Source of the DNA: Candidatus Thiodiazotropha endolucinida | GTDB taxonomy: Bacteria > Pseudomonadota > Gammaproteobacteria > Chromatiales > Chromatiaceae | Direction: 5' to 3' | NCBI RefSeq assembly: GCF_001715975.1 | Contig: NZ_MARB01000001.1 | Coordinates: 233,910-297,909 of the forward strand | Length of the DNA stretch: 64,000 nt | Shown here: positions 1 to 64,000 of the stretch, one piece after another | How positions within the stretch are numbered: the stretch's first letter is position 1 | Layout: each line of letters starts with the position of its first letter | The notes under the pieces: model-generated | Database searches by the model: none | What the model saw: the letters and a program-made list of their open reading frames with translations, nothing else | What the model was told of the DNA's origin: nothing | Translations under genes and position numbers: made by a program

Positions 1-1
1 T

Positions 2-2116
2 GATTGGGATACCTGGTGGGATATTCAACTTGAAGCCGTGAAGGCCTTGGGTATGGCCGGTGACGAGAAGGCGGTTGACGAACTTGTTGCTTTCATCGAT
101 GACGACGCTCAACAGGATATCGAAAACGAGGTCTTGAACGCACTGGTTTCGATTTCCGGTATGGGTCTCGATCGAGTGATAGAACGCTTGCAGGACACAT
201 CGATCAAATCACTCCATCGGCGTCGAGCGGCACGTGCTCTGGCAAATACACGGTTGGTAAAGGCCACCAAGATCCTCGGCCGCTCGCTACAGGACCCGGA
301 TCCGGAAGTGAGGGCCGAAGCCGTCCATGCATTGGCAAGCCAGAATGCGGATCGTTATCTCAGTGCCCTGGTATTGTTGTTACGCGATCAAAACGGAGAG
401 GTCCGTGACGCCGCAATCAAGGCGGTTTCCCATTTGGCGCAACGGGCCAGCGGATCTAAGGCTCTGCAGGAGACGTTGTTGCCGATATTGAACGATCCCA
501 GCAGCCCGGTCAGGGCGACGGTTATGAATGCACTCATGCCCAGCGTTCATAACAAACCGCTTTCACATGAATATTATCAAATCGTGGTATCCGGTAGTTT
601 TGACGACAATGCCGAATCCGCTGCCGCCGCTTGTCGTTTGCTTGGTGAAAACGGGGATCCCGAGGCGATTTCAACACTGTTGGAACATGCTCGAAACCGG
701 GAAGGTCACCCGATGGTGCGCCGGGACGCGATCCTGTCGATTGGCCGGTTTGGTCAGGTTACCGAGGCGATTGTCGAAGTGTTGATGAATGCCGTGGGTG
801 ATTCGCAACAGGCGGTCAGACTGGCAGCGTTGACGACGCTTATGTCATTAGACACGCATCATGTTGAGGCGGATGAGTCGTCACAACCGAAACAGACAAC
901 GATACGTCCACTTTCCATCGTTATTGATGCGGTCCAAGGCTCAATTCGCGTCCCCGATAAAAATGCTACGGTCAAGGAACAGGCAGAAGATGGGATGGAC
1001 CAGCCTGAGGTTTCGGAAACGGAGGTTCAAAATGGTGTCGTAGTCGAATTTGATACCAGCCTGGAGAATACATTCACTGATGCGTCAGCGGATCCTGACT
1101 TACCGAATCAGCCGCCCGTTCCCCAGGAGATCACCGATACGATCAAATTGCCGGATATCCCGGCACAGATCGTCGAGGCCGGTGAGGTGTCGCTCGCCAT
1201 GTCCACCTTGGACGCCATCGCCATGGACAATGTCGATTCGATGTTTGATCAGGAGAAGCCGCAACGGGAAGCGCCTGAGATCGATGAGGCAACTCGGGAA
1301 TACCTCGATGTGGTGGAGGCGAATAAGGCGGAGATGAGAAGAATCCGCGCCAGCAAACGCATGACTCCCGACCAGGATGTGAGACGTCTCGGCACCCGGG
1401 CACTGGCTGTAGCGAATGACGATGAGGCCATTGAAGCATTGATTTTGGCATTGAACGATCAGGATGACCTGATACGCCGGGAAGCGGCTGAAGCGATTGG
1501 CGAAATGGCTCAACGTAATCGTAAGAATCCTAAATTGATGGATGCAGTGGGTACCCTGGTCACCCAACTGGCAGTGGGTGATCTGGAGCAGAAAATCGCC
1601 TGTGCCCGCAGTTTAAGCCTGCTTGGCAACCGAGCTGCGCTGGTACCGTTGACGGAGGCGCTGAAGGATCAGCAGGCCAATGTGCGGGTTGAAACAATTC
1701 ATAGCCTCGCCAGGCTCTGTTGTGACAGTCTGGACCCGGTGCAAGCGGAACATATGGTGGTAAGAGATCTTCCTTCAACCAGCGTGGCGCGAAAACTATT
1801 GGCTTGTCTCGGTGACGACAGTATCGGGGTTAGGGTTGCAGCAACCAGAGGCTTGGCGAAGATCCTGCCGGCCGCAGATGACAAAACCTTAACGCAACAT
1901 GCCGTTGATCGGATTATAGCCAGCGTCATTGAATTTACGGGTGAGGAGGCACGTCAGGTGGGTCAGGCGTTGCGTGCATTTGACACATCAATGATTAACA
2001 AAGCCCTGCTCGTGCAACTCAGGGCAGCCGAGGATAGTGTTAAACGCAGTGTGTTCATTGAAATGATTGAAGAGATACTCAAACCTGACCGGCGGCAGCC
2101 GGATCAGGCTGCCTGA
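2..2116 (+). CDS. HEAT-repeat protein, 5' end outside window
   Basis: The frame is open back to base 2 with no stop and already reads as HEAT helices there, so the gene starts upstream of the window; 704 residues are visible. Two blocks of paired amphipathic helices with repeated VR.EA...L and IRREAAEAIGEMA-like units flank a charged, proline-containing linker of roughly 130 residues (nt about 870-1260). HEAT solenoids are protein-binding scaffolds. No signal peptide can be judged because the N-terminus is missing. The next gene begins 29 nt downstream, so it heads or continues the operon running to about 9157. A scaffold role in assembling a redox enzyme or cofactor is inference from neighbours; no specific partner is visible. 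Confidence 0.85.
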   Translation, partial: DWDTWWDIQLEAVKALGMAGDEKAVDELVAFIDDDAQQDIENEVLNALVSISGMGLDRVIERLQDTSIKSLHRRRAARALANTRLVKATKILGRSLQDPDPEVRAEAVHALASQNADRYLSALVLLLRDQNGEVRDAAIKAVSHLAQRASGSKALQETLLPILNDPSSPVRATVMNALMPSVHNKPLSHEYYQIVVSGSFDDNAESAAAACRLLGENGDPEAISTLLEHARNREGHPMVRRDAILSIGRFGQVTEAIVEVLMNAVGDSQQAVRLAALTTLMSLDTHHVEADESSQPKQTTIRPLSIVIDAVQGSIRVPDKNATVKEQAEDGMDQPEVSETEVQNGVVVEFDTSLENTFTDASADPDLPNQPPVPQEITDTIKLPDIPAQIVEAGEVSLAMSTLDAIAMDNVDSMFDQEKPQREAPEIDEATREYLDVVEANKAEMRRIRASKRMTPDQDVRRLGTRALAVANDDEAIEALILALNDQDDLIRREAAEAIGEMAQRNRKNPKLMDAVGTLVTQLAVGDLEQKIACARSLSLLGNRAALVPLTEALKDQQANVRVETIHSLARLCCDSLDPVQAEHMVVRDLPSTSVARKLLACLGDDSIGVRVAATRGLAKILPAADDKTLTQHAVDRIIASVIEFTGEEARQVGQALRAFDTSMINKALLVQLRAAEDSVKRSVFIEMIEEILKPDRRQPDQAA

Positions 2117-2145
2117 CACCAGGATCGAAACCAGGAGAATAATCC

Positions 2146-2889
2146 ATGAAACAACTACTTGTTGGCATTAGTTTGGCCGGCCTCTGTGCAGTATCGAATG
2201 TTGGATATGCGGCCGCCTATAAAGAGGGTGCGGTGAGCAATGGCGGGACGATTACAGGCAGTGTGAAATTTGCCGGCAAGGATAAGGATCCGAAGGTATA
2301 CAGCATCACCAAGGATAATGATGTCTGCGGAACCGGTCAGCGCAAAATAGACTATGTGCGTGTCAACAACGGTCACTTGATGGATACCGTGGTCTACCTT
2401 GAGAAAGTCAAGGAGGGCAAACCCTTCCCGGCAGATGTGGGTGATGCCAGCATCGATCAGAAGGGGTGTGAGTTCAATCCATTTCTCCAGGTTATGAAAA
2501 ACAAGAGCAAGCTGTCAGCCGTCAATTCCGATCCTGTGTTGCACAATATCCATACCTACGAATTGATTCGAGGCGATGCCAAGGGGCCGAAGAAGACGCT
2601 GACGAATGTCAGTCAGCCTGACCCGGGCACGGTCACAAATACCATCAAGATGAAAAGAGGACCGGCGATCAAAGTGGAATGTGACGCCCATGATTTCATG
2701 CATGGTTTCGTTTTTGTGGCAAAGAATCCCTATTTCGCCAAAGTTGCGGAAGACGGCACTTTCAGCATCGGTGACGTGCCTCCCGGTTCATACACGATCA
2801 AGGTCTGGCATGGCATGCTCAAGAATAAGAAGGCTAAGGTCAAGGTGGAAGCCGGCGGAACCGCCACAGTCGATTTCACATTTAAATAA
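2146..2889 (+). CDS. Secreted cupredoxin-like protein with C-terminal carboxypeptidase-regulatory-like fold
   Basis: 247 residues. Residues 1-23 form a signal peptide ending near YAAA. A plastocyanin-like ligand set is visible: H133 (HNIH), C179, H182 and M185 in the CxxHxxM arrangement, suggesting a type 1 copper site. The last 50 residues (DGTFSIGDVPPGSYTIKVWH) match the pattern of carboxypeptidase-regulatory / DUF4198-like beta domains often labelled methylamine utilization proteins. The product should be periplasmic and could carry electrons or copper. Start ATG follows AGGAG and an in-frame stop lies 6 nt upstream. It sits between the HEAT gene and a tiny membrane protein gene in one operon. 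Copper binding is predicted from residues only. Confidence 0.8.
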   Translation: MKQLLVGISLAGLCAVSNVGYAAAYKEGAVSNGGTITGSVKFAGKDKDPKVYSITKDNDVCGTGQRKIDYVRVNNGHLMDTVVYLEKVKEGKPFPADVGDASIDQKGCEFNPFLQVMKNKSKLSAVNSDPVLHNIHTYELIRGDAKGPKKTLTNVSQPDPGTVTNTIKMKRGPAIKVECDAHDFMHGFVFVAKNPYFAKVAEDGTFSIGDVPPGSYTIKVWHGMLKNKKAKVKVEAGGTATVDFTFK

Positions 2890-2892
2890 GCC

Positions 2893-3024
2893 ATGTTGTC
2901 GAATCCTGCAAATACCGATAAGCGGCAGTGGCGCATAAGCCTGATGGACACGATGGCCATCATCGCCGCGATCATCAACATGTTGGTAATCGGTATTATC
3001 GTTGGCTACTGGTTTATGCGGTAA
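2893..3024 (+). CDS. Small single-span membrane protein (43 aa)
   Basis: A 43-codon frame starts 3 nt after the cupredoxin-like gene. Residues 1-17 are polar (MLSNPANTDKRQWRISLMD), then about 22 hydrophobic residues (AIIAAIINMLVIGIIVGYWF) form one membrane helix ending in MR. The position inside a tightly packed operon and the clear amphipathic design support a real gene. No family is recognised. A role as a membrane anchor or assembly subunit for a neighbour is a guess. Confidence 0.6.
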   Translation: MLSNPANTDKRQWRISLMDTMAIIAAIINMLVIGIIVGYWFMR

Positions 3025-3084
3025 TCCGACACATATGGGGGTAGTCTGAGTTCCGCTCCCAACAGATCGAGAGAGGCATCGATC

Positions 3085-5373
3085 ATGAGTGCACAGGTTC
3101 GTTCGGAGAAACAGGCGTCTGATTCATTGCCCGGTTATGAATCGATTTTATTGGCAGTGGACTCTTCCGACCACTCCAACCGCGGCATCCTCGAAGCCGT
3201 GAAACTGGTTGATGCATTCAACAGCAGGCTTACCGCCGCCCATGTCTATGCAGCCAAGCTGCACGACCTGCGCTTTCGTCAGATGGAGGGGGGGTTGCCG
3301 GAACAGTTTCGCGCAGAGCAAGAGCTGGAACGACAAAGGGATGTGCATGACGATCTGATCACCCGCGGACTCTCGATCATTACCGACTCCTATCTGGATC
3401 AGGTTGATCAGGCTGTTGAAGATGAGGCCATCCCTGTTGCGCGACGCTCCCTGGAGGGAAAGAACTACCGCGAACTGACGAATGAGGCCAACAGCGGCGA
3501 ATATGATCTCCTGGTAATGGGCGCCCTGGGGCTGGGGGCCGTTAAAGGGAGTCGTCTGGGTACCGTCTGTCAGCGTGTCACCCGCCGATCACGCATCGAT
3601 ACGCTGGTTATCAAGAATCCCACACAATCGCTTGAACAGGGGCCGATCGTGGTGGGTATCGATGGATCTGCCAAGTCATATGGCGGGCTGTTGACATCAC
3701 TTTCACTGGCCAGGGCATGGGGGGTCGAAGTGAAAGCGGTCTCCGCATTCGATCCCTATTACCACTATGTGGCATTCAACCGGATCGCCGGTGTGCTATC
3801 GGATGAGGCGGGCAAGGTGTTCAAGTTCAAGGAGCAGGAAAAACTCCATGAGGAGATCATCGATTCCGGGTTGGCGAAAATCTACCAGGGACATCTGGCG
3901 GTCGCCCGGGCTGTCGCCGGCGATTATGGCATGGAGATCGAGACGGTGCTGCTGGATGGCAAACCGCATGAAGTCATCAATCGCTACCTGGCTGGCGTGA
4001 AGCCATCCCTGCTGATATTGGGGACGACGGGCATCCATGCCGATGGTGAACTGGATATCGGCGGTAACAGCGAGTATCTGCTTAACGATGTCGAGTGTGC
4101 CGTGCTGCTCAGCCAACGTAAGTACAGCCCTCAGGTTGATCGTCTTGCCTCCGTATCGACATCCTGGACCCATGAAGCGGAACAGCGTATGCAGCGGGTT
4201 CCCTCTTTTGTTCGGAGTATGGCGCGGATGGCGATTCTCAGATATGCCCAGGAGAAGGGACATACCGTGATCAGCGAAAAGATTGTTGAAGAGGCCACTG
4301 CTCAGCTGATGCCGGGACATGCCGAGCAGGCGATGTCGGAGATCGTCGGGGCCTATGACCGTGGCGAACTGAATCACAAGCCTGACGCCAAGGCGGCAAT
4401 ACGCTGGAGCGAGGCGGCGACAAAACTACTGCTGAGTATCGATGATCTCAGTCTGCGCGGCAATCTCAGTATGCGGGCCGAAAAAAAGGCCAGGGCCGCA
4501 GACAGCCTTCAGGTTGAAGCGGTGCATATTCAAGGCTTTCTTGATGAGGGCATAGCAGTAAAAGGGGAGGCGCCTGTTGTAACGACCCAACCATCCGAAT
4601 CCAACCCGGATGAAAAGGGCATCTCCCCGCCTGATTTTCAGTGGCATGCCGCAGCGCTGGCGCGTCTGATGCGGGTGCCTGAGGGATTCATGCGCGACAG
4701 TTCCAGACAGCGTATCGAGTTGTATGCGCAACGTCAGGGAATTTCAGAGATCAGTCTCGAGACAGCTGAAGCCGGGCTGGCTGAGGCCCGCAAGGCCATG
4801 CAAGGGATGCAGAGTGACAAGCAGCCCGATCCAACGGGGGCTCAGCGCACCGGCGCCTGTCCATTCGCCGCACCCGATATGGCAGTGGCCAATAAGGACA
4901 ATACATCAGCATCCGGTACCCCTTCATGGACAGCCGAAGCCAAGGCGAAACTACAGTCTGTACCGATCGGATTCTGCCGTGATATGACTGTTAGCGCCGC
5001 TGATTCGATTGCCCGTCACCAGGGTGTTGAGACGGTGGACGACCGCTTTCTCTCCCAGGTGCTGGATACCATTAAAAACGGATCGGCAGCTGTTGAGACA
5101 AGCCTGCCCTGGAGTGAGGAGGCGACACTTCGACTGCAAAAGGTTCCCGATTTTGTGCGTGGCATGCTGGTGCGTGAGATCGAAGGCTGGGTGGACCGAG
5201 AGGGTGGGTCCTCGGTTGGGTTGGAAGCAGTGGATGCGGTTAAGGCGCAGTGGCGGCAGCGGGGCGTATTCCACCTTGACCCAAATGATCCCAGAAGTCG
5301 GATGCAGGGCAGTGCAGAGACTTCATCCCCAGCAGCGGATACGGACGAATCCAAGCCGGGTCGGTTCCAATGA
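3085..5373 (+). CDS. Double universal stress protein with C-terminal PCP_red-like repeats
   Basis: 762 residues. Two Usp domains come first (about 17-175 and 185-340; each ends in a nucleotide-binding-like GxxG segment such as VMGALGLGAVKGSR). The C-terminal half has five copies of a helical repeat with the pattern W..EA...L..VP.F.R......E..A...G, starting near W361, W441 (degenerate), W520, W615 and W676. This matches the PCP_red domain (Pfam 'Proto-chlorophyllide reductase 57 kD subunit') known from the C-terminus of BchB/ChlB. No signal peptide, so cytoplasmic. Its last codons overlap the radical SAM gene by ATGA, and that protein carries the same repeats, so the two very likely act together. 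The combination has no function known to me. Confidence 0.85.
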   Translation: MSAQVRSEKQASDSLPGYESILLAVDSSDHSNRGILEAVKLVDAFNSRLTAAHVYAAKLHDLRFRQMEGGLPEQFRAEQELERQRDVHDDLITRGLSIITDSYLDQVDQAVEDEAIPVARRSLEGKNYRELTNEANSGEYDLLVMGALGLGAVKGSRLGTVCQRVTRRSRIDTLVIKNPTQSLEQGPIVVGIDGSAKSYGGLLTSLSLARAWGVEVKAVSAFDPYYHYVAFNRIAGVLSDEAGKVFKFKEQEKLHEEIIDSGLAKIYQGHLAVARAVAGDYGMEIETVLLDGKPHEVINRYLAGVKPSLLILGTTGIHADGELDIGGNSEYLLNDVECAVLLSQRKYSPQVDRLASVSTSWTHEAEQRMQRVPSFVRSMARMAILRYAQEKGHTVISEKIVEEATAQLMPGHAEQAMSEIVGAYDRGELNHKPDAKAAIRWSEAATKLLLSIDDLSLRGNLSMRAEKKARAADSLQVEAVHIQGFLDEGIAVKGEAPVVTTQPSESNPDEKGISPPDFQWHAAALARLMRVPEGFMRDSSRQRIELYAQRQGISEISLETAEAGLAEARKAMQGMQSDKQPDPTGAQRTGACPFAAPDMAVANKDNTSASGTPSWTAEAKAKLQSVPIGFCRDMTVSAADSIARHQGVETVDDRFLSQVLDTIKNGSAAVETSLPWSEEATLRLQKVPDFVRGMLVREIEGWVDREGGSSVGLEAVDAVKAQWRQRGVFHLDPNDPRSRMQGSAETSSPAADTDESKPGRFQ

Positions 5374-7409
5374 ACAACAGCGACCTGTTTCTGCTGGCCG
5401 TAAATCTGACCCGCCGCTGTAACCTCGCTTGTGCTCACTGTTACATGGATGCCGATACCCGCATGGGTGGTGGAAGTGATGAGTTGAGTACGGTTGAAAT
5501 CACGCAACTACTCGATGAGATCGCCTCCCGAACGACAGAAACCATGGTGGTCTTGACCGGTGGTGAGCCGTTGCTGCGTCGGGATCTGGAGTTATTGGTT
5601 GCACACGGCAGCGGGCTTGGACTGTCTATGGTCGTCGGTACCAATGGGGTGTTGCTCAATGAAGATCGGGTCAAGGCACTGAAGCAGGCGGGCGTATTGG
5701 GGATGGGGATCAGCCTGGACTCCCTGGATGCTCAAAGCCACGACAACTTTCGCGGCTGTCCGGGCAGCTGGGAAAGAACCCTTGCCGGCATGGATCTCTG
5801 CCGCCAGCATGACCTTCCGTTTCAAGTCCACTTTTCGGTGACGGAACAGAATGCCCATGAAGTCGATTCGATGATCGACTTTGCCAAGGCCGTGGGTGCG
5901 TATGTGTTGAATGTCTTTTTTCTGATCTGTACCGGCCGGGGCGAGTCAATGTCGGATATCACGCCGGCCCGATATGAACAGGTTTTGTTGCAACTGGTAC
6001 AGGCCCAGGAAAAGACAGAGGATCTGATCGTGCGTGCCCGTTGCGCACCGCATTTCAAACGGGTGGCCTACCAGTCGAATCCTGAATCCAGCATGACCCT
6101 TGCTCAGGGCTATGAGGGGGGTGGATGTCTGGCTGGTATTCACTGTTGCCGGATCACACCGGAGGGCGGGGTCACGGCTTGTCCCTATATTCCTGATGAG
6201 GAGGGATCGATCCGAATCGGAAGCTTCTGGGAGATTTGGGATCAAACGCCGACTTTCGGCCTGCTGCGTCACCCCAAACTGGAAGGTAAGTGCGGCAAGT
6301 GCGAATACCAAAAGCTGTGCGGCGGTTGTCGGGCGCGGCCGCTTGCCATGGGCGGCACATTGATGGATGCAGACCCCTGGTGTGGTCACTATCCGTCCGG
6401 TGAGCCGGTTATCGAACCCCTGAGGGAATCGCAAGACAGCTCGGTGATCTGGAGCAGTGAGGCTGAACAGCGGCTGTCACACGTGCCGGGGTTCCTGCGC
6501 AAAATGGTACGCAAACGTGCCGAGTCCTATGTCAGCGAACTGGGTGAGAAAATTGTCACCACGGAGCATATGGCTGTTTTGGCGGCGAAACGCTTCGGCG
6601 ACAAATTTCCAGCCAAACGTCCCCCCCACGCCAGCAGTGACCATGCGGAGACATTCGCGGAGTTTTCCACCAGCGGCTTTGCCTGGACCCAGGAGGCCAG
6701 AGCCTACCTGGATGCACTACCGGGTTTTCTGCGCGAAGGGGTCTTCGCCGTTGCGGAGGATGTTGCGCGCGAAGAGGGTCGTCTGGAAGTGAATATCAAA
6801 CTCCTGCAGCGCTTGGAGGAAGAGGATACGCCAGGTCGCAAACTCCCTTGGGAAGTCGCCGCTGAAACGCTGTTGTCGAGGAATCTGGCTGATCGACCAC
6901 CCCAAGTCAAAATGTTTGTTCAACCCAGCGTGGAAGCTGCTGCCGAACGGGAGGCCAAGCGCCGCCATGCGATAGTTGTTTCGGCCGATGATGTCGCAAG
7001 GATCATAGAGACAGGGCTTGCGGGTGTGGAATGGGAGCAAGAGGCGCTCGAGCGTGTGGAATCGGCGCCTGAGTTTGTCCGCGGCGGTATCAAGAAGGCT
7101 GCGGAATTCGGTGCCCGTCGTGAGGGGCTTTCAGTAATTACGTCCGAGGATCTGACCCGCTTTCGCAACCGGGCAATGATGAAAGCGGTGCGCCGTATGA
7201 AAGGATTTGGTATGCAGGAGTTGAATTTCGATGCCTTTACCATCGCTAAACAGCGCGTACCGCGTTTGAAGGAAAATCTTCAGGCTGAAAAACGTTTTGC
7301 CGAGATCAAGCGCTATGTGGAATCTAAACAGGCCCCCGACGGGAGCGGGCTCGGTCTGTTGGACAGGGATTTGCTTGAAAAGATGAAGGCGGAGTTAAGA
7401 CGCAAATGA
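5370..7409 (+). CDS. Radical SAM/SPASM protein of AhbD/NirJ type with C-terminal PCP_red-like repeats
   Basis: 679 residues. The radical SAM cluster motif C17-x3-C21-x2-C24 (CNLACAHC) opens the protein, GGEPLLR follows, and a SPASM-type Cys region runs from about C253 to residue 340, including CGKC (C308 onward) and the CGGCRAR motif typical of haem-modifying enzymes AhbC, AhbD and NirJ. The rest holds three PCP_red-like repeats beginning near W361, W439 and W555, the same module as in the upstream protein. Family members modify tetrapyrrole side chains or peptides. A haem-related substrate is inferred from the CGGCRAR motif and the protoporphyrinogen-oxidase-like gene next door, which it overlaps by 4 nt. 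The substrate is unknown. Confidence 0.85.
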   Translation: MNNSDLFLLAVNLTRRCNLACAHCYMDADTRMGGGSDELSTVEITQLLDEIASRTTETMVVLTGGEPLLRRDLELLVAHGSGLGLSMVVGTNGVLLNEDRVKALKQAGVLGMGISLDSLDAQSHDNFRGCPGSWERTLAGMDLCRQHDLPFQVHFSVTEQNAHEVDSMIDFAKAVGAYVLNVFFLICTGRGESMSDITPARYEQVLLQLVQAQEKTEDLIVRARCAPHFKRVAYQSNPESSMTLAQGYEGGGCLAGIHCCRITPEGGVTACPYIPDEEGSIRIGSFWEIWDQTPTFGLLRHPKLEGKCGKCEYQKLCGGCRARPLAMGGTLMDADPWCGHYPSGEPVIEPLRESQDSSVIWSSEAEQRLSHVPGFLRKMVRKRAESYVSELGEKIVTTEHMAVLAAKRFGDKFPAKRPPHASSDHAETFAEFSTSGFAWTQEARAYLDALPGFLREGVFAVAEDVAREEGRLEVNIKLLQRLEEEDTPGRKLPWEVAAETLLSRNLADRPPQVKMFVQPSVEAAAEREAKRRHAIVVSADDVARIIETGLAGVEWEQEALERVESAPEFVRGGIKKAAEFGARREGLSVITSEDLTRFRNRAMMKAVRRMKGFGMQELNFDAFTIAKQRVPRLKENLQAEKRFAEIKRYVESKQAPDGSGLGLLDRDLLEKMKAELRRK

Positions 7410-8812
7410 GCAGCGCCTCCGTACTGATCATCGGCGGTGGTATATCCGGGCTTTCTACGGCCTGGTGGTTGGCGCAACAAGGGATTGGGGTTGAGATCTG
7501 GGAGGCGGACGATCAACCGGGCGGCTTGATACGGACAACCCGGGAGGCGGGCTATACCAGTGAGCGTGCAGCCGGCCTGGTGGTGAACTTCAGGAAGGAA
7601 GTCGACCAGGTGATACTTCAGACAGGGCTGATGCGGAGAAAACGACTGCGAGACGAGTCACTGAAGCGGTATCTGGTGCACCGGGGTGATTTGGTCGAAG
7701 TGCCCATGTTGATGCCGGCACTGCTGGCTTCGCCGCTGTGGAGCCTTCCGGCCAAACTGCGGCTAATGGCTGAAATCCTGATACCGAGGGGCCGCAGGGA
7801 CGATGAGTCGGTCTCTACATTCATAAGGCGTCGCTTGGGTCGGGAAATACTCGACACAGCGATGGACCCATTTGTCTCGGGGACCCTGGCCTCCGATCCG
7901 GATCTGGCCGAGGCCAGGTCGGTACTCCCCAGGCTCAAGGCACTGGAAAGGCGCTACGGCAGCCTGATCTTGGGCATGATGATCAATCGTGTGCTGAAAC
8001 GTCGTCGGGCGAACAAGGCGGATACGTTCTCATTTTCGGGGGGTATGTCGGCACTGATCGAGGCACTGGCGGCAACACCCGGTGTGACCCTGCGCTGCGG
8101 CATGCGTGTCGAATCCGTGATCAGAAAAGGAGACTGTTGGCAGGTAAAAGCAGATCAAGCGGGGGTACAGTATCAGAAGTGGGTACCCCGCTTGGTGTTG
8201 AGCACCCCGGCCGATATCAGCGCTGACCTGCTGATGCAGACAGATACGGTTCTGGGGCGGCTGCTGGCGCAGATAGCGTATGCGCCGGTGGCGGTATTGC
8301 ACATCGGTCTGCCGAGCAGTGGGATCAAACACCCGCTGGACGGCACCGGTTTTCTTGTGTCTCGCGAGAACGGTTTGGCATTCAATGGCAATCTCTGGAT
8401 GAGCCGGCTGTTTCCGGAAAGAACGCCAACTGACAGAACGCTGTTGACCACCTATCTGGGTGGTGTCCGTCACCCGCAGCAGGTTGACCTGAGCGATGAA
8501 CAGTTGGCAACGGTTGTTCTCTCCGAATTAAAGCCTTTGCTCGGTATCACGGCTTCAGCCGAATACGTCAGGGTTGACCGTCACCGCAGGGGGTTACCTC
8601 TCTATCACGGTCAATACCAGGCACGCCTGGAAAAGATAGAACATCGCTTGGATAGTCTGCCTGGTCTCTATCTCAACGGTAACTACCAACACGGCGTCTC
8701 TGTCAGAGAACGGCTGTACCAAGGCCACCGGCTGGCGCAAAAAATAGCTGTTAAACTGAACACAGGAGAGCGATTGTTCAGCCGGGAGCCGTCGTTTGTT
8801 CTGGCGAGATGA
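7406..8812 (+). CDS. Protoporphyrinogen oxidase-like FAD-dependent amine oxidase family protein
   Basis: 468 residues. The N-terminus has the dinucleotide-binding motif GGGISGLSTAWWLA, then an acidic residue and the second glycine motif DDQPGGLIRT, as in FAD-dependent HemY/HemG-type porphyrinogen oxidases and amine oxidases. The C-terminal LPGLYLNGNYQHGVSVRERLYQG segment matches the end of that fold, where the second half of the FAD site is formed. The family oxidises porphyrinogens or related substrates. Start overlaps the radical SAM gene (ATGA). Whether it serves general haem synthesis or a modified tetrapyrrole for this cluster cannot be decided here; the context favours a dedicated role. 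Confidence 0.8.
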   Translation: MSSASVLIIGGGISGLSTAWWLAQQGIGVEIWEADDQPGGLIRTTREAGYTSERAAGLVVNFRKEVDQVILQTGLMRRKRLRDESLKRYLVHRGDLVEVPMLMPALLASPLWSLPAKLRLMAEILIPRGRRDDESVSTFIRRRLGREILDTAMDPFVSGTLASDPDLAEARSVLPRLKALERRYGSLILGMMINRVLKRRRANKADTFSFSGGMSALIEALAATPGVTLRCGMRVESVIRKGDCWQVKADQAGVQYQKWVPRLVLSTPADISADLLMQTDTVLGRLLAQIAYAPVAVLHIGLPSSGIKHPLDGTGFLVSRENGLAFNGNLWMSRLFPERTPTDRTLLTTYLGGVRHPQQVDLSDEQLATVVLSELKPLLGITASAEYVRVDRHRRGLPLYHGQYQARLEKIEHRLDSLPGLYLNGNYQHGVSVRERLYQGHRLAQKIAVKLNTGERLFSREPSFVLAR

Positions 8813-8824
8813 CGGACGCGGCAA

Positions 8825-9157
8825 ATGGCAAGGCATGAGGCTCCACAGACGGCAGATGCAGCACCGTTTCACCCCGTCAGATTGATCCTGATCATTCTGT
8901 TGATTCTGTTCTCGATCTCCATGGCGGCGCAGTGGTATGGCGAGAACGTCACCATGCCTCGATATTGTCAATATCCCGGTGATGTGATCGGGCGCGTTAG
9001 GCAGGTTTTGAACGAGAAAGAACCTGCCGGTGAGGGTGATCGCAAACCCTACATAATCGCTGCCAGGTTGATGTTTCTTGTGCCGCGCCACAATGACGAA
9101 AAGCAAAATGATTATATCTTGAGACTGCAACAGCATATCGATAAACAATGCCGATAA
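8825..9157 (+). CDS. Small membrane protein of unknown function (110 aa)
   Basis: 110 residues with one hydrophobic helix near residues 19-36 (LILIILLILFSISMAAQW) followed by a polar domain with two cysteines (PRYCQYPG and the final KQCR), predicted to face the periplasm. It begins 13 nt after the oxidase gene and overlaps the sensor kinase start by 10 nt, so it joins the two groups of genes. No family recognised. It could be an accessory of the kinase or the last member of the PCP_red cluster. Confidence 0.65.
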   Translation: MARHEAPQTADAAPFHPVRLILIILLILFSISMAAQWYGENVTMPRYCQYPGDVIGRVRQVLNEKEPAGEGDRKPYIIAARLMFLVPRHNDEKQNDYILRLQQHIDKQCR

Positions 9158-11760
9158 CGCATCCGCCACCACCGGTTACACGCCTCGGGCTGTTGAAGGG
9201 CTTCATGGCCATCTTCATACCCATGTGCCTGGTGTTGATGATTATCGGAGCTATGCATTACTACACCTTCTATACCACCGAACGATCTTCTATCGAGTCT
9301 CGTGAGCTGCTCAATGTGGACCTGGCAAAACGGATGATCGAGAAGGATATCGCCGATGTTGTCAGTGACTTGCTGTTTCTGGCGGAGCACATTGAGCGTC
9401 GGGGACTGCCTGAAGCATTGCCCTGGTCAAGAGAACAGCAAATCTCCGAAGAGTTCAAGATCTTCGCGAAAAATAAAGGGTTCTACGATCAGATTCGCTA
9501 CATCGACAATACCGGCATGGAAGTGGTGCGTATCAACTACTCAAATGGCGAGAGCCGGGTTGTACCGGAGTCTAAACTGCAAAATAAAAGCAGCCGTTAC
9601 TATTTCAAGGAAGGGCTGGCCTTGGATCGTGGCTATATCTATCTATCACCATTTGATCTGAACATGGAAGAGGGGGAGATCGAATTTCCCCTGAAACCGG
9701 TGATCCGCTTCGGTACACCGGTATTCGATAGTCATGGGGAGAAGCGCGGGATTGTGCTGTTGAACTATTTAGGCGACCGGTTGATTCAGAATTTCACCCG
9801 CGCTGCGGCGAATATCGCCGACCATATCGAACTGGTAAACAACGATGGCTATTGGCTGAGCAGCCCGAGGCAGGAAGATGAGTGGGGTTTCATGCTCGGC
9901 CATGAAGCCCGTTTTCAAAAGAACAATGCCGATGCGTGGCGGATAATCACTGAAAATAATAAGGGCCAAATACAGACCGAAAGCGGACTATTTACCTACA
10001 CCACTATTCACCCTTTCGTTACCACGATCAGAGATACCGCGTCCGTACAGGAGATTACAGAGATATATGAGGGGACTGGGTATTACTGGAAAATAGTCTC
10101 CCGCCTATCATCCCGGGAACTGTCGGCGACATTGCCGCTTTTTATCCAGAATCACTCCGCACTCTATTTTGCAATGCTTTTATTGGTGATGGGAGTGGCG
10201 TGGCTGCTTGCCTATTCACAACAACATCACAGGGCGGCAATGGCGCAGAGAGATTATGAACAACGCTTCCGCTATACACTCGAAAATATTGAACTGGCGG
10301 CAGTGACCCTCAACCTTAAAGGCGAGGTGACATTCTGCAATGATTATTTTCTCAAGATAACCGGCTGGAATAAGCATGATGTCATTGGCAGGAATTGGTT
10401 GCAGCAATTCGTGCCTGATGAGTTGGTGTCGGAAATCGATGGGATCATTCGGCGTATGCCCGATCCGGACATTTTTCCTCTTCGCTACGAGAGCGAAGTC
10501 AAATGTAAAAATGGTGAGCATCGGTTAATTACCTGGAACAACACGCTCTCTTTCGATGCCGACAACCATGTCATCGGTGCTACCGGTATTGGTGAGGATA
10601 TAACGGATAAGCGAAAAGCGGAAACCGATATATTAAAACTCTCCCAGGCGGTAGAACAGAGCCCAAGCGTTGTTATTATCACGAATGACCAGGGCCTGAT
10701 TGAATATGTAAACCCGAAATTTACCGAAGTGTCCGGTTATGAGCCGGCAGAGGTCTTGGGTCAAAATCCACGTATTCTCAAGTCGGGAGAAACAAGTCAG
10801 GAGGAGTATAAGGATCTATGGAATACAGTGATAAACGGGAGAGAGTGGCGCGGCGAATTTCATAACCGGCGAAAAAACGGTGAGCTCTACTGGGAAGGAG
10901 CCATCATATCCGGCATAAGGAATTCAGAGGGTAAGATAACTCATTTTTTGGCGGTTAAAGAAGATATATCGGAAAGGAAGCGGCTTGAAGCGGAAGTTGA
11001 GAAGCAGCACAGGGATCTTGCCAGGTCTGAAGTGTTGGCGGCAATGGGCAGGATGGCGAGTATGATCGCCCATGATCTGCGTAATCCGCTCTCGTCGGTA
11101 AAAATGACGCTGCAGATTTTAAGTAAACAATTGGATGTGAACAGGGATTCAGAGGTCCGGGAACTTTGCAACACTTCTCTTGAGCAGATCAGGTACATGG
11201 AAGAGATTCTGTCAGACATGCTCACCTATTCTCTGCCTGACGCACTGAAGCTGGAATGGTTGACGATCGATAAGATCATCGATATGGCGATCAGCCTTTC
11301 GCAGCGTAGAATCGATGAAAACAGGATCAAATTGGTCATCAACTACCATCCGGGTTTGCCAACCCTGTATGCAGATGCCACCAAGCTCAGACAGGTCTTT
11401 TCCAACCTGATTTCCAATGCCGCACAATCCACCGAGTCCAGTAACGATCCGATGGTGGTTATCGATGTCATGCTCGAACTTGGTTTGGAAGGAACCGCAA
11501 TCCGCATAGAGATTTGTGATAACGGTTGTGGTATCGACAAGCATGAAAGGGAGAAAATTTTCGAACCTTTCTTTACTACCAGGGCAAAGGGTACAGGTTT
11601 AGGACTGGCGATTGTCAAACGGATTCTTGATCAGCACCAGGCCAATATATCAGTGACAGATAATACCCCTTGTGGAAGTTGCGTCACCGTTGTGATACCT
11701 GTCAGGCATCAAGTGATCAGTGATGAAAGCGCCGTGAATATACAGGAGAAAGTCACATGA
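9148..11760 (+). CDS. Membrane sensor histidine kinase with periplasmic domain and two PAS domains
   Basis: 870 residues. A first membrane helix lies near residues 14-36, a large periplasmic segment of about 300 residues (Cache-like by layout) follows, then a second helix near 335-355 (ALYFAMLLLVMGVAWLLAY). Two PAS domains occupy about 370-490 and 500-620. The dimerisation box contains H642 (MIAHDLRNPL), and the ATPase part shows N and G boxes (SNLISNAAQS, DNGCGID, GTGLGLAIV). It should sense a periplasmic or redox signal and phosphorylate the response regulator encoded immediately downstream with a 4-nt overlap. The signal is unknown. It is distinct from the HupT-like kinase at 58823. Confidence 0.9.
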   Translation: MPITHPPPPVTRLGLLKGFMAIFIPMCLVLMIIGAMHYYTFYTTERSSIESRELLNVDLAKRMIEKDIADVVSDLLFLAEHIERRGLPEALPWSREQQISEEFKIFAKNKGFYDQIRYIDNTGMEVVRINYSNGESRVVPESKLQNKSSRYYFKEGLALDRGYIYLSPFDLNMEEGEIEFPLKPVIRFGTPVFDSHGEKRGIVLLNYLGDRLIQNFTRAAANIADHIELVNNDGYWLSSPRQEDEWGFMLGHEARFQKNNADAWRIITENNKGQIQTESGLFTYTTIHPFVTTIRDTASVQEITEIYEGTGYYWKIVSRLSSRELSATLPLFIQNHSALYFAMLLLVMGVAWLLAYSQQHHRAAMAQRDYEQRFRYTLENIELAAVTLNLKGEVTFCNDYFLKITGWNKHDVIGRNWLQQFVPDELVSEIDGIIRRMPDPDIFPLRYESEVKCKNGEHRLITWNNTLSFDADNHVIGATGIGEDITDKRKAETDILKLSQAVEQSPSVVIITNDQGLIEYVNPKFTEVSGYEPAEVLGQNPRILKSGETSQEEYKDLWNTVINGREWRGEFHNRRKNGELYWEGAIISGIRNSEGKITHFLAVKEDISERKRLEAEVEKQHRDLARSEVLAAMGRMASMIAHDLRNPLSSVKMTLQILSKQLDVNRDSEVRELCNTSLEQIRYMEEILSDMLTYSLPDALKLEWLTIDKIIDMAISLSQRRIDENRIKLVINYHPGLPTLYADATKLRQVFSNLISNAAQSTESSNDPMVVIDVMLELGLEGTAIRIEICDNGCGIDKHEREKIFEPFFTTRAKGTGLGLAIVKRILDQHQANISVTDNTPCGSCVTVVIPVRHQVISDESAVNIQEKVT

Positions 11761-13157
11761 GCAGGATACTGATTGTCGATGATGACGAAGCCAGCTGCAG
11801 AACACTTCAGTTTCATTTGCGTAGTCAGAATCATAGTGTCGAAATCACAGGCAGCGTCGATGAGGGATTGGCTGTTGCAGACTCATATCATCCTGACTTG
11901 ATTATATTGGATATTAGAATGCCGGGACGATCGGGTCTGGAAGGGTTACCGGACTTTATAAAGTTACTGCCTAGTGTCCATGTAATTATGATTACGGCAT
12001 TTCATGATATGGAAAGCACAATCGAAGCCATGCAGCAAGGTGCCGAGGACTATATCCACAAACCGATCGACATCGACGAGCTGGATACCTCCATTGCACG
12101 TCTGTTGACCAAAAAGGGGGATACCGACAACCTGCTGATCCCTACCTCACCAGAGAATATCGGGGATGCCTTGAGCATGGTCGGGCGCAGCCGCGCCATG
12201 AAAGAGATATTCAAGACCATCGGTCTGGTGGCAAAAAGCCCGGCATCGGTGTTGATCACCGGGGAGTCGGGGACCGGCAAGGAGTTGGTGGCGAGGGCCA
12301 TCCACCGGTCCAGTCAAAATCCCAATGGTCCGTTCGTTGCGGTCAACTGCGCGGCGCTGGTGGAAACATTGCTCGAGTCAGATATGTTCGGCCATGAAAA
12401 AGGTGCGTTTACCGGTGCCGTGGTGAGGCAAGAGGGCAAGTTCTCATTGGCGCGCGGCGGGACGATTTTTCTCGATGAGGTGGGGGAATTGTCACCTGGC
12501 ATGCAGGCCAAGCTGCTGCGGGTGCTGCAATATAAGGAATTTACGCCATTGGGCGCCAAGGAATCGCAAACAACCAATGCCAGAGTGATTACCGCGACGA
12601 ATGTCGACCTGGCTGAAAAGGTCAGCGAGAAGAGCTTTCGCGAGGATCTGTACTATCGGTTGCAGGTTGTCAATATTCATCTGCCGCCGCTACGTGAGCG
12701 TAAAGAAGATCTGATGGATCTGATCCAAACACTCCTGGGTCGGATCAATAAAGAGTTGCATAGAAATGTTACACATATCAACAAGGAAGTGTTGGAGGCA
12801 TTTGAACGCTATGAGTGGCCCGGTAATGTACGTGAACTGGAGAATATCCTGATGAAGAGTATCGCCTTGTCTCAAGGTGACGCATTGACCAGGGATCAGC
12901 TCCCTGAACCATTGAGGATGGACAACACACAATTCTCGGGTCATCCCCGTGAAGCCAGGCCGCTGACTGAACAAAGCCTTGAGGATATCGAGAGGATACA
13001 TGTAAAACGCGTCCTGGATGCAACCGGATGGCACAAGGGCCAAGCTTGCGAAATACTCGGGATTTCGAGGCCGCGGTTGCGCCGCTTGATCCGTCAATAT
13101 GACTTAATCTCAGACCATGATATCGAGGTCGACAGCGAGATGAATGAAGATGCATAG
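11757..13157 (+). CDS. NtrC-type sigma54 response regulator
   Basis: 466 residues. Receiver domain with phospho-acceptor D52 (LIILDIRMPG), central AAA+ domain with Walker A GESGTGKE and the sigma54-contact loop GAFTGA, arginine-finger region FREDLYYRL, and a C-terminal Fis-like helix-turn-helix (ACEILGISRPRLRRLIRQY). It is translationally coupled to the kinase gene (ATGA) and ends about 170 bp before a strong -24/-12 promoter serving hupSL. It may activate that promoter, the cluster upstream, or both; this is inference from position. A second NtrC-type regulator, HoxA-like, is at 57208. Confidence 0.9.
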   Translation: MSRILIVDDDEASCRTLQFHLRSQNHSVEITGSVDEGLAVADSYHPDLIILDIRMPGRSGLEGLPDFIKLLPSVHVIMITAFHDMESTIEAMQQGAEDYIHKPIDIDELDTSIARLLTKKGDTDNLLIPTSPENIGDALSMVGRSRAMKEIFKTIGLVAKSPASVLITGESGTGKELVARAIHRSSQNPNGPFVAVNCAALVETLLESDMFGHEKGAFTGAVVRQEGKFSLARGGTIFLDEVGELSPGMQAKLLRVLQYKEFTPLGAKESQTTNARVITATNVDLAEKVSEKSFREDLYYRLQVVNIHLPPLRERKEDLMDLIQTLLGRINKELHRNVTHINKEVLEAFERYEWPGNVRELENILMKSIALSQGDALTRDQLPEPLRMDNTQFSGHPREARPLTEQSLEDIERIHVKRVLDATGWHKGQACEILGISRPRLRRLIRQYDLISDHDIEVDSEMNEDA

Positions 13158-13330
13158 TCTGATTCGCATCTCCACATCAGTATAAGATCCATCAATCCCC
13201 CCACCTTTCTAAACTACTGGTAACCTGCTTTCCAGTTATCTCCTCAGAAGTAAAGAATCAATTCCATCCGATTGATAGCGCAGATATTGTAAGCCTCACT
13301 AACATACTGAAATAAAAATAAAAAAATGAA

Positions 13331-13346
13331 TGGCATAAGTGTTGCA
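13331..13346 (+). promoter_or_regulatory. Sigma54 -24/-12 promoter of the hupSL operon
   Basis: TGGCATAAGTGTTGCA fits TGGCACN5TTGCW, with exactly 10 bp between the GG and GC dinucleotides. Predicted transcription start is near 13357, 36 nt before the hupS ATG. The preceding 30 bp are A-rich, which could help bending. Hydrogenase operons of this type are classically controlled by sigma54 with HoxA/HupR-type activators. Confidence 0.85.
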
Positions 13347-13392
13347 GATTTAACATTGCATATCTGGTTTGTTGATTCGGAGGCAGAGGATA

Positions 13393-14472
13393 ATGACCGA
13401 GACATTTTATGATGTGATGCGGCGGCAAGGAATCACTCGCCGTAGTTTTCTGAAATTCTGCAGCCTGACGGCCTCTGCGCTCGGGCTTGGGCCCGCAGTG
13501 GTACCGCGTATCGCCGAGGCGATGGAGAGCAAGCCACGCATTCCGGTGTTATGGCTGCATGGTCTGGAATGTACCTGCTGTTCCGAATCGTTCATCCGCT
13601 CGGCGCATCCATTGGCGAAAGACGTGGTGCTGTCGATGATCTCACTTGACTACGACGACACCATCATGGCCGCTGCCGGCCATCAGGCGGAAGCGATTGT
13701 GGAAGAGACCATTGAAAAGTATGACGGCAACTTCATCCTTGCGGTGGAGGGTAATCCGCCACTGGACGAGGATGGCATGTACTGCATCATCGGCGGCAAG
13801 CCATTCGTCGATCAGTTGAAGATGACCGCCGAACACTGCAAGGCGATCATCTCCTGGGGTTCCTGTGCCTCATGGGGATGCGTTCAGGCCGCACGTCCCA
13901 ATCCGACTCGTGCCACGCCGGTGCATAAGGTGCCGGGTCTGGCCAATAAGCCGATCATCAAGGTGCCCGGTTGCCCTCCCATCGCCGAAGTCATGACAGC
14001 CGTGGTGACCTACATCCTGACCTTCGAGAAATTCCCCGAGTTGGATCGTCAGGGCAGACCCAAGATGTTCTACAGTCAGCGGATCCACGACAAATGTTAT
14101 CGTCGACCCCATTTCGATGCGGGACAGTTTGTCGAGGCCTGGGATGACGACTCCGCCAGGAAGGGATACTGCCTCTACAAAATGGGTTGTAAAGGGCCGA
14201 CCACCTATAACGCTTGCTCAACTGTTCGTTGGAACGGCGGGCTCTCCTTTCCGATCCAGGCAGGCCATGGCTGTATCGGTTGTTCCGAAGACGGTTTCTG
14301 GGACAAGGGTAGTTTCTATCAGCACGTAACCGATACCCATCAATTCGGGGTCGAGGCCAATGCCGATAAGGTCGGCCTGGCCGCTGCCGGGATCGTCGGC
14401 GCCACGGCCGCCGCCCACGCAGCCGTTACCGCGATCAAGAATGCGCAGAAGAAAGGAGATCAGGATCAATGA
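13393..14472 (+). CDS. hupS: Uptake [NiFe]-hydrogenase small subunit, O2-tolerant type
   Basis: 359 residues from ATG 13393, chosen because it follows GGAGGCAGAGGA and directly gives a Tat signal with RRSFLKF at residues 16-22; an upstream in-frame TTG at 13369 lies only about 12 nt after the predicted transcription start. The proximal cluster region shows C60, C62, C63 and C158, C163, the two extra cysteines (CTCC and GSCASWGC) that mark the six-Cys [4Fe-3S] cluster of O2-tolerant group 1d enzymes. The C-terminus has a hydrophobic anchor (about 325-350). It passes electrons from the HupL active site to cytochrome b (HupC) at the periplasmic membrane face. ATGA overlap with hupL. Confidence 0.96.
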
Positions 14473-16265
14473 GTACCAAGACCACTCCCAACGGTTATAC
14501 CCTGGACGACTCCGGTCAGCGCGTCGTCGTCGATCCGGTGACCCGCATCGAGGGCCATATGCGCTGCGAGGTTAACGTGGATGAGGAGAATATCATTCGC
14601 AATGCGGTTTCCACCGGCACCATGTGGCGCGGGCTTGAGGTGATTCTCAAGGGACGTGACCCCAGAGATGCCTGGGCCTTTACACAGCGTATCTGTGGCG
14701 TCTGTACCGGTACCCATGCATTGACATCCGTGCGTGCGGTCGAGGATGCGCTGAAGATCGAGATTCCGGAAAATGCCAACTCGATTCGTAATATCATGCA
14801 GTTGACCCTGCAGGCTCACGATCACCTGGTCCACTTCTACCATCTGCACGCATTGGACTGGGTCAATCCGGTGAATGCCCTGAAGGCAAATCCGAAGGCG
14901 ACTTCAGAACTGCAGCAGAAGGTTTCACCAAAGCACGCCAAATCGTCCCCCGGGTATTTTCGCGATATTCAGAATCGCCTGAAGAAATTCATAGAGAGCG
15001 GTCAGCTGGGGCCCTTCAAAAACGGCTACTGGACCAATCCGGCCTATCTGTTGCCGCCGGAGGCCGATCTGATGGCGGTAACCCACTATCTGGAGGCCCT
15101 CGACTTTCAGAAAGAGATCATGAAGATCCGCACTATCCTGGGCGGTAAGGATCCCCATCCCAACTGGCTGGTGGGGGGCGTGCCCTGTCCCATCAATGTG
15201 GACGGTGTAGGTTCGGTGGGTGCGCTCAACATGGTGTCACTGAACCAGATCTCATCGATCATCGACAGCACTCGTGAATTCGTGAAAAACGTCTATATTC
15301 CGGACATCCTGGCGGTGGGGCAGTTCTATAAGGGATGGCTCTATGGCGGCGGCATCTCAGGCACCAGCGTACTGGCCTATGGCGACATTCCCGATCGGGC
15401 CAACGACTACTCCCCAGGCAATCTGCTGATGCCCAGCGGCGCCATTATCGACGGTAATCTGAAGGAGGTGCATGAGGTCGACCTGCGTAATCCGGATGAG
15501 ATCCAGGAGTTCGTACCCCACTCCTGGTACAACTATCCGGACGGTGTCAAAGGCCTGCATCCCTGGGATGGTATCACCGAGGATAACTTCCAGCTTGGGC
15601 CCAATACCAAGGGAACCAAGACCGACATCGAGCAGATCGACGAGAATGCCAAATACTCCTGGATCAAGGCACCGCGTTGGCGCGGTCACGCCATGGAGGT
15701 GGGACCGCTGGCCCGTTACGTGATCGGTTACGCCAAGGGCCACGAGGAGATCACCGAGCAGATCAATTTCGTGCTCAAAACCCTCGATGTACCGGTCACT
15801 GCGCTCTTCTCCACTCTCGGCCGCACCGCGGCGCGTGCCCTGGAGGCAGACTGGGCCGGCGATAAGATGCGCTACTTCATGGACAAGATGATCGCCAATA
15901 TCAAGGCGGGCGACTCAAGTACGGCCAACGTGGACAACTGGGATCCCGCCACCTGGCCCAAGGAGGCCAAGGGGGTCGGTATCAGTGAAGCGCCGCGGGG
16001 CGCACTTGGTCACTGGATCCGCATCAAGGATACCCGCATCGACAACTATCAGTGTGTGGTCCCCACTACCTGGAACGGATCACCACGCGACAGTGAGGGC
16101 AATATCGGTGCCTTCGAGGCCTCGTTGATGAATACCAAGGTAGCCAGAGCAGAGGAACCGGTGGAGATCCTGCGTACCTTGCACAGTTTCGATCCCTGTC
16201 TTGCCTGTTCCACCCATGTGATGAGTGATGAGGGAAGGGAGTTGGCGAAGGTGAAGGTACGGTGA
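14469..16265 (+). CDS. hupL: Uptake [NiFe]-hydrogenase large subunit
   Basis: 598 residues. The N-terminal nickel-ligand motif RICGVC and the C-terminal motif DPCLACSTH are both present; a 15-residue tail ([15 protein letters not shown]) follows the final His, the usual target of the HupD/HyaD-type maturation protease, encoded here at 46696. The gas-channel positions are Val (CGVC) and Leu (HFYHL), as in catalytic enzymes and unlike the sensor HupV at 61202. It splits H2 in the periplasm after co-export with HupS through the Tat pathway. Operon with hupS (4-nt overlap). Confidence 0.97.
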
Positions 16266-16322
16266 TGGCGCAAGTTTTGAGATATGAGTTTTTAGTTTTG
16301 ATACGTATGCAGAGGATATGAA

Positions 16323-16520
16323 ATGAAAAAGATTGTAGTTGGATTCGTCAGTGCATCCTTCCTGACAATAAGCGGCCCGCTGTCGGCTCATGTAGGTGAG
16401 CATGGGTCGGTGGGTTTCCTGGCCGATATGACCCATCTGCTGGTGGACCACGGCTACCTGTTGGCTCTATCGGGTGTTGTAGTGGTCGGTCTCATTCTGA
16501 CGCGCTTAACCTGCCGTTGA
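16323..16520 (+). CDS. Small signal-bearing membrane protein between hupL and hupC (65 aa)
   Basis: 65 residues. A signal-like helix (residues 4-20, cleavage near LSAHVGEHG) is followed by a His-rich short stretch (HVGEHGSVGF, HLLVDHGYLL) and a second helix (about 42-60). The AH.GEHG start of the mature part loosely resembles the N-terminus of HupE/UreJ nickel transporters, but the protein is far too short to be one. Its place between the large subunit and cytochrome b, 57 nt after hupL and 44 nt before hupC, suggests an accessory of the membrane complex. I do not recognise a named family. Confidence 0.7.
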   Translation: MKKIVVGFVSASFLTISGPLSAHVGEHGSVGFLADMTHLLVDHGYLLALSGVVVVGLILTRLTCR

Positions 16521-16564
16521 GCCATCGCCACTCTGTCCCTGATTGACGTTCAGGAGTCACGCAA

Positions 16565-17248
16565 ATGCAGACAACCATCAAACGCACCGCTGTTTATGTC
16601 TATGAAGCCCCGGTCAGGTTGTGGCACTGGGTCAATGCATTGGCAATCACGGTACTCGCGATAACGGGTTACTTCATAGCCAATCCTCTGCCCACCATGC
16701 CGGGGGAGGCGAGCGATCACTTTCTCATGGGCTACATGCGCTTCGCGCACTTCGCCGCGGCATATATATTCACCGTGGGTTTTATCGGCCGGATCTACTG
16801 GGCATTTGTCGGCAATGAACACGCAAAGGAGTTGTTTCGCCTGCCGTTCTACCGCCTATCATTCTGGAAAGAGCTGATACACGAGGTGCGCTGGTATGCC
16901 TTCATGGAAAAGGAACCGAAGAAATACGAGGGCCACAACCCATTGGCCCATCTTACCATGGTCGCGATCATTACCGTGGGCAGTATCGCGATGGTACTGA
17001 CGGGCTTCTCCCTCTATGCAGAGCAGACCGGGCTGGGCAGTTGGCAGGACCAGCTGTTCGGTTGGTTGATCCCCTTGGTGGGTCAGAGCCAGGATGTGCG
17101 CCTGTGGCACCACTGGGGTATGTGGATCATCGTCGTCTTCGTCATTATCCATGTCTATGTGGCGATCCGGGAGGATATCGTCTCACGCCAGAGTCTGATC
17201 AGTACCATGATCAGTGGTTGGCGTATGTTCAAGGACGACAGACCCTGA
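16565..17248 (+). CDS. hupC: Ni/Fe-hydrogenase b-type cytochrome subunit
   Basis: 227 residues with four hydrophobic helices and the His residues that ligate two b haems in HyaC/HupC/HoxZ proteins: H in VRLWHWVNAL, H in RFAHFAAAYIF, and H residues in WHHWGMW and VIIHVYVAIRED. It takes electrons from the HupS distal cluster into the quinone pool. AGGAG precedes the ATG. It is the last gene of the structural operon; a strong terminator follows 60 nt downstream, so the usual hupD is not next to it. Confidence 0.95.
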   Translation: MQTTIKRTAVYVYEAPVRLWHWVNALAITVLAITGYFIANPLPTMPGEASDHFLMGYMRFAHFAAAYIFTVGFIGRIYWAFVGNEHAKELFRLPFYRLSFWKELIHEVRWYAFMEKEPKKYEGHNPLAHLTMVAIITVGSIAMVLTGFSLYAEQTGLGSWQDQLFGWLIPLVGQSQDVRLWHHWGMWIIVVFVIIHVYVAIREDIVSRQSLISTMISGWRMFKDDRP

Positions 17249-17307
17249 TTCAGCAACTCATGCCCTCTGGCGTCACCAGGGAAGGTTTTATACGCCAATT
17301 TTGAGTA

Positions 17308-17334
17308 AGCGCGGATTTCCCGCGCTTTTTTTTT
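17308..17334 (+). terminator. Rho-independent terminator of the hupSLC operon
   Basis: A 7-bp GC-rich stem AGCGCGG / CCGCGCT with a 5-nt loop (ATTTC) is followed by nine T residues. It ends the hydrogenase structural operon and separates it from the oxidoreductase gene at 17398. Confidence 0.92.
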
Positions 17335-17397
17335 CATGAGTCACAGGCTATAACGAGTTAATTGTGATTGAATAAACAACAACCTTGAGAGGATGTC

Positions 17398-18390
17398 ATG
17401 CCTGAAAACTTTCCCGCCTACCTGATCTCGAAAACCGATAATGGTCAAATCACTGAATTGAAAGATATTACGCTCGATGAGTTGATGGATGGTGATGTCA
17501 CTGTGAAGGTGGAGTATTCAACCCTCAATTACAAGGATGGCCTTGCCTTGACCGGCAGGGCGCCGGTTGTGAGGCGTTTTCCCCTGGTTCCCGGGATCGA
17601 CTTTGCGGGTAGTGTCGTCAGCTCAGAACATCCGGGATTCAAGCAGGGCGACAAGGTTGTATTGAACGGCTTCGGCGTGGGAGAGGTTCATTCAGGCGGT
17701 TATGCCGGCATGGCACGGGTGAAAGGCGATTGGCTGGTCGCGTTGCCGAACGGATTTACACCACGACAGGCCATGGCCGTAGGTACAGCCGGTTATACCG
17801 CCATGTTGTGCGTATTGGCATTGGAACAGCATGGATTGACCCCGGATAGCGGAGATATTTTGGTTACCGGCGCGGCCGGTGGCGTCGGCAGTGTGGCTGT
17901 CTCGCTCCTTTCGCGCCTCGGTTATCAGGTGACAGGATCGAGCGGAAGAGCGTCGCAAAGGGAATACCTGATCGGTTTGGGTGCTCAGGAGGTTATCGAT
18001 CGCAGTGAATTCAACGGCAAGGTCAAACCCCTTGCAAAGGAGCGTTGGGCAGCGGCAATCGATGTGGCGGGTGGCAATACTCTGGCAAATGTCCTGAGCC
18101 AGATCAATTATGGCGGTGCTGTTGCTGCCTGCGGATTGGCGGAATCGATGGATCTTCCCACCTCAGTAGCACCCTTTATTCTACGGGGCGTGACACTGTA
18201 TGGTATCGACTCTGTGATGGCATCCATTGAAAAGCGCCAACTGGCATGGAACAGATTGGCAAGGGATCTGGATCTAGCTCAGCTGGAAGCGATGACTGTG
18301 GAGCTTCCCTTCAGCGATTTACCGGCTGCGGCAGAAGAGATACTGGCAGGGAATGTGCGTGGCCGTACCCTTGTGAAGATACCGAGCTGA
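17398..18390 (+). CDS. YhdH/AcuI-type acrylyl-CoA reductase-like MDR oxidoreductase
   Basis: 330 residues of the medium-chain dehydrogenase/reductase superfamily without structural zinc. Visible signatures: [31 protein letters not shown] near residue 40, the YhdH/YhfP/AcuI hallmark, and the nucleotide-binding motif [19 protein letters not shown] near 160. AcuI proteins reduce acrylyl-CoA to propionyl-CoA with NADPH, removing a toxic intermediate of 3-hydroxypropionate or DMSP routes. It is flanked by the hup terminator and a separate small gene, so it appears monocistronic. The substrate is not fixed by sequence; a general quinone or enone reductase is the alternative. Confidence 0.85.
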
Positions 18391-18436
18391 ATTACTGATA
18401 TTGCAGATATTATTTTGAAATCATTCTGAGTGTGGG

Positions 18437-18907
18437 GTGTTTTATGGCGAAAAAAAAGATAAGAAACTGAAGAAAAAACTCAAGCAAGGCAAGGGAAAAC
18501 TGAAACCTGCCGATGTTGTCTCGGATGATTCTGCAATCCAGACGTTAACGCAAAAGATTCAGAAGCTCAAAGCTGAGCTCGAAGAGCGCGATGATGTCAT
18601 TGGCCGTTTGCAAAAACGTTTGAAAAAGGCAGAGAGCAAAAGCGGGAAAAAAGGCAAAAAAGAGAAGAAACCGAAGGGAGGGGGTGGCGCAGCCAGATTA
18701 CTGCGAGCCCAACAGTCGACCCGAATCGGCGTCGTACAGAAAGAGGCATGGAAGCAACACGGTTTTCTGCGTAATAGATACGAGTACTATATGGAGGACG
18801 GTCGGGACAAGGAGACGGCAAGAGCATTGGCAGACCAGGACCTGAGAGACGCTTTTGGTGACAAGGCGGGTTATACCAAACTGGAGCTGGAGGATATTCT
18901 ATCCTGA
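18437..18907 (+). CDS. Lysine-rich coiled-coil protein of unknown function, start uncertain
   Basis: 156 residues in the long frame. The first 85 residues are Lys-rich with a coiled-coil stretch (KIQKLKAELEERDDVIGRLQKRLKKAE), and the last 70 form a compact-looking domain (VQKEAWKQHGFLRNRYEYYM). The long frame only opens with GTG 18437, which has no ribosome site. ATG 18444, 6 nt after a GGGG run, begins MAKKK in another frame and stops at once, but a ninth A in the A8 run at 18449-18457 would join it to the long frame. I therefore think the run is miscounted or slippery. No family recognised. Confidence 0.65.
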   Translation: MFYGEKKDKKLKKKLKQGKGKLKPADVVSDDSAIQTLTQKIQKLKAELEERDDVIGRLQKRLKKAESKSGKKGKKEKKPKGGGGAARLLRAQQSTRIGVVQKEAWKQHGFLRNRYEYYMEDGRDKETARALADQDLRDAFGDKAGYTKLELEDILS

Positions 18908-18921
18908 TCGTGATCGGATCA

Positions 18922-19533
18922 TCACATACGAAGCCTCAATTTGGGTTGCTTCGGCAGAGGGTAGATCATCCAATCCGTTCGATCATCCTTAAACCTGAAC
19001 CAATCAGCGGAAACAATTGAGCCCCCTTTAAGGCGAACTGTGTTGCGTGAGCCGGCAGGTGCGATTTTTCTGTCAGGTCCTCGAAAGTCATCCTGGAATG
19101 TGTCCAATTGGCCGAATATCAGATTCAGGCCTGAAGCATCGACAAAAACACGGATGCCTGTCGAGTACCGTTTACTGGATATCGACCCGCCCACCGTGCG
19201 ATAGATGACCAGATGCATGTCCTGATCGGTACGCAGGCGTTTCAGCGACAATAAGACCTGCTCAGCCAGTCGCTCTGCATTCAGTTCACTCATCAGATAG
19301 ATGGTCGCATCTTCCGCAGCCGATTCGATCCGGATGGAGGCAAACAGTTTTGCCAGTGAGAGCTGATCCACTCCATGAACCGGGTGTGCGTTGCGGGCCT
19401 CATCTTCAGTAGCAACCGAATAGATTTCTGTCAGACTGGAACTGAAAAAGAGAGCGGCTTCTAATTGCCCGAAAAAGACCAGTGCGAAGGTTGCAAGAGA
19501 GATCTTTAACCCTGACATTCCGCGTTTGATCAT
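18922..19533 (-). CDS. Secreted protein of unknown function (203 aa)
   Basis: Start at 19533 chosen because GGGGTGAG precedes it at proper distance; the longer reading from 19599 would translate through a terminator hairpin. Residues about 5-25 form a signal peptide (GLKISLATFALVFFGQLEAA). The mature part has no motif I recognise; it contains alternating charged and hydrophobic segments such as DMHLVIYRTVGG and TGIRVFVDASGLNLIFGQ that suggest a beta-rich domain. It lies downstream of the porin on the same strand but beyond a terminator, so it probably has its own promoter or is expressed by readthrough. Confidence 0.65.
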   Translation of the reverse strand: MIKRGMSGLKISLATFALVFFGQLEAALFFSSSLTEIYSVATEDEARNAHPVHGVDQLSLAKLFASIRIESAAEDATIYLMSELNAERLAEQVLLSLKRLRTDQDMHLVIYRTVGGSISSKRYSTGIRVFVDASGLNLIFGQLDTFQDDFRGPDRKIAPAGSRNTVRLKGGSIVSADWFRFKDDRTDWMIYPLPKQPKLRLRM

Positions 19534-19561
19534 ATGTCTCACCCCTATATATCGAATAATG

Positions 19562-19594
19562 ATAAAGAAAAGGCCGGGATAAGTCACCCGGCCT
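19562..19594 (-). terminator. Rho-independent terminator after the porin gene
   Basis: On the minus strand an 8-bp stem AGGCCGGG / CCCGGCCT with an 8-nt loop is followed by TTTCTTTAT. It lies 58 nt past the porin stop. Confidence 0.85.
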
Positions 19595-19651
19595 GTCAAT
19601 TCCCATCAACTCAGAGAAAAGTTATTGTTCTAATATGGGCGAAGATAACAA

Positions 19652-20836
19652 TCAGAAGAATAGAATCGCTCCCACGTTCAGGGCATTTGTATCATCAGAG
19701 CCGACTGAAGTTTCACTCTCCATGTCGGAATACTCCGCCATCAACGTTAACGCCGGTGTCAGATTATGGTAGACACCCAAAGTGATCCGGGTATTCTCAA
19801 CCTCAGTGATTTTTTCCTGCTCGCTTTCGCTCCAGTTTAAACCGAGTTTGGTGTTGCCAATCTTGTAGGTACCTTGCAGATAGTAGCCACTGGTTTCTTC
19901 AGCATCGCCTGTTGCGGCATCGAAACCGGGTAGCACCAATCCGCCAAGGGCCAGGGTGGACATGCCTTCGCCATCGTAGACATAGGCTGTGAGTCCCACA
20001 TCACCGAAACCAAGTTTACCGAACAGATCCCAGCCTCTCATAGTACTTTCAGAGCCACCCGCCAGATCGACATCCTGTGTAATGAAGGTCGCGGAGACCA
20101 GGCCGTTGATATCACCATCCCACTTATAGCTGGCCTTACCATGTATGCCGGGTGAGTCTTGTCCCTGCGAGGTGCTGCCGTTTGCATTACCATTCATAGG
20201 ATTGAAGATACCGATGGTGGCGGAGAAACCACCCATCGCCGGCGTTGTCCAGTTGATTTGCGCGAGACGATCAACATAGACATAGCCATAGCCGAGACCG
20301 CCCAGGGTGGTATGTCCGGGATTGTCGGCGGTAAAGGTCGGGCCGCTGCCGACGAGGCTGATATCATTCAGAATTGCGTCCAGGCCGAACAGACCGAAAT
20401 TACGTCCCATCAGCACTGTGCCCATACTGTCATTGCCAAATGTCAGATAGACTTGACGGGCGTCGACTGTGGAAAAGGCCAAAGCATCACTCGAACCGCC
20501 GCCTTGAGATGCAATACCGTAATAGACATTGACATGGGCGGCCAGGTCATAACCGTTTTGGTTGGTTGTGGCGCTGAAATTGAGTGAGGCAGGCAGCAAC
20601 CCATTTGATACAGAGTGTGCGTCGTCATCCGTTGAGCCGCATGCGAGTCCCGCCAGTGTCGTACCTCCCGAATTAAGGTCGCCGGTATCGCATGATGTCA
20701 CTGTATAAAAGGCGTTGATGTTGCCTCCCAGTCCTAATGTCCAGTCACCGGCCTGCCAGTTGACTGCCTGGGCAGTGCTTGCGCCAGCCAGACAAGCTCC
20801 TCCTAGCATTGTCATTACGAGTTTGGATGTGTTCAT
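19652..20836 (-). CDS. Outer-membrane porin (general bacterial porin family)
   Basis: 394 residues from ATG 20836, chosen because it opens a clean signal peptide (MNTSKLVMTMLGGACLAGAS, cut near AQA), with GGAG upstream. The mature protein starts VNWQAGDWTLGLGGNINAFY, has many short amphipathic strands separated by acidic, Asn/Gly-rich loops, the typical RQVYLTFGNDSMGTVLMGRN porin segment, and ends in a final aromatic strand (NALNVGAILFF) recognised by the BAM machinery. A pair of Cys residues (about 34 and 48 of the mature part) may close a loop. It forms a channel for small solutes. A sigma54-type promoter lies upstream, which is unusual for a porin and suggests uptake of a regulated substrate. 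Confidence 0.9.
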   Translation of the reverse strand: MNTSKLVMTMLGGACLAGASTAQAVNWQAGDWTLGLGGNINAFYTVTSCDTGDLNSGGTTLAGLACGSTDDDAHSVSNGLLPASLNFSATTNQNGYDLAAHVNVYYGIASQGGGSSDALAFSTVDARQVYLTFGNDSMGTVLMGRNFGLFGLDAILNDISLVGSGPTFTADNPGHTTLGGLGYGYVYVDRLAQINWTTPAMGGFSATIGIFNPMNGNANGSTSQGQDSPGIHGKASYKWDGDINGLVSATFITQDVDLAGGSESTMRGWDLFGKLGFGDVGLTAYVYDGEGMSTLALGGLVLPGFDAATGDAEETSGYYLQGTYKIGNTKLGLNWSESEQEKITEVENTRITLGVYHNLTPALTLMAEYSDMESETSVGSDDTNALNVGAILFF

Positions 20837-20955
20837 ATCGGGTTGGGCTCCTCTCTTTTGTTTAATTTGACGGCCAGTGAAGGCCGCCATCGTCGTTACG
20901 ACTAGAATCGTTATTTGCATCGAAACAATTACACAGCACTCTATTCGGGCAAATT

Positions 20956-20971
20956 TGCAATCACTATGCCA
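20956..20971 (-). promoter_or_regulatory. Candidate sigma54 promoter of the porin gene
   Basis: Read on the minus strand: TGGCATAGTGATTGCA, TGGC and TTGC with exactly 10 bp between GG and GC. Predicted start is near 20945, leaving a 109-nt leader before the porin ATG. It differs from the hupS promoter at only a few spacer positions. Confidence 0.7.
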
Positions 20972-21226
20972 CTATGATTATTGATAGGAATAACAGTAAG
21001 ATAGGAGGGCAGTGGAACAATGCGTCAGAAATTATATGTGACGCAGTGTCCCTCTTTTAAGACAATAATCGATGATCAGCTGTGCTAATGTGGGACAGCT
21101 GAAAGAACTGTGATGGGTTTGTATAGACAGTAATCTTTCTTGATTGTTGCAATATGCATTGATATTGATGTACTCAACAAGATGTTCTCTTGATGTCACT
21201 GAGTCGTATCGCCCAATTGTGAAATA

Positions 21227-21524
21227 CTAGGGCCTGTTAACACTAATCCAATTGGCCCTGTTGCGCCTGAAAAAGCGCCGATCAAGGCGCACCCCAAGGG
21301 CACTTCCTTCGGGGCGCGAGGAGAGAGGTTTGGTGATTCCAAATGAACGACGAGCAACGCCGAGTGGCGCTTTTTCAGGCGCAACCCGTAGGGCTGGGGC
21401 TATTTTTCCGCCCAGCGGCGTTATCATTCGCTCATGTAGCATAACTACACCTCGCTCATTCTGCCTTGCTGGACAAAAAAATAGTCCCAGCAGGGCCGAT
21501 TGGATTAGTGTTAACAGGCCCTAG
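21227..21524. mobile_element. Non-coding terminal-inverted-repeat element (MITE-like), copy A1
   Basis: A 298-bp unit bounded by CTAG and inverted ends GGCCTGTTAACACTAATCC / GGATTAGTGTTAACAGGCC, extending as imperfect repeats (AATTGGCCCTG against CAGGGCCGATT). Inside are further palindromic blocks (GCGCCTGAAAAAGCGCC near 21265 and GGCGCTTTTTCAGGCGC near 21367). It encodes no plausible protein. The CTAG at both ends fits the YTAR target preference of the IS5 family, but no transposase is in the window. Other copies: 35140, 46225, 63730 and 63876. Confidence 0.85.
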
Positions 21525-21911
21525 TGTAGGACCCAATAGTAGAGTGTTGCATGCCACATGGTGGGTATTTTGTGCCGCCGCATTGTCAAATCGCTACCCC
21601 AGAGTAGATACACGTTTTTCATGGTAAGGGAAGCTATTTTACATTTCATTTTGTCGAAGCAATTGTATCCCAGATCAAATTATGCTGAATAGGATTTCGG
21701 TATAAACACACAGCAGAAACGTTGAACACTGGATTGGTCCCCAAGACAATCGAAAACATGCAGCATATAGTCTGTCACTATTTTGGTAAATTGATATATA
21801 TTGCTAGAAGTTTGTCTGTCCACCCCAGTCTGTTATTCTTTTGGCGAACCGCATAATTTTCACTTGCTATGAATATGCTCCCCGCTAACCTTTATCCCCT
21901 AAGAGAAGCAC
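21525..21911. other. Intergenic region before the ABC transporter operon
   Basis: 387 bp of AT-rich sequence with no convincing gene. No -24/-12 match and no clear -35/-10 pair was found. It must contain the promoter of the transporter operon that starts at 21912. Confidence 0.5.
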
Positions 21912-22907
21912 ATGTTTAGAATCATAACTTACATGCTTTTCCTCATTGTATGTTTCCCCGTAATGGCTGTGGAGCAGTTGCGGGTTGGCGTGCTTCAGTT
22001 CGGCACAGTTAATTGGGAAATGGATGTAATAATCCGCCATCAACTCGATAATAAAAACGGCTTGGCTATCAAAGTCATCCCATTGAGTTCCAAGAATGCA
22101 AACAGCGTTGCCTTGCAGGGAGGTGCAGTCGATGTGATTGTCAGTGATTGGATATGGGTCAATAGACAGAGAGCGGCGGGAAAAGACTATACCTTCTTCC
22201 CATACTCACTTACAGTCGGTGGATTGTATGTTCGCCCCGATTCCGGTATTCGGCAGATATCGGATTTAAAGGACCGTAAACTGGGTGTTGCCGGAGGTCC
22301 GGTCGATAAAAGCTGGTTGTTGTTGCAAGCCTATAGTCGTAAGCGGGGATTGGATATATCCACTTCTGTCGAACCCGCTTTTGCCGCCCCACCGCTACTT
22401 AATCAACTGATGCTCAAAGGTGATCTGTCCGCCGTATTGAATTTCTGGCATTACGGTGCGCGCCTTGAGGCTGCAGGTATGTTACCGCTGGTCGATGTCA
22501 GAGCGATGCTTGATGGTTTGGATATCATGGAACCCGTTCCCATGCTGGGTTGGGTCTTCTCGTCCCAGTGGGCGGATAACCATCAGCATTTGATTGAGGG
22601 GTTGTTAAATGCCTCATATGCCGCGAAACGGATATTGGGCGAAAGTGATGAGGAGTGGAAGATTGTCGCGCCATTGACCAAGGCAAAGGATACAACCACA
22701 CTCAACAATCTAAAAGAGGGTTACAGAAAAGGCATACCCCATGGTTTGAAGAAAAATGGAATGAACGTTGCATCCCGAGTATTTGAAACGTTGGCCAGGG
22801 AAGGGGGGAAAAAACTGGTCGGTGAAGCGATGCAGATACAGGACGGAACCTTCTGGCAGGTTCTGGACAGCGAGGAGTTGATCAAAAACAATGTTGCAAG
22901 GCAGTAA
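21912..22907 (+). CDS. NitT/TauT-family ABC transporter substrate-binding protein
   Basis: 331 residues. A signal peptide (residues 1-19, IITYMLFLIVCFPVMA) leads into a periplasmic binding fold of the SsuA/TauA/NrtA class: LRVGVLQFGTVNWEMDVI, then a DVIVSDWIWVNRQRAAG segment and LKDRKLGVAGGPVDKSWLLL. The ligand is not evident; this class binds nitrate, sulfonates, thiamine precursors or other small anions. It overlaps the permease gene by 17 nt. Similar transporters are sometimes found beside PQQ alcohol dehydrogenase genes, and here the dehydrogenase locus lies 4 kb downstream, so a role tied to alcohol oxidation or its metal cofactor is possible but unproven. Confidence 0.85.
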   Translation: MFRIITYMLFLIVCFPVMAVEQLRVGVLQFGTVNWEMDVIIRHQLDNKNGLAIKVIPLSSKNANSVALQGGAVDVIVSDWIWVNRQRAAGKDYTFFPYSLTVGGLYVRPDSGIRQISDLKDRKLGVAGGPVDKSWLLLQAYSRKRGLDISTSVEPAFAAPPLLNQLMLKGDLSAVLNFWHYGARLEAAGMLPLVDVRAMLDGLDIMEPVPMLGWVFSSQWADNHQHLIEGLLNASYAAKRILGESDEEWKIVAPLTKAKDTTTLNNLKEGYRKGIPHGLKKNGMNVASRVFETLAREGGKKLVGEAMQIQDGTFWQVLDSEELIKNNVARQ

Positions 22908-23637
22908 CTGGGGAAGGTGGCTTTTTCTCTCTGTTTTCCTTCTTATCTGGCAGATCGCCGCGCATTTGCTTGAGAGTGATCAGCTGCCAGGTCCATGGGA
23001 GGTCATGCAGTCACTCTGGTATCACCTGACCGAAGGTGATCTGCTGATCAGTATTATTGTCACACTGCGACGCGTTGTGCTGGCCTTTACCCTGGCCATG
23101 TTGGTAGGGATCGTGGTGGGGTTTCTGATGGGGCGTTTTCCCCTGGTCGATACGATTCTGGATGGTGTCTTGATCATGGGGTTAAACATACCGGCGCTGG
23201 TTATCATCATTCTCTGCTATGTCTGGTTCGGGCTGGTCGAAGCTGCGGCAGTGGCTGCGGTTGCAATCAATAAAATGCCTTTGGTGGCGGTGACCGTGCG
23301 CGAAGGCGTACGGGCGATTGACCATCAACTGCTTCAGGTAGGTGAGGTGTTTCGAGTGCCTCTTCTTCGATCACTTTTTCATATCTATATGCCGCAACTC
23401 TATCCCTACCTTATTACAGCCGCCCGTTCCGGCCTTTCCTTGATCTGGAAGATTGTACTGGTGGTCGAGCTGCTTGGACGCAGTGATGGCGTTGGTTTTC
23501 AGCTGAGCACATTTTTTCAGTTTTTCGACATCACAAGCATCCTTGCCTATACGCTGGCATTTGTATTTGTGATCTATAGTATCGAGTCGCTGCTGATGCG
23601 TCCCTTGGAGAACTATTTAAGTCGGTGGCGATCGTGA
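22891..23637 (+). CDS. ABC transporter permease (NitT/TauT family)
   Basis: 248 residues with about six membrane helices and the binding-protein-dependent transport inner-membrane signature near residues 150-180 (VREGVRAIDHQLLQVGEVFRVP, an EAA-like loop that contacts the ATPase). SsuC/TauC-type length. It overlaps both neighbours (17 nt upstream, 13 nt downstream), showing one translationally coupled transporter operon. Confidence 0.9.
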   Translation: MLQGSNWGRWLFLSVFLLIWQIAAHLLESDQLPGPWEVMQSLWYHLTEGDLLISIIVTLRRVVLAFTLAMLVGIVVGFLMGRFPLVDTILDGVLIMGLNIPALVIIILCYVWFGLVEAAAVAAVAINKMPLVAVTVREGVRAIDHQLLQVGEVFRVPLLRSLFHIYMPQLYPYLITAARSGLSLIWKIVLVVELLGRSDGVGFQLSTFFQFFDITSILAYTLAFVFVIYSIESLLMRPLENYLSRWRS

Positions 23638-24398
23638 ACGGTTGCCGAGTGAGGATAAACCACAAATCATTTGGTGATATGTCGGTGATTAAGAATCTCG
23701 AGTTCGAGATTGTAACCGATGCTTTTATCAGCCTGGTGGGTCCTTCAGGCGCCGGAAAGAGTACCCTGTTGAATATACTCAGCGGTTTGGACGGTAACTT
23801 TGATGGTAGCCTGGAGTGGGTGGATGGCGGTCCCGGGTGTGTCAGTTACGTTTTTCAGGATCCCCGTTTGATGCCCTGGCTGACGGTAAGAGAAAACGTC
23901 GAACTGGTCATGAATGACGCTAAAAAGGATAGTTCATGGGTTGATCACCTGTTGCATTTGGTCGAGCTCGACGAAAGGGCAGATGCATTTCCGGGCCAAC
24001 TCTCAGGTGGCATGCAGAGGCGCGTGGCGCTTGCGAGAGCGATGGCCATAAAGCCGGATATATTGCTGTTGGATGAACCCTTTTCGTCACTGGACGCACC
24101 CACTGCGGCATCGTTACGGGAGATGGTGCTCGATCTCTGGCGTGACCACTCCAGTGCGGTGATACTCGTGACGCACAATCTCAATGAGGCGCTGGAACTG
24201 GCTGACCAAATACTTTTCCTGTCAAAGGGGCCGGCCAGTATTATCCATCAGGAAGCGTTGCAGCCGTCACGTATCGATCCCACTGTTGAACGCGACTCGG
24301 ATAATCTGGCTAAAGCCCTGCTGAAACGTCAACCAGGGATCCTGTCCGGTGTTGCTGTAGATCAAATCGATCAAGCACAAGCCGCAAAAGAACGCTAA
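23625..24398 (+). CDS. ABC transporter ATP-binding protein
   Basis: 257 residues. Walker A GPSGAGKST, Q-loop FQDPRLMPWL, signature LSGGMQRRVALARA, Walker B ILLLDEPFSSLD and H-loop LVTHN are all present, in the order of SsuB/TauB-type importers. GTG start overlaps the permease; a second in-frame GTG at 23634 is an alternative. It powers the importer formed with the two preceding gene products. Confidence 0.93.
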   Translation: MAIVNGCRVRINHKSFGDMSVIKNLEFEIVTDAFISLVGPSGAGKSTLLNILSGLDGNFDGSLEWVDGGPGCVSYVFQDPRLMPWLTVRENVELVMNDAKKDSSWVDHLLHLVELDERADAFPGQLSGGMQRRVALARAMAIKPDILLLDEPFSSLDAPTAASLREMVLDLWRDHSSAVILVTHNLNEALELADQILFLSKGPASIIHQEALQPSRIDPTVERDSDNLAKALLKRQPGILSGVAVDQIDQAQAAKER

Positions 24399-24596
24399 TC
24401 ACGGTAAATATGCGCATAATTTCCTTGATGTCCGATGTGGCTTATATATTTAAGAGGGTCGATTGGTTGGGTGTTAACAGTCGGGGACACTGCCTAATAT
24501 GATGCCTGGTCAATAAGAATGCAGCGCTGACAATTAATTGCTGCTGCACGAGTGCCAGTTCGATGAAACGGCATGCAGGCAACATGTGATCAGATC

Positions 24597-26609
24597 CTAA
24601 TTGTCTTGCTTGATGTTGTGCTTTTGTATCTTGCGATAGAGTGTGTTTCTGCTCATGTCAAGTGCTTCTGCAGTGCGTGTTATATTCCAGTTGTAGGTTT
24701 TCAACGCATTCAGAATAACCGTATGCTCAGCAGACCTGAGGGGATTGTCCGAAACCGCTTCAACAGGAGGCAGGTCTTCGTTTTTCGGCTTGGATGCGCT
24801 GCTGTCCGTGGAACAGGTATGGGCATGATTCTGGTTGCGCCCAACCAGGGTTGGCAGATTGATATGGGAAACATCGATGACATCTCCATCACATAAGGCG
24901 ACAGCTGTTCTTATAACATTGCGCAGTTGACGCAGATTGCCTGGCCAGGGGTATTTCAATAGATGCGAAATGGCTTCCGGTGTGATTTGCAGCTTTTTGC
25001 CGGTGTCGTTTTCCGCTTCAAGGACCTTGAGAATGATATTACGCAGGTCCTGGCGCTCTCTGAGGGGTGGTAAGTAGAGTGTAATGCCGTTGAGCCGATA
25101 GTAGAGGTCCTCGCGAAAAGCGCCCTCATTGATCAGTTGTATAAGATCGCGATGAGTCGCAGCTACGATATTGAGATCAACCTTGATGAGTTGTTCCGCA
25201 CCAAGAGGGACCACTTCCTCAGTTTCGAGCACCCGTAACAGTCTTGATTGCATATTGAGCGGCATATCGCCAATTTCATCCAGGAAAAGAGTTCCACCGC
25301 TTGACTCTATCAGCTTTCCGCGGCGTCCTTCCTTGCGCGCGCCGGTAAAGGCGCCATGCTTGTAACCGAACAGTTCACTTTCGATGAGCGATTCCGGGAT
25401 CGAGGCACAGTTTAAGGCAACGAAGGGTTTATCCTTGCGTTTGCTTGCCTTATGCATTGCTTGAGAGAAAAGATCCTTACCGGTTCCGGTTTCTCCCTGC
25501 AATAGAATAGGGATGCGCTTATCAACTACCCGTAGAGCGCGTTTGGCTGCTTCAAGCATCTGAGGGTCCTCGCCTGCAAGCTTGTTCAGGTTGCAGAGCT
25601 CACCGCGACACTCATCCGGGCTCTGGGTGGCGGGCTTGATCGTAAGACCGCGTAGCGGTGCAGGTTCCTTGTACTTGTAAATAAAGCCGAAAAAGCGCGC
25701 ACCGCTCTCCTGATGGCGGAACGGTAGTACAGTACCCTCATTAGACTTGGAAGCGAAGAGCAGACTGTCGAGATCATTACCCACAAGATCGGAGAGGCTC
25801 ATGCCAACCAGCATGTTTCGGTCCTGAATACCCAGCAGCTGCAGCGCAACGATGTTGGCTGCGAGTATGCGGTTATCCTCGCTCAGGGCCAGCATCGCTT
25901 CATTGGGCAGAGCAACACATTCGACACGACTGTGGAAGCGCAACACCCGCTGGTTACGGAATTCACGGAGAAAATAACGGCCTTCGATCAATCGAGCATA
26001 ACTGACCACCAATGCGCGCGTATGAATCTGAGAGGCACGGGAGTCTTCAGTTCCACAACAAGAGGCATCCAGCACAGTAAGCAGATTGCCGTGAGGATCG
26101 AGTATCGGTGAAGCCGAGCATGAGAGGTCGATATTCTGTCTGAGAAAATGTTCATCCCTATGTACAGTGACAGGCCGCATTTCCGATATACAAGTACCTA
26201 TTCCATTGGTGCCGACATGTTCTTCTCCCCAATCCGCACCCTGCCACAGGCCGGCCTTTCTGAACTCGTCAGCCAGATTGTCCTCGACTTGATGGTGGAG
26301 TATGAGACCCTTGTTATCGGTCAAGATAACCGCATAGCCGCTACCGGACAGGGCCGACGCCAGGTTGGCCAGTTCGGGTTCGGACAATCTGATGAAGGCT
26401 TCGAAGCGGGATCTGAGTTCATGCAGGGATTGAGGTTCAAGAACATTGGGACTGCGCGGCTTGAACGGGTCCAGGTGATCATCGCTCAGGCAACGCTGCC
26501 AGGATCTGATAATCTCACGTTCAATACCGAGAAACTCAACTCCATCATTCAATGAAGCCACAGAAGAGATTCGTTCGGCATGTTGCCGAAACTTCTGATT
26601 ATGGGTCAT
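24597..26609 (-). CDS. AcoR-like sigma54-dependent transcriptional activator
   Basis: About 670 residues. The N-terminal third is a GAF-like sensor region (GSGYAVILTDNKGLILH, WGEEHVGTNGIGTC, typical of AcoR/DhaR), a PAS-like segment follows, then the AAA+ domain with GETGTGKD, GAFTGA and [10 protein letters not shown], and a Fis-type helix-turn-helix (TAEALDMSRNTLYRKIQ). Start ATG 26609 fits GGAG five nt upstream; GTG 26615 is two codons earlier. No receiver domain, so it is switched by a ligand rather than phosphorylation. AcoR homologues respond to alcohol or acetoin-type compounds. It stands beside sigma54 promoters at 27027 and 28811, its likely targets. Confidence 0.92.
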   Translation of the reverse strand: MTHNQKFRQHAERISSVASLNDGVEFLGIEREIIRSWQRCLSDDHLDPFKPRSPNVLEPQSLHELRSRFEAFIRLSEPELANLASALSGSGYAVILTDNKGLILHHQVEDNLADEFRKAGLWQGADWGEEHVGTNGIGTCISEMRPVTVHRDEHFLRQNIDLSCSASPILDPHGNLLTVLDASCCGTEDSRASQIHTRALVVSYARLIEGRYFLREFRNQRVLRFHSRVECVALPNEAMLALSEDNRILAANIVALQLLGIQDRNMLVGMSLSDLVGNDLDSLLFASKSNEGTVLPFRHQESGARFFGFIYKYKEPAPLRGLTIKPATQSPDECRGELCNLNKLAGEDPQMLEAAKRALRVVDKRIPILLQGETGTGKDLFSQAMHKASKRKDKPFVALNCASIPESLIESELFGYKHGAFTGARKEGRRGKLIESSGGTLFLDEIGDMPLNMQSRLLRVLETEEVVPLGAEQLIKVDLNIVAATHRDLIQLINEGAFREDLYYRLNGITLYLPPLRERQDLRNIILKVLEAENDTGKKLQITPEAISHLLKYPWPGNLRQLRNVIRTAVALCDGDVIDVSHINLPTLVGRNQNHAHTCSTDSSASKPKNEDLPPVEAVSDNPLRSAEHTVILNALKTYNWNITRTAEALDMSRNTLYRKIQKHNIKQDN

Positions 26610-27327
26610 TTCCACTCCATCCGGTCAAAGTTGCAGTGAGTCTGCTTTAATTATTATTTACAACAACAAACTGTAGTCTCTATTCAGCCATTTTTATATG
26701 CGAACTGTTCAGAAACGATACAGTGGACTGTTTTAAAATGAGCCAGGCAGTCAGGCCTGTTTTACCGCTCCTATAAGCCATAAGCGTGATTTACAAGTAA
26801 AAAGATCGGTTTGCAGCTCAAATCCGCCAGCTTGTAGGATCGATTAAATACCCTGGATTTCAAGTAGATAATGTTCGTCTACATTATTGCCTGTCGCCTG
26901 CGGGCTGCGATTTGACCGCCTGAGACATCAAGGCCTTTAGCAACCGTTCAGGTGCTGTACAAATGCAACAGCATGGGTATCAGCCGATAACGCTATTAAA
27001 TAACATCAATTTCTGTACCAACATGATGGCGCGTTTTTTGCGAGCGCTTATTTCAGATATGCATTTCTCGATCGAAACACTGCGGAGGATTCAGAAAGAG
27101 ACCGGGTTTGTGTGAACGAGGTGGCTGGATTCCGGGTTGTTGACGCAGGTTCAGGTGGGTAATTGTATGTGGGGAGTTCCTCGAATTTTGAACATTTCAA
27201 ACGCAACAGGAATACCCGGAACAAAGGCTTCATGCCAGGTCCGGGAGGGGTTCGGAGCAGTTGTTGTGCAACCGGGATCTGCGCGGATCCTTCAATGTTC
27301 AACACACAGGGAGTGGAGAGAGACACT
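26610..27327. other. Long regulatory intergenic region between the activator and the FAD reductase
   Basis: 718 bp with divergent flanking genes. It contains one good -24/-12 match (27027-27042, plus strand). Sites for the AcoR-like activator are expected here; I could not single out a convincing palindrome. The minus-strand frame at 27048-27413 looks spurious. Confidence 0.5.
27027..27042 (+). promoter_or_regulatory. Candidate sigma54 promoter for the FAD reductase gene
   Basis: TGGCGCGTTTTTTGCG keeps TGGC, TTGC and the 10-bp spacing between GG and GC. Predicted start near 27053 leaves a leader of about 275 nt before the ATG at 27328, which is long and lowers confidence. Confidence 0.55.
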
Positions 27328-28608
27328 ATGCAGCATGTGATTATCGGTGCAGGCCCGGCAGGTGTGGTTGCAGCCGAATCAATCAGAAAGTTCGATAAAT
27401 CCAGTACTGTCACATTAGTCAGTAATGAATCTGAAAGACCCTACTCGCGCCTTGCGATACCACGGTTTCTGCAAGGAATCATTGCTGAAAAGGATACCTA
27501 TCTCAGATGCGGGCAGGACTATTTCGCCTCCCAGTCCATTGATGTACGCAGGGGATGCGTTGTCAAGGTGGATAGCCGTAACGATTCGGTGAATCTGGCG
27601 GATGGCACGCGCTTGGAGTATGACCGTTTATTGATTGCCACCGGCTGCCGGCCTGAAAAGCCGGCGATTCCCGGTAGAGAGCTTCCTGGTGTTGTGAACT
27701 GTTGGACTCTCGAGGATGCAAGAAAGATTGTTTGTAATTTAGGCATCAACAGTCGATTGATTGTGGTTGGCGGAGGTTTTATCGGCTTTGTTATTATCGA
27801 TGCGCTTGCACGTACCGGCGCGCACATTGATGTGATTGAAAAGGGAAACCGTATCCTCCCTCATTTAATGAACGATGAAGCAAGTCGTTTAATCCAATCG
27901 TGGTGTGATAAGAAAGGTATCGAGGTGAAAACATGTGTTGACATCGAAGCGATTGAAAGAAGATGCGCAACCAGTGGTTATGCGGGGTCAGGTTCGCATC
28001 TCAGTGTGTTATTGGACAATGGTGATACACTCAATGCAGACATGGTGATTTTTACAACAGGTACGAAGATCAATACAAAATTTCTCGAAGGATCTGAGAT
28101 TGCATTTGATCATGGTGTATTAGTGGATGAACGTCTCAATACCAATATGCCGAATGTCTTTGCTGCTGGCGATGCCTGTCAAGGTCTTGGTTTTTCCACC
28201 GGCGGTCGAAGAGTTCAGGCTGTGCAACTAACCGCCAGTGAACATGGGCGTATAGCGGCTGCGAATATGTGTGGATTTAAAGCCAGATATTCAGGAAGCA
28301 TCACCATGAATGTGCTTGATACGCTGGGGTTGGTATCCAGTTCCTTCGGTGCCTGGAACGGTGTTGAGGGAGGGGAGAGTGTTACCTATTCCCTGTCCGG
28401 CAACTACACATATCTTAACCTTCAGTTTAATGAGGATAAACTTGTCGGCGGATCTTGCATCGGGAATACCGAGTGCCTGCAGCAATTACCCAGATTGATT
28501 CATGCGCATACTCCGCTTAAAGAATGGAAAAAAAGGCTCATGGATGATCCATGCCGGCTTGGCGAGGCGTATCATGCACTTTCTCAAGCGGACATCAGTA
28601 ACAACTAG
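27328..28608 (+). CDS. FAD/NAD(P)-dependent oxidoreductase (class I pyridine nucleotide reductase fold)
   Basis: 426 residues from ATG 27328, chosen because GGAGAG precedes it and it opens directly with the FAD motif VIIGAGPAGVVAAESI; a longer frame to 27163 adds sequence unlike the family. A second dinucleotide motif VVGGGFIGFVIIDAL (NAD(P)H) lies near residue 145 and the FAD-closing motif NVFAAGDACQ near 275. The fold is that of rubredoxin reductases and the N-terminal part of NirB. The acceptor is unknown. It is encoded between the sigma54 activator and the alcohol dehydrogenase operon and probably belongs to that regulon. Confidence 0.85.
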   Translation: MQHVIIGAGPAGVVAAESIRKFDKSSTVTLVSNESERPYSRLAIPRFLQGIIAEKDTYLRCGQDYFASQSIDVRRGCVVKVDSRNDSVNLADGTRLEYDRLLIATGCRPEKPAIPGRELPGVVNCWTLEDARKIVCNLGINSRLIVVGGGFIGFVIIDALARTGAHIDVIEKGNRILPHLMNDEASRLIQSWCDKKGIEVKTCVDIEAIERRCATSGYAGSGSHLSVLLDNGDTLNADMVIFTTGTKINTKFLEGSEIAFDHGVLVDERLNTNMPNVFAAGDACQGLGFSTGGRRVQAVQLTASEHGRIAAANMCGFKARYSGSITMNVLDTLGLVSSSFGAWNGVEGGESVTYSLSGNYTYLNLQFNEDKLVGGSCIGNTECLQQLPRLIHAHTPLKEWKKRLMDDPCRLGEAYHALSQADISNN

Positions 28609-28810
28609 GCGCTATTCTGAACCTAATCTATTCTTATTGATCGCCCATCGAATACAACAAATGTGTTGAGTCTTGAATCACTGTCTCAAAACATGACAAC
28701 TCAGGGTGGGTGTTCATAATTGATGATTATTTCTTTTGTCTACCGAAGTATCTTTAGTTTTTTTAATAAAAATAAGCATTTATCAATAACCAATCGTTAA
28801 ACGCAATGTT

Positions 28811-28826
28811 TGGCCTGGTTCTTGCT
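28811..28826 (+). promoter_or_regulatory. Sigma54 -24/-12 promoter of the PQQ alcohol dehydrogenase operon
   Basis: TGGCCTGGTTCTTGCT agrees with TGGCACN5TTGCW and has the exact 10-bp GG-to-GC spacing. Predicted transcription start near 28837 gives a 71-nt leader to the ATG at 28908. The AcoR-like activator at 24597 is the natural regulator. Confidence 0.8.
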
Positions 28827-28907
28827 GAAAACCTGTAACGAGGAATGGGATGTATCCTACAAATTGTTACGGGAACAGAGCAATCCATTGAACTTGGAGG
28901 AGAAGAA

Positions 28908-30677
28908 ATGATGATTTCCCTGCATCGAAAAAGGGTTTTGCTCAAAGCGGTTGCAATATCCGGCATCAGTGCCGCGGTTACCTTTACCGGTACGGCAAAT
29001 GCACGCACGACACAGGCTGAAATAGATGGTGATGCAGCCAGTACACAAGATGTTCTAAGCTGGGGTATGGGCCAACAAGGCCAGCGTTACAGCCCGCTTA
29101 AGAAAATCAATACAGACAACGTTAAGAAACTGGTACCCGCATGGAGTTTCTCATTTGGTGGAGAGAAGCAGCGTGGACAGGAGGCGCAACCGGTTATCAA
29201 GGATGGAAAGATGTTTGTCACGGCATCATATTCCCGTCTTTATGCAATTGACACTAAGACAGGTCAAGAGCTGTGGCAATATGATCATCGTCTCCCTGAC
29301 GGCATCCTGCCTTGTTGCGACGTGGTCAACCGAGGCGCGGCGCTGTATGACGATCTGGTGATTTTCGGAACCTTGGATGCGCGGATTATCGCTCTCCACC
29401 AAGATACCGGAAAGGTCGTCTGGCGTGCGAAGATCGATGATTATAAGGCGGGTTACTCTTTCACGGCAGCGCCTCTGATTGTCAAGGACATGGTTATCAC
29501 GGGTGTCTCTGGAGGTGAATTTGGTGTTATAGGACGTGTAGAGGCACGTGATGCAAAAACCGGTAAACTGCGTTGGATCCGTCCGTCGGTCGAAGGTCAT
29601 ATGGGGCATATCTGGAAAGGTGACAAGAAGATGGAGAACGGTATCACCGGTAAGACCAATGCCACCTGGCCCGGCGATATGTGGAAAACCGGTGGCGCCG
29701 CAACCTGGCAGGGTGGTACCTATGATCATGAAACCGATCTGATCTTTTACGGTACGGGTAATCCCGCACCGTGGAATGCGCATCTGAGGCCTGGCGACAA
29801 TCTCTATTCGACGTCGACCCTGGCTATCGATCCCGATACCGGGAAGATCGTGTGGCACTATCAATACACACCCAATGACGGTTGGGATTATGATGGTGTC
29901 AACGAGCTCGTTTCGTTTAATAGTGGCAGCGACAAGCTGGCGGGTCATGCTGATCGGAACGGCTTTTTCTATGTCCTGGATCGTACCAACGGCAAATTGA
30001 AAAACGCTTTTCCTTTTGTGAACAGGATCGATTGGGCGAAAGGGGTTGACCTGAAGACAGGCCGTCCACTCGAAACCGGTGTGCGTCCGGGTGATCCCAC
30101 CAAGAGCAAAGATGGCAAAAAAGGTGATGTTGTATTTGTCGCACCCTCTTTCCTTGGCGCGAAAAACTGGATGCCAATGGCTTACAGTCCGGATACCGAA
30201 CTCTTCTATGTACCGGCCAATGAGTGGGGCATGGATCTCTGGAATGAACCCATTACCTACAAAAAAGGTGCAGCCTACCTGGGTGCCGGGTTTACCATCA
30301 AACCCCTCAATGATGACTACATCGGTGCATTGCGTGCGGTCAATCCAAAGACTGGAAAAATCGTATGGGAATACAAAAACAACGCACCTCTGTGGGGTGG
30401 CGTGATGACGACGGCCGGCGGATTGGTGTTTACCGGCACGCCAGAAGGTTATCTGAAGGCGTTCGATGCCAAAACCGGAGATGAGTTGTGGAAATTCCAG
30501 ACCGGTTCCGGTGTGGTTGGTTGTCCGGTTACCTGGGAGCAGGATGGTGAGCAATACATCGCCGTACCCTCCGGCTGGGGCGGCGCAGTCCCATTGTGGG
30601 GAGGCGATGTGGCCAAGAAGGTCAAGTACCTGAACCAGGGTGGATCACTCTGGGTCTTCAAGTTGTCTGATGTCTGA
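28908..30677 (+). CDS. Periplasmic PQQ-dependent alcohol dehydrogenase, predicted lanthanide type
   Basis: 589 residues from ATG 28908, preceded by GGAGGAG and opening a signal peptide (cut near ANA); the upstream in-frame start at 28845 lies just after the predicted transcription start. Repeated tryptophan-docking units ([18 protein letters not shown]) build the eight-bladed propeller. Adjacent C136-C137 ([10 protein letters not shown]) form the cofactor-site disulfide. Catalytic D327 sits in WDYDGVNE, and D329, two residues on, is the extra Asp that in XoxF and PedH coordinates a lanthanide; Ca enzymes have Ala or Ser there. The GTGNPAPWN and [10 protein letters not shown] pattern plus a PedF-like cytochrome point to the Ped/Exa branch rather than classical MxaF. 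Substrate is not settled. Confidence 0.93.
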
Positions 30678-30691
30678 TTAGCGGGATGGAA

Positions 30692-30721
30692 GGATCGGAT
30701 ATCGAGTTTGATATCCGATCC
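30692..30721. terminator. Perfect 12-bp hairpin after the dehydrogenase gene
   Basis: GGATCGGATATC and GATATCCGATCC pair fully around a 6-nt loop. No T-run follows, so it may protect the dehydrogenase mRNA 3' end or lower expression of downstream genes rather than stop transcription outright. Confidence 0.6.
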
Positions 30722-30862
30722 TGATCCGCGCTCAGCAGTGCTGACCAACCAATTTACAATCCGACACTGACAGATAAATAGCGAAAGAGAAATCTGCCGA
30801 ATGGTTATCAGGCATGATGATCATTCTCAGGCTTTCTGTTTGATTACCTGGAGTATCTCCAC

Positions 30863-31291
30863 ATGCAAATCTCAACACCAATTAAAGTCGGACTCGGTCT
30901 GATATTATCGGCTATCATTGTGGGTAAGGCTTTAGCGCACGGCGATGTGGCGCCTCAGGCCGTTGATACCAAACACCTGCCTCAGTTGGGTGAGGAATGG
31001 CTCGAGGTTAATCCATACAGAGACAATGCGGATGCCGCAAAGACTGGGGCGTCCGCCTATAATCAAAACTGCGCACGATGTCATGGCCTGGGTGCCGTAT
31101 CCGGTGGTATCGCCCCTGATCTGCGTTTACTGCCACCCGAAGATGAGGGTGATGAGTGGTTTATGTATCGTGCCCGCAACGGCGCCGTACGTAACGGAAT
31201 TACCTATATGCCAAAGTTTGAGGGCATCCTTTCACAGGAGGCGCTCTGGTCGATCAGGGCCTGGCTGGTGACCCTGCCGGTTGACGAGTAG
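30863..31291 (+). CDS. Cytochrome c550 of PedF type
   Basis: 142 residues: signal peptide (residues 1-25, ending KALA), the AHGDVAPQAVDTKHLP segment characteristic of PedF cytochromes, and one haem motif C70-A-R-C73-H74. A Met in YMPKFEGIL is the likely sixth ligand. It accepts electrons from the PQQ dehydrogenase in the periplasm and passes them to the terminal oxidase chain. It lies 185 nt downstream of the dehydrogenase past a hairpin and 29 nt before the binding-protein gene. Confidence 0.9.
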   Translation: MQISTPIKVGLGLILSAIIVGKALAHGDVAPQAVDTKHLPQLGEEWLEVNPYRDNADAAKTGASAYNQNCARCHGLGAVSGGIAPDLRLLPPEDEGDEWFMYRARNGAVRNGITYMPKFEGILSQEALWSIRAWLVTLPVDE

Positions 31292-31320
31292 TCATCGAGA
31301 CGTAACAGTGAGAGAGTGAT

Positions 31321-32232
31321 ATGTATAGGATCAAAGACATTTTAATCTTTGCAGCTGCAGTTGCCTCTCTTGTGCTGGCGAGTTCTGCAATAGCCGAGGA
31401 TGAACCCTCTGCATTGGATCGCATCAGAGAGCGTGGCGTCCTGGAGGTTGCGGTATACAATGATTTCCCGCCTTTTTCCTATCGTGATGAACGGGGCAGG
31501 ATTGTCGGAATAGATGCGGACATCGCCCATGCACTTGCCAAATCATTGGGTGTGGCGGCAGCAATAAGGGCGGTGGGTGCTGATGAATCGATGGAAGACG
31601 ACCTGCGTAATAACGTTTGGAAGGGACATTATCTAGGCGGAGGCGTAGCCGATGTGATGCTGCATGTTCCCTACGATGCTGCGTTTGCCGAAGAGAATGA
31701 TCGTGTCATCTTCGTTGCGCCCTATTACCGGGAACAGGTCGTGGTGGCGGTTGAGAAAGGAGTCGGGGCCAATCTCGATCCATTGGACTATTTCAGTCAC
31801 GAAAAGGTGGGCGTTGAGCTGGATACCCTGACAGATTTCTATCTCTTGTCTGCTTACAATGGCAAAATCCGCAATCAGGTTGTCCACTTTTCTAATATAG
31901 GTAAAGCGGTTAACGCCCTGAAAAACGGTGAGGTTGCCGGTGTTGCCGGTCCACGCAGTGAGATTGAGTTCGCCCTGGGGGATCAGGCGGCCAATTATGC
32001 TGTGGGACCGATACAGATGCCTGGCTTGAGTACTTCCGGATGGGATTTGGGTGCCGCGGTGAAACAGGGTAACGGTGCCTTGGCTGACGCAGTGGAAAAG
32101 GCAATGTCTCAACTACGCCAGAGTAGTTCATTGAGTAAGATATTTACGCAGTATCGCTCCACCTATCAATTACCAAGCCGAACCAGGCTGGTAAGGGTTG
32201 AACCTGATGGGCGCATCAGTCAGCGCGATTAA
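31321..32232 (+). CDS. Periplasmic binding protein of the MxaJ/XoxJ/PedG group
   Basis: 303 residues: signal peptide (1-25, SSAIA), then an SBP family 3-like fold (LEVAVYNDFPPFSYRDERG, IVGIDADIAHALAKSLG, GVADVMLHVPYDAAFAE). Quinoprotein operons carry such a protein, which in the XoxJ case is thought to help activate the dehydrogenase rather than act in transport. No permease is next to it, which agrees with that view. It overlaps the following gene. Confidence 0.85.
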   Translation: MYRIKDILIFAAAVASLVLASSAIAEDEPSALDRIRERGVLEVAVYNDFPPFSYRDERGRIVGIDADIAHALAKSLGVAAAIRAVGADESMEDDLRNNVWKGHYLGGGVADVMLHVPYDAAFAEENDRVIFVAPYYREQVVVAVEKGVGANLDPLDYFSHEKVGVELDTLTDFYLLSAYNGKIRNQVVHFSNIGKAVNALKNGEVAGVAGPRSEIEFALGDQAANYAVGPIQMPGLSTSGWDLGAAVKQGNGALADAVEKAMSQLRQSSSLSKIFTQYRSTYQLPSRTRLVRVEPDGRISQRD

Positions 32233-32800
32233 CAGTCGGGGTTGGCACAGCTGGTTCATTATCATTCTACTGTCTGGGATCGCAGAAGTAGGGACGGTGG
32301 AAGCCGTCGAAGAGCACTACCGCATAAGTGCTGAAAATCAGCACAAGGAGTTGATACCGCTTGGAGCATTAATATTGGTGGATAGCGCAAATGGTCAAGA
32401 CTATCGCATCGAATGGGATGAGGCGCAGTTTGAAAATCACTTCCTCTCCATGCGTCCATTCAAGTGTCTCCCACACCCGGTCCAGTTAATATGCCATCTG
32501 CCTTATCCATATGAAATCGAGCGCAAGATTGACAACGATGACCTTACCGATCTGGAGTATGACATGCTGTTTCTGCATAAGACTCCCCAGGAATACGGCA
32601 TCAATGCCTGGAACGGACTCTACTTCAAATTTCAACGCGACCGGAATGGATTCGCCGGCGAGCTGAGAGAGACCGATCTGAATGTGTTGCAGGCTCCCCC
32701 GGAAGAGGGTGATCTTCGTCCCATCGATCCGGATGCCTTGTACGAACCGTCCGATAAGCATTGGTTGCGTCGCATCATAATCGAACCGGTCGGATCCTAA
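32207..32800 (+). CDS. Unknown exported protein in the quinoprotein operon
   Basis: 197 residues from ATG 32207 (an in-frame TTG lies three codons earlier), overlapping the binding-protein gene by 26 nt. A hydrophobic segment at about 13-30 (WFIIILLSGIAEVGTVEAV) is a probable signal peptide. The mature protein has two Cys (RPFKCLPHPVQLICHLPYPYEIERK) that could form a disulfide, and is otherwise charged. I know no family name. Its fixed place among cytochrome, binding protein and SoxYZ-like carrier suggests a periplasmic accessory of PQQ dehydrogenase. Confidence 0.75.
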   Translation: MGASVSAINSRGWHSWFIIILLSGIAEVGTVEAVEEHYRISAENQHKELIPLGALILVDSANGQDYRIEWDEAQFENHFLSMRPFKCLPHPVQLICHLPYPYEIERKIDNDDLTDLEYDMLFLHKTPQEYGINAWNGLYFKFQRDRNGFAGELRETDLNVLQAPPEEGDLRPIDPDALYEPSDKHWLRRIIIEPVGS

Positions 32801-32811
32801 GGGGCCATAAT

Positions 32812-33600
32812 GTGAAGTCGATAGGCCAACATTTATTTCTCTCCTGTGTCTTCCTCTGCTGCCTTGTAAATCCAAGCTACGCGCAACAGGGTCAAACCGA
32901 TCCGTTGAATTCGCCGATGTGGGAGGATATGCGCCGATCCCTATTGGGCGGTGCCGCAGTGGTTTTTGATGACAGGGTTCAGGTATTGGCGCCCGTCGAT
33001 GCGGAAGATTCGATGAATGTACCGGTCCTGGTGGATGCGTCGGCATTGGGTGAGGTCTCGAAGATCGTGGTGTTCGCGGAACTCAATCCCATCCATAAGG
33101 TGCTTGAATTGGAACCGCTTCAGGCCAAGCCTATTATCGGATTTCGCATCAAAGTGCAGCAGGCCACGCCGGTCCGGGCAGCGGCGCTTGCTGGTGACGG
33201 TCGATGGTATGTAGGTGGACGGATCGTCGATGCGGCTGGCGGTGGTTGCACCCTGCCCAGTATCGGTAGTGAAAACAGTGATTGGGCCAGCCGCATGGGA
33301 GAGGTTGCCGGCAGACTCTGGTCAAATCAAGATTCCACGCGCCTGCGAATGCGCGTCATGCATCCCATGGATACCGGATTAGTGCCGGGTATACCGGCAT
33401 TCTACATCGACCATTTGGAATTTCACGATGCGAACGGGGAGATACTCTCCCGCCTGTCCCTGCATGAACCGGTCTCTGAAAATCCCGTTCTCACACTCGA
33501 TCTGCCGAGGCGTGATTCAGTAACCGTAGTGGGGGCGGATAATAACGGTAATCCAGTCAATGCACGGTTTTTGCCTGGTAAGCATGAGGTGGAAAAATAG
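32812..33600 (+). CDS. Quinoprotein dehydrogenase-associated SoxYZ-like carrier protein
   Basis: 262 residues from GTG 32812, preceded by AAGGGG and opening a signal peptide (HLFLSCVFLCCLVNPSYA). The N-terminal half resembles SoxY and the C-terminal half SoxZ; they join at a GGGC146 motif comparable to the carrier cysteine of SoxY, here internal. Proteins of this fused type occur with PQQ dehydrogenases and a zinc hydrolase in a proposed relay system. The cargo is unknown. It overlaps the hydrolase gene by 1 nt. A longer frame from 32761 would run into the upstream coding region and is less likely. Confidence 0.85.
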   Translation: MKSIGQHLFLSCVFLCCLVNPSYAQQGQTDPLNSPMWEDMRRSLLGGAAVVFDDRVQVLAPVDAEDSMNVPVLVDASALGEVSKIVVFAELNPIHKVLELEPLQAKPIIGFRIKVQQATPVRAAALAGDGRWYVGGRIVDAAGGGCTLPSIGSENSDWASRMGEVAGRLWSNQDSTRLRMRVMHPMDTGLVPGIPAFYIDHLEFHDANGEILSRLSLHEPVSENPVLTLDLPRRDSVTVVGADNNGNPVNARFLPGKHEVEK

Positions 33601-34544
33601 TGTTGCCGCTGCGTATTGTGATAATCCTATACTGCTTATGTTTCCTCGCTCCGGCATGGGGAGCCAAGGAATATGGCTTGAAACCACTTGAGATCGCACC
33701 CGGTACCTACGTGCTGCTGGGTGTAAATGAACATTTCAATTTCAGTAACGGGGGTAATATCGTCAATGTCGGTTTTATCGTAACGGACGATGGCGTGATC
33801 GTGATCGATAGCGGGCCATCCCGCTTCTATGGTGAACAGTTGCGCGCAGCCATTGGCAGGATTACGGATCGACCGATTTTGAAGCTCTTCAATACCCACC
33901 TGCACCCGGATCATATCCTCGGTAATCAGGCCTTCGAGGATGTCCCCATAGCCGCCCTGGCGGGTACCGTTGAGGGTATCCGTGAACAGGGTGAACTGTT
34001 CAACGACAGTATGTACCGTCTGGCGGGCGCCTGGATGGCGGGTACCCGGGTTGTGGTACCGACCGAAATCGTTAAACCTGGTTTTGTAGAGATCGGAGGC
34101 CACCGTCTTGAATTGATTGAGCTTGCTGGTCACTCCCATGCCGACCTGGTGATTCTCGATCATGCGACCGGGGTGTTGTTTGCCGCGGATGTTGTCTTTC
34201 ATGGGCGTACACCCACCACGCCCCATGCCGATGTGGGACAATGGTTACAGGCACTTGATACGATAGCCGGGCTTGATTTCAAGCTGCTGGTGCCTGGACA
34301 CGGCAGTGTAGTCACGGATGCCGGGGCAATCGCACAGACGCGAAATTACCTGCAATGGTTGACAACCCGTCTGAACAAGGCTGCGGAACAGGGGATGAGC
34401 ATGGCCGAAGTACTGCAACCTGATGCACCCCCATCGATTAAGGAACTGGCCGTCTTTCACGAGGAGTATCAACGCTCGGTCGTCCATCTGTTTCCGGAGA
34501 TTGAGGCGAAGGTGCTGGAGCGGGGCAGGGTGGTGCAAGAGTGA
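33600..34544 (+). CDS. Quinoprotein relay system zinc metallohydrolase (MBL fold)
   Basis: 314 residues: signal peptide (1-20, LCFLAPAWG), then a metallo-beta-lactamase fold with NTHLHPDHILGN as the HxHxDH zinc site, a later His in LAGHSHADLVIL, Asp in LFAADVVFHG and His in LVPGHGSVV. These are the usual two-zinc ligands. It is the partner of the SoxYZ-like carrier in quinoprotein operons and would act on a carrier-bound group in the periplasm. GTG start shares one base with the preceding stop. Confidence 0.88.
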   Translation: MLPLRIVIILYCLCFLAPAWGAKEYGLKPLEIAPGTYVLLGVNEHFNFSNGGNIVNVGFIVTDDGVIVIDSGPSRFYGEQLRAAIGRITDRPILKLFNTHLHPDHILGNQAFEDVPIAALAGTVEGIREQGELFNDSMYRLAGAWMAGTRVVVPTEIVKPGFVEIGGHRLELIELAGHSHADLVILDHATGVLFAADVVFHGRTPTTPHADVGQWLQALDTIAGLDFKLLVPGHGSVVTDAGAIAQTRNYLQWLTTRLNKAAEQGMSMAEVLQPDAPPSIKELAVFHEEYQRSVVHLFPEIEAKVLERGRVVQE

Positions 34545-34550
34545 CCCGGC

Positions 34551-35129
34551 ATGAGAATGCGCACCTTTGCCGAGACAATCCTATGCGCCATTCTTTCGTT
34601 ACAGCCTGCCGTCACGCTTGCGACCGATAGTCCGCTCTTTTCACCGGACGGTTACCGCATTGCCCGTTATCGCGCACCTCTGCCCGAGGTGCCGCCCGCC
34701 GGAAAACGCCTCGATACCCGGTTGCTTGTCGAATTGATACGTCGGCAGAATCCGTTGTTACTGGATGTCCAGGCAATCACCCTGCGTCCGGAGACGGAGG
34801 AGTTCGGTATCGCCTGGCTACCGAGCAGGCAGAGATGGCATATACCGGGAAGTACCTGGTTGCCGAATGTGGGATATGGCTATCTCGATTCACGCATGCA
34901 TGCCTATATGCAAAACAACCTTGAACGCCTCACCCTGGGTGACAGGGATAGAGCGCTGGTCTTCTATTGTGTGGTCGACTGTTGGATGTCCTGGAACGCC
35001 GTAAAGCGGGCAGATGCCCTGGGCTATCGAAATCTCTATTGGTATCCGGAAGGCAGTGACGGATGGCATGAGGCGGGATTGAAACTCGTCCCCGGCGTTC
35101 CGGTCCCTTTCAAATTGAGTGAAAAATGA
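34551..35129 (+). CDS. PQQ-catabolism-associated rhodanese-like protein with CxxxCW motif
   Basis: 192 residues: signal peptide (about 1-25), then a rhodanese-like domain. The FYCVVDCWMSWNAVKRA segment near residue 140 is the hallmark of the family annotated as PQQ-dependent catabolism-associated CXXCW motif protein. In rhodaneses the active-site Cys carries a persulfide. The place at the end of the quinoprotein operon, next to the SoxYZ-like carrier and MBL hydrolase, supports periplasmic sulfur-based chemistry linked to alcohol oxidation. A repeat element starts 11 nt past its stop. Confidence 0.88.
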   Translation: MRMRTFAETILCAILSLQPAVTLATDSPLFSPDGYRIARYRAPLPEVPPAGKRLDTRLLVELIRRQNPLLLDVQAITLRPETEEFGIAWLPSRQRWHIPGSTWLPNVGYGYLDSRMHAYMQNNLERLTLGDRDRALVFYCVVDCWMSWNAVKRADALGYRNLYWYPEGSDGWHEAGLKLVPGVPVPFKLSEK

Positions 35130-35139
35130 CGGGTAATTC

Positions 35140-35285
35140 CTAGGGCCTGTAAACACTAATCCTATTGGTCCTGTTGCCTTAAAAAAAGCGCAAATCGCGG
35201 CGCGTGAGTGGGGGCGATTATGCCAAATGAATCACGAGCTATGACGAGTGGTGAATTTCAGGCACAACCCGTAGGTCTTATTGCC
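35140..35285. repeat. Decayed terminal-inverted-repeat element, copy A2
   Basis: Begins CTAGGGCCTGTAAACACTAAT and follows copy A1 (21227) with substitutions and deletions through the internal block GGCACAACCCGTAGGTCT. The far terminal repeat is missing. Its right part covers the last codons and the stop of the TetR gene on the opposite strand. The boundary near 35285 is approximate. Confidence 0.75.
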
Positions 35286-35896
35286 ACTATCTCGCTCACC
35301 GAGGTCGGCATCATGCCGTGCCACATACAGTCGATCAGTTCGTCATACAGATTGGGCAGAGGTTCCTTAAGCACACCGTCAAGACGCAGATGGATCAAGC
35401 GGATGGCGCCGCCGAAGATGTTGGAGGCGACGACCCAAGGATCACCTCGCCGGATCTCGCCCGACTCTATCCCCTTCTGCACGATGTCCCGCATTGTCTT
35501 GAAAGGGGTGGAGCTGCAGATCGGGGGTTCATCGGGCAGGAACTCATGGTGTTTGGCATGTAGTACGTAGGAGACGATATTGCGTTTTGTTTCGGTGTAT
35601 TCAAAGAGCAGGTAGATGATACGGTTGCAGCTCTCCCGAAAACTCAGATCCTCAGCGATGACATCCTCCACCAACTCCTCCATCTCCCTGATCAGATGGT
35701 AGAAGAGCGCCTTGGCAACGCCCTCTTTACCGCCGAAATGGTTGTAGATAGAGCCGATACTGACGTTGGCCTGTTTCTGGATGTCGTGTATCGAGACGTT
35801 GTGAAAGCCCCTTTCGACAAAGAGGTCGAGGGCTGTGCTCAAAATACGGCAGTCCACAGGGGCGTTGGCCGGGGTGATTTTTTTAAGATGCGGCAT
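35258..35896 (-). CDS. TetR-family repressor, divergent from the methanethiol oxidase operon
   Basis: 212 residues from ATG 35896 (AGGAA upstream); a longer frame to 36049 would cross the promoter region. The N-terminal helix-turn-helix is typical (ILSTALDLFVERGFHNVSIHDIQKQANVSIGSIYNHFGGKEGVAKA), and the remaining helices form the ligand domain (EFTETKRNIVSYVLHAKHHEF). It lies head to head with the methanethiol oxidase gene. A perfect 18-bp palindrome between the two (35957-35974) is its likely operator, and a related site lies at 40241. Its C-terminal tail AIRPTGCA and stop codon come from the adjoining repeat element A2, so the original end may have been replaced. Confidence 0.88.
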   Translation of the reverse strand: MPHLKKITPANAPVDCRILSTALDLFVERGFHNVSIHDIQKQANVSIGSIYNHFGGKEGVAKALFYHLIREMEELVEDVIAEDLSFRESCNRIIYLLFEYTETKRNIVSYVLHAKHHEFLPDEPPICSSTPFKTMRDIVQKGIESGEIRRGDPWVVASNIFGGAIRLIHLRLDGVLKEPLPNLYDELIDCMWHGMMPTSVSEIVAIRPTGCA

Positions 35897-35926
35897 GTGG
35901 GTTCCTATCGGTATATTTTGTCGGCA

Positions 35927-35932
35927 ATTATA
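35927..35932 (-). promoter_or_regulatory. Predicted -10 element of the TetR gene
   Basis: On the minus strand TATAAT is preceded by GGG and, 19 bp upstream, by TTGTCA, which overlaps the edge of the operator palindrome. Repressor on the operator would therefore also block its own gene. Confidence 0.55.
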
Positions 35933-35950
35933 CCCAGCATAGTAAAAAAT

Positions 35951-35979
35951 TTGACAAGAATGAATATTCATTCTATTTT
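35951..35979 (+). promoter_or_regulatory. Promoter of the methanethiol oxidase operon with TetR operator in its spacer
   Basis: TTGACA (35951-35956), a 17-bp spacer and TATTTT (35974-35979) form a sigma70-type promoter. The palindrome AGAATGAATATTCATTCT (35957-35974) fills the spacer exactly, the classic place for a repressor to exclude RNA polymerase. Predicted start near 35987, about 210 nt before the ATG at 36196. Confidence 0.75.
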
Positions 35980-36195
35980 TCCTTTTAGCCGCGTACCTCA
36001 CTGCCTGCTGTAGCGCAGCGGGACTAGGGAGAGTGAAGACGGTTTTCATGCCGGAGGATCATCGGCAAATAAGCGTAATGAGTAGTATTTCCAGACTGTG
36101 CAGAGTAGCGCACGGTCATTTTAGGCCAACTGCAGGAGGAGGGCTGAGGTAACGCACGATAGCAGTAATAATTAATACCAACGGAGGTTGAAATT

Positions 36196-37584
36196 ATGAG
36201 GCCATTCAATAAAAAGCCCGCCAAATCCATTGCCTTGGCATCCGCCCTGGCTCTCGGGACCACCCTATTCGGTGCGGTTCTGCCCCTGCAAGCCGATGAA
36301 ACATGCCAGTCACCCTACATGGCCAAGATTGTCGGCCAGGAGGATTTCGTCTATGTCTGGACCCTTGGCATCGAGGGATTGGGCGACGGACAGGACAAGC
36401 TGGTGACCATTGACGTCAATCCGAAATCATCCAACTACGGCAAGGTGGTCCACAGCCTGTCGGTGGGTGGTCGCAACGAGGCCCATCACTCCGGCTTCAC
36501 CGATGACCGGCACTATCTCTGGGCAGGCGGTCTCGATACCAATAAACTCTTCATATTCGATGTGCACAGCGATCCGGCCAAGCCCAAGCTGCATAAGGTC
36601 ATAACCGATTTTGTGGAGAAGAGTGGCGGCGTGGTCGGTCCCCATACCACCTATGCCCTGCCGGGACGTATCATGATCACCGGTCTTTCCAACAACAAGG
36701 ATCACGGCGGCCGCACCGCCCTGGTTGAATACACCAACGAGGGTGAGTATGTGGCAACCCACTGGATGCCCACGGATCAGAACCTGCGTGGCGCGGAGAA
36801 GACCGGCAAATACGCCGACGGTTACAACTATGATGTGCGCGTATTGCCGCGGCGTAACATCATGCTCACCTCCTCGTTCACAGGCTGGTCCAACTACATG
36901 ATGGACTTCGGTAAGATGCTGCAGGACAAGGAAGCGATGAAACGCTTCGGTAACACCGTAGTCTTGTGGAACCTGCACAGCAAGAAACCGAAAAAGGTCT
37001 TCGACGTACCCGGTGCGCCGCTGGAGATCCGTTGTGCCTGGCAGCCGAACCATAACTGGTGTGTCACCTCCACGGCACTCACCTCCAAGCTGCACCTGAT
37101 CTATGAGGATGAGAACGGCGAGTGGCAGGCCAAGGCCGTGGCCGATATCGGTGATCCTTCCAAGGTGCCGTTGCCGGTGGATATCTCCATCAGTTCCGAC
37201 GACAGCCGGCTCTGGGTCAACACCTTCATGGACGGCAAGACACGGCTCTTCGACATGACCGATCCGCACAATCCCAAACAGGTCTACGAGAAGAAGATCG
37301 GCCGCCAGGTCAATATGGCCTCCTCCAGCTGGGACAGTACCCGTATCTATTACACCTCTTCGCTGTTGGCCAACTGGGATAAGAAGGGCGAGGATAATGA
37401 ACAATTCTTCAAAAGCTATGTCTGGGACGGCAGCAAGCTGGTGGAGAAGTTCGCTATCGACTTCAATAAGGAGAAACTCGGCCGCGCCCACCAGATGCGT
37501 TTCGGCGCTTACTCCCTCTACGGCGCAGTCAGGCCTGAGGAGAGGGAGGTCTCCGTGGCCAGCCTGGAGCCCATCAGTAAATGA
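36196..37584 (+). CDS. mtoX: Periplasmic methanethiol oxidase (SBP56 / SELENBP1 family)
   Basis: 462 residues. Signal peptide at about 1-33 (ending LPLQA). Family signatures are visible: EAHHSGF near residue 95, VVGPHTTYALPGRIMITGLS near 150, PLEIRCAWQPNHNWC and the C-terminal RAHQMRFGAYS; His residues of these motifs are the supposed copper ligands. MtoX oxidises methanethiol to formaldehyde, H2S and H2O2, a step in DMS and DMSP breakdown. The following SCO and MauG-type genes match the set reported next to mtoX in Hyphomicrobium. GGAGG precedes the ATG. Expression is probably released when the TetR protein at 35258 meets its inducer. Confidence 0.93.
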   Translation: MRPFNKKPAKSIALASALALGTTLFGAVLPLQADETCQSPYMAKIVGQEDFVYVWTLGIEGLGDGQDKLVTIDVNPKSSNYGKVVHSLSVGGRNEAHHSGFTDDRHYLWAGGLDTNKLFIFDVHSDPAKPKLHKVITDFVEKSGGVVGPHTTYALPGRIMITGLSNNKDHGGRTALVEYTNEGEYVATHWMPTDQNLRGAEKTGKYADGYNYDVRVLPRRNIMLTSSFTGWSNYMMDFGKMLQDKEAMKRFGNTVVLWNLHSKKPKKVFDVPGAPLEIRCAWQPNHNWCVTSTALTSKLHLIYEDENGEWQAKAVADIGDPSKVPLPVDISISSDDSRLWVNTFMDGKTRLFDMTDPHNPKQVYEKKIGRQVNMASSSWDSTRIYYTSSLLANWDKKGEDNEQFFKSYVWDGSKLVEKFAIDFNKEKLGRAHQMRFGAYSLYGAVRPEEREVSVASLEPISK

Positions 37585-37595
37585 TATAGGCAATC

Positions 37596-37660
37596 CCGGA
37601 TGCCTAACAGGCATCCGCGGGAAGGCAACCCTGTCGGACGTCAGACCTCTGCCGGGGTTG
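37596..37660. repeat. Two intercistronic hairpins between mtoX and the SCO-MauG gene
   Basis: GGATGCC / GGCATCC around a 5-nt loop (37599-37617) is followed by a longer-range pair GGCAACCC / GGGTTGCC (about 37624-37662). Neither has a T-run. They probably set mRNA ratio or stability between the oxidase and its maturation proteins. Confidence 0.6.
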
Positions 37661-37679
37661 CCGCTGCCTGAGAATACCT

Positions 37680-39629
37680 ATGCATAATGTACTTTTACGA
37701 TCCATATGGCTTGCCGCCGTCCTGATTTCGTCGGCGTCGGCTGATCTGTTATCCGATTCGGCGCCGGGCTATGGTGAGTTGGGTTACACGCTGCCGGCGA
37801 TCGGCAGTTATTCCCTGCCGGCTCTGGGTGAGGCAGGGAATGGTACTGTGCTCAACGGTGACGGGAAACAGCAGAGTCTCCACGACCTCTTCAATGATCG
37901 TTATGCCCTACTGGCGTTTATCTACAGTACTTGCAGCGACGTTAACGGATGCCCGCTCTCTTCCCATGTCTTCTATAAGATCAAATCGGCGATGAAGCGG
38001 GATGCGGAGTTGGCCGACAGACTGAAGCTGATCAGTCTGAGTTTCGATCCTGAAGTCGACACGCCGGAGGTGATGAAACTCTATGCCAACAATTTCCGTT
38101 ATGCCGGGAGTGCGGGGGAGTGGCAGTTCATCACAACCGCTTCGCATCAGGCACTGCAACCCATACTGCAATCCTACAATCAGGTGATTCAGCGGGAGGT
38201 CGACAGCAGCGGAAAGGCCAGTGTGGGCTACAGCCATGTGCTGCGGGTCTTTCTCATCGATCCGCAAAAGCGTATACGCAATATCTACAGTGTCGATTTT
38301 CTCCATCACGATCTGATCATCAACGATGTGAAGACACTGCTGATGCAGGCACAGAATCAGGGTCGGTTGTTGAAGGCTGCCCTCAGCCTTCCTGAGTCTT
38401 CAAAATTATCCAAACCGGGGGATGATAAGCAGGGGTACGAACAGGAGAGCTATGTTACTCGATCTCTCGATCTGGAGTTGAGACAGGGTCAGGCGGCAGA
38501 TCTGATATCGTTTATCGAGAAGCCACCTCTGGGGCTGCCCCCGGTGCCGGTGCCCGGAAACAATCCCATCAGCCGGGAAAAGATCGAGCTCGGCAGAAAG
38601 CTCTTCTATGACCGCAGGCTCTCGCTCAACGACACCTTCTCTTGTGCCATGTGCCATGTCCCTGAGCAGGGATTCACCAGCAACGAACTGGCCATGGCGG
38701 TGGGCATAGAGGGGCGCAGCGTGCGGCGCAACTCGCCTACCATCTACAATTCGGCCTATGCGGCCCTGCTGTTTCACGATGGGCGCGAGCAGACGCTGGA
38801 ACAACAGGTCTGGGGCCCGTTGCTGGCCAGGAACGAGATGGCCAATCCATCGATCGGCTATGTTCTGGAGAAGATCCGCAAGATCGACGACTATGAGGGT
38901 AGCTTCGAGGCTGCTTTCGATGGCAGGGGAGTGAGTATGGAGACGCTCGGCATGGCCATCGCCAGTTATGAACGCGCCCTTGTTTCCGGTAGCTCACCCT
39001 TCGATCATTGGTACTATGGGGACGATAAACAGGCACTCCCCGCTTCAGCGCAGCGGGGTTTTGAGCTGTTTGTCGGCAAGGCAGGATGCGTGGCTTGCCA
39101 CCACATAGGCGACAAACATGCCCTTTTCAGTGACAACGCATTGCACAACACCGGCATAGGTTACAGGGAGTCGATGGGTATAGTGCCCGAGACGCAGCCG
39201 GTGACGGTGGCGCCGGGAGTGACCCTGCAGATCGATCGATCTGTCATCGAGCAGGTGGGCGAACCGGCCCCCACTGACGTGGGCCTCTATGAGGTGACGC
39301 AAAATCCCAACGACCGCTGGAAGTACAAGACACCCAGTCTGCGCAACGTAGCGCTCACGGCACCATACATGCATAACGGTTCCTTCAGTACCCTGCGTGA
39401 AGTCGTTGAGTTTTACGACAACGGGGGCGTCGCAAACGAGTTGCTCGATCCCTTGATCAGGCCGTTGGGATTAAATGAATCTGAGAAACAGGATCTGGTC
39501 ACCTTTATGCAATCCCTCACCGGCGGCAATGTGGACACCCTGGTGGCCGATGCCTTTGCCGCGCCTGTAGGTGATGTGGGAAAGGGTGACCCAAGCTGGG
39601 TGCATGGAACGGATGTAGAGGTGCGCTGA
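37680..39629 (+). CDS. SCO-like domain fused to MauG-type dihaem cytochrome c peroxidase
   Basis: 649 residues: signal peptide (1-21, SSASA), an SCO1/SenC thioredoxin-fold domain (about 25-225) and a bacterial cytochrome c peroxidase/MauG domain (about 285-620) with haem motifs C322-AMCH and C470-VACHH. In the SCO part the copper cysteines are C85 and C91, spaced CX5C (STCSDVNGCP) rather than the usual CX3C, with the conserved His in YSHVLRVFLID. MauG-type proteins make protein-derived cofactors or remove peroxide; mtoX operons encode SCO and MauG genes, usually separately to my knowledge. The fusion suggests one factor delivering copper and oxidising MtoX during maturation, or removing its H2O2. 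Ends right at the next ATG. Confidence 0.9.
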   Translation: MHNVLLRSIWLAAVLISSASADLLSDSAPGYGELGYTLPAIGSYSLPALGEAGNGTVLNGDGKQQSLHDLFNDRYALLAFIYSTCSDVNGCPLSSHVFYKIKSAMKRDAELADRLKLISLSFDPEVDTPEVMKLYANNFRYAGSAGEWQFITTASHQALQPILQSYNQVIQREVDSSGKASVGYSHVLRVFLIDPQKRIRNIYSVDFLHHDLIINDVKTLLMQAQNQGRLLKAALSLPESSKLSKPGDDKQGYEQESYVTRSLDLELRQGQAADLISFIEKPPLGLPPVPVPGNNPISREKIELGRKLFYDRRLSLNDTFSCAMCHVPEQGFTSNELAMAVGIEGRSVRRNSPTIYNSAYAALLFHDGREQTLEQQVWGPLLARNEMANPSIGYVLEKIRKIDDYEGSFEAAFDGRGVSMETLGMAIASYERALVSGSSPFDHWYYGDDKQALPASAQRGFELFVGKAGCVACHHIGDKHALFSDNALHNTGIGYRESMGIVPETQPVTVAPGVTLQIDRSVIEQVGEPAPTDVGLYEVTQNPNDRWKYKTPSLRNVALTAPYMHNGSFSTLREVVEFYDNGGVANELLDPLIRPLGLNESEKQDLVTFMQSLTGGNVDTLVADAFAAPVGDVGKGDPSWVHGTDVEVR

Positions 39630-40196
39630 ATGGTGGTACCCGCTAAGCACGTGCTGTTTCTACTGATCTTCAGCGCACTCTCGATCACGGTGACCTGGGC
39701 CAATACCGAGGAGCTGGGTGGCGAATTCAGCCTGACCGATCATAACAACAATCCCTTTGAACTGCGTCAGCTTCAGGGCAAGCTGGTACTACTCTTTTTC
39801 GGCTACACCTACTGCCCCGATATCTGCCCCACCGAGCTGGCGAATGTGGCTGCGGTACTCAATGAGCTGGATGATCAGGGGGATCGGGTGCAGGGGTTGT
39901 TTGTATCCCTCGATCCCGGGCGCGACTCCCCCGAAGTGATGCGGGACTATGTCCACTATTTCAATAAAGGGTTGGTCGGGCTGACCGGGAGCGAGGACGA
40001 AGTGGCGCAGGTGGCCCGGCAATACCGTGTCAATTACAAAAGGCACGAAAGAGAGGATGGCGGCTATAGCATCGACCATTCGGCCAACCTCTACCTGATT
40101 GACGGCAAAGGAAAGCTCACCGCAGTAGTGCCCTACGGTATGCCGCCGAAGCATATTCTCGATCTGGTACGAGGGTTATTGGCTGAAAGTGGCTGA
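39630..40196 (+). CDS. SCO1/SenC-type copper chaperone
   Basis: 188 residues: signal peptide or anchor (about 5-25), then a thioredoxin fold with the standard copper motif FFGYTYCPDICPTEL (CX3C) and the distal His in YSIDHSANLYLID. SCO proteins deliver copper in the periplasm. The start codon follows the previous stop directly. It likely supplies copper to MtoX, as proposed for SCO genes near mtoX. It differs from the SCO half of the upstream fusion, which has a wider Cys spacing. Confidence 0.92.
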   Translation: MVVPAKHVLFLLIFSALSITVTWANTEELGGEFSLTDHNNNPFELRQLQGKLVLLFFGYTYCPDICPTELANVAAVLNELDDQGDRVQGLFVSLDPGRDSPEVMRDYVHYFNKGLVGLTGSEDEVAQVARQYRVNYKRHEREDGGYSIDHSANLYLIDGKGKLTAVVPYGMPPKHILDLVRGLLAESG

Positions 40197-40884
40197 TATG
40201 ATTCACCAAGCCAGAAAAATGCTGGGTGAAATGGTTGACAGAAATGAACATTCATTCAATTCTCTGTCCCGGTTCGACCATACGGGTTGGACGGTCGATG
40301 GCTGTGGGCAAGCTGCACAGGTTACGAGTCCTTTCAGCTACCTCGGGCACAGTCTGACCGGTTTAACCTGGTCGATCCTGTTGTTTGCATTATTCATGTC
40401 AGTTGCATTGAAGGCATCGGCCGCTGAGGGCCTGCTTGCTGCAGTCAGGCCGCAACCCGCGCCCACTTTCCGCCTGCAGGATCTGGAAGGGAGAAACCAT
40501 CAACTTCTTGATTACAGGGGCAGGGTGTTGATAGTTAATTTCTGGGCCAGCTGGTGTGTGCCCTGCCGTCGTGAACTGCCGTCGATGAACCGGGCCTGGA
40601 CAGCGTTGAGGCCCAAAGGGATTGCCATGCTGGCGATCAACCTGGGGGACGATGCGGAGGCGGTCAAGGAATTCCTCTATGACTTCCCCATCGATTTTCC
40701 CGTGTTGCTGGATCACCGGGGACGGATCAGCCAGCGCTGGCAGGTTCGGGGACTGCCGACGACCTTGGTGCTGAATCAGCGAGGTGAAATCGTCTACCGG
40801 GCGGTCGGCGAGCGGGAGTGGGACGATGCAGTACTGCTGCATCAGCTGCAGACCCTACAGCCGGAATCAAGAAAGCTTGACTGA
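40189..40884 (+). CDS. TlpA-like thiol-disulfide oxidoreductase with unusual N-terminal extension
   Basis: 231 residues if translation begins at GTG 40189 (ATG 40198 is an alternative), overlapping the SCO gene. Residues 1-55 are polar and unlike a signal sequence; a membrane helix follows (about 58-80, WSILLFALFMSVALKASA), then a TlpA/ResA thioredoxin domain with WCVPC in NFWASWCVPCRREL. It would keep periplasmic thiols, for example SCO cysteines, reduced. A promoter-like site with a TetR operator-like palindrome lies inside the first 25 codons (40235-40263). The true start could thus lie further downstream, but no good start codon with a ribosome site is visible before the helix. Confidence 0.85.
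   Translation: MADMIHQARKMLGEMVDRNEHSFNSLSRFDHTGWTVDGCGQAAQVTSPFSYLGHSLTGLTWSILLFALFMSVALKASAAEGLLAAVRPQPAPTFRLQDLEGRNHQLLDYRGRVLIVNFWASWCVPCRRELPSMNRAWTALRPKGIAMLAINLGDDAEAVKEFLYDFPIDFPVLLDHRGRISQRWQVRGLPTTLVLNQRGEIVYRAVGEREWDDAVLLHQLQTLQPESRKLD
40235..40263 (+). promoter_or_regulatory. Second TetR-type operator within a promoter-like element
   Basis: TTGACA (40235-40240), 17-bp spacer, AATTCT (40258-40263). The spacer carries AATGAACATTCATT, matching the 35957 palindrome core AATGAATATTCATT except at one base, and it is in the same register relative to TTGACA. The -10 is weak. Confidence 0.6.
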
Positions 40885-40951
40885 TTTTTTGTGGACTCCA
40901 GTCTGTGGCTGAATGGTGTCAGAGTTCAATTTGATCAAATCACAGGTGCAT

Positions 40952-41470
40952 ATGATGATAGATAAGTCGGTACAAAAAAGAGGGTGGAGTGGTTTGCTGA
41001 TGGGTCTCCTACTGTTCAGCATGGGTTTAGCCAGCGCAGCGGATATGATCGATGACGCGGCGGCACTGAATGGTGTGAAGGAGACCCGCAGTGTTTTTCT
41101 CATCGACTTCACCAATCCGCGCAAGACCGCATTCTATCTCGAAATCATCCGCGGTACCCACGAGGGTCTGGTGAGACAGGGCGTAACGCCAAACATGGTT
41201 TTGGTCTTCATCGGTGAGACGGTGCGTTATCTTTCAACCGAACCTGACGACGTTCTAGCCATGGAATATGGCAAGCAGCTTGATTCCATTGCGGATAGTG
41301 CCAAGGCCCTGAAGGCAAAAGGGGTGCGAATGGAGGTCTGCGCCGTCGCCAACCGTGTCTTCGAGGTGGACAACGCTACCATTCTGCCGGAAATGGATGT
41401 GGTGGGGGATGGCTTCATCTCGCTCATCGGCTGGCAGACACAGGGACACAAGCTGGTGCCTATCTTTTAA
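40952..41470 (+). CDS. Periplasmic DsrE-like protein
   Basis: 172 residues from ATG 40952; a longer frame from 40913 adds 13 residues ahead of the signal peptide and seems less likely. Signal peptide WSGLLMGLLLFSMGLASA, then a DsrE/DsrF-like alpha/beta fold (FYLEIIRGTHEGLVRQG, MVLVFIGETVRYL, IADSAKALKAKGVRMEVCAVANRVF). The single Cys in the MEVCAVANRVF segment is at the position where the family carries its sulfur-binding Cys. It lies 67 nt after the thioredoxin gene. A role in handling sulfide or sulfane sulfur released by methanethiol oxidation is inference. Confidence 0.78.
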   Translation: MMIDKSVQKRGWSGLLMGLLLFSMGLASAADMIDDAAALNGVKETRSVFLIDFTNPRKTAFYLEIIRGTHEGLVRQGVTPNMVLVFIGETVRYLSTEPDDVLAMEYGKQLDSIADSAKALKAKGVRMEVCAVANRVFEVDNATILPEMDVVGDGFISLIGWQTQGHKLVPIF

Positions 41471-41508
41471 CCGGAAACTTCAGGTGACAAGGGTTAATGC
41501 TGCAATCG

Positions 41509-41524
41509 TTTTTTTTTTTTTTTT
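41509..41524. repeat. Homopolymer run of 16 T
   Basis: Sixteen T residues lie between two convergent genes (40952 gene on plus, lipoprotein gene on minus). No GC-rich stem directly precedes it, so it is not a standard terminator. The length is prone to miscounting and to slippage. Confidence 0.8.
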
Positions 41525-41539
41525 GTAGCAGCCCTTGAT

Positions 41540-42241
41540 TCAGCGCCGTAGAGATCTCAATTCGTAAACCACTTCGCCACCGGCAAACACATCATTCGAC
41601 AACGGCTCTTCCCGTAGCAACTTCACCAGGCCAACACCGGGTGCGTACCATTCGGTGGTGTTGATCAGTATCTCCTCGTATCCGCTGCGGGCGTCTGCGT
41701 AGAGGGTGAGATTTGCCTCGCCCTGAACCCGGATGCAGTTGTCGAAACGACCGGCAGGTACCACCACGGTTTCATCATCGCCCATGATCTGGAAGGTCAT
41801 CTTGAGATTCATTCCGCGGGTCAGACGCTCTTCATAGGGATAGACGCGACGCAGTACGAACGGATATGTGGGATTGCTCCATTGAGTACCGTTCCTGAGC
41901 GGATATTTGAGAACCCAGTGGGGTGAGTTATCGATAGCAGGTTTACTTTCGGTCAGGGTGCGTTTTGCGGTGCGGTAGATACCGCCGCTGTTCTCGGCGA
42001 TATAATAGCGGGTGCCGTCACTGGTTATGCGTACTGCATGGGGCCGACTGTTGATCGGCTCCTGCTCTCCCATGCGGATGGAAAAATCGGAGTGTCGGAT
42101 TGAGTCCCCGACGCTGGTGGTAACCAGATAGTCCCATTGCAGTCCCTCCTGCAAGGGAAAATAGCTCGAGCTGTCCAGCGATTGATTCGAGCAGGATTGA
42201 AGGGCCAGGACGAACAGGCCAAGAACGGGGATGTATCTCAT
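41540..42241 (-). CDS. Lipoprotein, last gene of the ExbB/ExbD-like operon
   Basis: 233 residues with a lipoprotein signal (LGLFVLALQSC, lipobox LQSC at Cys16). The mature part is beta-rich (LQEGLQWDYLVTTSVGDSI, GRFDNCIRVQGEANLTLYA, TEWYAPGVGLVKL), similar in feel to several outer-membrane-attached proteins annotated only as hypothetical. Start overlaps the preceding gene by 4 nt. It could be the outer-membrane or periplasmic partner of the energised channel encoded upstream. Confidence 0.75.
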   Translation of the reverse strand: MRYIPVLGLFVLALQSCSNQSLDSSSYFPLQEGLQWDYLVTTSVGDSIRHSDFSIRMGEQEPINSRPHAVRITSDGTRYYIAENSGGIYRTAKRTLTESKPAIDNSPHWVLKYPLRNGTQWSNPTYPFVLRRVYPYEERLTRGMNLKMTFQIMGDDETVVVPAGRFDNCIRVQGEANLTLYADARSGYEEILINTTEWYAPGVGLVKLLREEPLSNDVFAGGEVVYELRSLRR

Positions 42242-42753
42242 TTTTCCGGTAGCGCCGGATCGGGAAGGGAGTAGATTTCAATCCTCTCCCGCTGTTCACC
42301 CATACGGGTGAAGTCGAGTGGTTGTCCCGGTTTTTTGGTAACTGCGGCTCTTCTGCCAAGCTGAATAATGCCGTTGCGCATATTGCGCAGCGCTTCTTCC
42401 AGATCGGCGTGAAGTGCCTTACTGTACTCCAGCTTGTAGGCACGCGGATCATGCGCCGGCTCACCACTGCTGAGGTCGGTGGCCCAGATAGTGATGGTTC
42501 CGGGCGATCCTGTCGTTTTATCGGGTTCATCAACCACCGATGCATGCAGCAGAAACCGTTCCGGAACCTCAATCCATGCAGGCCAGCCCTGCACTGATTG
42601 CCATGCCTGATAACTGATGAAATAGAGTACCGTTGCAAATACAACGATAAACAGTCTTATCAGGGTGTGGAAACTGCTTGCAATCAGCGCCGCGGCCACC
42701 AGCGCGGCCAATGCCACGTAAGCGAGCAGTAGCAATAGTACCGATTCACTCAT
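42238..42753 (-). CDS. Membrane protein of the ExbB/ExbD-like operon, unknown family
   Basis: 171 residues with two adjacent membrane helices (about 3-26 and 30-52) and a soluble C-terminal domain of about 115 residues containing DLEEALRNMRNGIIQLGRRAAV. No family recognised. ATGA overlaps with both neighbours show tight co-translation, which argues for a stoichiometric complex with the channel proteins. Confidence 0.72.
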   Translation of the reverse strand: MSESVLLLLLAYVALAALVAAALIASSFHTLIRLFIVVFATVLYFISYQAWQSVQGWPAWIEVPERFLLHASVVDEPDKTTGSPGTITIWATDLSSGEPAHDPRAYKLEYSKALHADLEEALRNMRNGIIQLGRRAAVTKKPGQPLDFTRMGEQRERIEIYSLPDPALPEK

Positions 42754-43352
42754 ATCTTACCTACCTGGACAATCGATTTTTCAAGGGTGTTGATATTGCT
42801 GACTTGACCGTCAGTGCCGATAGTGAAGCGTATCGCCGTCTTCTCTTCGCCAACCCGTTCAAGTATCAGGGTTGCGTAGTGCAAAACTTTAAGCGCGGGA
42901 TTGACCTCAGCAAGATAGACGGTTACCGGAACAGGTTGCAGGGATTTGCTGTTGTAGTAGTGAATATTGATGACATACTCCCCAGGTGGACGGCCGCGTA
43001 TGGTCACTATCTCCTGGTTGAGGGGATTTATTATCGTTTTACCGTCAATCAGCAGCGTATCATTGGCCATGCCTCGGTCGTCTCTATCCAGGTGCATAAG
43101 ACTGGCCTGGGGATTCTTGAACCAGACCAGGTCACCGTTTGGCCCCTCAACCCAGGTGTCGATATCGTCCGGACTGTTATCGGTCCAGGTTACCGAGATC
43201 AGAAAGTCGGCCTTGGGATTGATGGTGCCGGTCTTGGCCGGCGGATTTAAAAACATCAAGGCGACAAGAAAAAGAAAGGTGAATGCAAGCAGTGCGTTGA
43301 ACAGCAGATCGGTGAATGGGTCCGCATCGAACTGACGGCTGTTGCGAAACAT
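42750..43352 (-). CDS. ExbD/TolR-like anchor with YfaP-like periplasmic domain
   Basis: 200 residues. The N-terminal helix PFTDLLFNALLAFTFLFL has the ExbD/TolR pattern P-x-x-D with D15 at the place of the proton-carrying Asp. In place of a normal ExbD periplasmic domain comes a DUF2135/YfaP-like beta domain (ISVTWTDNSPDDIDTWVEGP, MHLDRDDRG, PPGEYVINIHYYN), which in other proteins resembles a carbohydrate- or peptide-binding fold. It should pair with the ExbB-like protein encoded 10 nt upstream. The combination is unfamiliar to me. Confidence 0.8.
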   Translation of the reverse strand: MFRNSRQFDADPFTDLLFNALLAFTFLFLVALMFLNPPAKTGTINPKADFLISVTWTDNSPDDIDTWVEGPNGDLVWFKNPQASLMHLDRDDRGMANDTLLIDGKTIINPLNQEIVTIRGRPPGEYVINIHYYNSKSLQPVPVTVYLAEVNPALKVLHYATLILERVGEEKTAIRFTIGTDGQVSNINTLEKSIVQVGKI

Positions 43353-43362
43353 CGCTACTGAA

Positions 43363-44103
43363 TCACTGCTCCTTGTCAGCCACTTTGAGCAAGCGTGTTT
43401 CGCTGAACTCTACGGCCTCTGCCACCAGGCGATCGGCGGCTCGATCCAGCATCAGGTACTGCATCCCGAGCAACATGCTGCAGCTGAGTCCCATTAGGGT
43501 GGTGTTCAGAGCCACCCCCATGCCGGTCGTCATCCGTTGCAGAAGGCCCTGTATGTCGGACAGGTCAAATGATTTCAATTCAGCCACTGGCGCCAGCATC
43601 ATGACAAATCCGATCACAGTACCGAGCAGGCCGAGTTTTACGAGCAGTCCGCAGATGAACCAGCCAACTTCGTGCTGACCTCTCAAACGCTCTGCCATCA
43701 CCTGCGCCAGCAGGTGGCTGTCCTGGTTTGGTTGATGCACTTGCAACGAACCGCGCATTGCGGCTATCCCGGCAATAAACTGACCGGAGAGGGAATCCTT
43801 TACGGGTAGCTTGTTTTCTATCCACCAACGATTACTGCCCGGGCCGGGTGGATTCGCGGTTGTGAACTGAATGATCTGGTCGAGTGCACTGTTTTCATGC
43901 GATAAAAACAGTGCCCTTGTAGCGCAGTGAGTGGTCGCCAGCACAAACAACAGCAGGATGATCAGTGTGATGTGGCTGGGATCTGACAGTAAAGCGGATT
44001 GCAGCAGACCTTGATCCCAAAACAACCAACTGATGAACGACAAGATGCCGAATAACAGTAGCCATTGTAAAACTAAGGTATAGGGTGTTTTGGCATGTCG
44101 CAC
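43363..44103 (-). CDS. MotA/TolQ/ExbB-type proton channel protein
   Basis: 246 residues with four predicted membrane helices (about 10-29, 44-62, 147-171 and 192-220). The segment LLVKLGLLGTVIGFVMMLAPV followed by GMGVALNTTLMGLSCSMLLG is the MotA/TolQ/ExbB proton channel signature. GTG start with a weak ribosome site. It begins the four-gene operon reading toward 41540. Such channels use the proton gradient to drive work across the periplasm; neither TonB nor TolA is encoded here. Confidence 0.88.
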   Translation of the reverse strand: MRHAKTPYTLVLQWLLLFGILSFISWLFWDQGLLQSALLSDPSHITLIILLLFVLATTHCATRALFLSHENSALDQIIQFTTANPPGPGSNRWWIENKLPVKDSLSGQFIAGIAAMRGSLQVHQPNQDSHLLAQVMAERLRGQHEVGWFICGLLVKLGLLGTVIGFVMMLAPVAELKSFDLSDIQGLLQRMTTGMGVALNTTLMGLSCSMLLGMQYLMLDRAADRLVAEAVEFSETRLLKVADKEQ

Positions 44104-44438
44104 TTCAAGGTACCCGCTGTTGAATCGAATCCTGCTTCATGTTGTATAGATGAAAAGCATGCTCCGTGCCATTTCCCTCCATTGCACCCATGTCACTCAT
44201 CATCAATTGTCACATGGGTGTGGCTGATAAAGGTGTTCATATATTGAGCATTGTCGACATTTTTTGAACAATCGTCGTTGTGAGGCCTCGTTAGATATGG
44301 ATGTATTGCCGATGTTGGCTTTTCAGCCGATGCCTTGTATGTCGATGACTATAGAGAGCAGGCACAAATGTTGCTATTACTTAACTCATTCAAATTCATT
44401 AAATATCGGTGTCATACCAACCAGGGGAGATTCTAACA
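44104..44438. other. Divergent intergenic region
   Basis: 335 bp between the proton-channel operon (minus) and the dihaem cytochrome gene (plus). No sigma54-type motif and no clear operator was found; both promoters should lie here. The frame at 44264 is out of phase with the cytochrome and looks spurious. Confidence 0.45.
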
Positions 44439-45188
44439 ATGGCAAGGTTGAAGTTCTCTTTAGCCACACTATTTGCGGTCGTAGTGATTTTTCCGCTTTC
44501 TGCCGCGCATGCAAAGGATCAGCAAATGTTGGCTCTGGCCAATGCTTCAGGTTGTTTTATCTGTCACAAGATAGCGCCTGACGCAGCTAGCGATGAACTG
44601 CCGCTCGCGCCGAGTTATCAGGAGATCGCGTTACGCTACCGAGGTGACAAAGATGCTTTCAGCCGTTTACTGGATCGGGTGCTGCATGGCACGGTCTATC
44701 AGGATCAGGTATGGGAGGGTGAGATCGGGATGCGGTTCATGCCGCCGAATGTGAATGTCTCACGAGAAGATGCATCCTCGCTTGTTCACTGGATACTTAA
44801 GCTGGATATTGATCCACAGATGGCGAAGAGGCTTATGCATCACGACAGAATGCTTACTCTCTCCACCGTAAGCGGTTGTACGATCTGTCATCGAATGGAT
44901 CCTGTCAATGTGTCGCGTGTTATTCCACTCGCACCATCATTCAGGGAGGTGGCCGCGCACTACCAGGATCGACCGGGCAATAAGGACAGATTGCTGGAAT
45001 CAATACTGCAGGGCACCCAGGGTAACCAAAAAATATGGCAAAACGTCAATATGCTCTATATGCCACCGAATGTGGCCTTGAAAAGAGAGGATGGTGTCAA
45101 GCTGATAGAGTGGATACTCTCTCTCGATACCAAAGGGGTACCTAGGCAGATGGAGCCACCTGCGGGCATGGGTTCGTCAAGACAGTGA
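44439..45188 (+). CDS. Dihaem cytochrome c made of two duplicated domains
   Basis: 249 residues from ATG 44439 (GGGGAGA upstream). Signal peptide cut near AHA. Two haem motifs, C39-FICH and C147-TICH, are 108 residues apart, and the surrounding sequence is duplicated: LAPSYQEIALRY / LAPSFREVAAHY and RFMPPNV / LYMPPNV, the latter Met residues being likely axial ligands. It is therefore a tandem class I cytochrome c, periplasmic. Its partner is unknown; electron transfer from the nearby oxidation systems is possible. It appears monocistronic. Confidence 0.88.
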   Translation: MARLKFSLATLFAVVVIFPLSAAHAKDQQMLALANASGCFICHKIAPDAASDELPLAPSYQEIALRYRGDKDAFSRLLDRVLHGTVYQDQVWEGEIGMRFMPPNVNVSREDASSLVHWILKLDIDPQMAKRLMHHDRMLTLSTVSGCTICHRMDPVNVSRVIPLAPSFREVAAHYQDRPGNKDRLLESILQGTQGNQKIWQNVNMLYMPPNVALKREDGVKLIEWILSLDTKGVPRQMEPPAGMGSSRQ

Positions 45189-45531
45189 ACTGTTGTGCCA
45201 GACGCGCCATCCGAACGACTACTGTTGGATATGCTCGCAACGGCAGAAAAATCGATATTGATTTCCTGAGTGTACAGATTTCACGCGTTTCTGTTCAGAA
45301 ACTGCACATCTTAGGTGGGTGTTGCTTTGACGGTGTTTATGGATCAGGCGATAACCCAAGATTTATATATCTGTAATTTAGGCATTTATAGGTAAATCAC
45401 TGTAGAAATTATGGTTGGATGTTGCAGGAGTTTTGTTGGTATGTATCTTGAAAGTCGATCATTGTTGCCTCTGGTGGTATTCAGGGTGACACTTTCATAA
45501 ACCTCAAAAAGCAGATAGGAGTGAGAACAAC
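45189..45531. other. Intergenic region upstream of pqqA
   Basis: 343 bp. A 63-codon frame overlapping the cytochrome stop (45185-45376) has no ribosome site or recognisable content. Near 45437 the sequence TGGTATGTATCTTGAA resembles a -24/-12 element but has GA in place of the essential GC. Nothing else stands out. Confidence 0.4.
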
Positions 45532-45610
45532 GATGCAAAAATGGTCAAAACCGATGTTTCAAAACATGCGATTTGGATTCGAAATCAATCTGTATGTGAA
45601 AGTACGATAA
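45532..45610 (+). pseudogene. pqqA: pqqA, PQQ precursor peptide gene, interrupted by one extra base as given
   Basis: The segment reading WSKPMFQNMRFGFEINLYV (frame from 45542 to TAA 45610) aligns residue for residue with PqqA peptides: Trp-x-Lys-Pro near the start and the Glu-x3-Tyr pair (EINLY) that is cross-linked to make PQQ. The ribosome site GGAG and ATG 45532 precede it, but the A run at 45536-45541 has six A where five would join ATG-CAA-AAA to the Trp codon. As written, only an 18-aa version from ATG 45554 is in frame. A miscounted homopolymer is likeliest; I call it pseudogene only formally. A strong terminator follows, so it is a lone pqqA without pqqBCDE here. Confidence 0.8.
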
Positions 45611-45633
45611 CTTCGGTCTTGCGTAGAAGATGG

Positions 45634-45663
45634 GGCGGGGGAGCGTTGCTCTCCCGCCTTTTT
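45634..45663 (+). terminator. Rho-independent terminator after pqqA
   Basis: An 11-bp stem GGCGGGGGAGC / GCTCTCCCGCC (one G-T pair) with loop GTT is followed by five T. It lies 24 nt past the pqqA stop and supports a small, highly expressed single-gene transcript. Confidence 0.92.
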
Positions 45664-45786
45664 AGTTTCCGTTTGATCCCGGATCGGATTCAAAAGCCGC
45701 CGATATGCCAAATGTATATTTTGGTTTCAAGCTGATGTTCCGGGTCATAATGAGTGATCGTCCAGTCGTGAAACCATCCGCTGTAT

Positions 45787-46194
45787 TCAGTAGACGCCTT
45801 GTGCATTGAGAAAGGTGCCGAGTTCTTTATCGCTTTTAAAAATGTGGATAAGCACCCAGTCGGATGAGACATCGTAATCAGAGCGAAAGGTCGGGCTTTT
45901 TCCGCCAGTGACACCCTCAACCAGATTATTCAGATGCTGCAGTAATACATGGTGCTCGTGTAGATGCTGCTCATACCCCGGATAGTTATGCTTTTTCATC
46001 AACTCATCTTCGGTGGAGAAGTGAGTTTTTGTGTGTTCATACAGCTCAACCAGCAGTTTTTGCAGAGTCTCTTTATCAGCACACTTTTCCACAGAGGTGT
46101 GGAGGCTATTAACAATATTGAGCATTTCCTGATGTTGGTCGTCTATTATTCTGACGTTGGCACTGAATTCTTCGCTCCATGTAACGATCGGCAT
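45787..46194 (-). CDS. Bacteriohemerythrin
   Basis: 135 residues, cytoplasmic. The hemerythrin ligand set is visible: H21 in DDQHQEML, HTKTHFSTEDELM with HxxxHxxxxE, HLHEHHVLL and the late H/D in WVLIHIFKSDKEL. The diiron centre binds O2 and may serve O2 storage, delivery or sensing in a microaerobic lifestyle. AGAGAGAA precedes the ATG. It stands alone, convergent with pqqA. Confidence 0.93.
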   Translation of the reverse strand: MPIVTWSEEFSANVRIIDDQHQEMLNIVNSLHTSVEKCADKETLQKLLVELYEHTKTHFSTEDELMKKHNYPGYEQHLHEHHVLLQHLNNLVEGVTGGKSPTFRSDYDVSSDWVLIHIFKSDKELGTFLNAQGVY

Positions 46195-46224
46195 ATTGTT
46201 CTCTCTATTGCATGATTTTTTGTG

Positions 46225-46262
46225 CTAGGGCCTGTTAACACTAATCCAATACGCCCTGTTAA
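46225..46262. repeat. Solo end of the terminal-inverted-repeat family, copy A3
   Basis: CTAG followed by GGCCTGTTAACACTAATCC and AATACGCCCTG, the same extended end as copy A5 at 63876. The rest of the element is absent. It lies 30 bp upstream of the bacteriohemerythrin start. Confidence 0.75.
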
Positions 46263-46644
46263 CCGATGCTCTTTCCACAAACTTGTTTAAATACATCAAC
46301 AACTCTGCCAAATTATGGGACATTCTGAAAGAAATCACCTTAAATTCCCGTGAAATTCTGTAATGGTCCCGGGGTTATCTATCCGGCGCAGTCGAATTCT
46401 AAACACCGAACGGGTGTATGCGATGTGTAAAGCTGCTTACCTATCGAGGGGCGGATTGGCAGATTACCCTCAATTATTTTGTGTAAATATACACTAACTT
46501 CAGTTTGCTGCACCTGAAGATTGGATAGTTATATTTCAAAAATCATCTAAACTGATAAGCAATTATCCATTGCTATAGGCTATATTACCCCCCACATCCG
46601 GTAAATTCTCAACGAAAACAATAGGTAATCCATGCGGATGAGTT
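46263..46644. other. Upstream control region of the hup/hyp accessory operon
   Basis: 382 bp without a gene. It precedes a clear -24/-12 promoter and should hold enhancer sites for the HoxA-like activator; I could not assign one by eye. Confidence 0.45.
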
Positions 46645-46660
46645 TGGCGCGTGGTTTGCA
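46645..46660 (+). promoter_or_regulatory. Sigma54 -24/-12 promoter of the hup accessory operon
   Basis: TGGCGCGTGGTTTGCA fits TGGCACN5TTGCW with exact 10-bp GG-to-GC spacing. Predicted start near 46671, 25 nt before the hupD ATG. It is the same class as the element before hupS at 13331, so structural and accessory genes can be switched together although about 29 kb apart. Confidence 0.85.
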
Positions 46661-46695
46661 GATAGTGGTTTCACTGATCCCTGTTGGAGTCTGAA

Positions 46696-47415
46696 ATGTC
46701 CAATCCTCCCAATGTGCTGATCCTCGGTATAGGAAACCTGCTCTGGGCCGATGAGGGCTTCGGTGTCCGTGCATTGGAATCACTTCAGCGTCATTATCGA
46801 TTTTCTGACAATGTCCGTCTCCTGGACGGGGGCACCCAAGGTATCTATCTGGTTCATCATATCCGCGAGGCGGAGATACTGGTGGTCTTCGATGCGGTGG
46901 ACTACGGTCTGCCCGGCGGCAGCCTCAAGCGAGTGGAGGATGGTGAGGTACCCAAATTTATGGGCGCCAAGAAGGTGAGCCTGCATCAGACCGGGTTTCA
47001 AGAGGTGCTCGCCATGGCGGAGATGCTCGGTGATTATCCCAGGCATCTTCTCCTGATAGGTGTACAGCCTGTTGAACTGGAGGACTACGGCGGCAGTTTA
47101 CGGGAACCTGTACGCGCTCAGATAGAACCAGCGATCGCAATGGTTCTGGACTATCTTCAGGGATTCGGCGTCGAGGCCCAACGACGAGAAACACCATTAT
47201 CACCGGACATAGGTTTACAGGGTGCGATTTCCGACATCCGGCGCTATGAGAATGAACGACCCTCGGCACAGCATGCCTGCCGGGTCGGTGATGCAAGGGT
47301 TCTGACATCATCGCAATTTGATCTGGCCTATCGTCCTGTTCGGCTTGAACGGGACGCCATTCATGTGGATGTGGATGCGCATCTCGATAAATACCGTAGC
47401 AAGGTGGATCTGTGA
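46696..47415 (+). CDS. hupD: Hydrogenase maturation protease
   Basis: 239 residues from ATG 46696 (GGAGT upstream; the in-frame TTG at 46684 is less likely). ILGIGNLLWADEGFGVRALE is the HyaD/HupD signature with the first nickel-sensing acidic residue; DAVDYGLPGG and the later H in VSLHQTGF supply the other ligands. It removes the C-terminal tail of HupL once nickel is inserted. The C-terminal 75 residues past the protease core are longer than in most family members. It begins the accessory operon; its stop overlaps hupF. Confidence 0.93.
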   Translation: MSNPPNVLILGIGNLLWADEGFGVRALESLQRHYRFSDNVRLLDGGTQGIYLVHHIREAEILVVFDAVDYGLPGGSLKRVEDGEVPKFMGAKKVSLHQTGFQEVLAMAEMLGDYPRHLLLIGVQPVELEDYGGSLREPVRAQIEPAIAMVLDYLQGFGVEAQRRETPLSPDIGLQGAISDIRRYENERPSAQHACRVGDARVLTSSQFDLAYRPVRLERDAIHVDVDAHLDKYRSKVDL

Positions 47416-47717
47416 TGTGTATCGGTATACCGATGCGGGTCCTCTCCACACTACCGGGTCAAGCGGTATGTGAGGGGTTGGGTGAACAGCGCAGGGTGGA
47501 TACCTTGCTGGTAGGTGAGCAGCAGGTTGGTACCTGGTTATTGGTATTTCTCGATACCGCCCGCGAGGTGTTGAGTCCGGCCAGGGCAAGGGAGATAAAA
47601 CAGGCATTACAGGCTCTTGAGCTGGCCATCCAGGGTGAAACAGAGATTGAATATCTGTTTGATGATCTGGTGAATCGCGAACCGCAACTGCCGGAACATC
47701 TTCGGTTGGATAAATAG
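47415..47717 (+). CDS. hupF: HypC-family hydrogenase chaperone HupF
   Basis: 100 residues from ATG 47415, needed so that Cys follows Met (MCIGIPMRV), the essential feature of the HypC family. TGATG overlap with hupD. It is longer than HypC at 52582, with an extra helical C-terminus (AREIKQALQALELAIQGE), typical of HupF, which is linked to the large subunit of O2-tolerant hydrogenases under aerobic conditions. Confidence 0.9.
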   Translation: MCIGIPMRVLSTLPGQAVCEGLGEQRRVDTLLVGEQQVGTWLLVFLDTAREVLSPARAREIKQALQALELAIQGETEIEYLFDDLVNREPQLPEHLRLDK

Positions 47718-47729
47718 CAGGAGAGAACT

Positions 47730-48155
47730 ATGCCGTCACCGCTGATCAATGACCTCATCGAGCAAAAAGGTATCGCCACGATTAATGAGCGTTCGCTTGG
47801 GGATTTTGTCAAAGCGCATAAACAGTGTCTGCTCTTCTTCACCGAGAATCCGGTACAGTTTCCCGAAAGCAATGATGTGGCAGTGGTGTTGCCGTTGCTG
47901 ATGGAGACATTCGGTGACCGTTTTCAGGTGGCCATCGTCGAACGTGACAGTGAACATCAATTGCATGCACGCTTTCCCTTCGATAGCTGGCCTGCGTTGG
48001 TAATGTTGCGTGAGGGTGCTTATGTCGGTGCGATTTCCCGCATGCAGGACTGGGATGTCTACCTCACTGAGATCGAACGCCTGCTGAACACCCAACCCTC
48101 TGCCACACCGGGTTTCAGAATTCCTGTCGTTAGTGCCGTTGGGCATTGCCATTAA
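47730..48155 (+). CDS. hupG: Thioredoxin-like small subunit chaperone HupG/HyaE
   Basis: 141 residues with a thioredoxin-like fold lacking the CxxC pair, as in HyaE/HupG (QCLLFFTENPVQFPESNDVAVVLP, FQVAIVERD, FDSWPALVMLREGAYVGAI). The family binds the Tat signal of the hydrogenase small subunit and checks its assembly. AGGAGAG lies before the ATG; 12 nt after hupF. Confidence 0.9.
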   Translation: MPSPLINDLIEQKGIATINERSLGDFVKAHKQCLLFFTENPVQFPESNDVAVVLPLLMETFGDRFQVAIVERDSEHQLHARFPFDSWPALVMLREGAYVGAISRMQDWDVYLTEIERLLNTQPSATPGFRIPVVSAVGHCH

Positions 48156-48172
48156 CTGGAGTGACATTCACC

Positions 48173-49042
48173 ATGAATGAAATCGACATACCTGTGAGTG
48201 TCACTGGTCCGGGTTCGCAGCCGGCGGAAAATGATGGGGCGTCACTCGACATCCTGCAACTCCCCGATGAGATGTCTACCTTCTCCATGCCTGAGATGCC
48301 GGAACCCGATCAGGTGCAGGATCTCGATAGCGGCATGGCGGCATTGACCGAGCTGGATGAGGTATTGCAACACCAGGCAAAAGTGAGGGACATCAAGCCT
48401 GAGGTTGTCGATATCACACACCTGGACAGGGAGAACAGCAGTCTGGTCGATCAGGTTCTCGGTGAGGGCGAGGTGAGCATGGTCTACCGGAGTGCCGATA
48501 CCAGCGCCAGAATACAGGAATCGGTTATGGCGGGAATCTGGCGCATCAGATATTACAATCAGCAGGAAGAAACCACCGTAGACACGATTGAAGTGGCGCG
48601 GGTACCCAGATTGTGTCGACGCCATGTCTTCAGTCAGGCAGCGCATCGGGCCGATAGCCAACTCAAGTCGATACCCGAGGGGGTCTTGAATGCGCCCCCG
48701 CTGCTTGCTGAGATCAATGACAAGGTCTCTGAGTATCGACCCGGTAAGGAGAGTCATGTCATAAATCTTACGTTGTTGCCACAGACAGAACAGGATCTGG
48801 CATTCCTGATTGAGCGTTTGGGCGAGGGATCGCTCACCATACTCTCTCGTGGTTACGGCAACTGCCGCATCACCAGCACAGCAGTGCAAAATGTCTGGTG
48901 GGTGCAATATTTCAACTCTCAGGATAAAAACATTCTCAATACCCTGGAGATCGGTGACGTGCCGGCAGTCGCTGCCGCCGCCAACGAAGACATTCAGGAG
49001 AGTGCCCGGCGCCTGAATGAGATTATGGAGGCCTACCGGTGA
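48173..49042 (+). CDS. hupH: Hydrogenase assembly protein HupH/HyaF
   Basis: 289 residues from ATG 48173 (GGAG 11 nt upstream). The family pattern is clear: LGEGEVSMVYRSADTSARIQESVMAGIWRIRY and a second copy LGEGSLTILSRGYGNCRITSTAVQNVWWVQYFN, an internal duplication normal for HupH/HyaF. It helps mature the small subunit or its special proximal cluster. It overlaps the rubredoxin gene by 4 nt. Confidence 0.92.
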   Translation: MNEIDIPVSVTGPGSQPAENDGASLDILQLPDEMSTFSMPEMPEPDQVQDLDSGMAALTELDEVLQHQAKVRDIKPEVVDITHLDRENSSLVDQVLGEGEVSMVYRSADTSARIQESVMAGIWRIRYYNQQEETTVDTIEVARVPRLCRRHVFSQAAHRADSQLKSIPEGVLNAPPLLAEINDKVSEYRPGKESHVINLTLLPQTEQDLAFLIERLGEGSLTILSRGYGNCRITSTAVQNVWWVQYFNSQDKNILNTLEIGDVPAVAAAANEDIQESARRLNEIMEAYR

Positions 49043-49266
49043 GCGATGCCTTCTTTGCCGGTTCCTACGGTGGAAATGCCCAAAAGCTCCATGATGACAG
49101 CCGGTTGGAGTGCAAGATCTGTTGGTATATCTACGATCCCGCCGAGGGCGATACCTATTGGCAAATACCACCCGGGACACCTTTCTCTCAGTTGCCCCCA
49201 CACTGGAGTTGTCCGAATTGCGACGGCAACAAACGCGACTTCATGGTAGTGAGGGATACATCGTGA
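49039..49266 (+). CDS. hupI: Hydrogenase-associated rubredoxin
   Basis: 75 residues, GTG start overlapping hupH. Two CxxC knuckles, CKIC in LECKICWYIYDPAEGD and CPNC in HWSCPNCDGNKRDFM, give the FeCys4 site. HupI/HoxR-type rubredoxins in this operon position are needed for active hydrogenase under oxygen, probably in cluster assembly. Overlaps hupJ by 4 nt. Confidence 0.93.
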   Translation: MSDAFFAGSYGGNAQKLHDDSRLECKICWYIYDPAEGDTYWQIPPGTPFSQLPPHWSCPNCDGNKRDFMVVRDTS

Positions 49267-49859
49267 TCTGTCCCGACTATCTCATTCAAGGCCTGGAGAA
49301 ACAGTTTCGGCAGATTCAGCAGGAACGCATGGAAGGATTACCGTTGCTCAATCCGGCCCTGCGCGTGGAGGCAGTGGGATTTCGTGAATGGAACGGCCTC
49401 TGTCTCGGTGTCTTGGTCACCCCTTGGTTCATGAACCTGATGTTGTTGCCGCCGGAAGGGGACAGCTGGAAAGCCACGAAGGTTGGCGATAAACAACTCT
49501 ACCAAATGCCCTCCGGTCCCTACGAGTTTATTGTTTGCGAAGAGGAGGGGATCGGCCGCTACCAGATGTGTTCTCTCTTTTCACCCGTCTTCGAGTTTGC
49601 CGACCAGGCCACGGCAGTAGCCACGGCAGAGGCTGTAATGGATGCCCTTATGCGGGTTGAGCATCGTGATACGATTTCAACACGTGAAAGCGAAATCGAA
49701 CGATTCTGGAAGGGTGAGCCCGATGAGCAGGCGGTTGACGGGCAAGACGGTTCAGTGCAAGAGGAAAGACCGACGATCAGCCAGCGCCTGGAACAACCGC
49801 TGAGTCGTCGTGATTTGTTGCGCGGCGGGGCGAAACAGAACCTGGATGCAGATGCATGA
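49263..49859 (+). CDS. hupJ: Hydrogenase chaperone of the HybE/HupJ/HoxT family
   Basis: 198 residues from GTG 49263, which overlaps the rubredoxin stop (GTGA); the longer frame from 49110 reads through the rubredoxin gene and adds unrelated residues. NPALRVEAVGFREWNGLCLGVLVTPWFMNLMLLP is the HybE/HupJ signature. The C-terminal 40 residues are charged and end with LSRRDLLRGG. The family assists hydrogenase subunit assembly before Tat export. Overlaps hupK by 4 nt. Confidence 0.9.
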   Translation: MICPDYLIQGLEKQFRQIQQERMEGLPLLNPALRVEAVGFREWNGLCLGVLVTPWFMNLMLLPPEGDSWKATKVGDKQLYQMPSGPYEFIVCEEEGIGRYQMCSLFSPVFEFADQATAVATAEAVMDALMRVEHRDTISTRESEIERFWKGEPDEQAVDGQDGSVQEERPTISQRLEQPLSRRDLLRGGAKQNLDADA

Positions 49860-51037
49860 ACGTTGAGGGTGAACTCCACATTAAGCTATATCGCCGGCAG
49901 GCGCGAATAGAAAAAGTCGCCATTAGCTCGACTCGTCCATTGCAGTTAACCCATCTGTTCGAAGGTAAATCGGTGAAGGAGCTGCTGAGCATGCTTCCCA
50001 TGCTCTACAGTGTTTGCGCCACCGCCCAGGCATCGGCGGCGGCTCAGGCATGCCGCCAGGCGATGGGTATACATGGGAATGCCCGGATCGAGTTGGCGGA
50101 GAGTATGCTAGTCACGGTGGAGACCGCCCGGGAACATTTATGGCGTATCCTCATCGACTGGTCCAATTTTGTCGAGAAAGCGGTCGATCGCGCCTTGGTC
50201 GCATCCCTCTCAAATCTGCTGCCGATGGCAAAACATGCGTGCTTCAATGACAGTGACCTGTTCACACTGCAGCCACGTCTGGTGGTGGATCAGGAAAGGT
50301 TCTCCACAGTCATTGAACAGATCGCGAAAACAGCTGCCGATTCGGTCTTTGCACTAGCGCCTGCTGACTGGTATGCATATGCTGATATCGAGGATTTCGA
50401 TGTTTGGCTCGAACAGACAGCGACACCCACATCAACTCTGTTGCGGCGGATAAGGGACGAACAATCGGCACGACTGGCGGATGGTGGCTCCTACCCTTTA
50501 CCCCCTATCGATCCGCAGGCGATATGTCAGCGTCTGTCCGAGGAAGATGCCGACCAATTTATTGCTGCCCCCGAGTGGAAAGGCGCTGTCTTCGAGACGA
50601 CACCAATGACCCGAATGGCCCCCCATCCACTGTTGCGACAACTGACGAAGCTGTATGGCTTTGGCCTGATGACACGCCTGGTGGCCCGGTTATTGGAGTT
50701 GGCTTCCATACCGGCAAGGCTGAACGGACAGATGCAGGCATTGATCGAAGATCGCATTGATGGCGGCGCCCCGATGGCCGGATCGGGAGCGGATGAGGGC
50801 TTGGGTCAGGTGGAAGCGGCACGCGGGCGGTTGATACACCGTGCCGTACTGGATAAGGGTATGATTTCCGGATATCAGATAGTGGCGCCCACGGAGTGGA
50901 ATTTTCATCCCCGAGGGGTGGTCGCCAGAGGATTGCTGAGCCTCCCTGCACGGGAGATCGATACATTGAAACGGCATGCCGACCTTTTCATCAACGCAGT
51001 CGATCCCTGTGTCGGTTATCGGCTTGAGATCGTCTGA
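49856..51037 (+). CDS. hupK: Hydrogenase maturation protein HupK
   Basis: 393 residues. It looks like a degenerate large subunit: AIKL start, LSMLPMLYSVCATAQASAAAQA where HupL has its first CxxC motif, and AARGRLIHRAVLDKG...YQIVAPTEWNFHPRG and NAVDPCVGYRLEIV where HupL has its C-terminal motif, with only single Cys left. HupK/HoxV proteins are thought to be a scaffold for the Fe(CN)2CO unit. It overlaps hupJ by 4 nt and shares its last base with the hypA ATG. Confidence 0.9.
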   Translation: MNVEGELHIKLYRRQARIEKVAISSTRPLQLTHLFEGKSVKELLSMLPMLYSVCATAQASAAAQACRQAMGIHGNARIELAESMLVTVETAREHLWRILIDWSNFVEKAVDRALVASLSNLLPMAKHACFNDSDLFTLQPRLVVDQERFSTVIEQIAKTAADSVFALAPADWYAYADIEDFDVWLEQTATPTSTLLRRIRDEQSARLADGGSYPLPPIDPQAICQRLSEEDADQFIAAPEWKGAVFETTPMTRMAPHPLLRQLTKLYGFGLMTRLVARLLELASIPARLNGQMQALIEDRIDGGAPMAGSGADEGLGQVEAARGRLIHRAVLDKGMISGYQIVAPTEWNFHPRGVVARGLLSLPAREIDTLKRHADLFINAVDPCVGYRLEIV

Positions 51038-51378
51038 TGCACGAGATGTCCCTGTGTGAGGGTGTGCTTCAGGTGCTGGAGGAGCAAGCCGTGACGCAAG
51101 GATACAGCATGGTCAAGCGGGTCTGGCTGGAGATCGGTGCCCTATCGGGTGTGGAGCCCGAGGCAATGCGTTTCGGTTTCGACGCGGTGATGAAAGGCAC
51201 GCTTGCCGACAGTGCCCGACTGGAGATAATCCATCTGCCTGGCGAGGCCTGGTGTATGCAGTGCAGTAAGCCGGTTCAGGTAGCGGCCCGCTATGAGGCC
51301 TGTCCGGAGTGCGGCAGTTATCAGTTGCAGGTGACCGGCGGTGACGAGATGCGGATCAAGGAGCTGGAAGTCGAGTAA
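51037..51378 (+). CDS. hypA: Hydrogenase nickel incorporation protein HypA
   Basis: 113 residues. N-terminal MHEMSLCEG gives the nickel ligand H2; the zinc site is formed by CMQC (residue about 71) and CPEC (about 88). HypA passes nickel to the large subunit together with HypB. TGATG overlap with hupK; then a 142-nt gap with AT-rich inverted-repeat sequence before hypB. Confidence 0.94.
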   Translation: MHEMSLCEGVLQVLEEQAVTQGYSMVKRVWLEIGALSGVEPEAMRFGFDAVMKGTLADSARLEIIHLPGEAWCMQCSKPVQVAARYEACPECGSYQLQVTGGDEMRIKELEVE

Positions 51379-51384
51379 CTCATA

Positions 51385-51505
51385 GAGTTACCAGTTTTTA
51401 GTTATTAGTTTTTAGTGTTTAGTTTTTAGTTTTGAGTTGGAAGGTAGCAGGGTTTGGTGCGTGCGCTTAACTAAAAACCAAGAACTCAAAACTCAAAACT
51501 CTTTA
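51385..51505. repeat. AT-rich inverted repeat between hypA and hypB
   Basis: Runs of TTTTTAGTT and TTTTGAGTT on the left are mirrored by AACTAAAAACC and AACTCAAAACTC on the right around a GC-richer centre. A similar fragment (AGTTTTGAG...TTTTTAGTTTTG) lies between hupL and the 65-aa gene near 16273. Confidence 0.55.
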
Positions 51506-51520
51506 TTCGAGGTGTTTATT

Positions 51521-52369
51521 ATGTGTACGGTTTGCGGTTGTGGTGAAGGTGAGACACAGATCGAGGGTCAGGATCATCAACACGATCATGGTCACCACCA
51601 CCATCATCATGATGAGAATGAAAGTCAGGGGCATACCCATGATTACGGTCAGGGACCGGCCCATGCCCATGCGCCGGGACTCTCTCAATCGAGAATGGTG
51701 CAGATCGAGCAGGACATACTCAGTAAGAACAATCAGTATGCCGCTACCAACCGGAACTACTTTCAGCAGCACGGCATATTGAGTCTCAATCTGGTCTCAA
51801 GCCCGGGATCGGGCAAGACGACCCTATTGACCCGTACCATCGGCGATCTGCGGGCGGAGTACGCCATCAGTGTTATCGAGGGTGATCAACAGACAGCGAA
51901 TGATGCGGAGCGGATACGCGCTACCGGGGCAAAGGCATTACAGATCAATACCGGTAAAGGATGCCACCTGGATGGTCACATGGTAGGCCATGCCCTGGAG
52001 ACGCTGAAACCGGATCAGGGGAGTCTGCTGTTTATCGAGAATGTGGGTAACCTGGTCTGTCCGGCCGCCTTCGATCTGGGTGAGGCGCATAAGGTGGCGA
52101 TTCTCTCCGTGACCGAGGGTGAGGACAAGCCGATCAAATATCCCGATATGTTTCATGCCGCCGATCTGATGTTGCTGAACAAGATCGATCTGCTGCCCTA
52201 TCTCGATTTCGATGTGCAGCGTTGTATCGAGTATGCCCAACGCATCAACCCCAAGATTAAGGTATTGCAGCTTTCCGCCACCACCGGTGAGGGGATGCAG
52301 AACTGGTATCAGTGGATTGCCGCCAGCCGGCAGATGGCGCAGGTCGGAAATCCGGCGGTGCCGGCTTAG
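51521..52369 (+). CDS. hypB: Hydrogenase nickel incorporation GTPase HypB
   Basis: 282 residues from ATG 51521 (GAGGTG upstream). The N-terminus has the high-affinity nickel motif [10 protein letters not shown], then a His-rich stretch (about residues 22-60, more than 15 His) that can store nickel. GTPase motifs follow: [10 protein letters not shown] (Walker A), [22 protein letters not shown] and NKIDLLPYL. It loads nickel with HypA. The longer frame to 51437 reads into the upstream repeat. A repeat element and a 212-nt gap follow, where many relatives carry hypF. Confidence 0.95.
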
Positions 52370-52376
52370 ATGACTA

Positions 52377-52512
52377 GCCGCAAATAGACGCGAATCACCG
52401 CAAATGAACGCGAATATTATCTGGGTGTCGTTGAGACGCAGTAACATCGTAATGACAGTATATAGGATCAAGAATTAGCGAAAATTTGCGGTGATTCGCG
52501 TTCATTTGCGGC
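52377..52512. repeat. Intergenic inverted-repeat element, copy B1 (hypB-hypC)
   Basis: Left arm GCCGCAAATAGACGCGAAT plus CACCGCAAATGAACGCGAAT, right arm GCGGTGATTCGCGTTC plus ATTTGCGGC, inverted around about 75 bp. Related copies B2-B4 lie at 53969, 55273 and 58702, all in gaps of the same operon. Confidence 0.8.
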
Positions 52513-52581
52513 AGGATGCAGGATAAAAAACATCCATTACGCTTTATTTGCAATGACAAAATGACTGAGGAGTGACCGAAC

Positions 52582-52802
52582 ATGTGCTTGGCTATACCCG
52601 CAAAAGTGGTCGCCATCGACGAGCTGGGCGAGAACGCCACCGTGATGTTGGGTGAGGTGAAGAAAGAGGTCTCCCTGGCGCTGGTCGACGATGTCTCAGT
52701 GGATGACTTTGTGCTGATCCATGTGGGCTACGCACTCAACAAGGTGAGCGAAGAGGAGGCCGAGAAGACCCTCCGGTTATTTGCTCAAGCGGGAGTGACG
52801 CC

Positions 52803-52806
<4 letters not shown>
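52582..52806 (+). CDS. hypC: Hydrogenase assembly chaperone HypC
   Basis: 74 residues starting MCLAIPAKV, with essential Cys2. GAGGAG precedes the ATG. It binds HypD to carry the Fe(CN)2CO group and delivers it to the large subunit precursor. It overlaps hypD by 4 nt and is shorter than its paralogue HupF at 47415. Confidence 0.95.
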
Positions 52807-53942
<1,136 letters not shown>

Positions 53943-53968
53943 TGTTGAATATGCCATTAGGCGTTATC

Positions 53969-54158
53969 AGTCCGCGAATAAACGCAAATGTTTAAAAAGA
54001 GATGTAGGGTGCGGCTTGCCGCACCGCCCGGGGTTCCTGGTTCCCACGCAAAAGCATGGGAACTAATAGGAATTATTAGGAATGAGATCGCCAATGAACC
54101 TTAACGAACATAAATATATTACCAATGAATTTGCGTTTATTAGCGTTCATTTGCGGAC
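53969..54158. repeat. Intergenic inverted-repeat element, copy B2 (hypD-hypE)
   Basis: Outer arms AGTCCGCGAATAAACGCAAA and TTTATTAGCGTTCATTTGCG are inverted. Inside are two hairpins: GGTGCGGC / GCCGCACC and TTCCCACGC / GCATGGGAA. No coding frame. Confidence 0.85.
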
Positions 54159-54191
54159 CGCATTTATACAGACTTAATACGGAGTGGTACG

Positions 54192-55241
54192 ATGAATGCT
54201 GTGGTAAAACGCTTTCCCCTTCGCCTCGACACACGCGGTGCCAGGATCGATATGACGCATGGCAGCGGCGGTCGGGCCATGGCACAGCTGATCGAAGAGC
54301 TGTTTCTCAAACACTTCGATAATGAGCTGCTGAGGCAAGGCAACGACCAGGCAGCCTTCGATGTCTCTGCAGGAAGCATGGTCATGAGCGTGGATGGCCA
54401 TGTCATCTCACCGCTCTTTTTCCCCGGTGGCGATATCGGTTCATTGGCGGTACACGGTACGCTGAATGATGTCGCCATGTCCGGTGCGCGGCCACTCTAT
54501 CTGTCGGCAGGATTTATCCTGGAAGAGGGTTTTCCCCTGGCCGACCTGGATCGGATCGTCGCCAGTATGGGAAGCGCTGCCGGCGAGGCCGGCGTACCGG
54601 TGGTCACCGGCGATACCAAGGTGGTGGAGAAGGGCAAGGGTGACGGCGTTTTCATCACCACCACCGGCATCGGCGTGGTACCGGAGGGTATCAACATATC
54701 GGGAGATCGCGCCCAACCCGGCGACAAGATCATCGTCAGCGGCAGCATCGGTGATCATGGGGTGGCGATCATGTCGAGCCGTGAGAATCTGGAGTTCGAG
54801 ACTACCATCGAATCCGACTCGGCAGCACTCCACGGATTGGTACAAAAAATGGTAGAGACTGTCCCGGATATCCACTGCTTGCGGGATCCGACCCGCGGCG
54901 GTCTCGCCACCACGCTCAACGAATTGGCCATGCAGTCTGCTGTCGGCATGCATCTGGTGGAAGCGGAGATACCCATGAAAGCGGCGGTTACTTCCGCCTG
55001 CGAATTGCTGGGGCTCGATCCCCTCTATGTGGCCAATGAAGGCAAACTGATCTGTATCTGTTCGGCCGAGGATGCCGACCGGTTGTTGCCGGTCATGCGG
55101 GAGGATCCCCTGGGGCGTGACAGCCGGATCATCGGTGAGGTGGTCGAGGATGAACACCACTTTGTCCAGATGGAGACCATGTTCGGTGGCAACCGGGTGG
55201 TCGATTGGCTCTCCGGCGAGCAGTTGCCACGAATCTGCTGA
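54192..55241 (+). CDS. hypE: Carbamoyl dehydratase HypE
   Basis: 349 residues of the PurM/AIR synthase-like fold: MTHGSGGRAMAQLI, VSVDGHVISPLFFPGGDIGSLAVHGTLNDVAMSGA, VTGDTKVVEKGKGDGVFI. The chain ends PRIC, the C-terminal Cys that is carbamoylated and dehydrated to the thiocyanate giving the active-site cyanides. HypF, which would carbamoylate it, is not in the window. GGAGTGG lies before the ATG. Confidence 0.96.
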   Translation: MNAVVKRFPLRLDTRGARIDMTHGSGGRAMAQLIEELFLKHFDNELLRQGNDQAAFDVSAGSMVMSVDGHVISPLFFPGGDIGSLAVHGTLNDVAMSGARPLYLSAGFILEEGFPLADLDRIVASMGSAAGEAGVPVVTGDTKVVEKGKGDGVFITTTGIGVVPEGINISGDRAQPGDKIIVSGSIGDHGVAIMSSRENLEFETTIESDSAALHGLVQKMVETVPDIHCLRDPTRGGLATTLNELAMQSAVGMHLVEAEIPMKAAVTSACELLGLDPLYVANEGKLICICSAEDADRLLPVMREDPLGRDSRIIGEVVEDEHHFVQMETMFGGNRVVDWLSGEQLPRIC

Positions 55242-55272
55242 CACCGATATGAGATGAATGGTTAAGAGTAAA

Positions 55273-55440
55273 AGTCCGCCAATGAACGCTAATGAACGCA
55301 AATGTTTAATGCGCGATGTAGGGTGCGGCTGGCTTGCCGCACCGATCGGGAATTTTTTGAGAATGAGACAGCAAATGAACCTAATCAAACACAAATATAT
55401 CATCAATGAATTTGCGTTTATTAGCGTTCTTTTGCGGACT
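55273..55440. repeat. Intergenic inverted-repeat element, copy B3 (hypE-hypX)
   Basis: Arms AGTCCGCCAATGAACGCTAA and TTAGCGTTCTTTTGCGGACT are inverted; a GGTGCGGC / GCCGCACC hairpin lies inside. Closely similar to B2. Confidence 0.85.
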
Positions 55441-55507
55441 AATAAAAGAAATTGTACGTGGCACTATCTGTCAACTACGTTGCGGCAATGAATAGTCGGA
55501 TATAAGC

Positions 55508-57211
55508 ATGCGCATCCTGTTTCTCACCCACGCCTTCAACAGCCTCAGTCAACGGCTCCACGTGGAGCTGCGGGCCATGGGGCATGAGGTGTCGGTTGAG
55601 TTCGACATCAACGATGCCGTGGCGTTGGAGGCAGTTGGTCTCCACCGGCCCGATCTGATTATCGCTCCCTTTCTCAAGCGGGCAATCCCCGAATCGATTT
55701 GGCGTAACCATGTCTGTCTTGTAGTCCACCCCGGCATCAGGGGCGATCGAGGGCCTTCATCCCTCGACTGGGCAATCCTCAAGGATGAGAGACATTGGGG
55801 GGTTACGGTACTCCAGGCCAATGGGGAGATGGATGCGGGCGATATCTGGGCCAGTGTGAAGTTCGAGATGCGTGAGACGGCTAAAGGGAGTCTCTATCGC
55901 AACGAGGTGACCGAGGCAGCCGTTGAGGCCGTCATGTTGGCAGTGGAGCGTTTTCAGGCAGGTGACTACCAACCCCAAACCCTGGAGCAGGTATGTACAA
56001 CACAGCGGGGTGGATGGCAACCACTGGTCAGGCAGACGGACAGGGCCATCGATTGGCAACGTGACACTACCGCGGAGGTGTTACGCAAGATACGCAGCGG
56101 TGACGGAGTCCCAGGTGTCCTGGATGAGCTCTTTAAGCGGCAGTTCTATCTTTACGATGCCTGGCCGGAGACGACCCTAAGGGGCAAACCCGGCGAACCG
56201 ATCGCCCGCTGCGGGCCGGCAATCTGCCGCGCGTCAGTTGATGGCGCAGTCTGGATCGGTCATCTGCGGGAGAGGGAGGGCGAGCATCCATTCAAGCTGC
56301 CCGCCACCCATCTGTTGGCACAGAAGGTCGCTGACTTGCCGGAGATCGAAGCTGATGCTGATTCCGGCTACCGGGAAATCTGGTATGAAGAGGTGGAGGG
56401 TGTGGGGCTGCTCCATTTTCCCTTCTATAACGGCGCCATGGGTACCGCCCAATGTGAAGCTTTGTTGGCGGCTTTGCGCGATGCGAAACGCCGGGACACA
56501 AGGGCGATAGTATTGATGGGCGGACCGGATTACTGGTCCAACGGCATGCACCTGAATATGATTGAGGCGGCCTCCAGCGCAGCTGATGAGTCGTGGCGCA
56601 ATATCAATGCCATCGATGATCTCGCTCGTGAAATCATACAGACAGAAAACCATCTTACCGTGGCCGCGCTGCAGGGTAACGCCGGGGCCGGTGGCGTGTT
56701 TCTGGCCAGGGCCGCCGATGAAGTATGGGCCCGTCGCGGAGTGATACTCAATCCTCACTACAAAGATATGGGCAATCTCTTCGGTTCAGAGTATTGGACC
56801 TATCTGTTACCCCGCTATAGCGGTGATGAGAGTGCGACACAGATTGTCGAGAGTCGCCTGCCCATCGGGGCCGATGAAGCAAAGGCGTTAAACCTGATCG
56901 ACAAAGTAATTGATGAACCGGATGCCGGTTTCGTTTCAGCTGTTCGCCAACTGGCAACCAGCATGATCCGCACCCCGGCATTTACTGAACGTCTACTTTA
57001 TAAGAATGCACGAAGGCAGGCCGATGAGGCGATCAAGCCGCTGGCCCGCTATCGTGAGGAGGAATTGGAACAGATGAAACGCAACTTCTACGGATTCGAT
57101 CCGAGCTATCATGTGGCCCGCTATAACTTCGTCTATAAAGTTCCGAAATCCCGCACACCCCTGACCCTCGCCAATCATCGTTGGACCAAAGTGGTCAGGA
57201 GGGTGTCATGA
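55508..57211 (+). CDS. hypX: HypX/HoxX, CO-ligand-forming hydrogenase maturation protein
   Basis: 567 residues in two domains. The N-terminal half is a formyl-tetrahydrofolate transferase-like fold (ILFLTHAFNSLSQRLHVELR, VHPGIRGDRGPSSLDWAI, GVTVLQANGEMDAGDIW). The C-terminal half resembles enoyl-CoA hydratase/isomerase (IVLMGGPDYWSNGMHLNMIE, AALQGNAGAGGVFLARAADEVWAR). HypX makes the active-site CO from N10-formyl-THF through formyl-CoA and is found in aerobic H2 oxidisers. Its stop overlaps the hoxA ATG (ATGA). Usual family length. Confidence 0.95.
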   Translation: MRILFLTHAFNSLSQRLHVELRAMGHEVSVEFDINDAVALEAVGLHRPDLIIAPFLKRAIPESIWRNHVCLVVHPGIRGDRGPSSLDWAILKDERHWGVTVLQANGEMDAGDIWASVKFEMRETAKGSLYRNEVTEAAVEAVMLAVERFQAGDYQPQTLEQVCTTQRGGWQPLVRQTDRAIDWQRDTTAEVLRKIRSGDGVPGVLDELFKRQFYLYDAWPETTLRGKPGEPIARCGPAICRASVDGAVWIGHLREREGEHPFKLPATHLLAQKVADLPEIEADADSGYREIWYEEVEGVGLLHFPFYNGAMGTAQCEALLAALRDAKRRDTRAIVLMGGPDYWSNGMHLNMIEAASSAADESWRNINAIDDLAREIIQTENHLTVAALQGNAGAGGVFLARAADEVWARRGVILNPHYKDMGNLFGSEYWTYLLPRYSGDESATQIVESRLPIGADEAKALNLIDKVIDEPDAGFVSAVRQLATSMIRTPAFTERLLYKNARRQADEAIKPLARYREEELEQMKRNFYGFDPSYHVARYNFVYKVPKSRTPLTLANHRWTKVVRRVS

Positions 57212-58689
57212 ACACGCTGCCCACAGTCCTGATCGTGGATGATGAGGTGCGCAGTCTGGAGACACTGCAGCGTATCCTGGAAGACGATTTCGACGTGAAG
57301 ACAGCGGAGAATGTCACTGAAGCGCGGAAAATCCTCGAGACCGACTGGGTGCAGATTATCCTCTGCGATCAGCGGATGCCGGAGATCACCGGTGTGAAGT
57401 TTCTCAAACAGGTACGTGAGCAGTGGTCCGAGGTGATTCGGATGATCATCTCAGGTTATACCGACTCCGAAGATATCATCAGCGCTGTCAACGAAGCAGG
57501 CATCTACCAGTTCGTTACCAAGCCCTGGCATCCTGACAGTCTGATCCTGTTGTTGAAGAATGCGGCCCAACTCTTCGAACTGCAGCGAAAGAATGAAATC
57601 CTCTCGGTTGAGCTGAAGATGTCGCCGAGCCGCTTGCAGTCCGCCATGGATCAGAAACGCAAGCGTCTGCGGGACGATTACCGTTGTGACGATCAGATCG
57701 TGCGCAGCCCCGAGAGCGGTATGAATCATGTGTGTGAGAAGATCCGCAGGGTTTCGCCATATGATGTCTCGGTACTGCTCACCGGAGAATCGGGCACTGG
57801 CAAGGAGCTGGCGGCACGGGCGTTGCACTACAACAGTCAGCGTTGGGACCAGCCCTTTGTTGTGGAGAACTGCGGCGCGCTGCCAGATGAGTTATTGGAA
57901 AGCGAACTCTTCGGCTATAAGAAAGGGGCCTTTACAGGTGCGGTGGAGGACCGGGCGGGAATCTTCGAACGGGCCAATGGCGGTACGGTGTTCCTCGATG
58001 AAATCGGCGAGGTTTCACCCGCTTTTCAGGTAAAGCTGTTGCGGGTCTTGCAGGAGGGTGAGATACGCCCTTTGGGCAGCAGCCAGACGCGGCAGGTCGA
58101 TATTCGGATCATCGCCGCCACCAACCGGGATCTGGAGCAGGAGGTGCGCGAGGGGCGTTTTCGTGAGGATCTCTATTACCGGCTTGCCACCGTCACCATT
58201 CATCTGCCCGCATTGCGTGAGCGCAGGATGGACATCCCGTTGATCGCCCAGTCCATCCTGGAGGTCTCGATGGGGCAGTTGGGTAAGCATGTAAAGGGAT
58301 TCACAGAAGAAGCCTTGGCCTGTATGCAGGCCTACCATTGGCCAGGCAATGTCCGTGAGTTGCAGAATGAAATCCGGCACATGCTGGTTATGAGCGATAG
58401 CGAACTGCTGAGTGCGGACATGCTCTCGCCTCGGGTGCTGCAGGCGGCGCCGGAAGAGGACGAAGCCGACTTGAAAGTTATGAACGGACTGGACGGCACA
58501 CTTAAGGAAAGAGTCGAATCACTGGAGGCGCGCATCCTCAAGGAGTGCCTAATCCGCAATCGTTGGAACAAGAGCCAGGCCGCGAAAGAGCTGGGCTTGT
58601 CCCGGGTCGGACTGCGCAGCAAACTGGAACGATACGGGCTTGAAAAAATCGAGCAATTGCACGAGAGCCAGGACGTGGTGGGTAGTTGA
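57208..58689 (+). CDS. hoxA: Hydrogenase sigma54 regulator HoxA/HupR
   Basis: 493 residues from ATG 57208. Receiver domain with D54 ([10 protein letters not shown]), AAA+ domain with [14 protein letters not shown] and FREDLYYRL, and a Fis-type helix-turn-helix ([19 protein letters not shown]). In Ralstonia and Rhodobacter this regulator activates hydrogenase genes from sigma54 promoters and is active when not phosphorylated; the kinase HupT/HoxJ keeps it off without H2. Likely targets are the promoters at 13331 and 46645. It is encoded in the same operon it should activate. Confidence 0.94.
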
Positions 58690-58701
58690 ATGAGTTTTTT
58701 C

Positions 58702-58803
58702 AGTCCGCAAATGAACACAAATGTTTTCATTCTGCATTCCCACGCAGGCGCGTGGGAACGAGAAATCTGGACATTTGCGTTTATTCGCGTTCATTCGCGG
58801 ACT
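58702..58803. repeat. Intergenic inverted-repeat element, copy B4 (hoxA-hupT)
   Basis: Arms AGTCCGCAAATGAACACAAA and TTATTCGCGTTCATTCGCGG are inverted; a TTCCCACGC / GCGTGGGAA hairpin occupies the centre. Shortest of the four copies. Confidence 0.85.
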
Positions 58804-58822
58804 CACGATACAGGGAGTAGTC

Positions 58823-60193
58823 ATGGTTGAAACCAAAACACGCCTCAAAAACAGCCTGATAGATAAGGTTGTCATGGATGAATCGTTGCAGTTGAATGAG
58901 ACAACCGAGAGTGCATGGATCGATGTTATCCAGAAGATGGATAAGGTTTATGCCGATCTGGTTCACTACCAGGTGGAGTTGGAACAGAAGAACGCCGAAT
59001 TGGAAGAGGCGCAGCAGTTCATTCGAAGCGTACTCGAATCGATGAGGGAGGTATTGATTGTCTGCGATACCGGCGGCCGGATTTTACAAGTGAATCAGGC
59101 GCTGGAGGACCTTACCGGGAGGCTGGAGAGGGAACTGTTGAATTGTCCGTTCAATGAACTGTTCGGCCTCGAATCGCAGCCTCTGGTTGAACACTTCTCG
59201 GAAAAACTGGGCAATGATGACGTTGTCGATTGTGAGGTCAATCTGCTTACCCAGGGAGGTGGGTTCATGCCGTTGGCGATGAACTGCTCCTCCCGTTACG
59301 ACATCAAGGGAAAACTCTTGGGTATGGTGCTGATCGGCCGGCCGGTAGGTGAGCTGCGTCGTGCCTATGAGGCTCTGAACAAGGCTCATATCGATCTGAA
59401 ACAGACCCAGGAACACCTGGTGCACTCCGAAAAGATGGCCTCGCTTGGCCGCTTGGTGGCCGGGGTGGCGCATGAGCTTAATAATCCCATCAGCGTGGTA
59501 TTCGGGAATATGCACGCCCTGAAGCGCTACGGTGAGCGTATCAACAACTACATAGCGGATGTGAATAAACATCTCGACCCGGATCTGCATAGGGAGCTGA
59601 GAGAAAAATATCGGATAGACAAGATTGAATCCGATATGGGGCCGTTGATTGAGGGAACCATGGAGGGCGCGGAGCGCATCAGTAATATCGTGCTCGATCT
59701 GCGTCGTTACTCAGGTATCCAGAAAGAGCAACCGGAACCCTTTGAACTGAAGCATGTGGTGATGACAGCAACCGAGTGGGTGATTAAGGCCTCAAGGGAG
59801 AAACCCGAGGTGCGTTATGAACTGCTCGACAGCTGTGTGATCAGGGGGCGCCAGGGCCAGGTGCATCAGATTCTGATCAATCTGATACAGAATGCCATCG
59901 ATGTGATGGAGCGTCAGGCAGAGAAACTGATCACTATAGGTTGCGACAGAGACGACAAGGATGTCCGGATTCGTATTCACGACAGCGGACCGGGTGTCGC
60001 CGAGGGTGACATGAATAAACTCTTCGATCCCTTCTATACCACTAAGGAGGTGGGAAAGGGAACCGGTTTGGGACTCTATATCAGTTATGGATTGGCACGG
60101 GATATGGGGGGTGACCTGTCGGCTGAAAACAGTGTCGATGGCGGTGCCATATTCACCTTAACCCTGCCGTTGAAGGTGAAAGCCGATGGCTGA
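58823..60193 (+). CDS. hupT: Hydrogenase sensor histidine kinase HupT/HoxJ
   Basis: 456 residues from ATG 58823 (GGGAG upstream); the longer frame to 58721 reads through repeat B4. No membrane helix, so cytoplasmic. A coiled coil and a PAS domain (VLESMREVLIVCDTGGRILQVNQALEDLTG) precede the kinase core with H217 (VAHELNNPIS) and ATPase boxes NLIQNAID, DSGPGVA and GTGLGLYIS. In the model systems it forms a complex with the regulatory hydrogenase HupUV and loses kinase activity toward HoxA when H2 binds. It overlaps hupU by 8 nt. Confidence 0.94.
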   Translation: MVETKTRLKNSLIDKVVMDESLQLNETTESAWIDVIQKMDKVYADLVHYQVELEQKNAELEEAQQFIRSVLESMREVLIVCDTGGRILQVNQALEDLTGRLERELLNCPFNELFGLESQPLVEHFSEKLGNDDVVDCEVNLLTQGGGFMPLAMNCSSRYDIKGKLLGMVLIGRPVGELRRAYEALNKAHIDLKQTQEHLVHSEKMASLGRLVAGVAHELNNPISVVFGNMHALKRYGERINNYIADVNKHLDPDLHRELREKYRIDKIESDMGPLIEGTMEGAERISNIVLDLRRYSGIQKEQPEPFELKHVVMTATEWVIKASREKPEVRYELLDSCVIRGRQGQVHQILINLIQNAIDVMERQAEKLITIGCDRDDKDVRIRIHDSGPGVAEGDMNKLFDPFYTTKEVGKGTGLGLYISYGLARDMGGDLSAENSVDGGAIFTLTLPLKVKADG

Positions 60194-61205
60194 TGAGGAT
60201 CGGCAACCACTGAATCTGCTGTGGCTGCAATCAGGCGGTTGTGGCGGTTGTTCACTCTCAATGCTCTGTGCAGAGGGGCCGGACCTGTTTACCGCATTGG
60301 AGAGTGCCGGTATTCATATCCTCTGGCACCCCTCCATCAGCGAGGCTTCGGGATCTGAGTTCATCGAACTGCTGGAAACCATCATTCATGGTGAGCAACG
60401 TCTCGACTTGCTCTGCCTTGAGGGTTCCGTGGTATGTGGACCCAACGGTAGTGGAAAGTTTCACCGACTTGCCGGTACGGGAGAGGCGATGATGAAGTGG
60501 CTGGCGCAGCTTGCCGCTGTGGCCGGTCATGTCATCGCAGTGGGAAGCTGCGCTGCCTTTGGCGGTATCACAGCCGCCGGCGGCAATCCCAGTGAATCCT
60601 GCGGGCTGCAGTATGACGAAACGGTCATCGGCGGGCTTCTGGGCAAGGAGTTCCTGGCGCAGTATGGCTTACCGGTGATCAATATCGCCGGTTGTCCCGT
60701 GCATCCCAACTGGGTGACCGAGACCTTGTTGCAGATCGCCTCCGGTGAACTGCAGCGGGAGCATCTCGATGAATGGGGTAGACCGCGCAATTATGCCGAT
60801 CATCTGGTCCATCACGGCTGTCCCCGAAACGAGTTCTATGAGTACAAAGCGAGTGCGGAAAAGCCATCCGATCTGGGCTGCATGATGGAGCACATGGGTT
60901 GCCTCGGCACTCAGGCCCATGCCGATTGCAACACCCGGCTCTGGAACGGGGAAGGCTCCTGCCTGCGTGGCGGCTATGCCTGTATCAACTGTACCGCCCC
61001 GGGCTTTGAGGAGCCCGGCCACCCCTTTACCGAAACACCGAAGATTGCCGGTATCCCGGTGGGTCTGCCCACCGATATGCCCAAGGCGTGGTTCGTGGCA
61101 CTGGCATCCTTGGCGAAGGCGGCGACACCCACACGCTTGAAAGAGAATGCCGTAGCGGATCATATCCGGGTGCCACCCCGGCGGCGTCCGGGTAGTAAGT
61201 CATGA
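60186..61205 (+). CDS. hupU: Regulatory [NiFe]-hydrogenase small subunit
   Basis: 339 residues, no Tat signal, so it stays in the cytoplasm as expected for HupU/HoxB. The proximal cluster region has the ordinary set (SGGCGGCSLSML and AVGSCAAFGG) without the extra cysteines seen in HupS. Further cluster ligands include H in VHHGCPRNEFYEY and C in MGCLG, CNTRLW and CINCTAPGF. It forms the H2 sensor with HupV and signals to HupT. Confidence 0.95.
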   Translation: MADEDRQPLNLLWLQSGGCGGCSLSMLCAEGPDLFTALESAGIHILWHPSISEASGSEFIELLETIIHGEQRLDLLCLEGSVVCGPNGSGKFHRLAGTGEAMMKWLAQLAAVAGHVIAVGSCAAFGGITAAGGNPSESCGLQYDETVIGGLLGKEFLAQYGLPVINIAGCPVHPNWVTETLLQIASGELQREHLDEWGRPRNYADHLVHHGCPRNEFYEYKASAEKPSDLGCMMEHMGCLGTQAHADCNTRLWNGEGSCLRGGYACINCTAPGFEEPGHPFTETPKIAGIPVGLPTDMPKAWFVALASLAKAATPTRLKENAVADHIRVPPRRRPGSKS

Positions 61206-62650
61206 GCCGTCGCATCGTTGGGCCCTTCAACCGGGTAGAGGGCGATCTGGAAGTCGAGTTGGAGATTGAGCAGGAGAGGGTGAAGTCGGCCCGGGTCTCC
61301 TCGTCCCTGTTTCGCGGTTTCGAGCAGATGCTTCAGGGCAAGGAGCCGGGGGATGCCCTGGTCTATACACCGAGAATCTGCGGTATCTGCTCCGTCTCCC
61401 AATCGGTCGCGGCGGCCCGGGCGTTGGCGGCCCTGCAGGGTGTGACGCCACCGCTGAATGGTGAGCTGGCCATCAACCTGATCCTGGCCAATGAGAACGT
61501 GGCCGATCATCTGACTCACTTCTACCTCTTCTTCATGCCCGATTTCGCCCGCGAGACCTACCGCGGCGAACCCTGGTATCCCATGATCGAGTCGCGCTTC
61601 AGGGCGCAGAGCGGCAGTGCCGCAAGGGAGATGCTGCCGGCCCGGGCGCAGTTCATGCACCTGATGGGATTGATGGCGGGTAAGTGGCCGCACAGCCTGG
61701 CCATCCAGCCGGGGGGTACCACCCGGGCCGTCGAGATGCAGGAGCGGGCACGGCTGCGGGCGATCCTGTTTGGCTTTCGGCGCTTTCTCGAAACTACGCT
61801 CTATGGCGACACCCTGGAGAATATCGCAAGCCTGAATTCGATCGCAGCACTCGATCAATGGATCGATGCGCACGATCCAGGCAGCAGCGATTTCAGGCGT
61901 TTTCTCGAAGTGGCCAGGGCGCTCGACCTCCACCTGCTGGGTCGCGGTAATGACCGCTTCATGAGCTATGGTGTCTATCGGCAGCAGGGAGAGCCTGGAT
62001 TCCGTCAAGGTCTCTGGGATGATGCCGAGCAGCCGCTGGAGACAGCGCTCATCACCGAAGATCTCAGTCACAGCTGGATGGTGCATCAAAAGAGCCCAAG
62101 GCACCCGTTCGACGGCATAACCTTGCCCGATGCGGATGTGGCAAATGCCTATAGCTGGTGCAAGGCGCCAAGGCTGGACGGGCGGGTGGTCGAGGTTGGC
62201 GCCTTGGCGCGACAGCAGGTGGACGGTCAGTCACTGGTCAGAGCGCTGGTTGCAGAGAGCGGCGGTAATGTGCGCAACCGGGTCATCGCACGTCTGCTGG
62301 AGATTGCCAGGGTGGTGATGCTTATGGAGACCTGGGTCATGGAACTCAAACCGGGCGAGGCCTTCTGCAATCACAAACCCTTCCCGCAGGTGGCCCAGGG
62401 ATACGGCCTGGTGGAGGCAGCCCGCGGTAGCCTGGGACATTGGATCAAGGTTAAAAACGGTCACATACTCAACTACCAGATTATCGCCCCGACAACCTGG
62501 AACTTCTCCCCCCGAGATCACCAGGGTCAGCCTGGCGCCCTGGAACTCGCACTGGTGGATGCGCCACTCAGACCGGGGGAGAAGGACCCGGTATCGGTAC
62601 AGCATATCGTCAGGTCATTCGACCCCTGTATGGTCTGTACGGTGCACTAA
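61202..62650 (+). CDS. hupV: Regulatory [NiFe]-hydrogenase large subunit (H2 sensor)
   Basis: 482 residues. Nickel ligands are in RIC60-G-I62-C63 and the terminal DPCMVCTVH. The chain stops right after this final His, with no tail for a protease, a mark of HupV/HoxC. I62 and F110 (HFYLF) stand where catalytic enzymes have Val and Leu; in Ralstonia HoxC the same two residues narrow the gas channel and keep out O2. It overlaps hupU by 4 nt and ends abutting a convergent gene. Confidence 0.96.
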   Translation: MSRRIVGPFNRVEGDLEVELEIEQERVKSARVSSSLFRGFEQMLQGKEPGDALVYTPRICGICSVSQSVAAARALAALQGVTPPLNGELAINLILANENVADHLTHFYLFFMPDFARETYRGEPWYPMIESRFRAQSGSAAREMLPARAQFMHLMGLMAGKWPHSLAIQPGGTTRAVEMQERARLRAILFGFRRFLETTLYGDTLENIASLNSIAALDQWIDAHDPGSSDFRRFLEVARALDLHLLGRGNDRFMSYGVYRQQGEPGFRQGLWDDAEQPLETALITEDLSHSWMVHQKSPRHPFDGITLPDADVANAYSWCKAPRLDGRVVEVGALARQQVDGQSLVRALVAESGGNVRNRVIARLLEIARVVMLMETWVMELKPGEAFCNHKPFPQVAQGYGLVEAARGSLGHWIKVKNGHILNYQIIAPTTWNFSPRDHQGQPGALELALVDAPLRPGEKDPVSVQHIVRSFDPCMVCTVH

Positions 62651-62833
62651 TTAAGGAAAAACGTAACCCTTCTCCTTCCACCACTCGACCATCTTGTCAT
62701 TGACGGCACCCCAGTCCACCCGGTCGGAGGGGCTGTTGGTACGTCCCATCTCGATAGCGGTCTTATCCAAATACTTCACGTACTCCTGTTTCAACGTTTC
62801 GGGTGCATGGGTGAAATGTTGAACGTCGCTCAT
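62651..62833 (-). CDS. Small soluble protein of unknown function (60 aa)
   Basis: 60 residues from ATG 62833, preceded by GGAG; the longer frame to 62941 adds a basic stretch without a start site. The sequence is acidic-aromatic with a conserved-looking end (VDWGAVNDKMVEWWKEKGYVFP). No signal, membrane helix or known motif. Its stop codon abuts the hupV stop. I do not recognise the family. Confidence 0.65.
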   Translation of the reverse strand: MSDVQHFTHAPETLKQEYVKYLDKTAIEMGRTNSPSDRVDWGAVNDKMVEWWKEKGYVFP

Positions 62834-63112
62834 GTTGTATCTCCGATTGATAAGATACTTAATTAATCGAATTAAGCGTTGTAGTTGTGTTGAGTTTTGA
62901 TTTATCGACCAGGCACTCTTCTGAATCAACATAGAAATCATAAGGTATTGCGCTGTTCGATTGGATACATGGGTATTTTTTTATCTATTGGTGCTTTAGG
63001 CATTTACCGTTCGCGCCATTGATCGTTCAGAAACCGCCGAGTGGTTGTTGAAAGGGATTGTCTTTGTAGATTGCTGATACAATCCAAACCTGGCAGTTAC
63101 ACAAGACAATCC

Positions 63113-63733
63113 ATGATAAAGAGTAGATATTCGATGCAATACCAATATGAACTGATCGAGTCTGACCCGGTCTATCGGGGATTTCTCAAAGTTAACCGCT
63201 ATCGGTTGCGGCACGATCTCTATCTGGGGGGTAAGAGTGAAGAGCTGATACGTGAACGGCTCGAACAGCTGCGTGCGGTATCGGTCCTGCTCTATGATCC
63301 GAACCTGGATCAGGTTGTGCTTGTTGAACAGTTCAGAATCGGTGCGGTGGGTAAGGAGAAGATACCCTGGATACTGGAAACGGTGGGAGGTTTTACTCCG
63401 GTTGGGGAGAGCGATGAGTCGGTAGCCAGGCGAGAAGCGCTGGAGGAAGCTAATTGCGAGATTGGCCATATCGTGCATATCTGTGAATTCATGGTCAGCC
63501 CGGGCATATCCGTGGACCGTATATCTCTCTATTGCGGTGAGGTCGATGCATCCAATGCAGCAGGCGTGCATGGTCTCGACCATGAGGGAGAGGATATCCG
63601 CGTGGTAGTGATGGATAGCGAAAAAGCAATTGCAGAACTCTATACCGGACGCGCCAACTCGACCAGTATTATCATTGCCTTGCAGTGGCTGGCATTGAAC
63701 CGTGAGAGGATCAGGAAGAAGTGGCTAACTTAG
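63113..63733 (+). CDS. nudF: ADP-ribose pyrophosphatase, Nudix family
   Basis: 206 residues from ATG 63113 (ATG 63134 is an alternative). The sequence follows E. coli NudF along its length: LYRGF-like VYRGFLKVNRYRLRHDLY, QVVLVEQFRIGA, the Nudix box GFTPVGESDESVARREALEEA, SPGISVDRISLYCGEVDA, HGLDHEGEDIRV and IIALQWL. The Nudix box has Asn where the consensus has its second Gly (EEANC). The enzyme hydrolyses ADP-ribose to AMP and ribose-5-phosphate. Its TAG stop lies within the terminal-repeat element at 63730. Confidence 0.93.
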   Translation: MIKSRYSMQYQYELIESDPVYRGFLKVNRYRLRHDLYLGGKSEELIRERLEQLRAVSVLLYDPNLDQVVLVEQFRIGAVGKEKIPWILETVGGFTPVGESDESVARREALEEANCEIGHIVHICEFMVSPGISVDRISLYCGEVDASNAAGVHGLDHEGEDIRVVVMDSEKAIAELYTGRANSTSIIIALQWLALNRERIRKKWLT

Positions 63734-63774
63734 GGCCTGCTAACGCTAATCGGATTAGTGTTAACAGGCCCCAG
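63730..63774. repeat. Joined ends of the terminal-inverted-repeat family, copy A4
   Basis: The two inverted ends GGGCCTGCTAACGCTAATC and GGATTAGTGTTAACAGGCCC are directly joined with no interior, making a near-perfect 40-bp hairpin. It supplies the last bases of the nudF stop and may now act as its 3' hairpin. Confidence 0.8.
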
Positions 63775-63875
63775 CCTGCATCTAGCCGAATGATGCCTTG
63801 CATGCTTGTAGGTAGATGGATTGGCCGATCCTTCTGAAGGAGTAATCGAGCAACGCTGAATTAATCAGAGTTTTC

Positions 63876-64000
63876 CTAGGGCCTGTTAACACTAATCCAA
63901 TACGCCCTGCTGGGGCTGTTTTTGTGCCCAGCAAGGCAGAATGAGCGTAGTGTAGTTATTCTACATGAGCGAATGATAACGCCGCTGGGGGCGAAAACAG
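63876..64000. mobile_element. Terminal-inverted-repeat element, copy A5, cut by window end
   Basis: CTAG and GGCCTGTTAACACTAATCC open the element; the next 100 bp match the reverse complement of the right part of copy A1 (CAGCAAGGCAGAATGAGCG, CTACATGAGCGAATGATAAC). The remaining part lies beyond the window. Confidence 0.85.

Follow-up and report, generated by a model that had tools for sequence, protein, structure and literature searches.

The window, i.e. the whole 64,000-nt stretch of DNA analysed, carries a conserved set of three overlapping genes coding for a Usp-Usp-PCP_red protein, a radical SAM/SPASM-like protein of the AhbD/NirJ group and a HemY-class FAD protoporphyrinogen-oxidase-like enzyme. 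Components akin to those of haem and chlorophyll biosynthesis, encoded together beside a cytochrome-bd-like enzyme, suggest that a special haem is made or delivered for that enzyme. On balance, we think it somewhat probable that this triad is a cassette dedicated to the bd-like complex of the divergent operon, which it would provide with a tetrapyrrole (most likely a haem) by synthesis, modification or transfer.

All of the genes described here within the window lie on the plus strand, and their positions in the initial annotation all match the ORF coordinates. The genes for the Usp-Usp-PCP_red protein (core protein 1, 3085–5373), the radical SAM protein (core protein 2, 5370–7409) and the HemY-class enzyme (core protein 3, 7406–8812) overlap stepwise by 4 nt at both junctions, as originally noted. 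They are preceded by the 3' part of a HEAT-repeat protein gene (2–2116), by a gene whose 247-aa secreted product combines cupredoxin-like H/C/H/M ligands with a C-terminal domain resembling CarboxypepD_reg (2146–2889; assigned by Pfam and alignment), and by an ORF for a 43-aa membrane protein, sm43, with a single helix recognised by eye (2893–3024). Downstream follow a 110-aa ORF that is also part of the cluster and whose product is predicted by eye to be membrane-anchored (8825–9157), an 870-aa PAS sensor histidine kinase (9148–11760; PAS_9 105, HATPase_c 86.9 and HisKA 52.3 bits) and an NtrC-type response regulator, a sigma-54 activator (11757–13157; Sigma54_activat 230.7 and Response_reg 89.7 bits).

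A linked redox enzyme had been predicted upstream of the first base of the window, and one was present there as a divergent operon, kept together with the cluster in many genomes. Its genes code for SCO1, two cytochrome proteins and a protein like subunit I of cytochrome bd, and small ORFs of 50 and 51 aa (sm50 and sm51) accompany the bd-like gene. The bd-like protein scored 85 bits with PF01654, at profile positions 2–251 of 418 only. Its match to bd oxidases in the PDB was likewise significant in the N-terminal half only; the protein did not correspond to a full-length subunit I with quinol loop, and no CydB was found among the eight proteins scanned. Two histidines, H107 and H273, were invariant in 42 sequences: H107 aligned with H21 in the 5doq chain and with H33 in 9r2g, and H273 fell opposite a histidine in 9r2g but was shifted by one column in 5doq. 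Histidines serve as haem ligands in the N-terminal half of cytochrome bd, and H107 and H273 are candidate counterparts of these.

The cluster is not a product of chance, since its gene order is repeated in other genomes. A search for the conserved neighbourhood, proposed at the outset, found the set to recur widely in Proteobacteria, including many sulfur- and iron-oxidising bacteria and Sedimenticola hydrogenitrophicus (loci L062 and L064), the triad proteins being roughly 50–80% identical to closer forms in other genomes. In 69 of the 72 loci with sufficient sequence, the radical SAM gene came directly after the Usp-PCP gene; HemY was present in the locus in 64 of 66 cases, and the bd-like gene in 35 of 41 loci with at least 8.5 kb of sequence on both sides. 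For 70 of the 80 named loci, the genome had a bd-like gene, either within the locus or at another site. Among 274 genomes of the class, nine carried both the bd-like and radical SAM genes, two the bd-like gene only, one the radical SAM gene only and 262 neither (Fisher p ~ 3e-14, which is indicative only because the genomes are related). These two genome sets overlap, L091 and G228 looking like the same record.

Protein distances correlated at 0.73–0.86 within the triad and at 0.41–0.47 between the triad and the bd-like protein, as calculated from the window and the 41 of 80 loci in which all four proteins were near full length; alignments A4, A5 and A6 used 25, 25 and 23 hand-picked loci of the 80, respectively. 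The lower correlation with the bd-like protein counts against a dedicated cassette, and so do several exceptions to the linkage. Genome G194 (97% complete) has the bd operon with no triad matches. The genomes of 10 of the 80 loci, most of them drafts, yielded no bd-like gene; L067, one of these, is a 4.1-Mb scaffold whose sequence is free of gaps over the initial 9 kb of the locus, ahead of the triad. In G371, the Usp-PCP and radical SAM genes are present, with neither HemY nor a bd-like gene within the 16 kb examined. It also weighs against the cassette that, to our knowledge, canonical cytochrome bd obtains haem d without such genes.

The HemY-class enzyme scored 251.3–252.2 bits with the protoporphyrinogen oxidase model TIGR00562 (cut-off 97.85 bits); this model matched 24 of 24 HemY copies scanned, and its cut-off was passed in the window locus and in 10 other genomes. 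HemY was present in 10 of 10 cluster genomes versus one of 13 chosen others (11 of these, with neither bd-like gene nor triad, hand-picked from the 262), the single case being the bd-like-bearing G093. As its presence tracks the cluster across 23 genomes, we rejected the idea that HemY is a chance neighbour. HemJ gave no match in G000, G214 and 16 of 40 named cluster genomes (the HemJ test covered the genomes of 40 of the 80 named loci, hand-picked). A PF12724 search found no HemG in G000; HemG was rejected as the porphyrinogen oxidase of this genome because the only match was a sub-cut-off FMN_red/flavodoxin-type protein, and the cluster HemY is the only protoporphyrinogen oxidase found there. 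The missing HemJ matches, together with the lack of HemG in G000, suggest that the cluster HemY acts on porphyrinogens; the lineage to which the window belongs lacks HemJ, and its general protoporphyrinogen oxidase may therefore be HemY.

These observations also bear on an ordinary supply of haem b, in which HemY would be a proto- or coproporphyrinogen oxidase and the radical SAM protein an AhbD-type decarboxylase, providing extra haem b for a cytochrome-rich operon with nothing modified. Both the TIGR00562 scores and the genomes with no HemJ match, including G000, fit such a supply, and to that extent the HemJ-less genomes count against the cassette. However, HemJ is kept in 8 of 10 cluster genomes and in 24 of the 40 genomes of named loci, HemY is missing in 12 of the 13 chosen genomes without the cluster, the radical SAM protein falls far under the AhbD cut-off, and the Usp-PCP protein is left unexplained. 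We therefore regard a plain haem b supply as unlikely.

For the radical SAM protein of the window (PF04055, 88 bits), AhbD and NirJ2 were the two top-scoring models. The AhbD model TIGR04545 gave 300 bits, under its equivalog cut-off of 500 bits, so the protein was not filed as AhbD; it also scored under the NirJ and NirJ2 cut-offs (TIGR04051, 153 of 515 bits; TIGR04055, 295 of 500 bits) and under every curated cut-off listed, a further point against the cassette. The AhbD and NirJ2 models matched all 26 radical SAM members scanned, TIGR04545 at E ≤ 1e-20. The CX3CX2C motif (C17/C21/C24) was invariant in the alignment, as were the SPASM-type cysteines C253, C271, C308xxC311x5C317xxC320 and C338; the Pfam SPASM model itself scored 14.5 bits, under its cut-off of 21.5.

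Many SPASM proteins act on peptides, and the enzyme could instead modify a residue in the 50-, 51- or 43-aa membrane protein or in the bd-like subunit, the PCP_red repeats then binding that peptide. Consistent with such a role, its PDB relatives include SkfB and PqqE, the same 26 members also match peptide-type models (PqqE, mycofactocin), and sm50 and sm51 keep company with the bd-like gene. For the window copy, however, the peptide-type models are weaker than the haem-type ones (mycofactocin 123 versus AhbD 300 bits), and both the PCP_red repeat and the partnership with HemY are indicative of tetrapyrroles. Moreover, sm43 was seen in only 31 and sm50 in only 35 of the 80 loci, many of which are cut by contig ends. 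On this evidence, protein modification appears improbable.

As the initial annotation had proposed, the PCP_red profile PF08369 (cut-off 32.5 bits) was run on both repeat proteins, and both exceeded the cut-off, with whole-protein scores of 145.2 bits for the Usp protein and 112.3 bits for the radical SAM protein. Five repeats had been counted in the former; three passed the cut-off, the fourth fell just under it at 32.2 bits and the fifth is divergent and visible by eye only, giving four to five repeats. The three repeats reported for the radical SAM protein all passed, and a weak fourth was added at 12.8 bits, giving three to four. The Usp protein also passed the PF00582 cut-off of 24 bits in two stretches (105.9 bits). 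A total of 293 relatives were found among genome contigs, and a tblastn search of plasmids gave no match. Invariant residues in 42 sequences were H53, H60, M67, H88, H227, H255, H270, H318 and C338. No Pfam match to a nitrogenase-like reductase domain was obtained in the seven window proteins.

In a 398-genome sample of the phylum, 36 genomes carried PCP_red and 30 of these had BchB; five of the six without BchB encode a complete or fragmentary protein of this cluster. Outside the cluster, the domain belonged to BchB in 30 of 30 genomes checked and to BchZ in three of three second proteins checked.

The HEAT scaffold reported upstream matched HEAT_2 (149.5 bits). Its gene is truncated by the window boundary; in full it begins 359 nt ahead of the window and encodes 824 aa (ORF L010:7552-10026). 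The label 'cupredoxin-like' held for the ligands and not for the fold model: Pfam returned CarboxypepD_reg/fn3_3 and no cupredoxin model, but the copper-type ligand set H133/H136, C179, H182 and M185 was identical in 44 of 44 homologues longer than 200 aa. A signal peptide and a copper role are predicted for this protein by eye. The HEAT, cupredoxin-like and 43-aa proteins were not seen in the Gallionella/Mariprofundus loci examined; they therefore look accessory and were rejected as core components. The 110-aa protein, with no family over cut-off in profile searches, occurred in 45 of 80 loci, the PAS histidine kinase in 40 and the NtrC-type regulator in 35.

A sigma-54-like site lies 43 nt upstream of the HEAT gene start. 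The core TGGYN8TGC, which was fixed only after candidate sites had been viewed, was located no more than 120 nt from the operon start in 27 of 33 regions for the HEAT operon (0.34 expected) and in 19 of 33 for the bd operon (0.71 expected), compared with one of 110 in the control. That the Usp-PCP protein merely senses or stores a tetrapyrrole or ATP under stress, its linkage to the bd-like gene reflecting shared sigma-54 regulation only, would fit these sites before both operons and the G-2x-G-9x-G(T) motif seen by eye in the first Usp domain (the ATP motif of Usp proteins), but is highly improbable given the near-constant adjacency of its gene with the radical SAM and HemY genes and the strong distance correlation among the three triad proteins.

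The initial annotation interpreted the cluster as building or inserting a modified tetrapyrrole or peptide cofactor for an upstream redox enzyme, with the shared repeat as a putative docking module between its proteins. This was upheld in part: the PF08369 match and the linked redox enzyme were both found, and the tetrapyrrole reading gained support from the AhbD/NirJ2 and TIGR00562 matches and from the occurrence of PCP_red with BchB. In the dedicated cassette that we favour, the HemY-class enzyme would oxidise a porphyrinogen or haem precursor and the radical SAM enzyme would resemble AhbC, AhbD and NirJ in altering propionate or acetate side chains. The tetrapyrrole may be held and passed on by the PCP_red repeats and by the Usp domains, the latter having seven invariant histidines, and the product would reside in the bd-like subunit. 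It could be a side-chain-modified haem or, in a second variant, haem b or a partly decarboxylated haem supplied privately via a coproporphyrin-type route.

More tentatively, and with the balance of probability against it, in sulfur, iron and iodate bacteria the bd-like enzymes may contain an undescribed haem. The AhbD/NirJ-like radical SAM protein would make it together with the HemY-class oxidase, the Usp protein would carry it via PCP_red repeats shared with chlorophyll-type reductases, and its modification would tune the complex for high-potential electron donors or acceptors.

No description of the cassette was found in the literature searched. In its proposed role it is like the nir cluster (haem d1 of cytochrome cd1 nitrite reductase), where a tetrapyrrole-modifying radical SAM enzyme is dedicated to one respiratory enzyme; in the sections of PMC7242693 concerned with it, NirJ is described as removing the ring A/B propionates. 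It differs from nir in that the partners are HemY and Usp-PCP_red proteins, the target is bd-like and the NirJ model reaches only 153 of 515 bits; no NirF/NirN/NirDLGH-type partners were recognised among the locus proteins scanned. AhbD, the haem b synthase of the sirohaem-dependent pathway, is the top model for the window radical SAM protein, which has the cysteine motifs but stays under the 500-bit cut-off, bears C-terminal PCP_red repeats and has a HemY partner. The cluster oxidase passes TIGR00562 as HemY/CgoX does, yet among the 23 genomes tested this type was confined to those with the cluster or the bd-like gene, usually alongside HemJ.

The bd-like oxidases of Nitrospira, Nitrospina and Kuenenia (OR-N/OR-C) and TO_1 of Manganitrophaceae share the CydA-like N-terminal part, the lack of an adjoining CydB and the c-type and EB_dh-type cytochromes; enzymes of this kind are treated in parts of PMC3578206, PMC10839748 and PMC9040806. 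The term 'radical SAM' is absent from the main texts of all three, and 'protoporphyrinogen' and 'universal stress' from those of PMC3578206 and PMC10839748. Published reports of such enzymes concern nitrite and manganese oxidisers; here they occur in genomes of sulfur and iron oxidisers, and a biosynthetic cassette conserved next to them would imply an unusual haem. If correct, this reading would give a Usp protein a specific role, add a new member to the haem-modifying radical SAM enzymes and place the PCP_red domain outside chlorophyll metabolism. That domain (structure 2kru, with matches in 2xdq and 2ynm) is shared with BchB, and BchZ carries it too, but here the Usp and radical SAM proteins bear it in three to five copies; PF08369 is listed among phototroph markers in a part of PMC12815261, and as such a marker it would mislead in carriers of this cluster.

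The first 13 kb of the window are occupied by one long plus-strand gene set, which runs from a HEAT-repeat protein gene (cut by the window edge; 824 aa when complete) through genes for a secreted protein (247 aa), a 43-aa protein, a Usp-Usp/PCP_red protein (Usp-PCP, 762 aa; PF00582, 105.9 bits, and PF08369 repeats), a radical SAM/SPASM-like protein (rSAM, 679 aa; PF04055, 88 bits, and PF08369 repeats), a HemY-class oxidase (468 aa; TIGR00562, 252.2 bits versus a cut-off of 97.85), a 110-aa protein and a histidine kinase to an NtrC-type sigma-54 activator (sigma-54 activation domain, 230.7 bits). The Usp-PCP, rSAM and HemY genes (the triad) overlap, as initially annotated, and the overlap is 4 nt at both junctions. 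Of the five PCP_red repeats proposed for Usp-PCP, three exceeded the PF08369 cut-off and a fourth fell just short (32.2 versus 32.5 bits), while a fifth, divergent copy was recognised by eye only; in rSAM, the three predicted repeats exceeded the cut-off and one further, weak match was found. Genes for the small and large subunits of a [NiFe] hydrogenase directly follow the regulator (window 13369-16265; NiFe_hyd_SSU_C, 110.9 bits; NiFeSe_Hases, 746.2 bits), and a PQQ-dependent alcohol-dehydrogenase-type protein is encoded at window 28845-30677 (PF01011, 228 bits).

The initial annotation had predicted a redox enzyme upstream of base 1, and an opposite-strand operon with a cytochrome-bd-subunit-I-like (bd-like) protein and cytochromes was indeed found adjoining the upstream end of the window (C1:233910-297909 of its own genome). 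Just upstream, likewise on the opposite strand, are two short ORFs of 51 and 50 aa that look membrane-like by eye and matched nothing in Pfam; the operon encodes the bd-like protein (635 aa; PF01654, 85 bits, profile positions 2-251 of 418), a c-type cytochrome (277 aa), an 803-aa protein in which c-type domains are combined with an ethylbenzene-dehydrogenase-type domain, and SCO1. H107 of the bd-like protein aligned with the histidine at position 21 of the 5doq chain and with H33 of 9r2g, H273 stood opposite a 9r2g histidine but one column off in 5doq, and E334 resembled, by eye only, the conserved active-site glutamate. Y187, invariant in 18 sequences, aligned with E101 of 5doq, a functional glutamate. 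Earlier work describes bd-like enzymes lacking the quinol loop in Nitrospina, Nitrospira and Kuenenia (PMC3578206), and bd-like enzymes in Nitrospinota (PMC10839748) and Manganitrophaceae (PMC9040806).

The genome search proposed in the initial annotation returned this gene set, with its linked redox enzyme, from many named genomes. A total of 293 stretches with a Usp-PCP relative were obtained, and the best 80 of these, analysed further, included loci of Ca. Thiodiazotropha, Sedimenticola, tubeworm symbionts, Thiothrix, Parabeggiatoa, Gallionella, Ferrigenium, a Parvularculaceae bacterium and Mariprofundus. Of the groups represented, Ca. Thiodiazotropha is probably the nearest to the window's genome (78% identity). 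Among these best 80 of 293, rSAM was present in 75, HemY in 70 and the bd-like gene in 47; given enough flanking sequence, rSAM directly followed Usp-PCP in 69/72, HemY was present in 64/66 and the bd-like gene lay in the locus in 35/41. A genome search at E<=1e-40 for the 33 loci with no bd-like gene in the locus, plus L079, located one in 24/34, giving 70/80 loci in all, and found none in the genomes of 10/80. One of these ten, L067, does not owe its lack of a bd-like gene to a contig end, since it lies on a 4.1-Mb scaffold and the opening 9 kb of its locus, ahead of the triad, contain no gap. In Gallionella and Mariprofundus the cluster takes a second form, which retains the bd-like protein, cytochromes, Usp-PCP, rSAM and HemY; no HEAT, cupredoxin-like, 43-aa or kinase gene was seen in the stretches examined, and the triad together with the bd-like complex is therefore likely to be the core. 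Across 42 sets, H53, H60, H88, H227, H255, H270, H318, M67 and C338 of the Usp region were invariant, as were the radical SAM and SPASM-type cysteines of rSAM.

In a class-wide search of 274 genomes (Usp-PCP E<=1e-40, rSAM E<=1e-70, bd-like E<=1e-60), Usp-PCP was detected in 10 genomes, rSAM in those same 10 and the bd-like gene in 11; triad and bd-like genes co-occurred in nine (Fisher p about 3e-14, indicative only, as the genomes are related). Genome G214, where Usp-PCP and rSAM sit at one end of a short contig, gave no bd-like match. Two genomes had a bd-like gene and no Usp-PCP or rSAM match: G093, a 430-contig draft with HemY on another contig, where HEAT and cupredoxin-like genes beside the bd-like gene are followed by the 110-aa gene with the triad missing between, and G194 (97% complete), whose bd-like and accompanying cytochrome genes occupy an 8.6-kb contig and which gave no match to the triad. 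Distance correlations were 0.73-0.86 within the triad versus 0.41-0.47 between triad and bd-like protein, a moderate value which weakens a strict one-to-one partnership.

HemY was compared with HemJ, another and different protoporphyrinogen oxidase, across a set of 23 genomes: 10 that carry the cluster, two with the bd-like gene only and 11 hand-picked ones with neither. HemY exceeded its cut-off in 10/10 cluster genomes and G093, and in 0/12 of the remainder. HemJ was present in 21/23 genomes and, because these include 8/10 cluster genomes, ordinary haem synthesis should not require HemY in most of these 10 carriers. No HemJ (PF03653) was detected in the window's genome or G214, nor in 16 of 40 cluster genomes hand-picked from the best 80 of 293 loci (all six Ca. 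Thiodiazotropha and ten others), and a HemG search of one genome, the window's, found none. These absences keep alive the explanation that HemY is simply the general protoporphyrinogen oxidase of HemJ-less genomes, where the cluster HemY has apparently replaced HemJ; they also suggest that this HemY really acts on porphyrinogens.

At E<=1e-6, 36/398 genomes of the phylum had a PF08369 match, the best being BchB in 30 (30/30 proteins matching BchB models at E<=1e-100), and second matches in BchB-bearing genomes were BchZ in 3/3 checked. The other six were the window's genome, two with Usp-PCP, rSAM, HemY and bd-like genes all present (G359 and G591), one (G555) with the tail of an rSAM gene where a contig ends, G408, in which a 58-aa PCP_red protein stands alone (L187:7927-8103) and has weak histidine kinase matches as its only cluster-like neighbours, and G371, with rSAM (46% identity) and Usp-PCP (51%) at L184:4247-7560 and neither HemY nor a bd-like gene in the 16 kb examined, possibly an rSAM/Usp-PCP pair used on its own. 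PF08369 appears among the phototrophy markers of a trait-mapping paper (PMC12815261), and cluster carriers would mislead phototrophy calls based on it.

The sigma-54-type core TGGYN8TGC, fixed after a looser first scan, was sought in 33 mutually related regions separating the divergent operons, with expectations from shuffles. It occurred <=120 nt from the HEAT-operon start in 27/33 (0.34 expected), <=120 nt from the bd-operon start in 19/33 (0.71 expected) and near both in 14/33; upstream of control HK/HemY ORFs it occurred in 1/110. Given the sigma-54 activation domain of the regulator encoded in the cluster, it is plausible that the two operons belong to a single regulon.

Enzymes adjoining the cluster varied. 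Upstream of the window, minus-strand genes beside the bd-like operon (L009:6877-12524) encode an AioA/IdrA-like molybdopterin enzyme and a Rieske subunit, both over NCBI arsenite-oxidase-type cut-offs (393 versus 359 and 111 versus 96 bits), and two MauG-type proteins, the same four-gene layout as iodate reductase (idrABP1P2). Such genes also adjoin the cluster in G219, G125 and G359 (in the last, the contig ends after P2, P1 and part of B), and none turned up in the stretches examined downstream of the bd operon in G218, G203 and G154; in most of the best 80 of 293 loci the flanks were too short to judge this linkage. In G014 (L022:12531-20000), genes for type II DMSO-reductase-like alpha and beta subunits, a chaperone and a haem-b protein, all scoring under model cut-offs (298 bits versus 985), lie between triad and bd operon in a layout like that of nitrite oxidoreductase. 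L086:734-2566 codes for a nitrous-oxide reductase of the clade III lactonase type (NF052460, 724 versus 700 bits), with homologues by single-linkage blastp in 11 of the best 80 of 293 loci, L086 included and alone profile-scanned; these adjoin the second cluster form, mostly in Gallionella-type genomes. The bd-like module may thus work with a range of electron donors or acceptors of high potential.

We read the triad as putatively dedicated to the bd-like complex, for which it would make or carry a tetrapyrrole; HemY would oxidise a porphyrinogen, rSAM would perform side-chain chemistry on the tetrapyrrole and Usp-PCP would hold and transfer it. No description of the cassette was found in the literature searched, which lay outside the main bd phylogeny and, mostly, subscription journals. 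The nearest analogies are NirJ, which serves cytochrome cd1, and AhbD of the sirohaem pathway (PMC7242693); the window's rSAM scored under every curated family cut-off given and is for this reason filed as neither. The triad, as a proposed cofactor cassette beside a respiratory enzyme, would be of a known kind with new partners.
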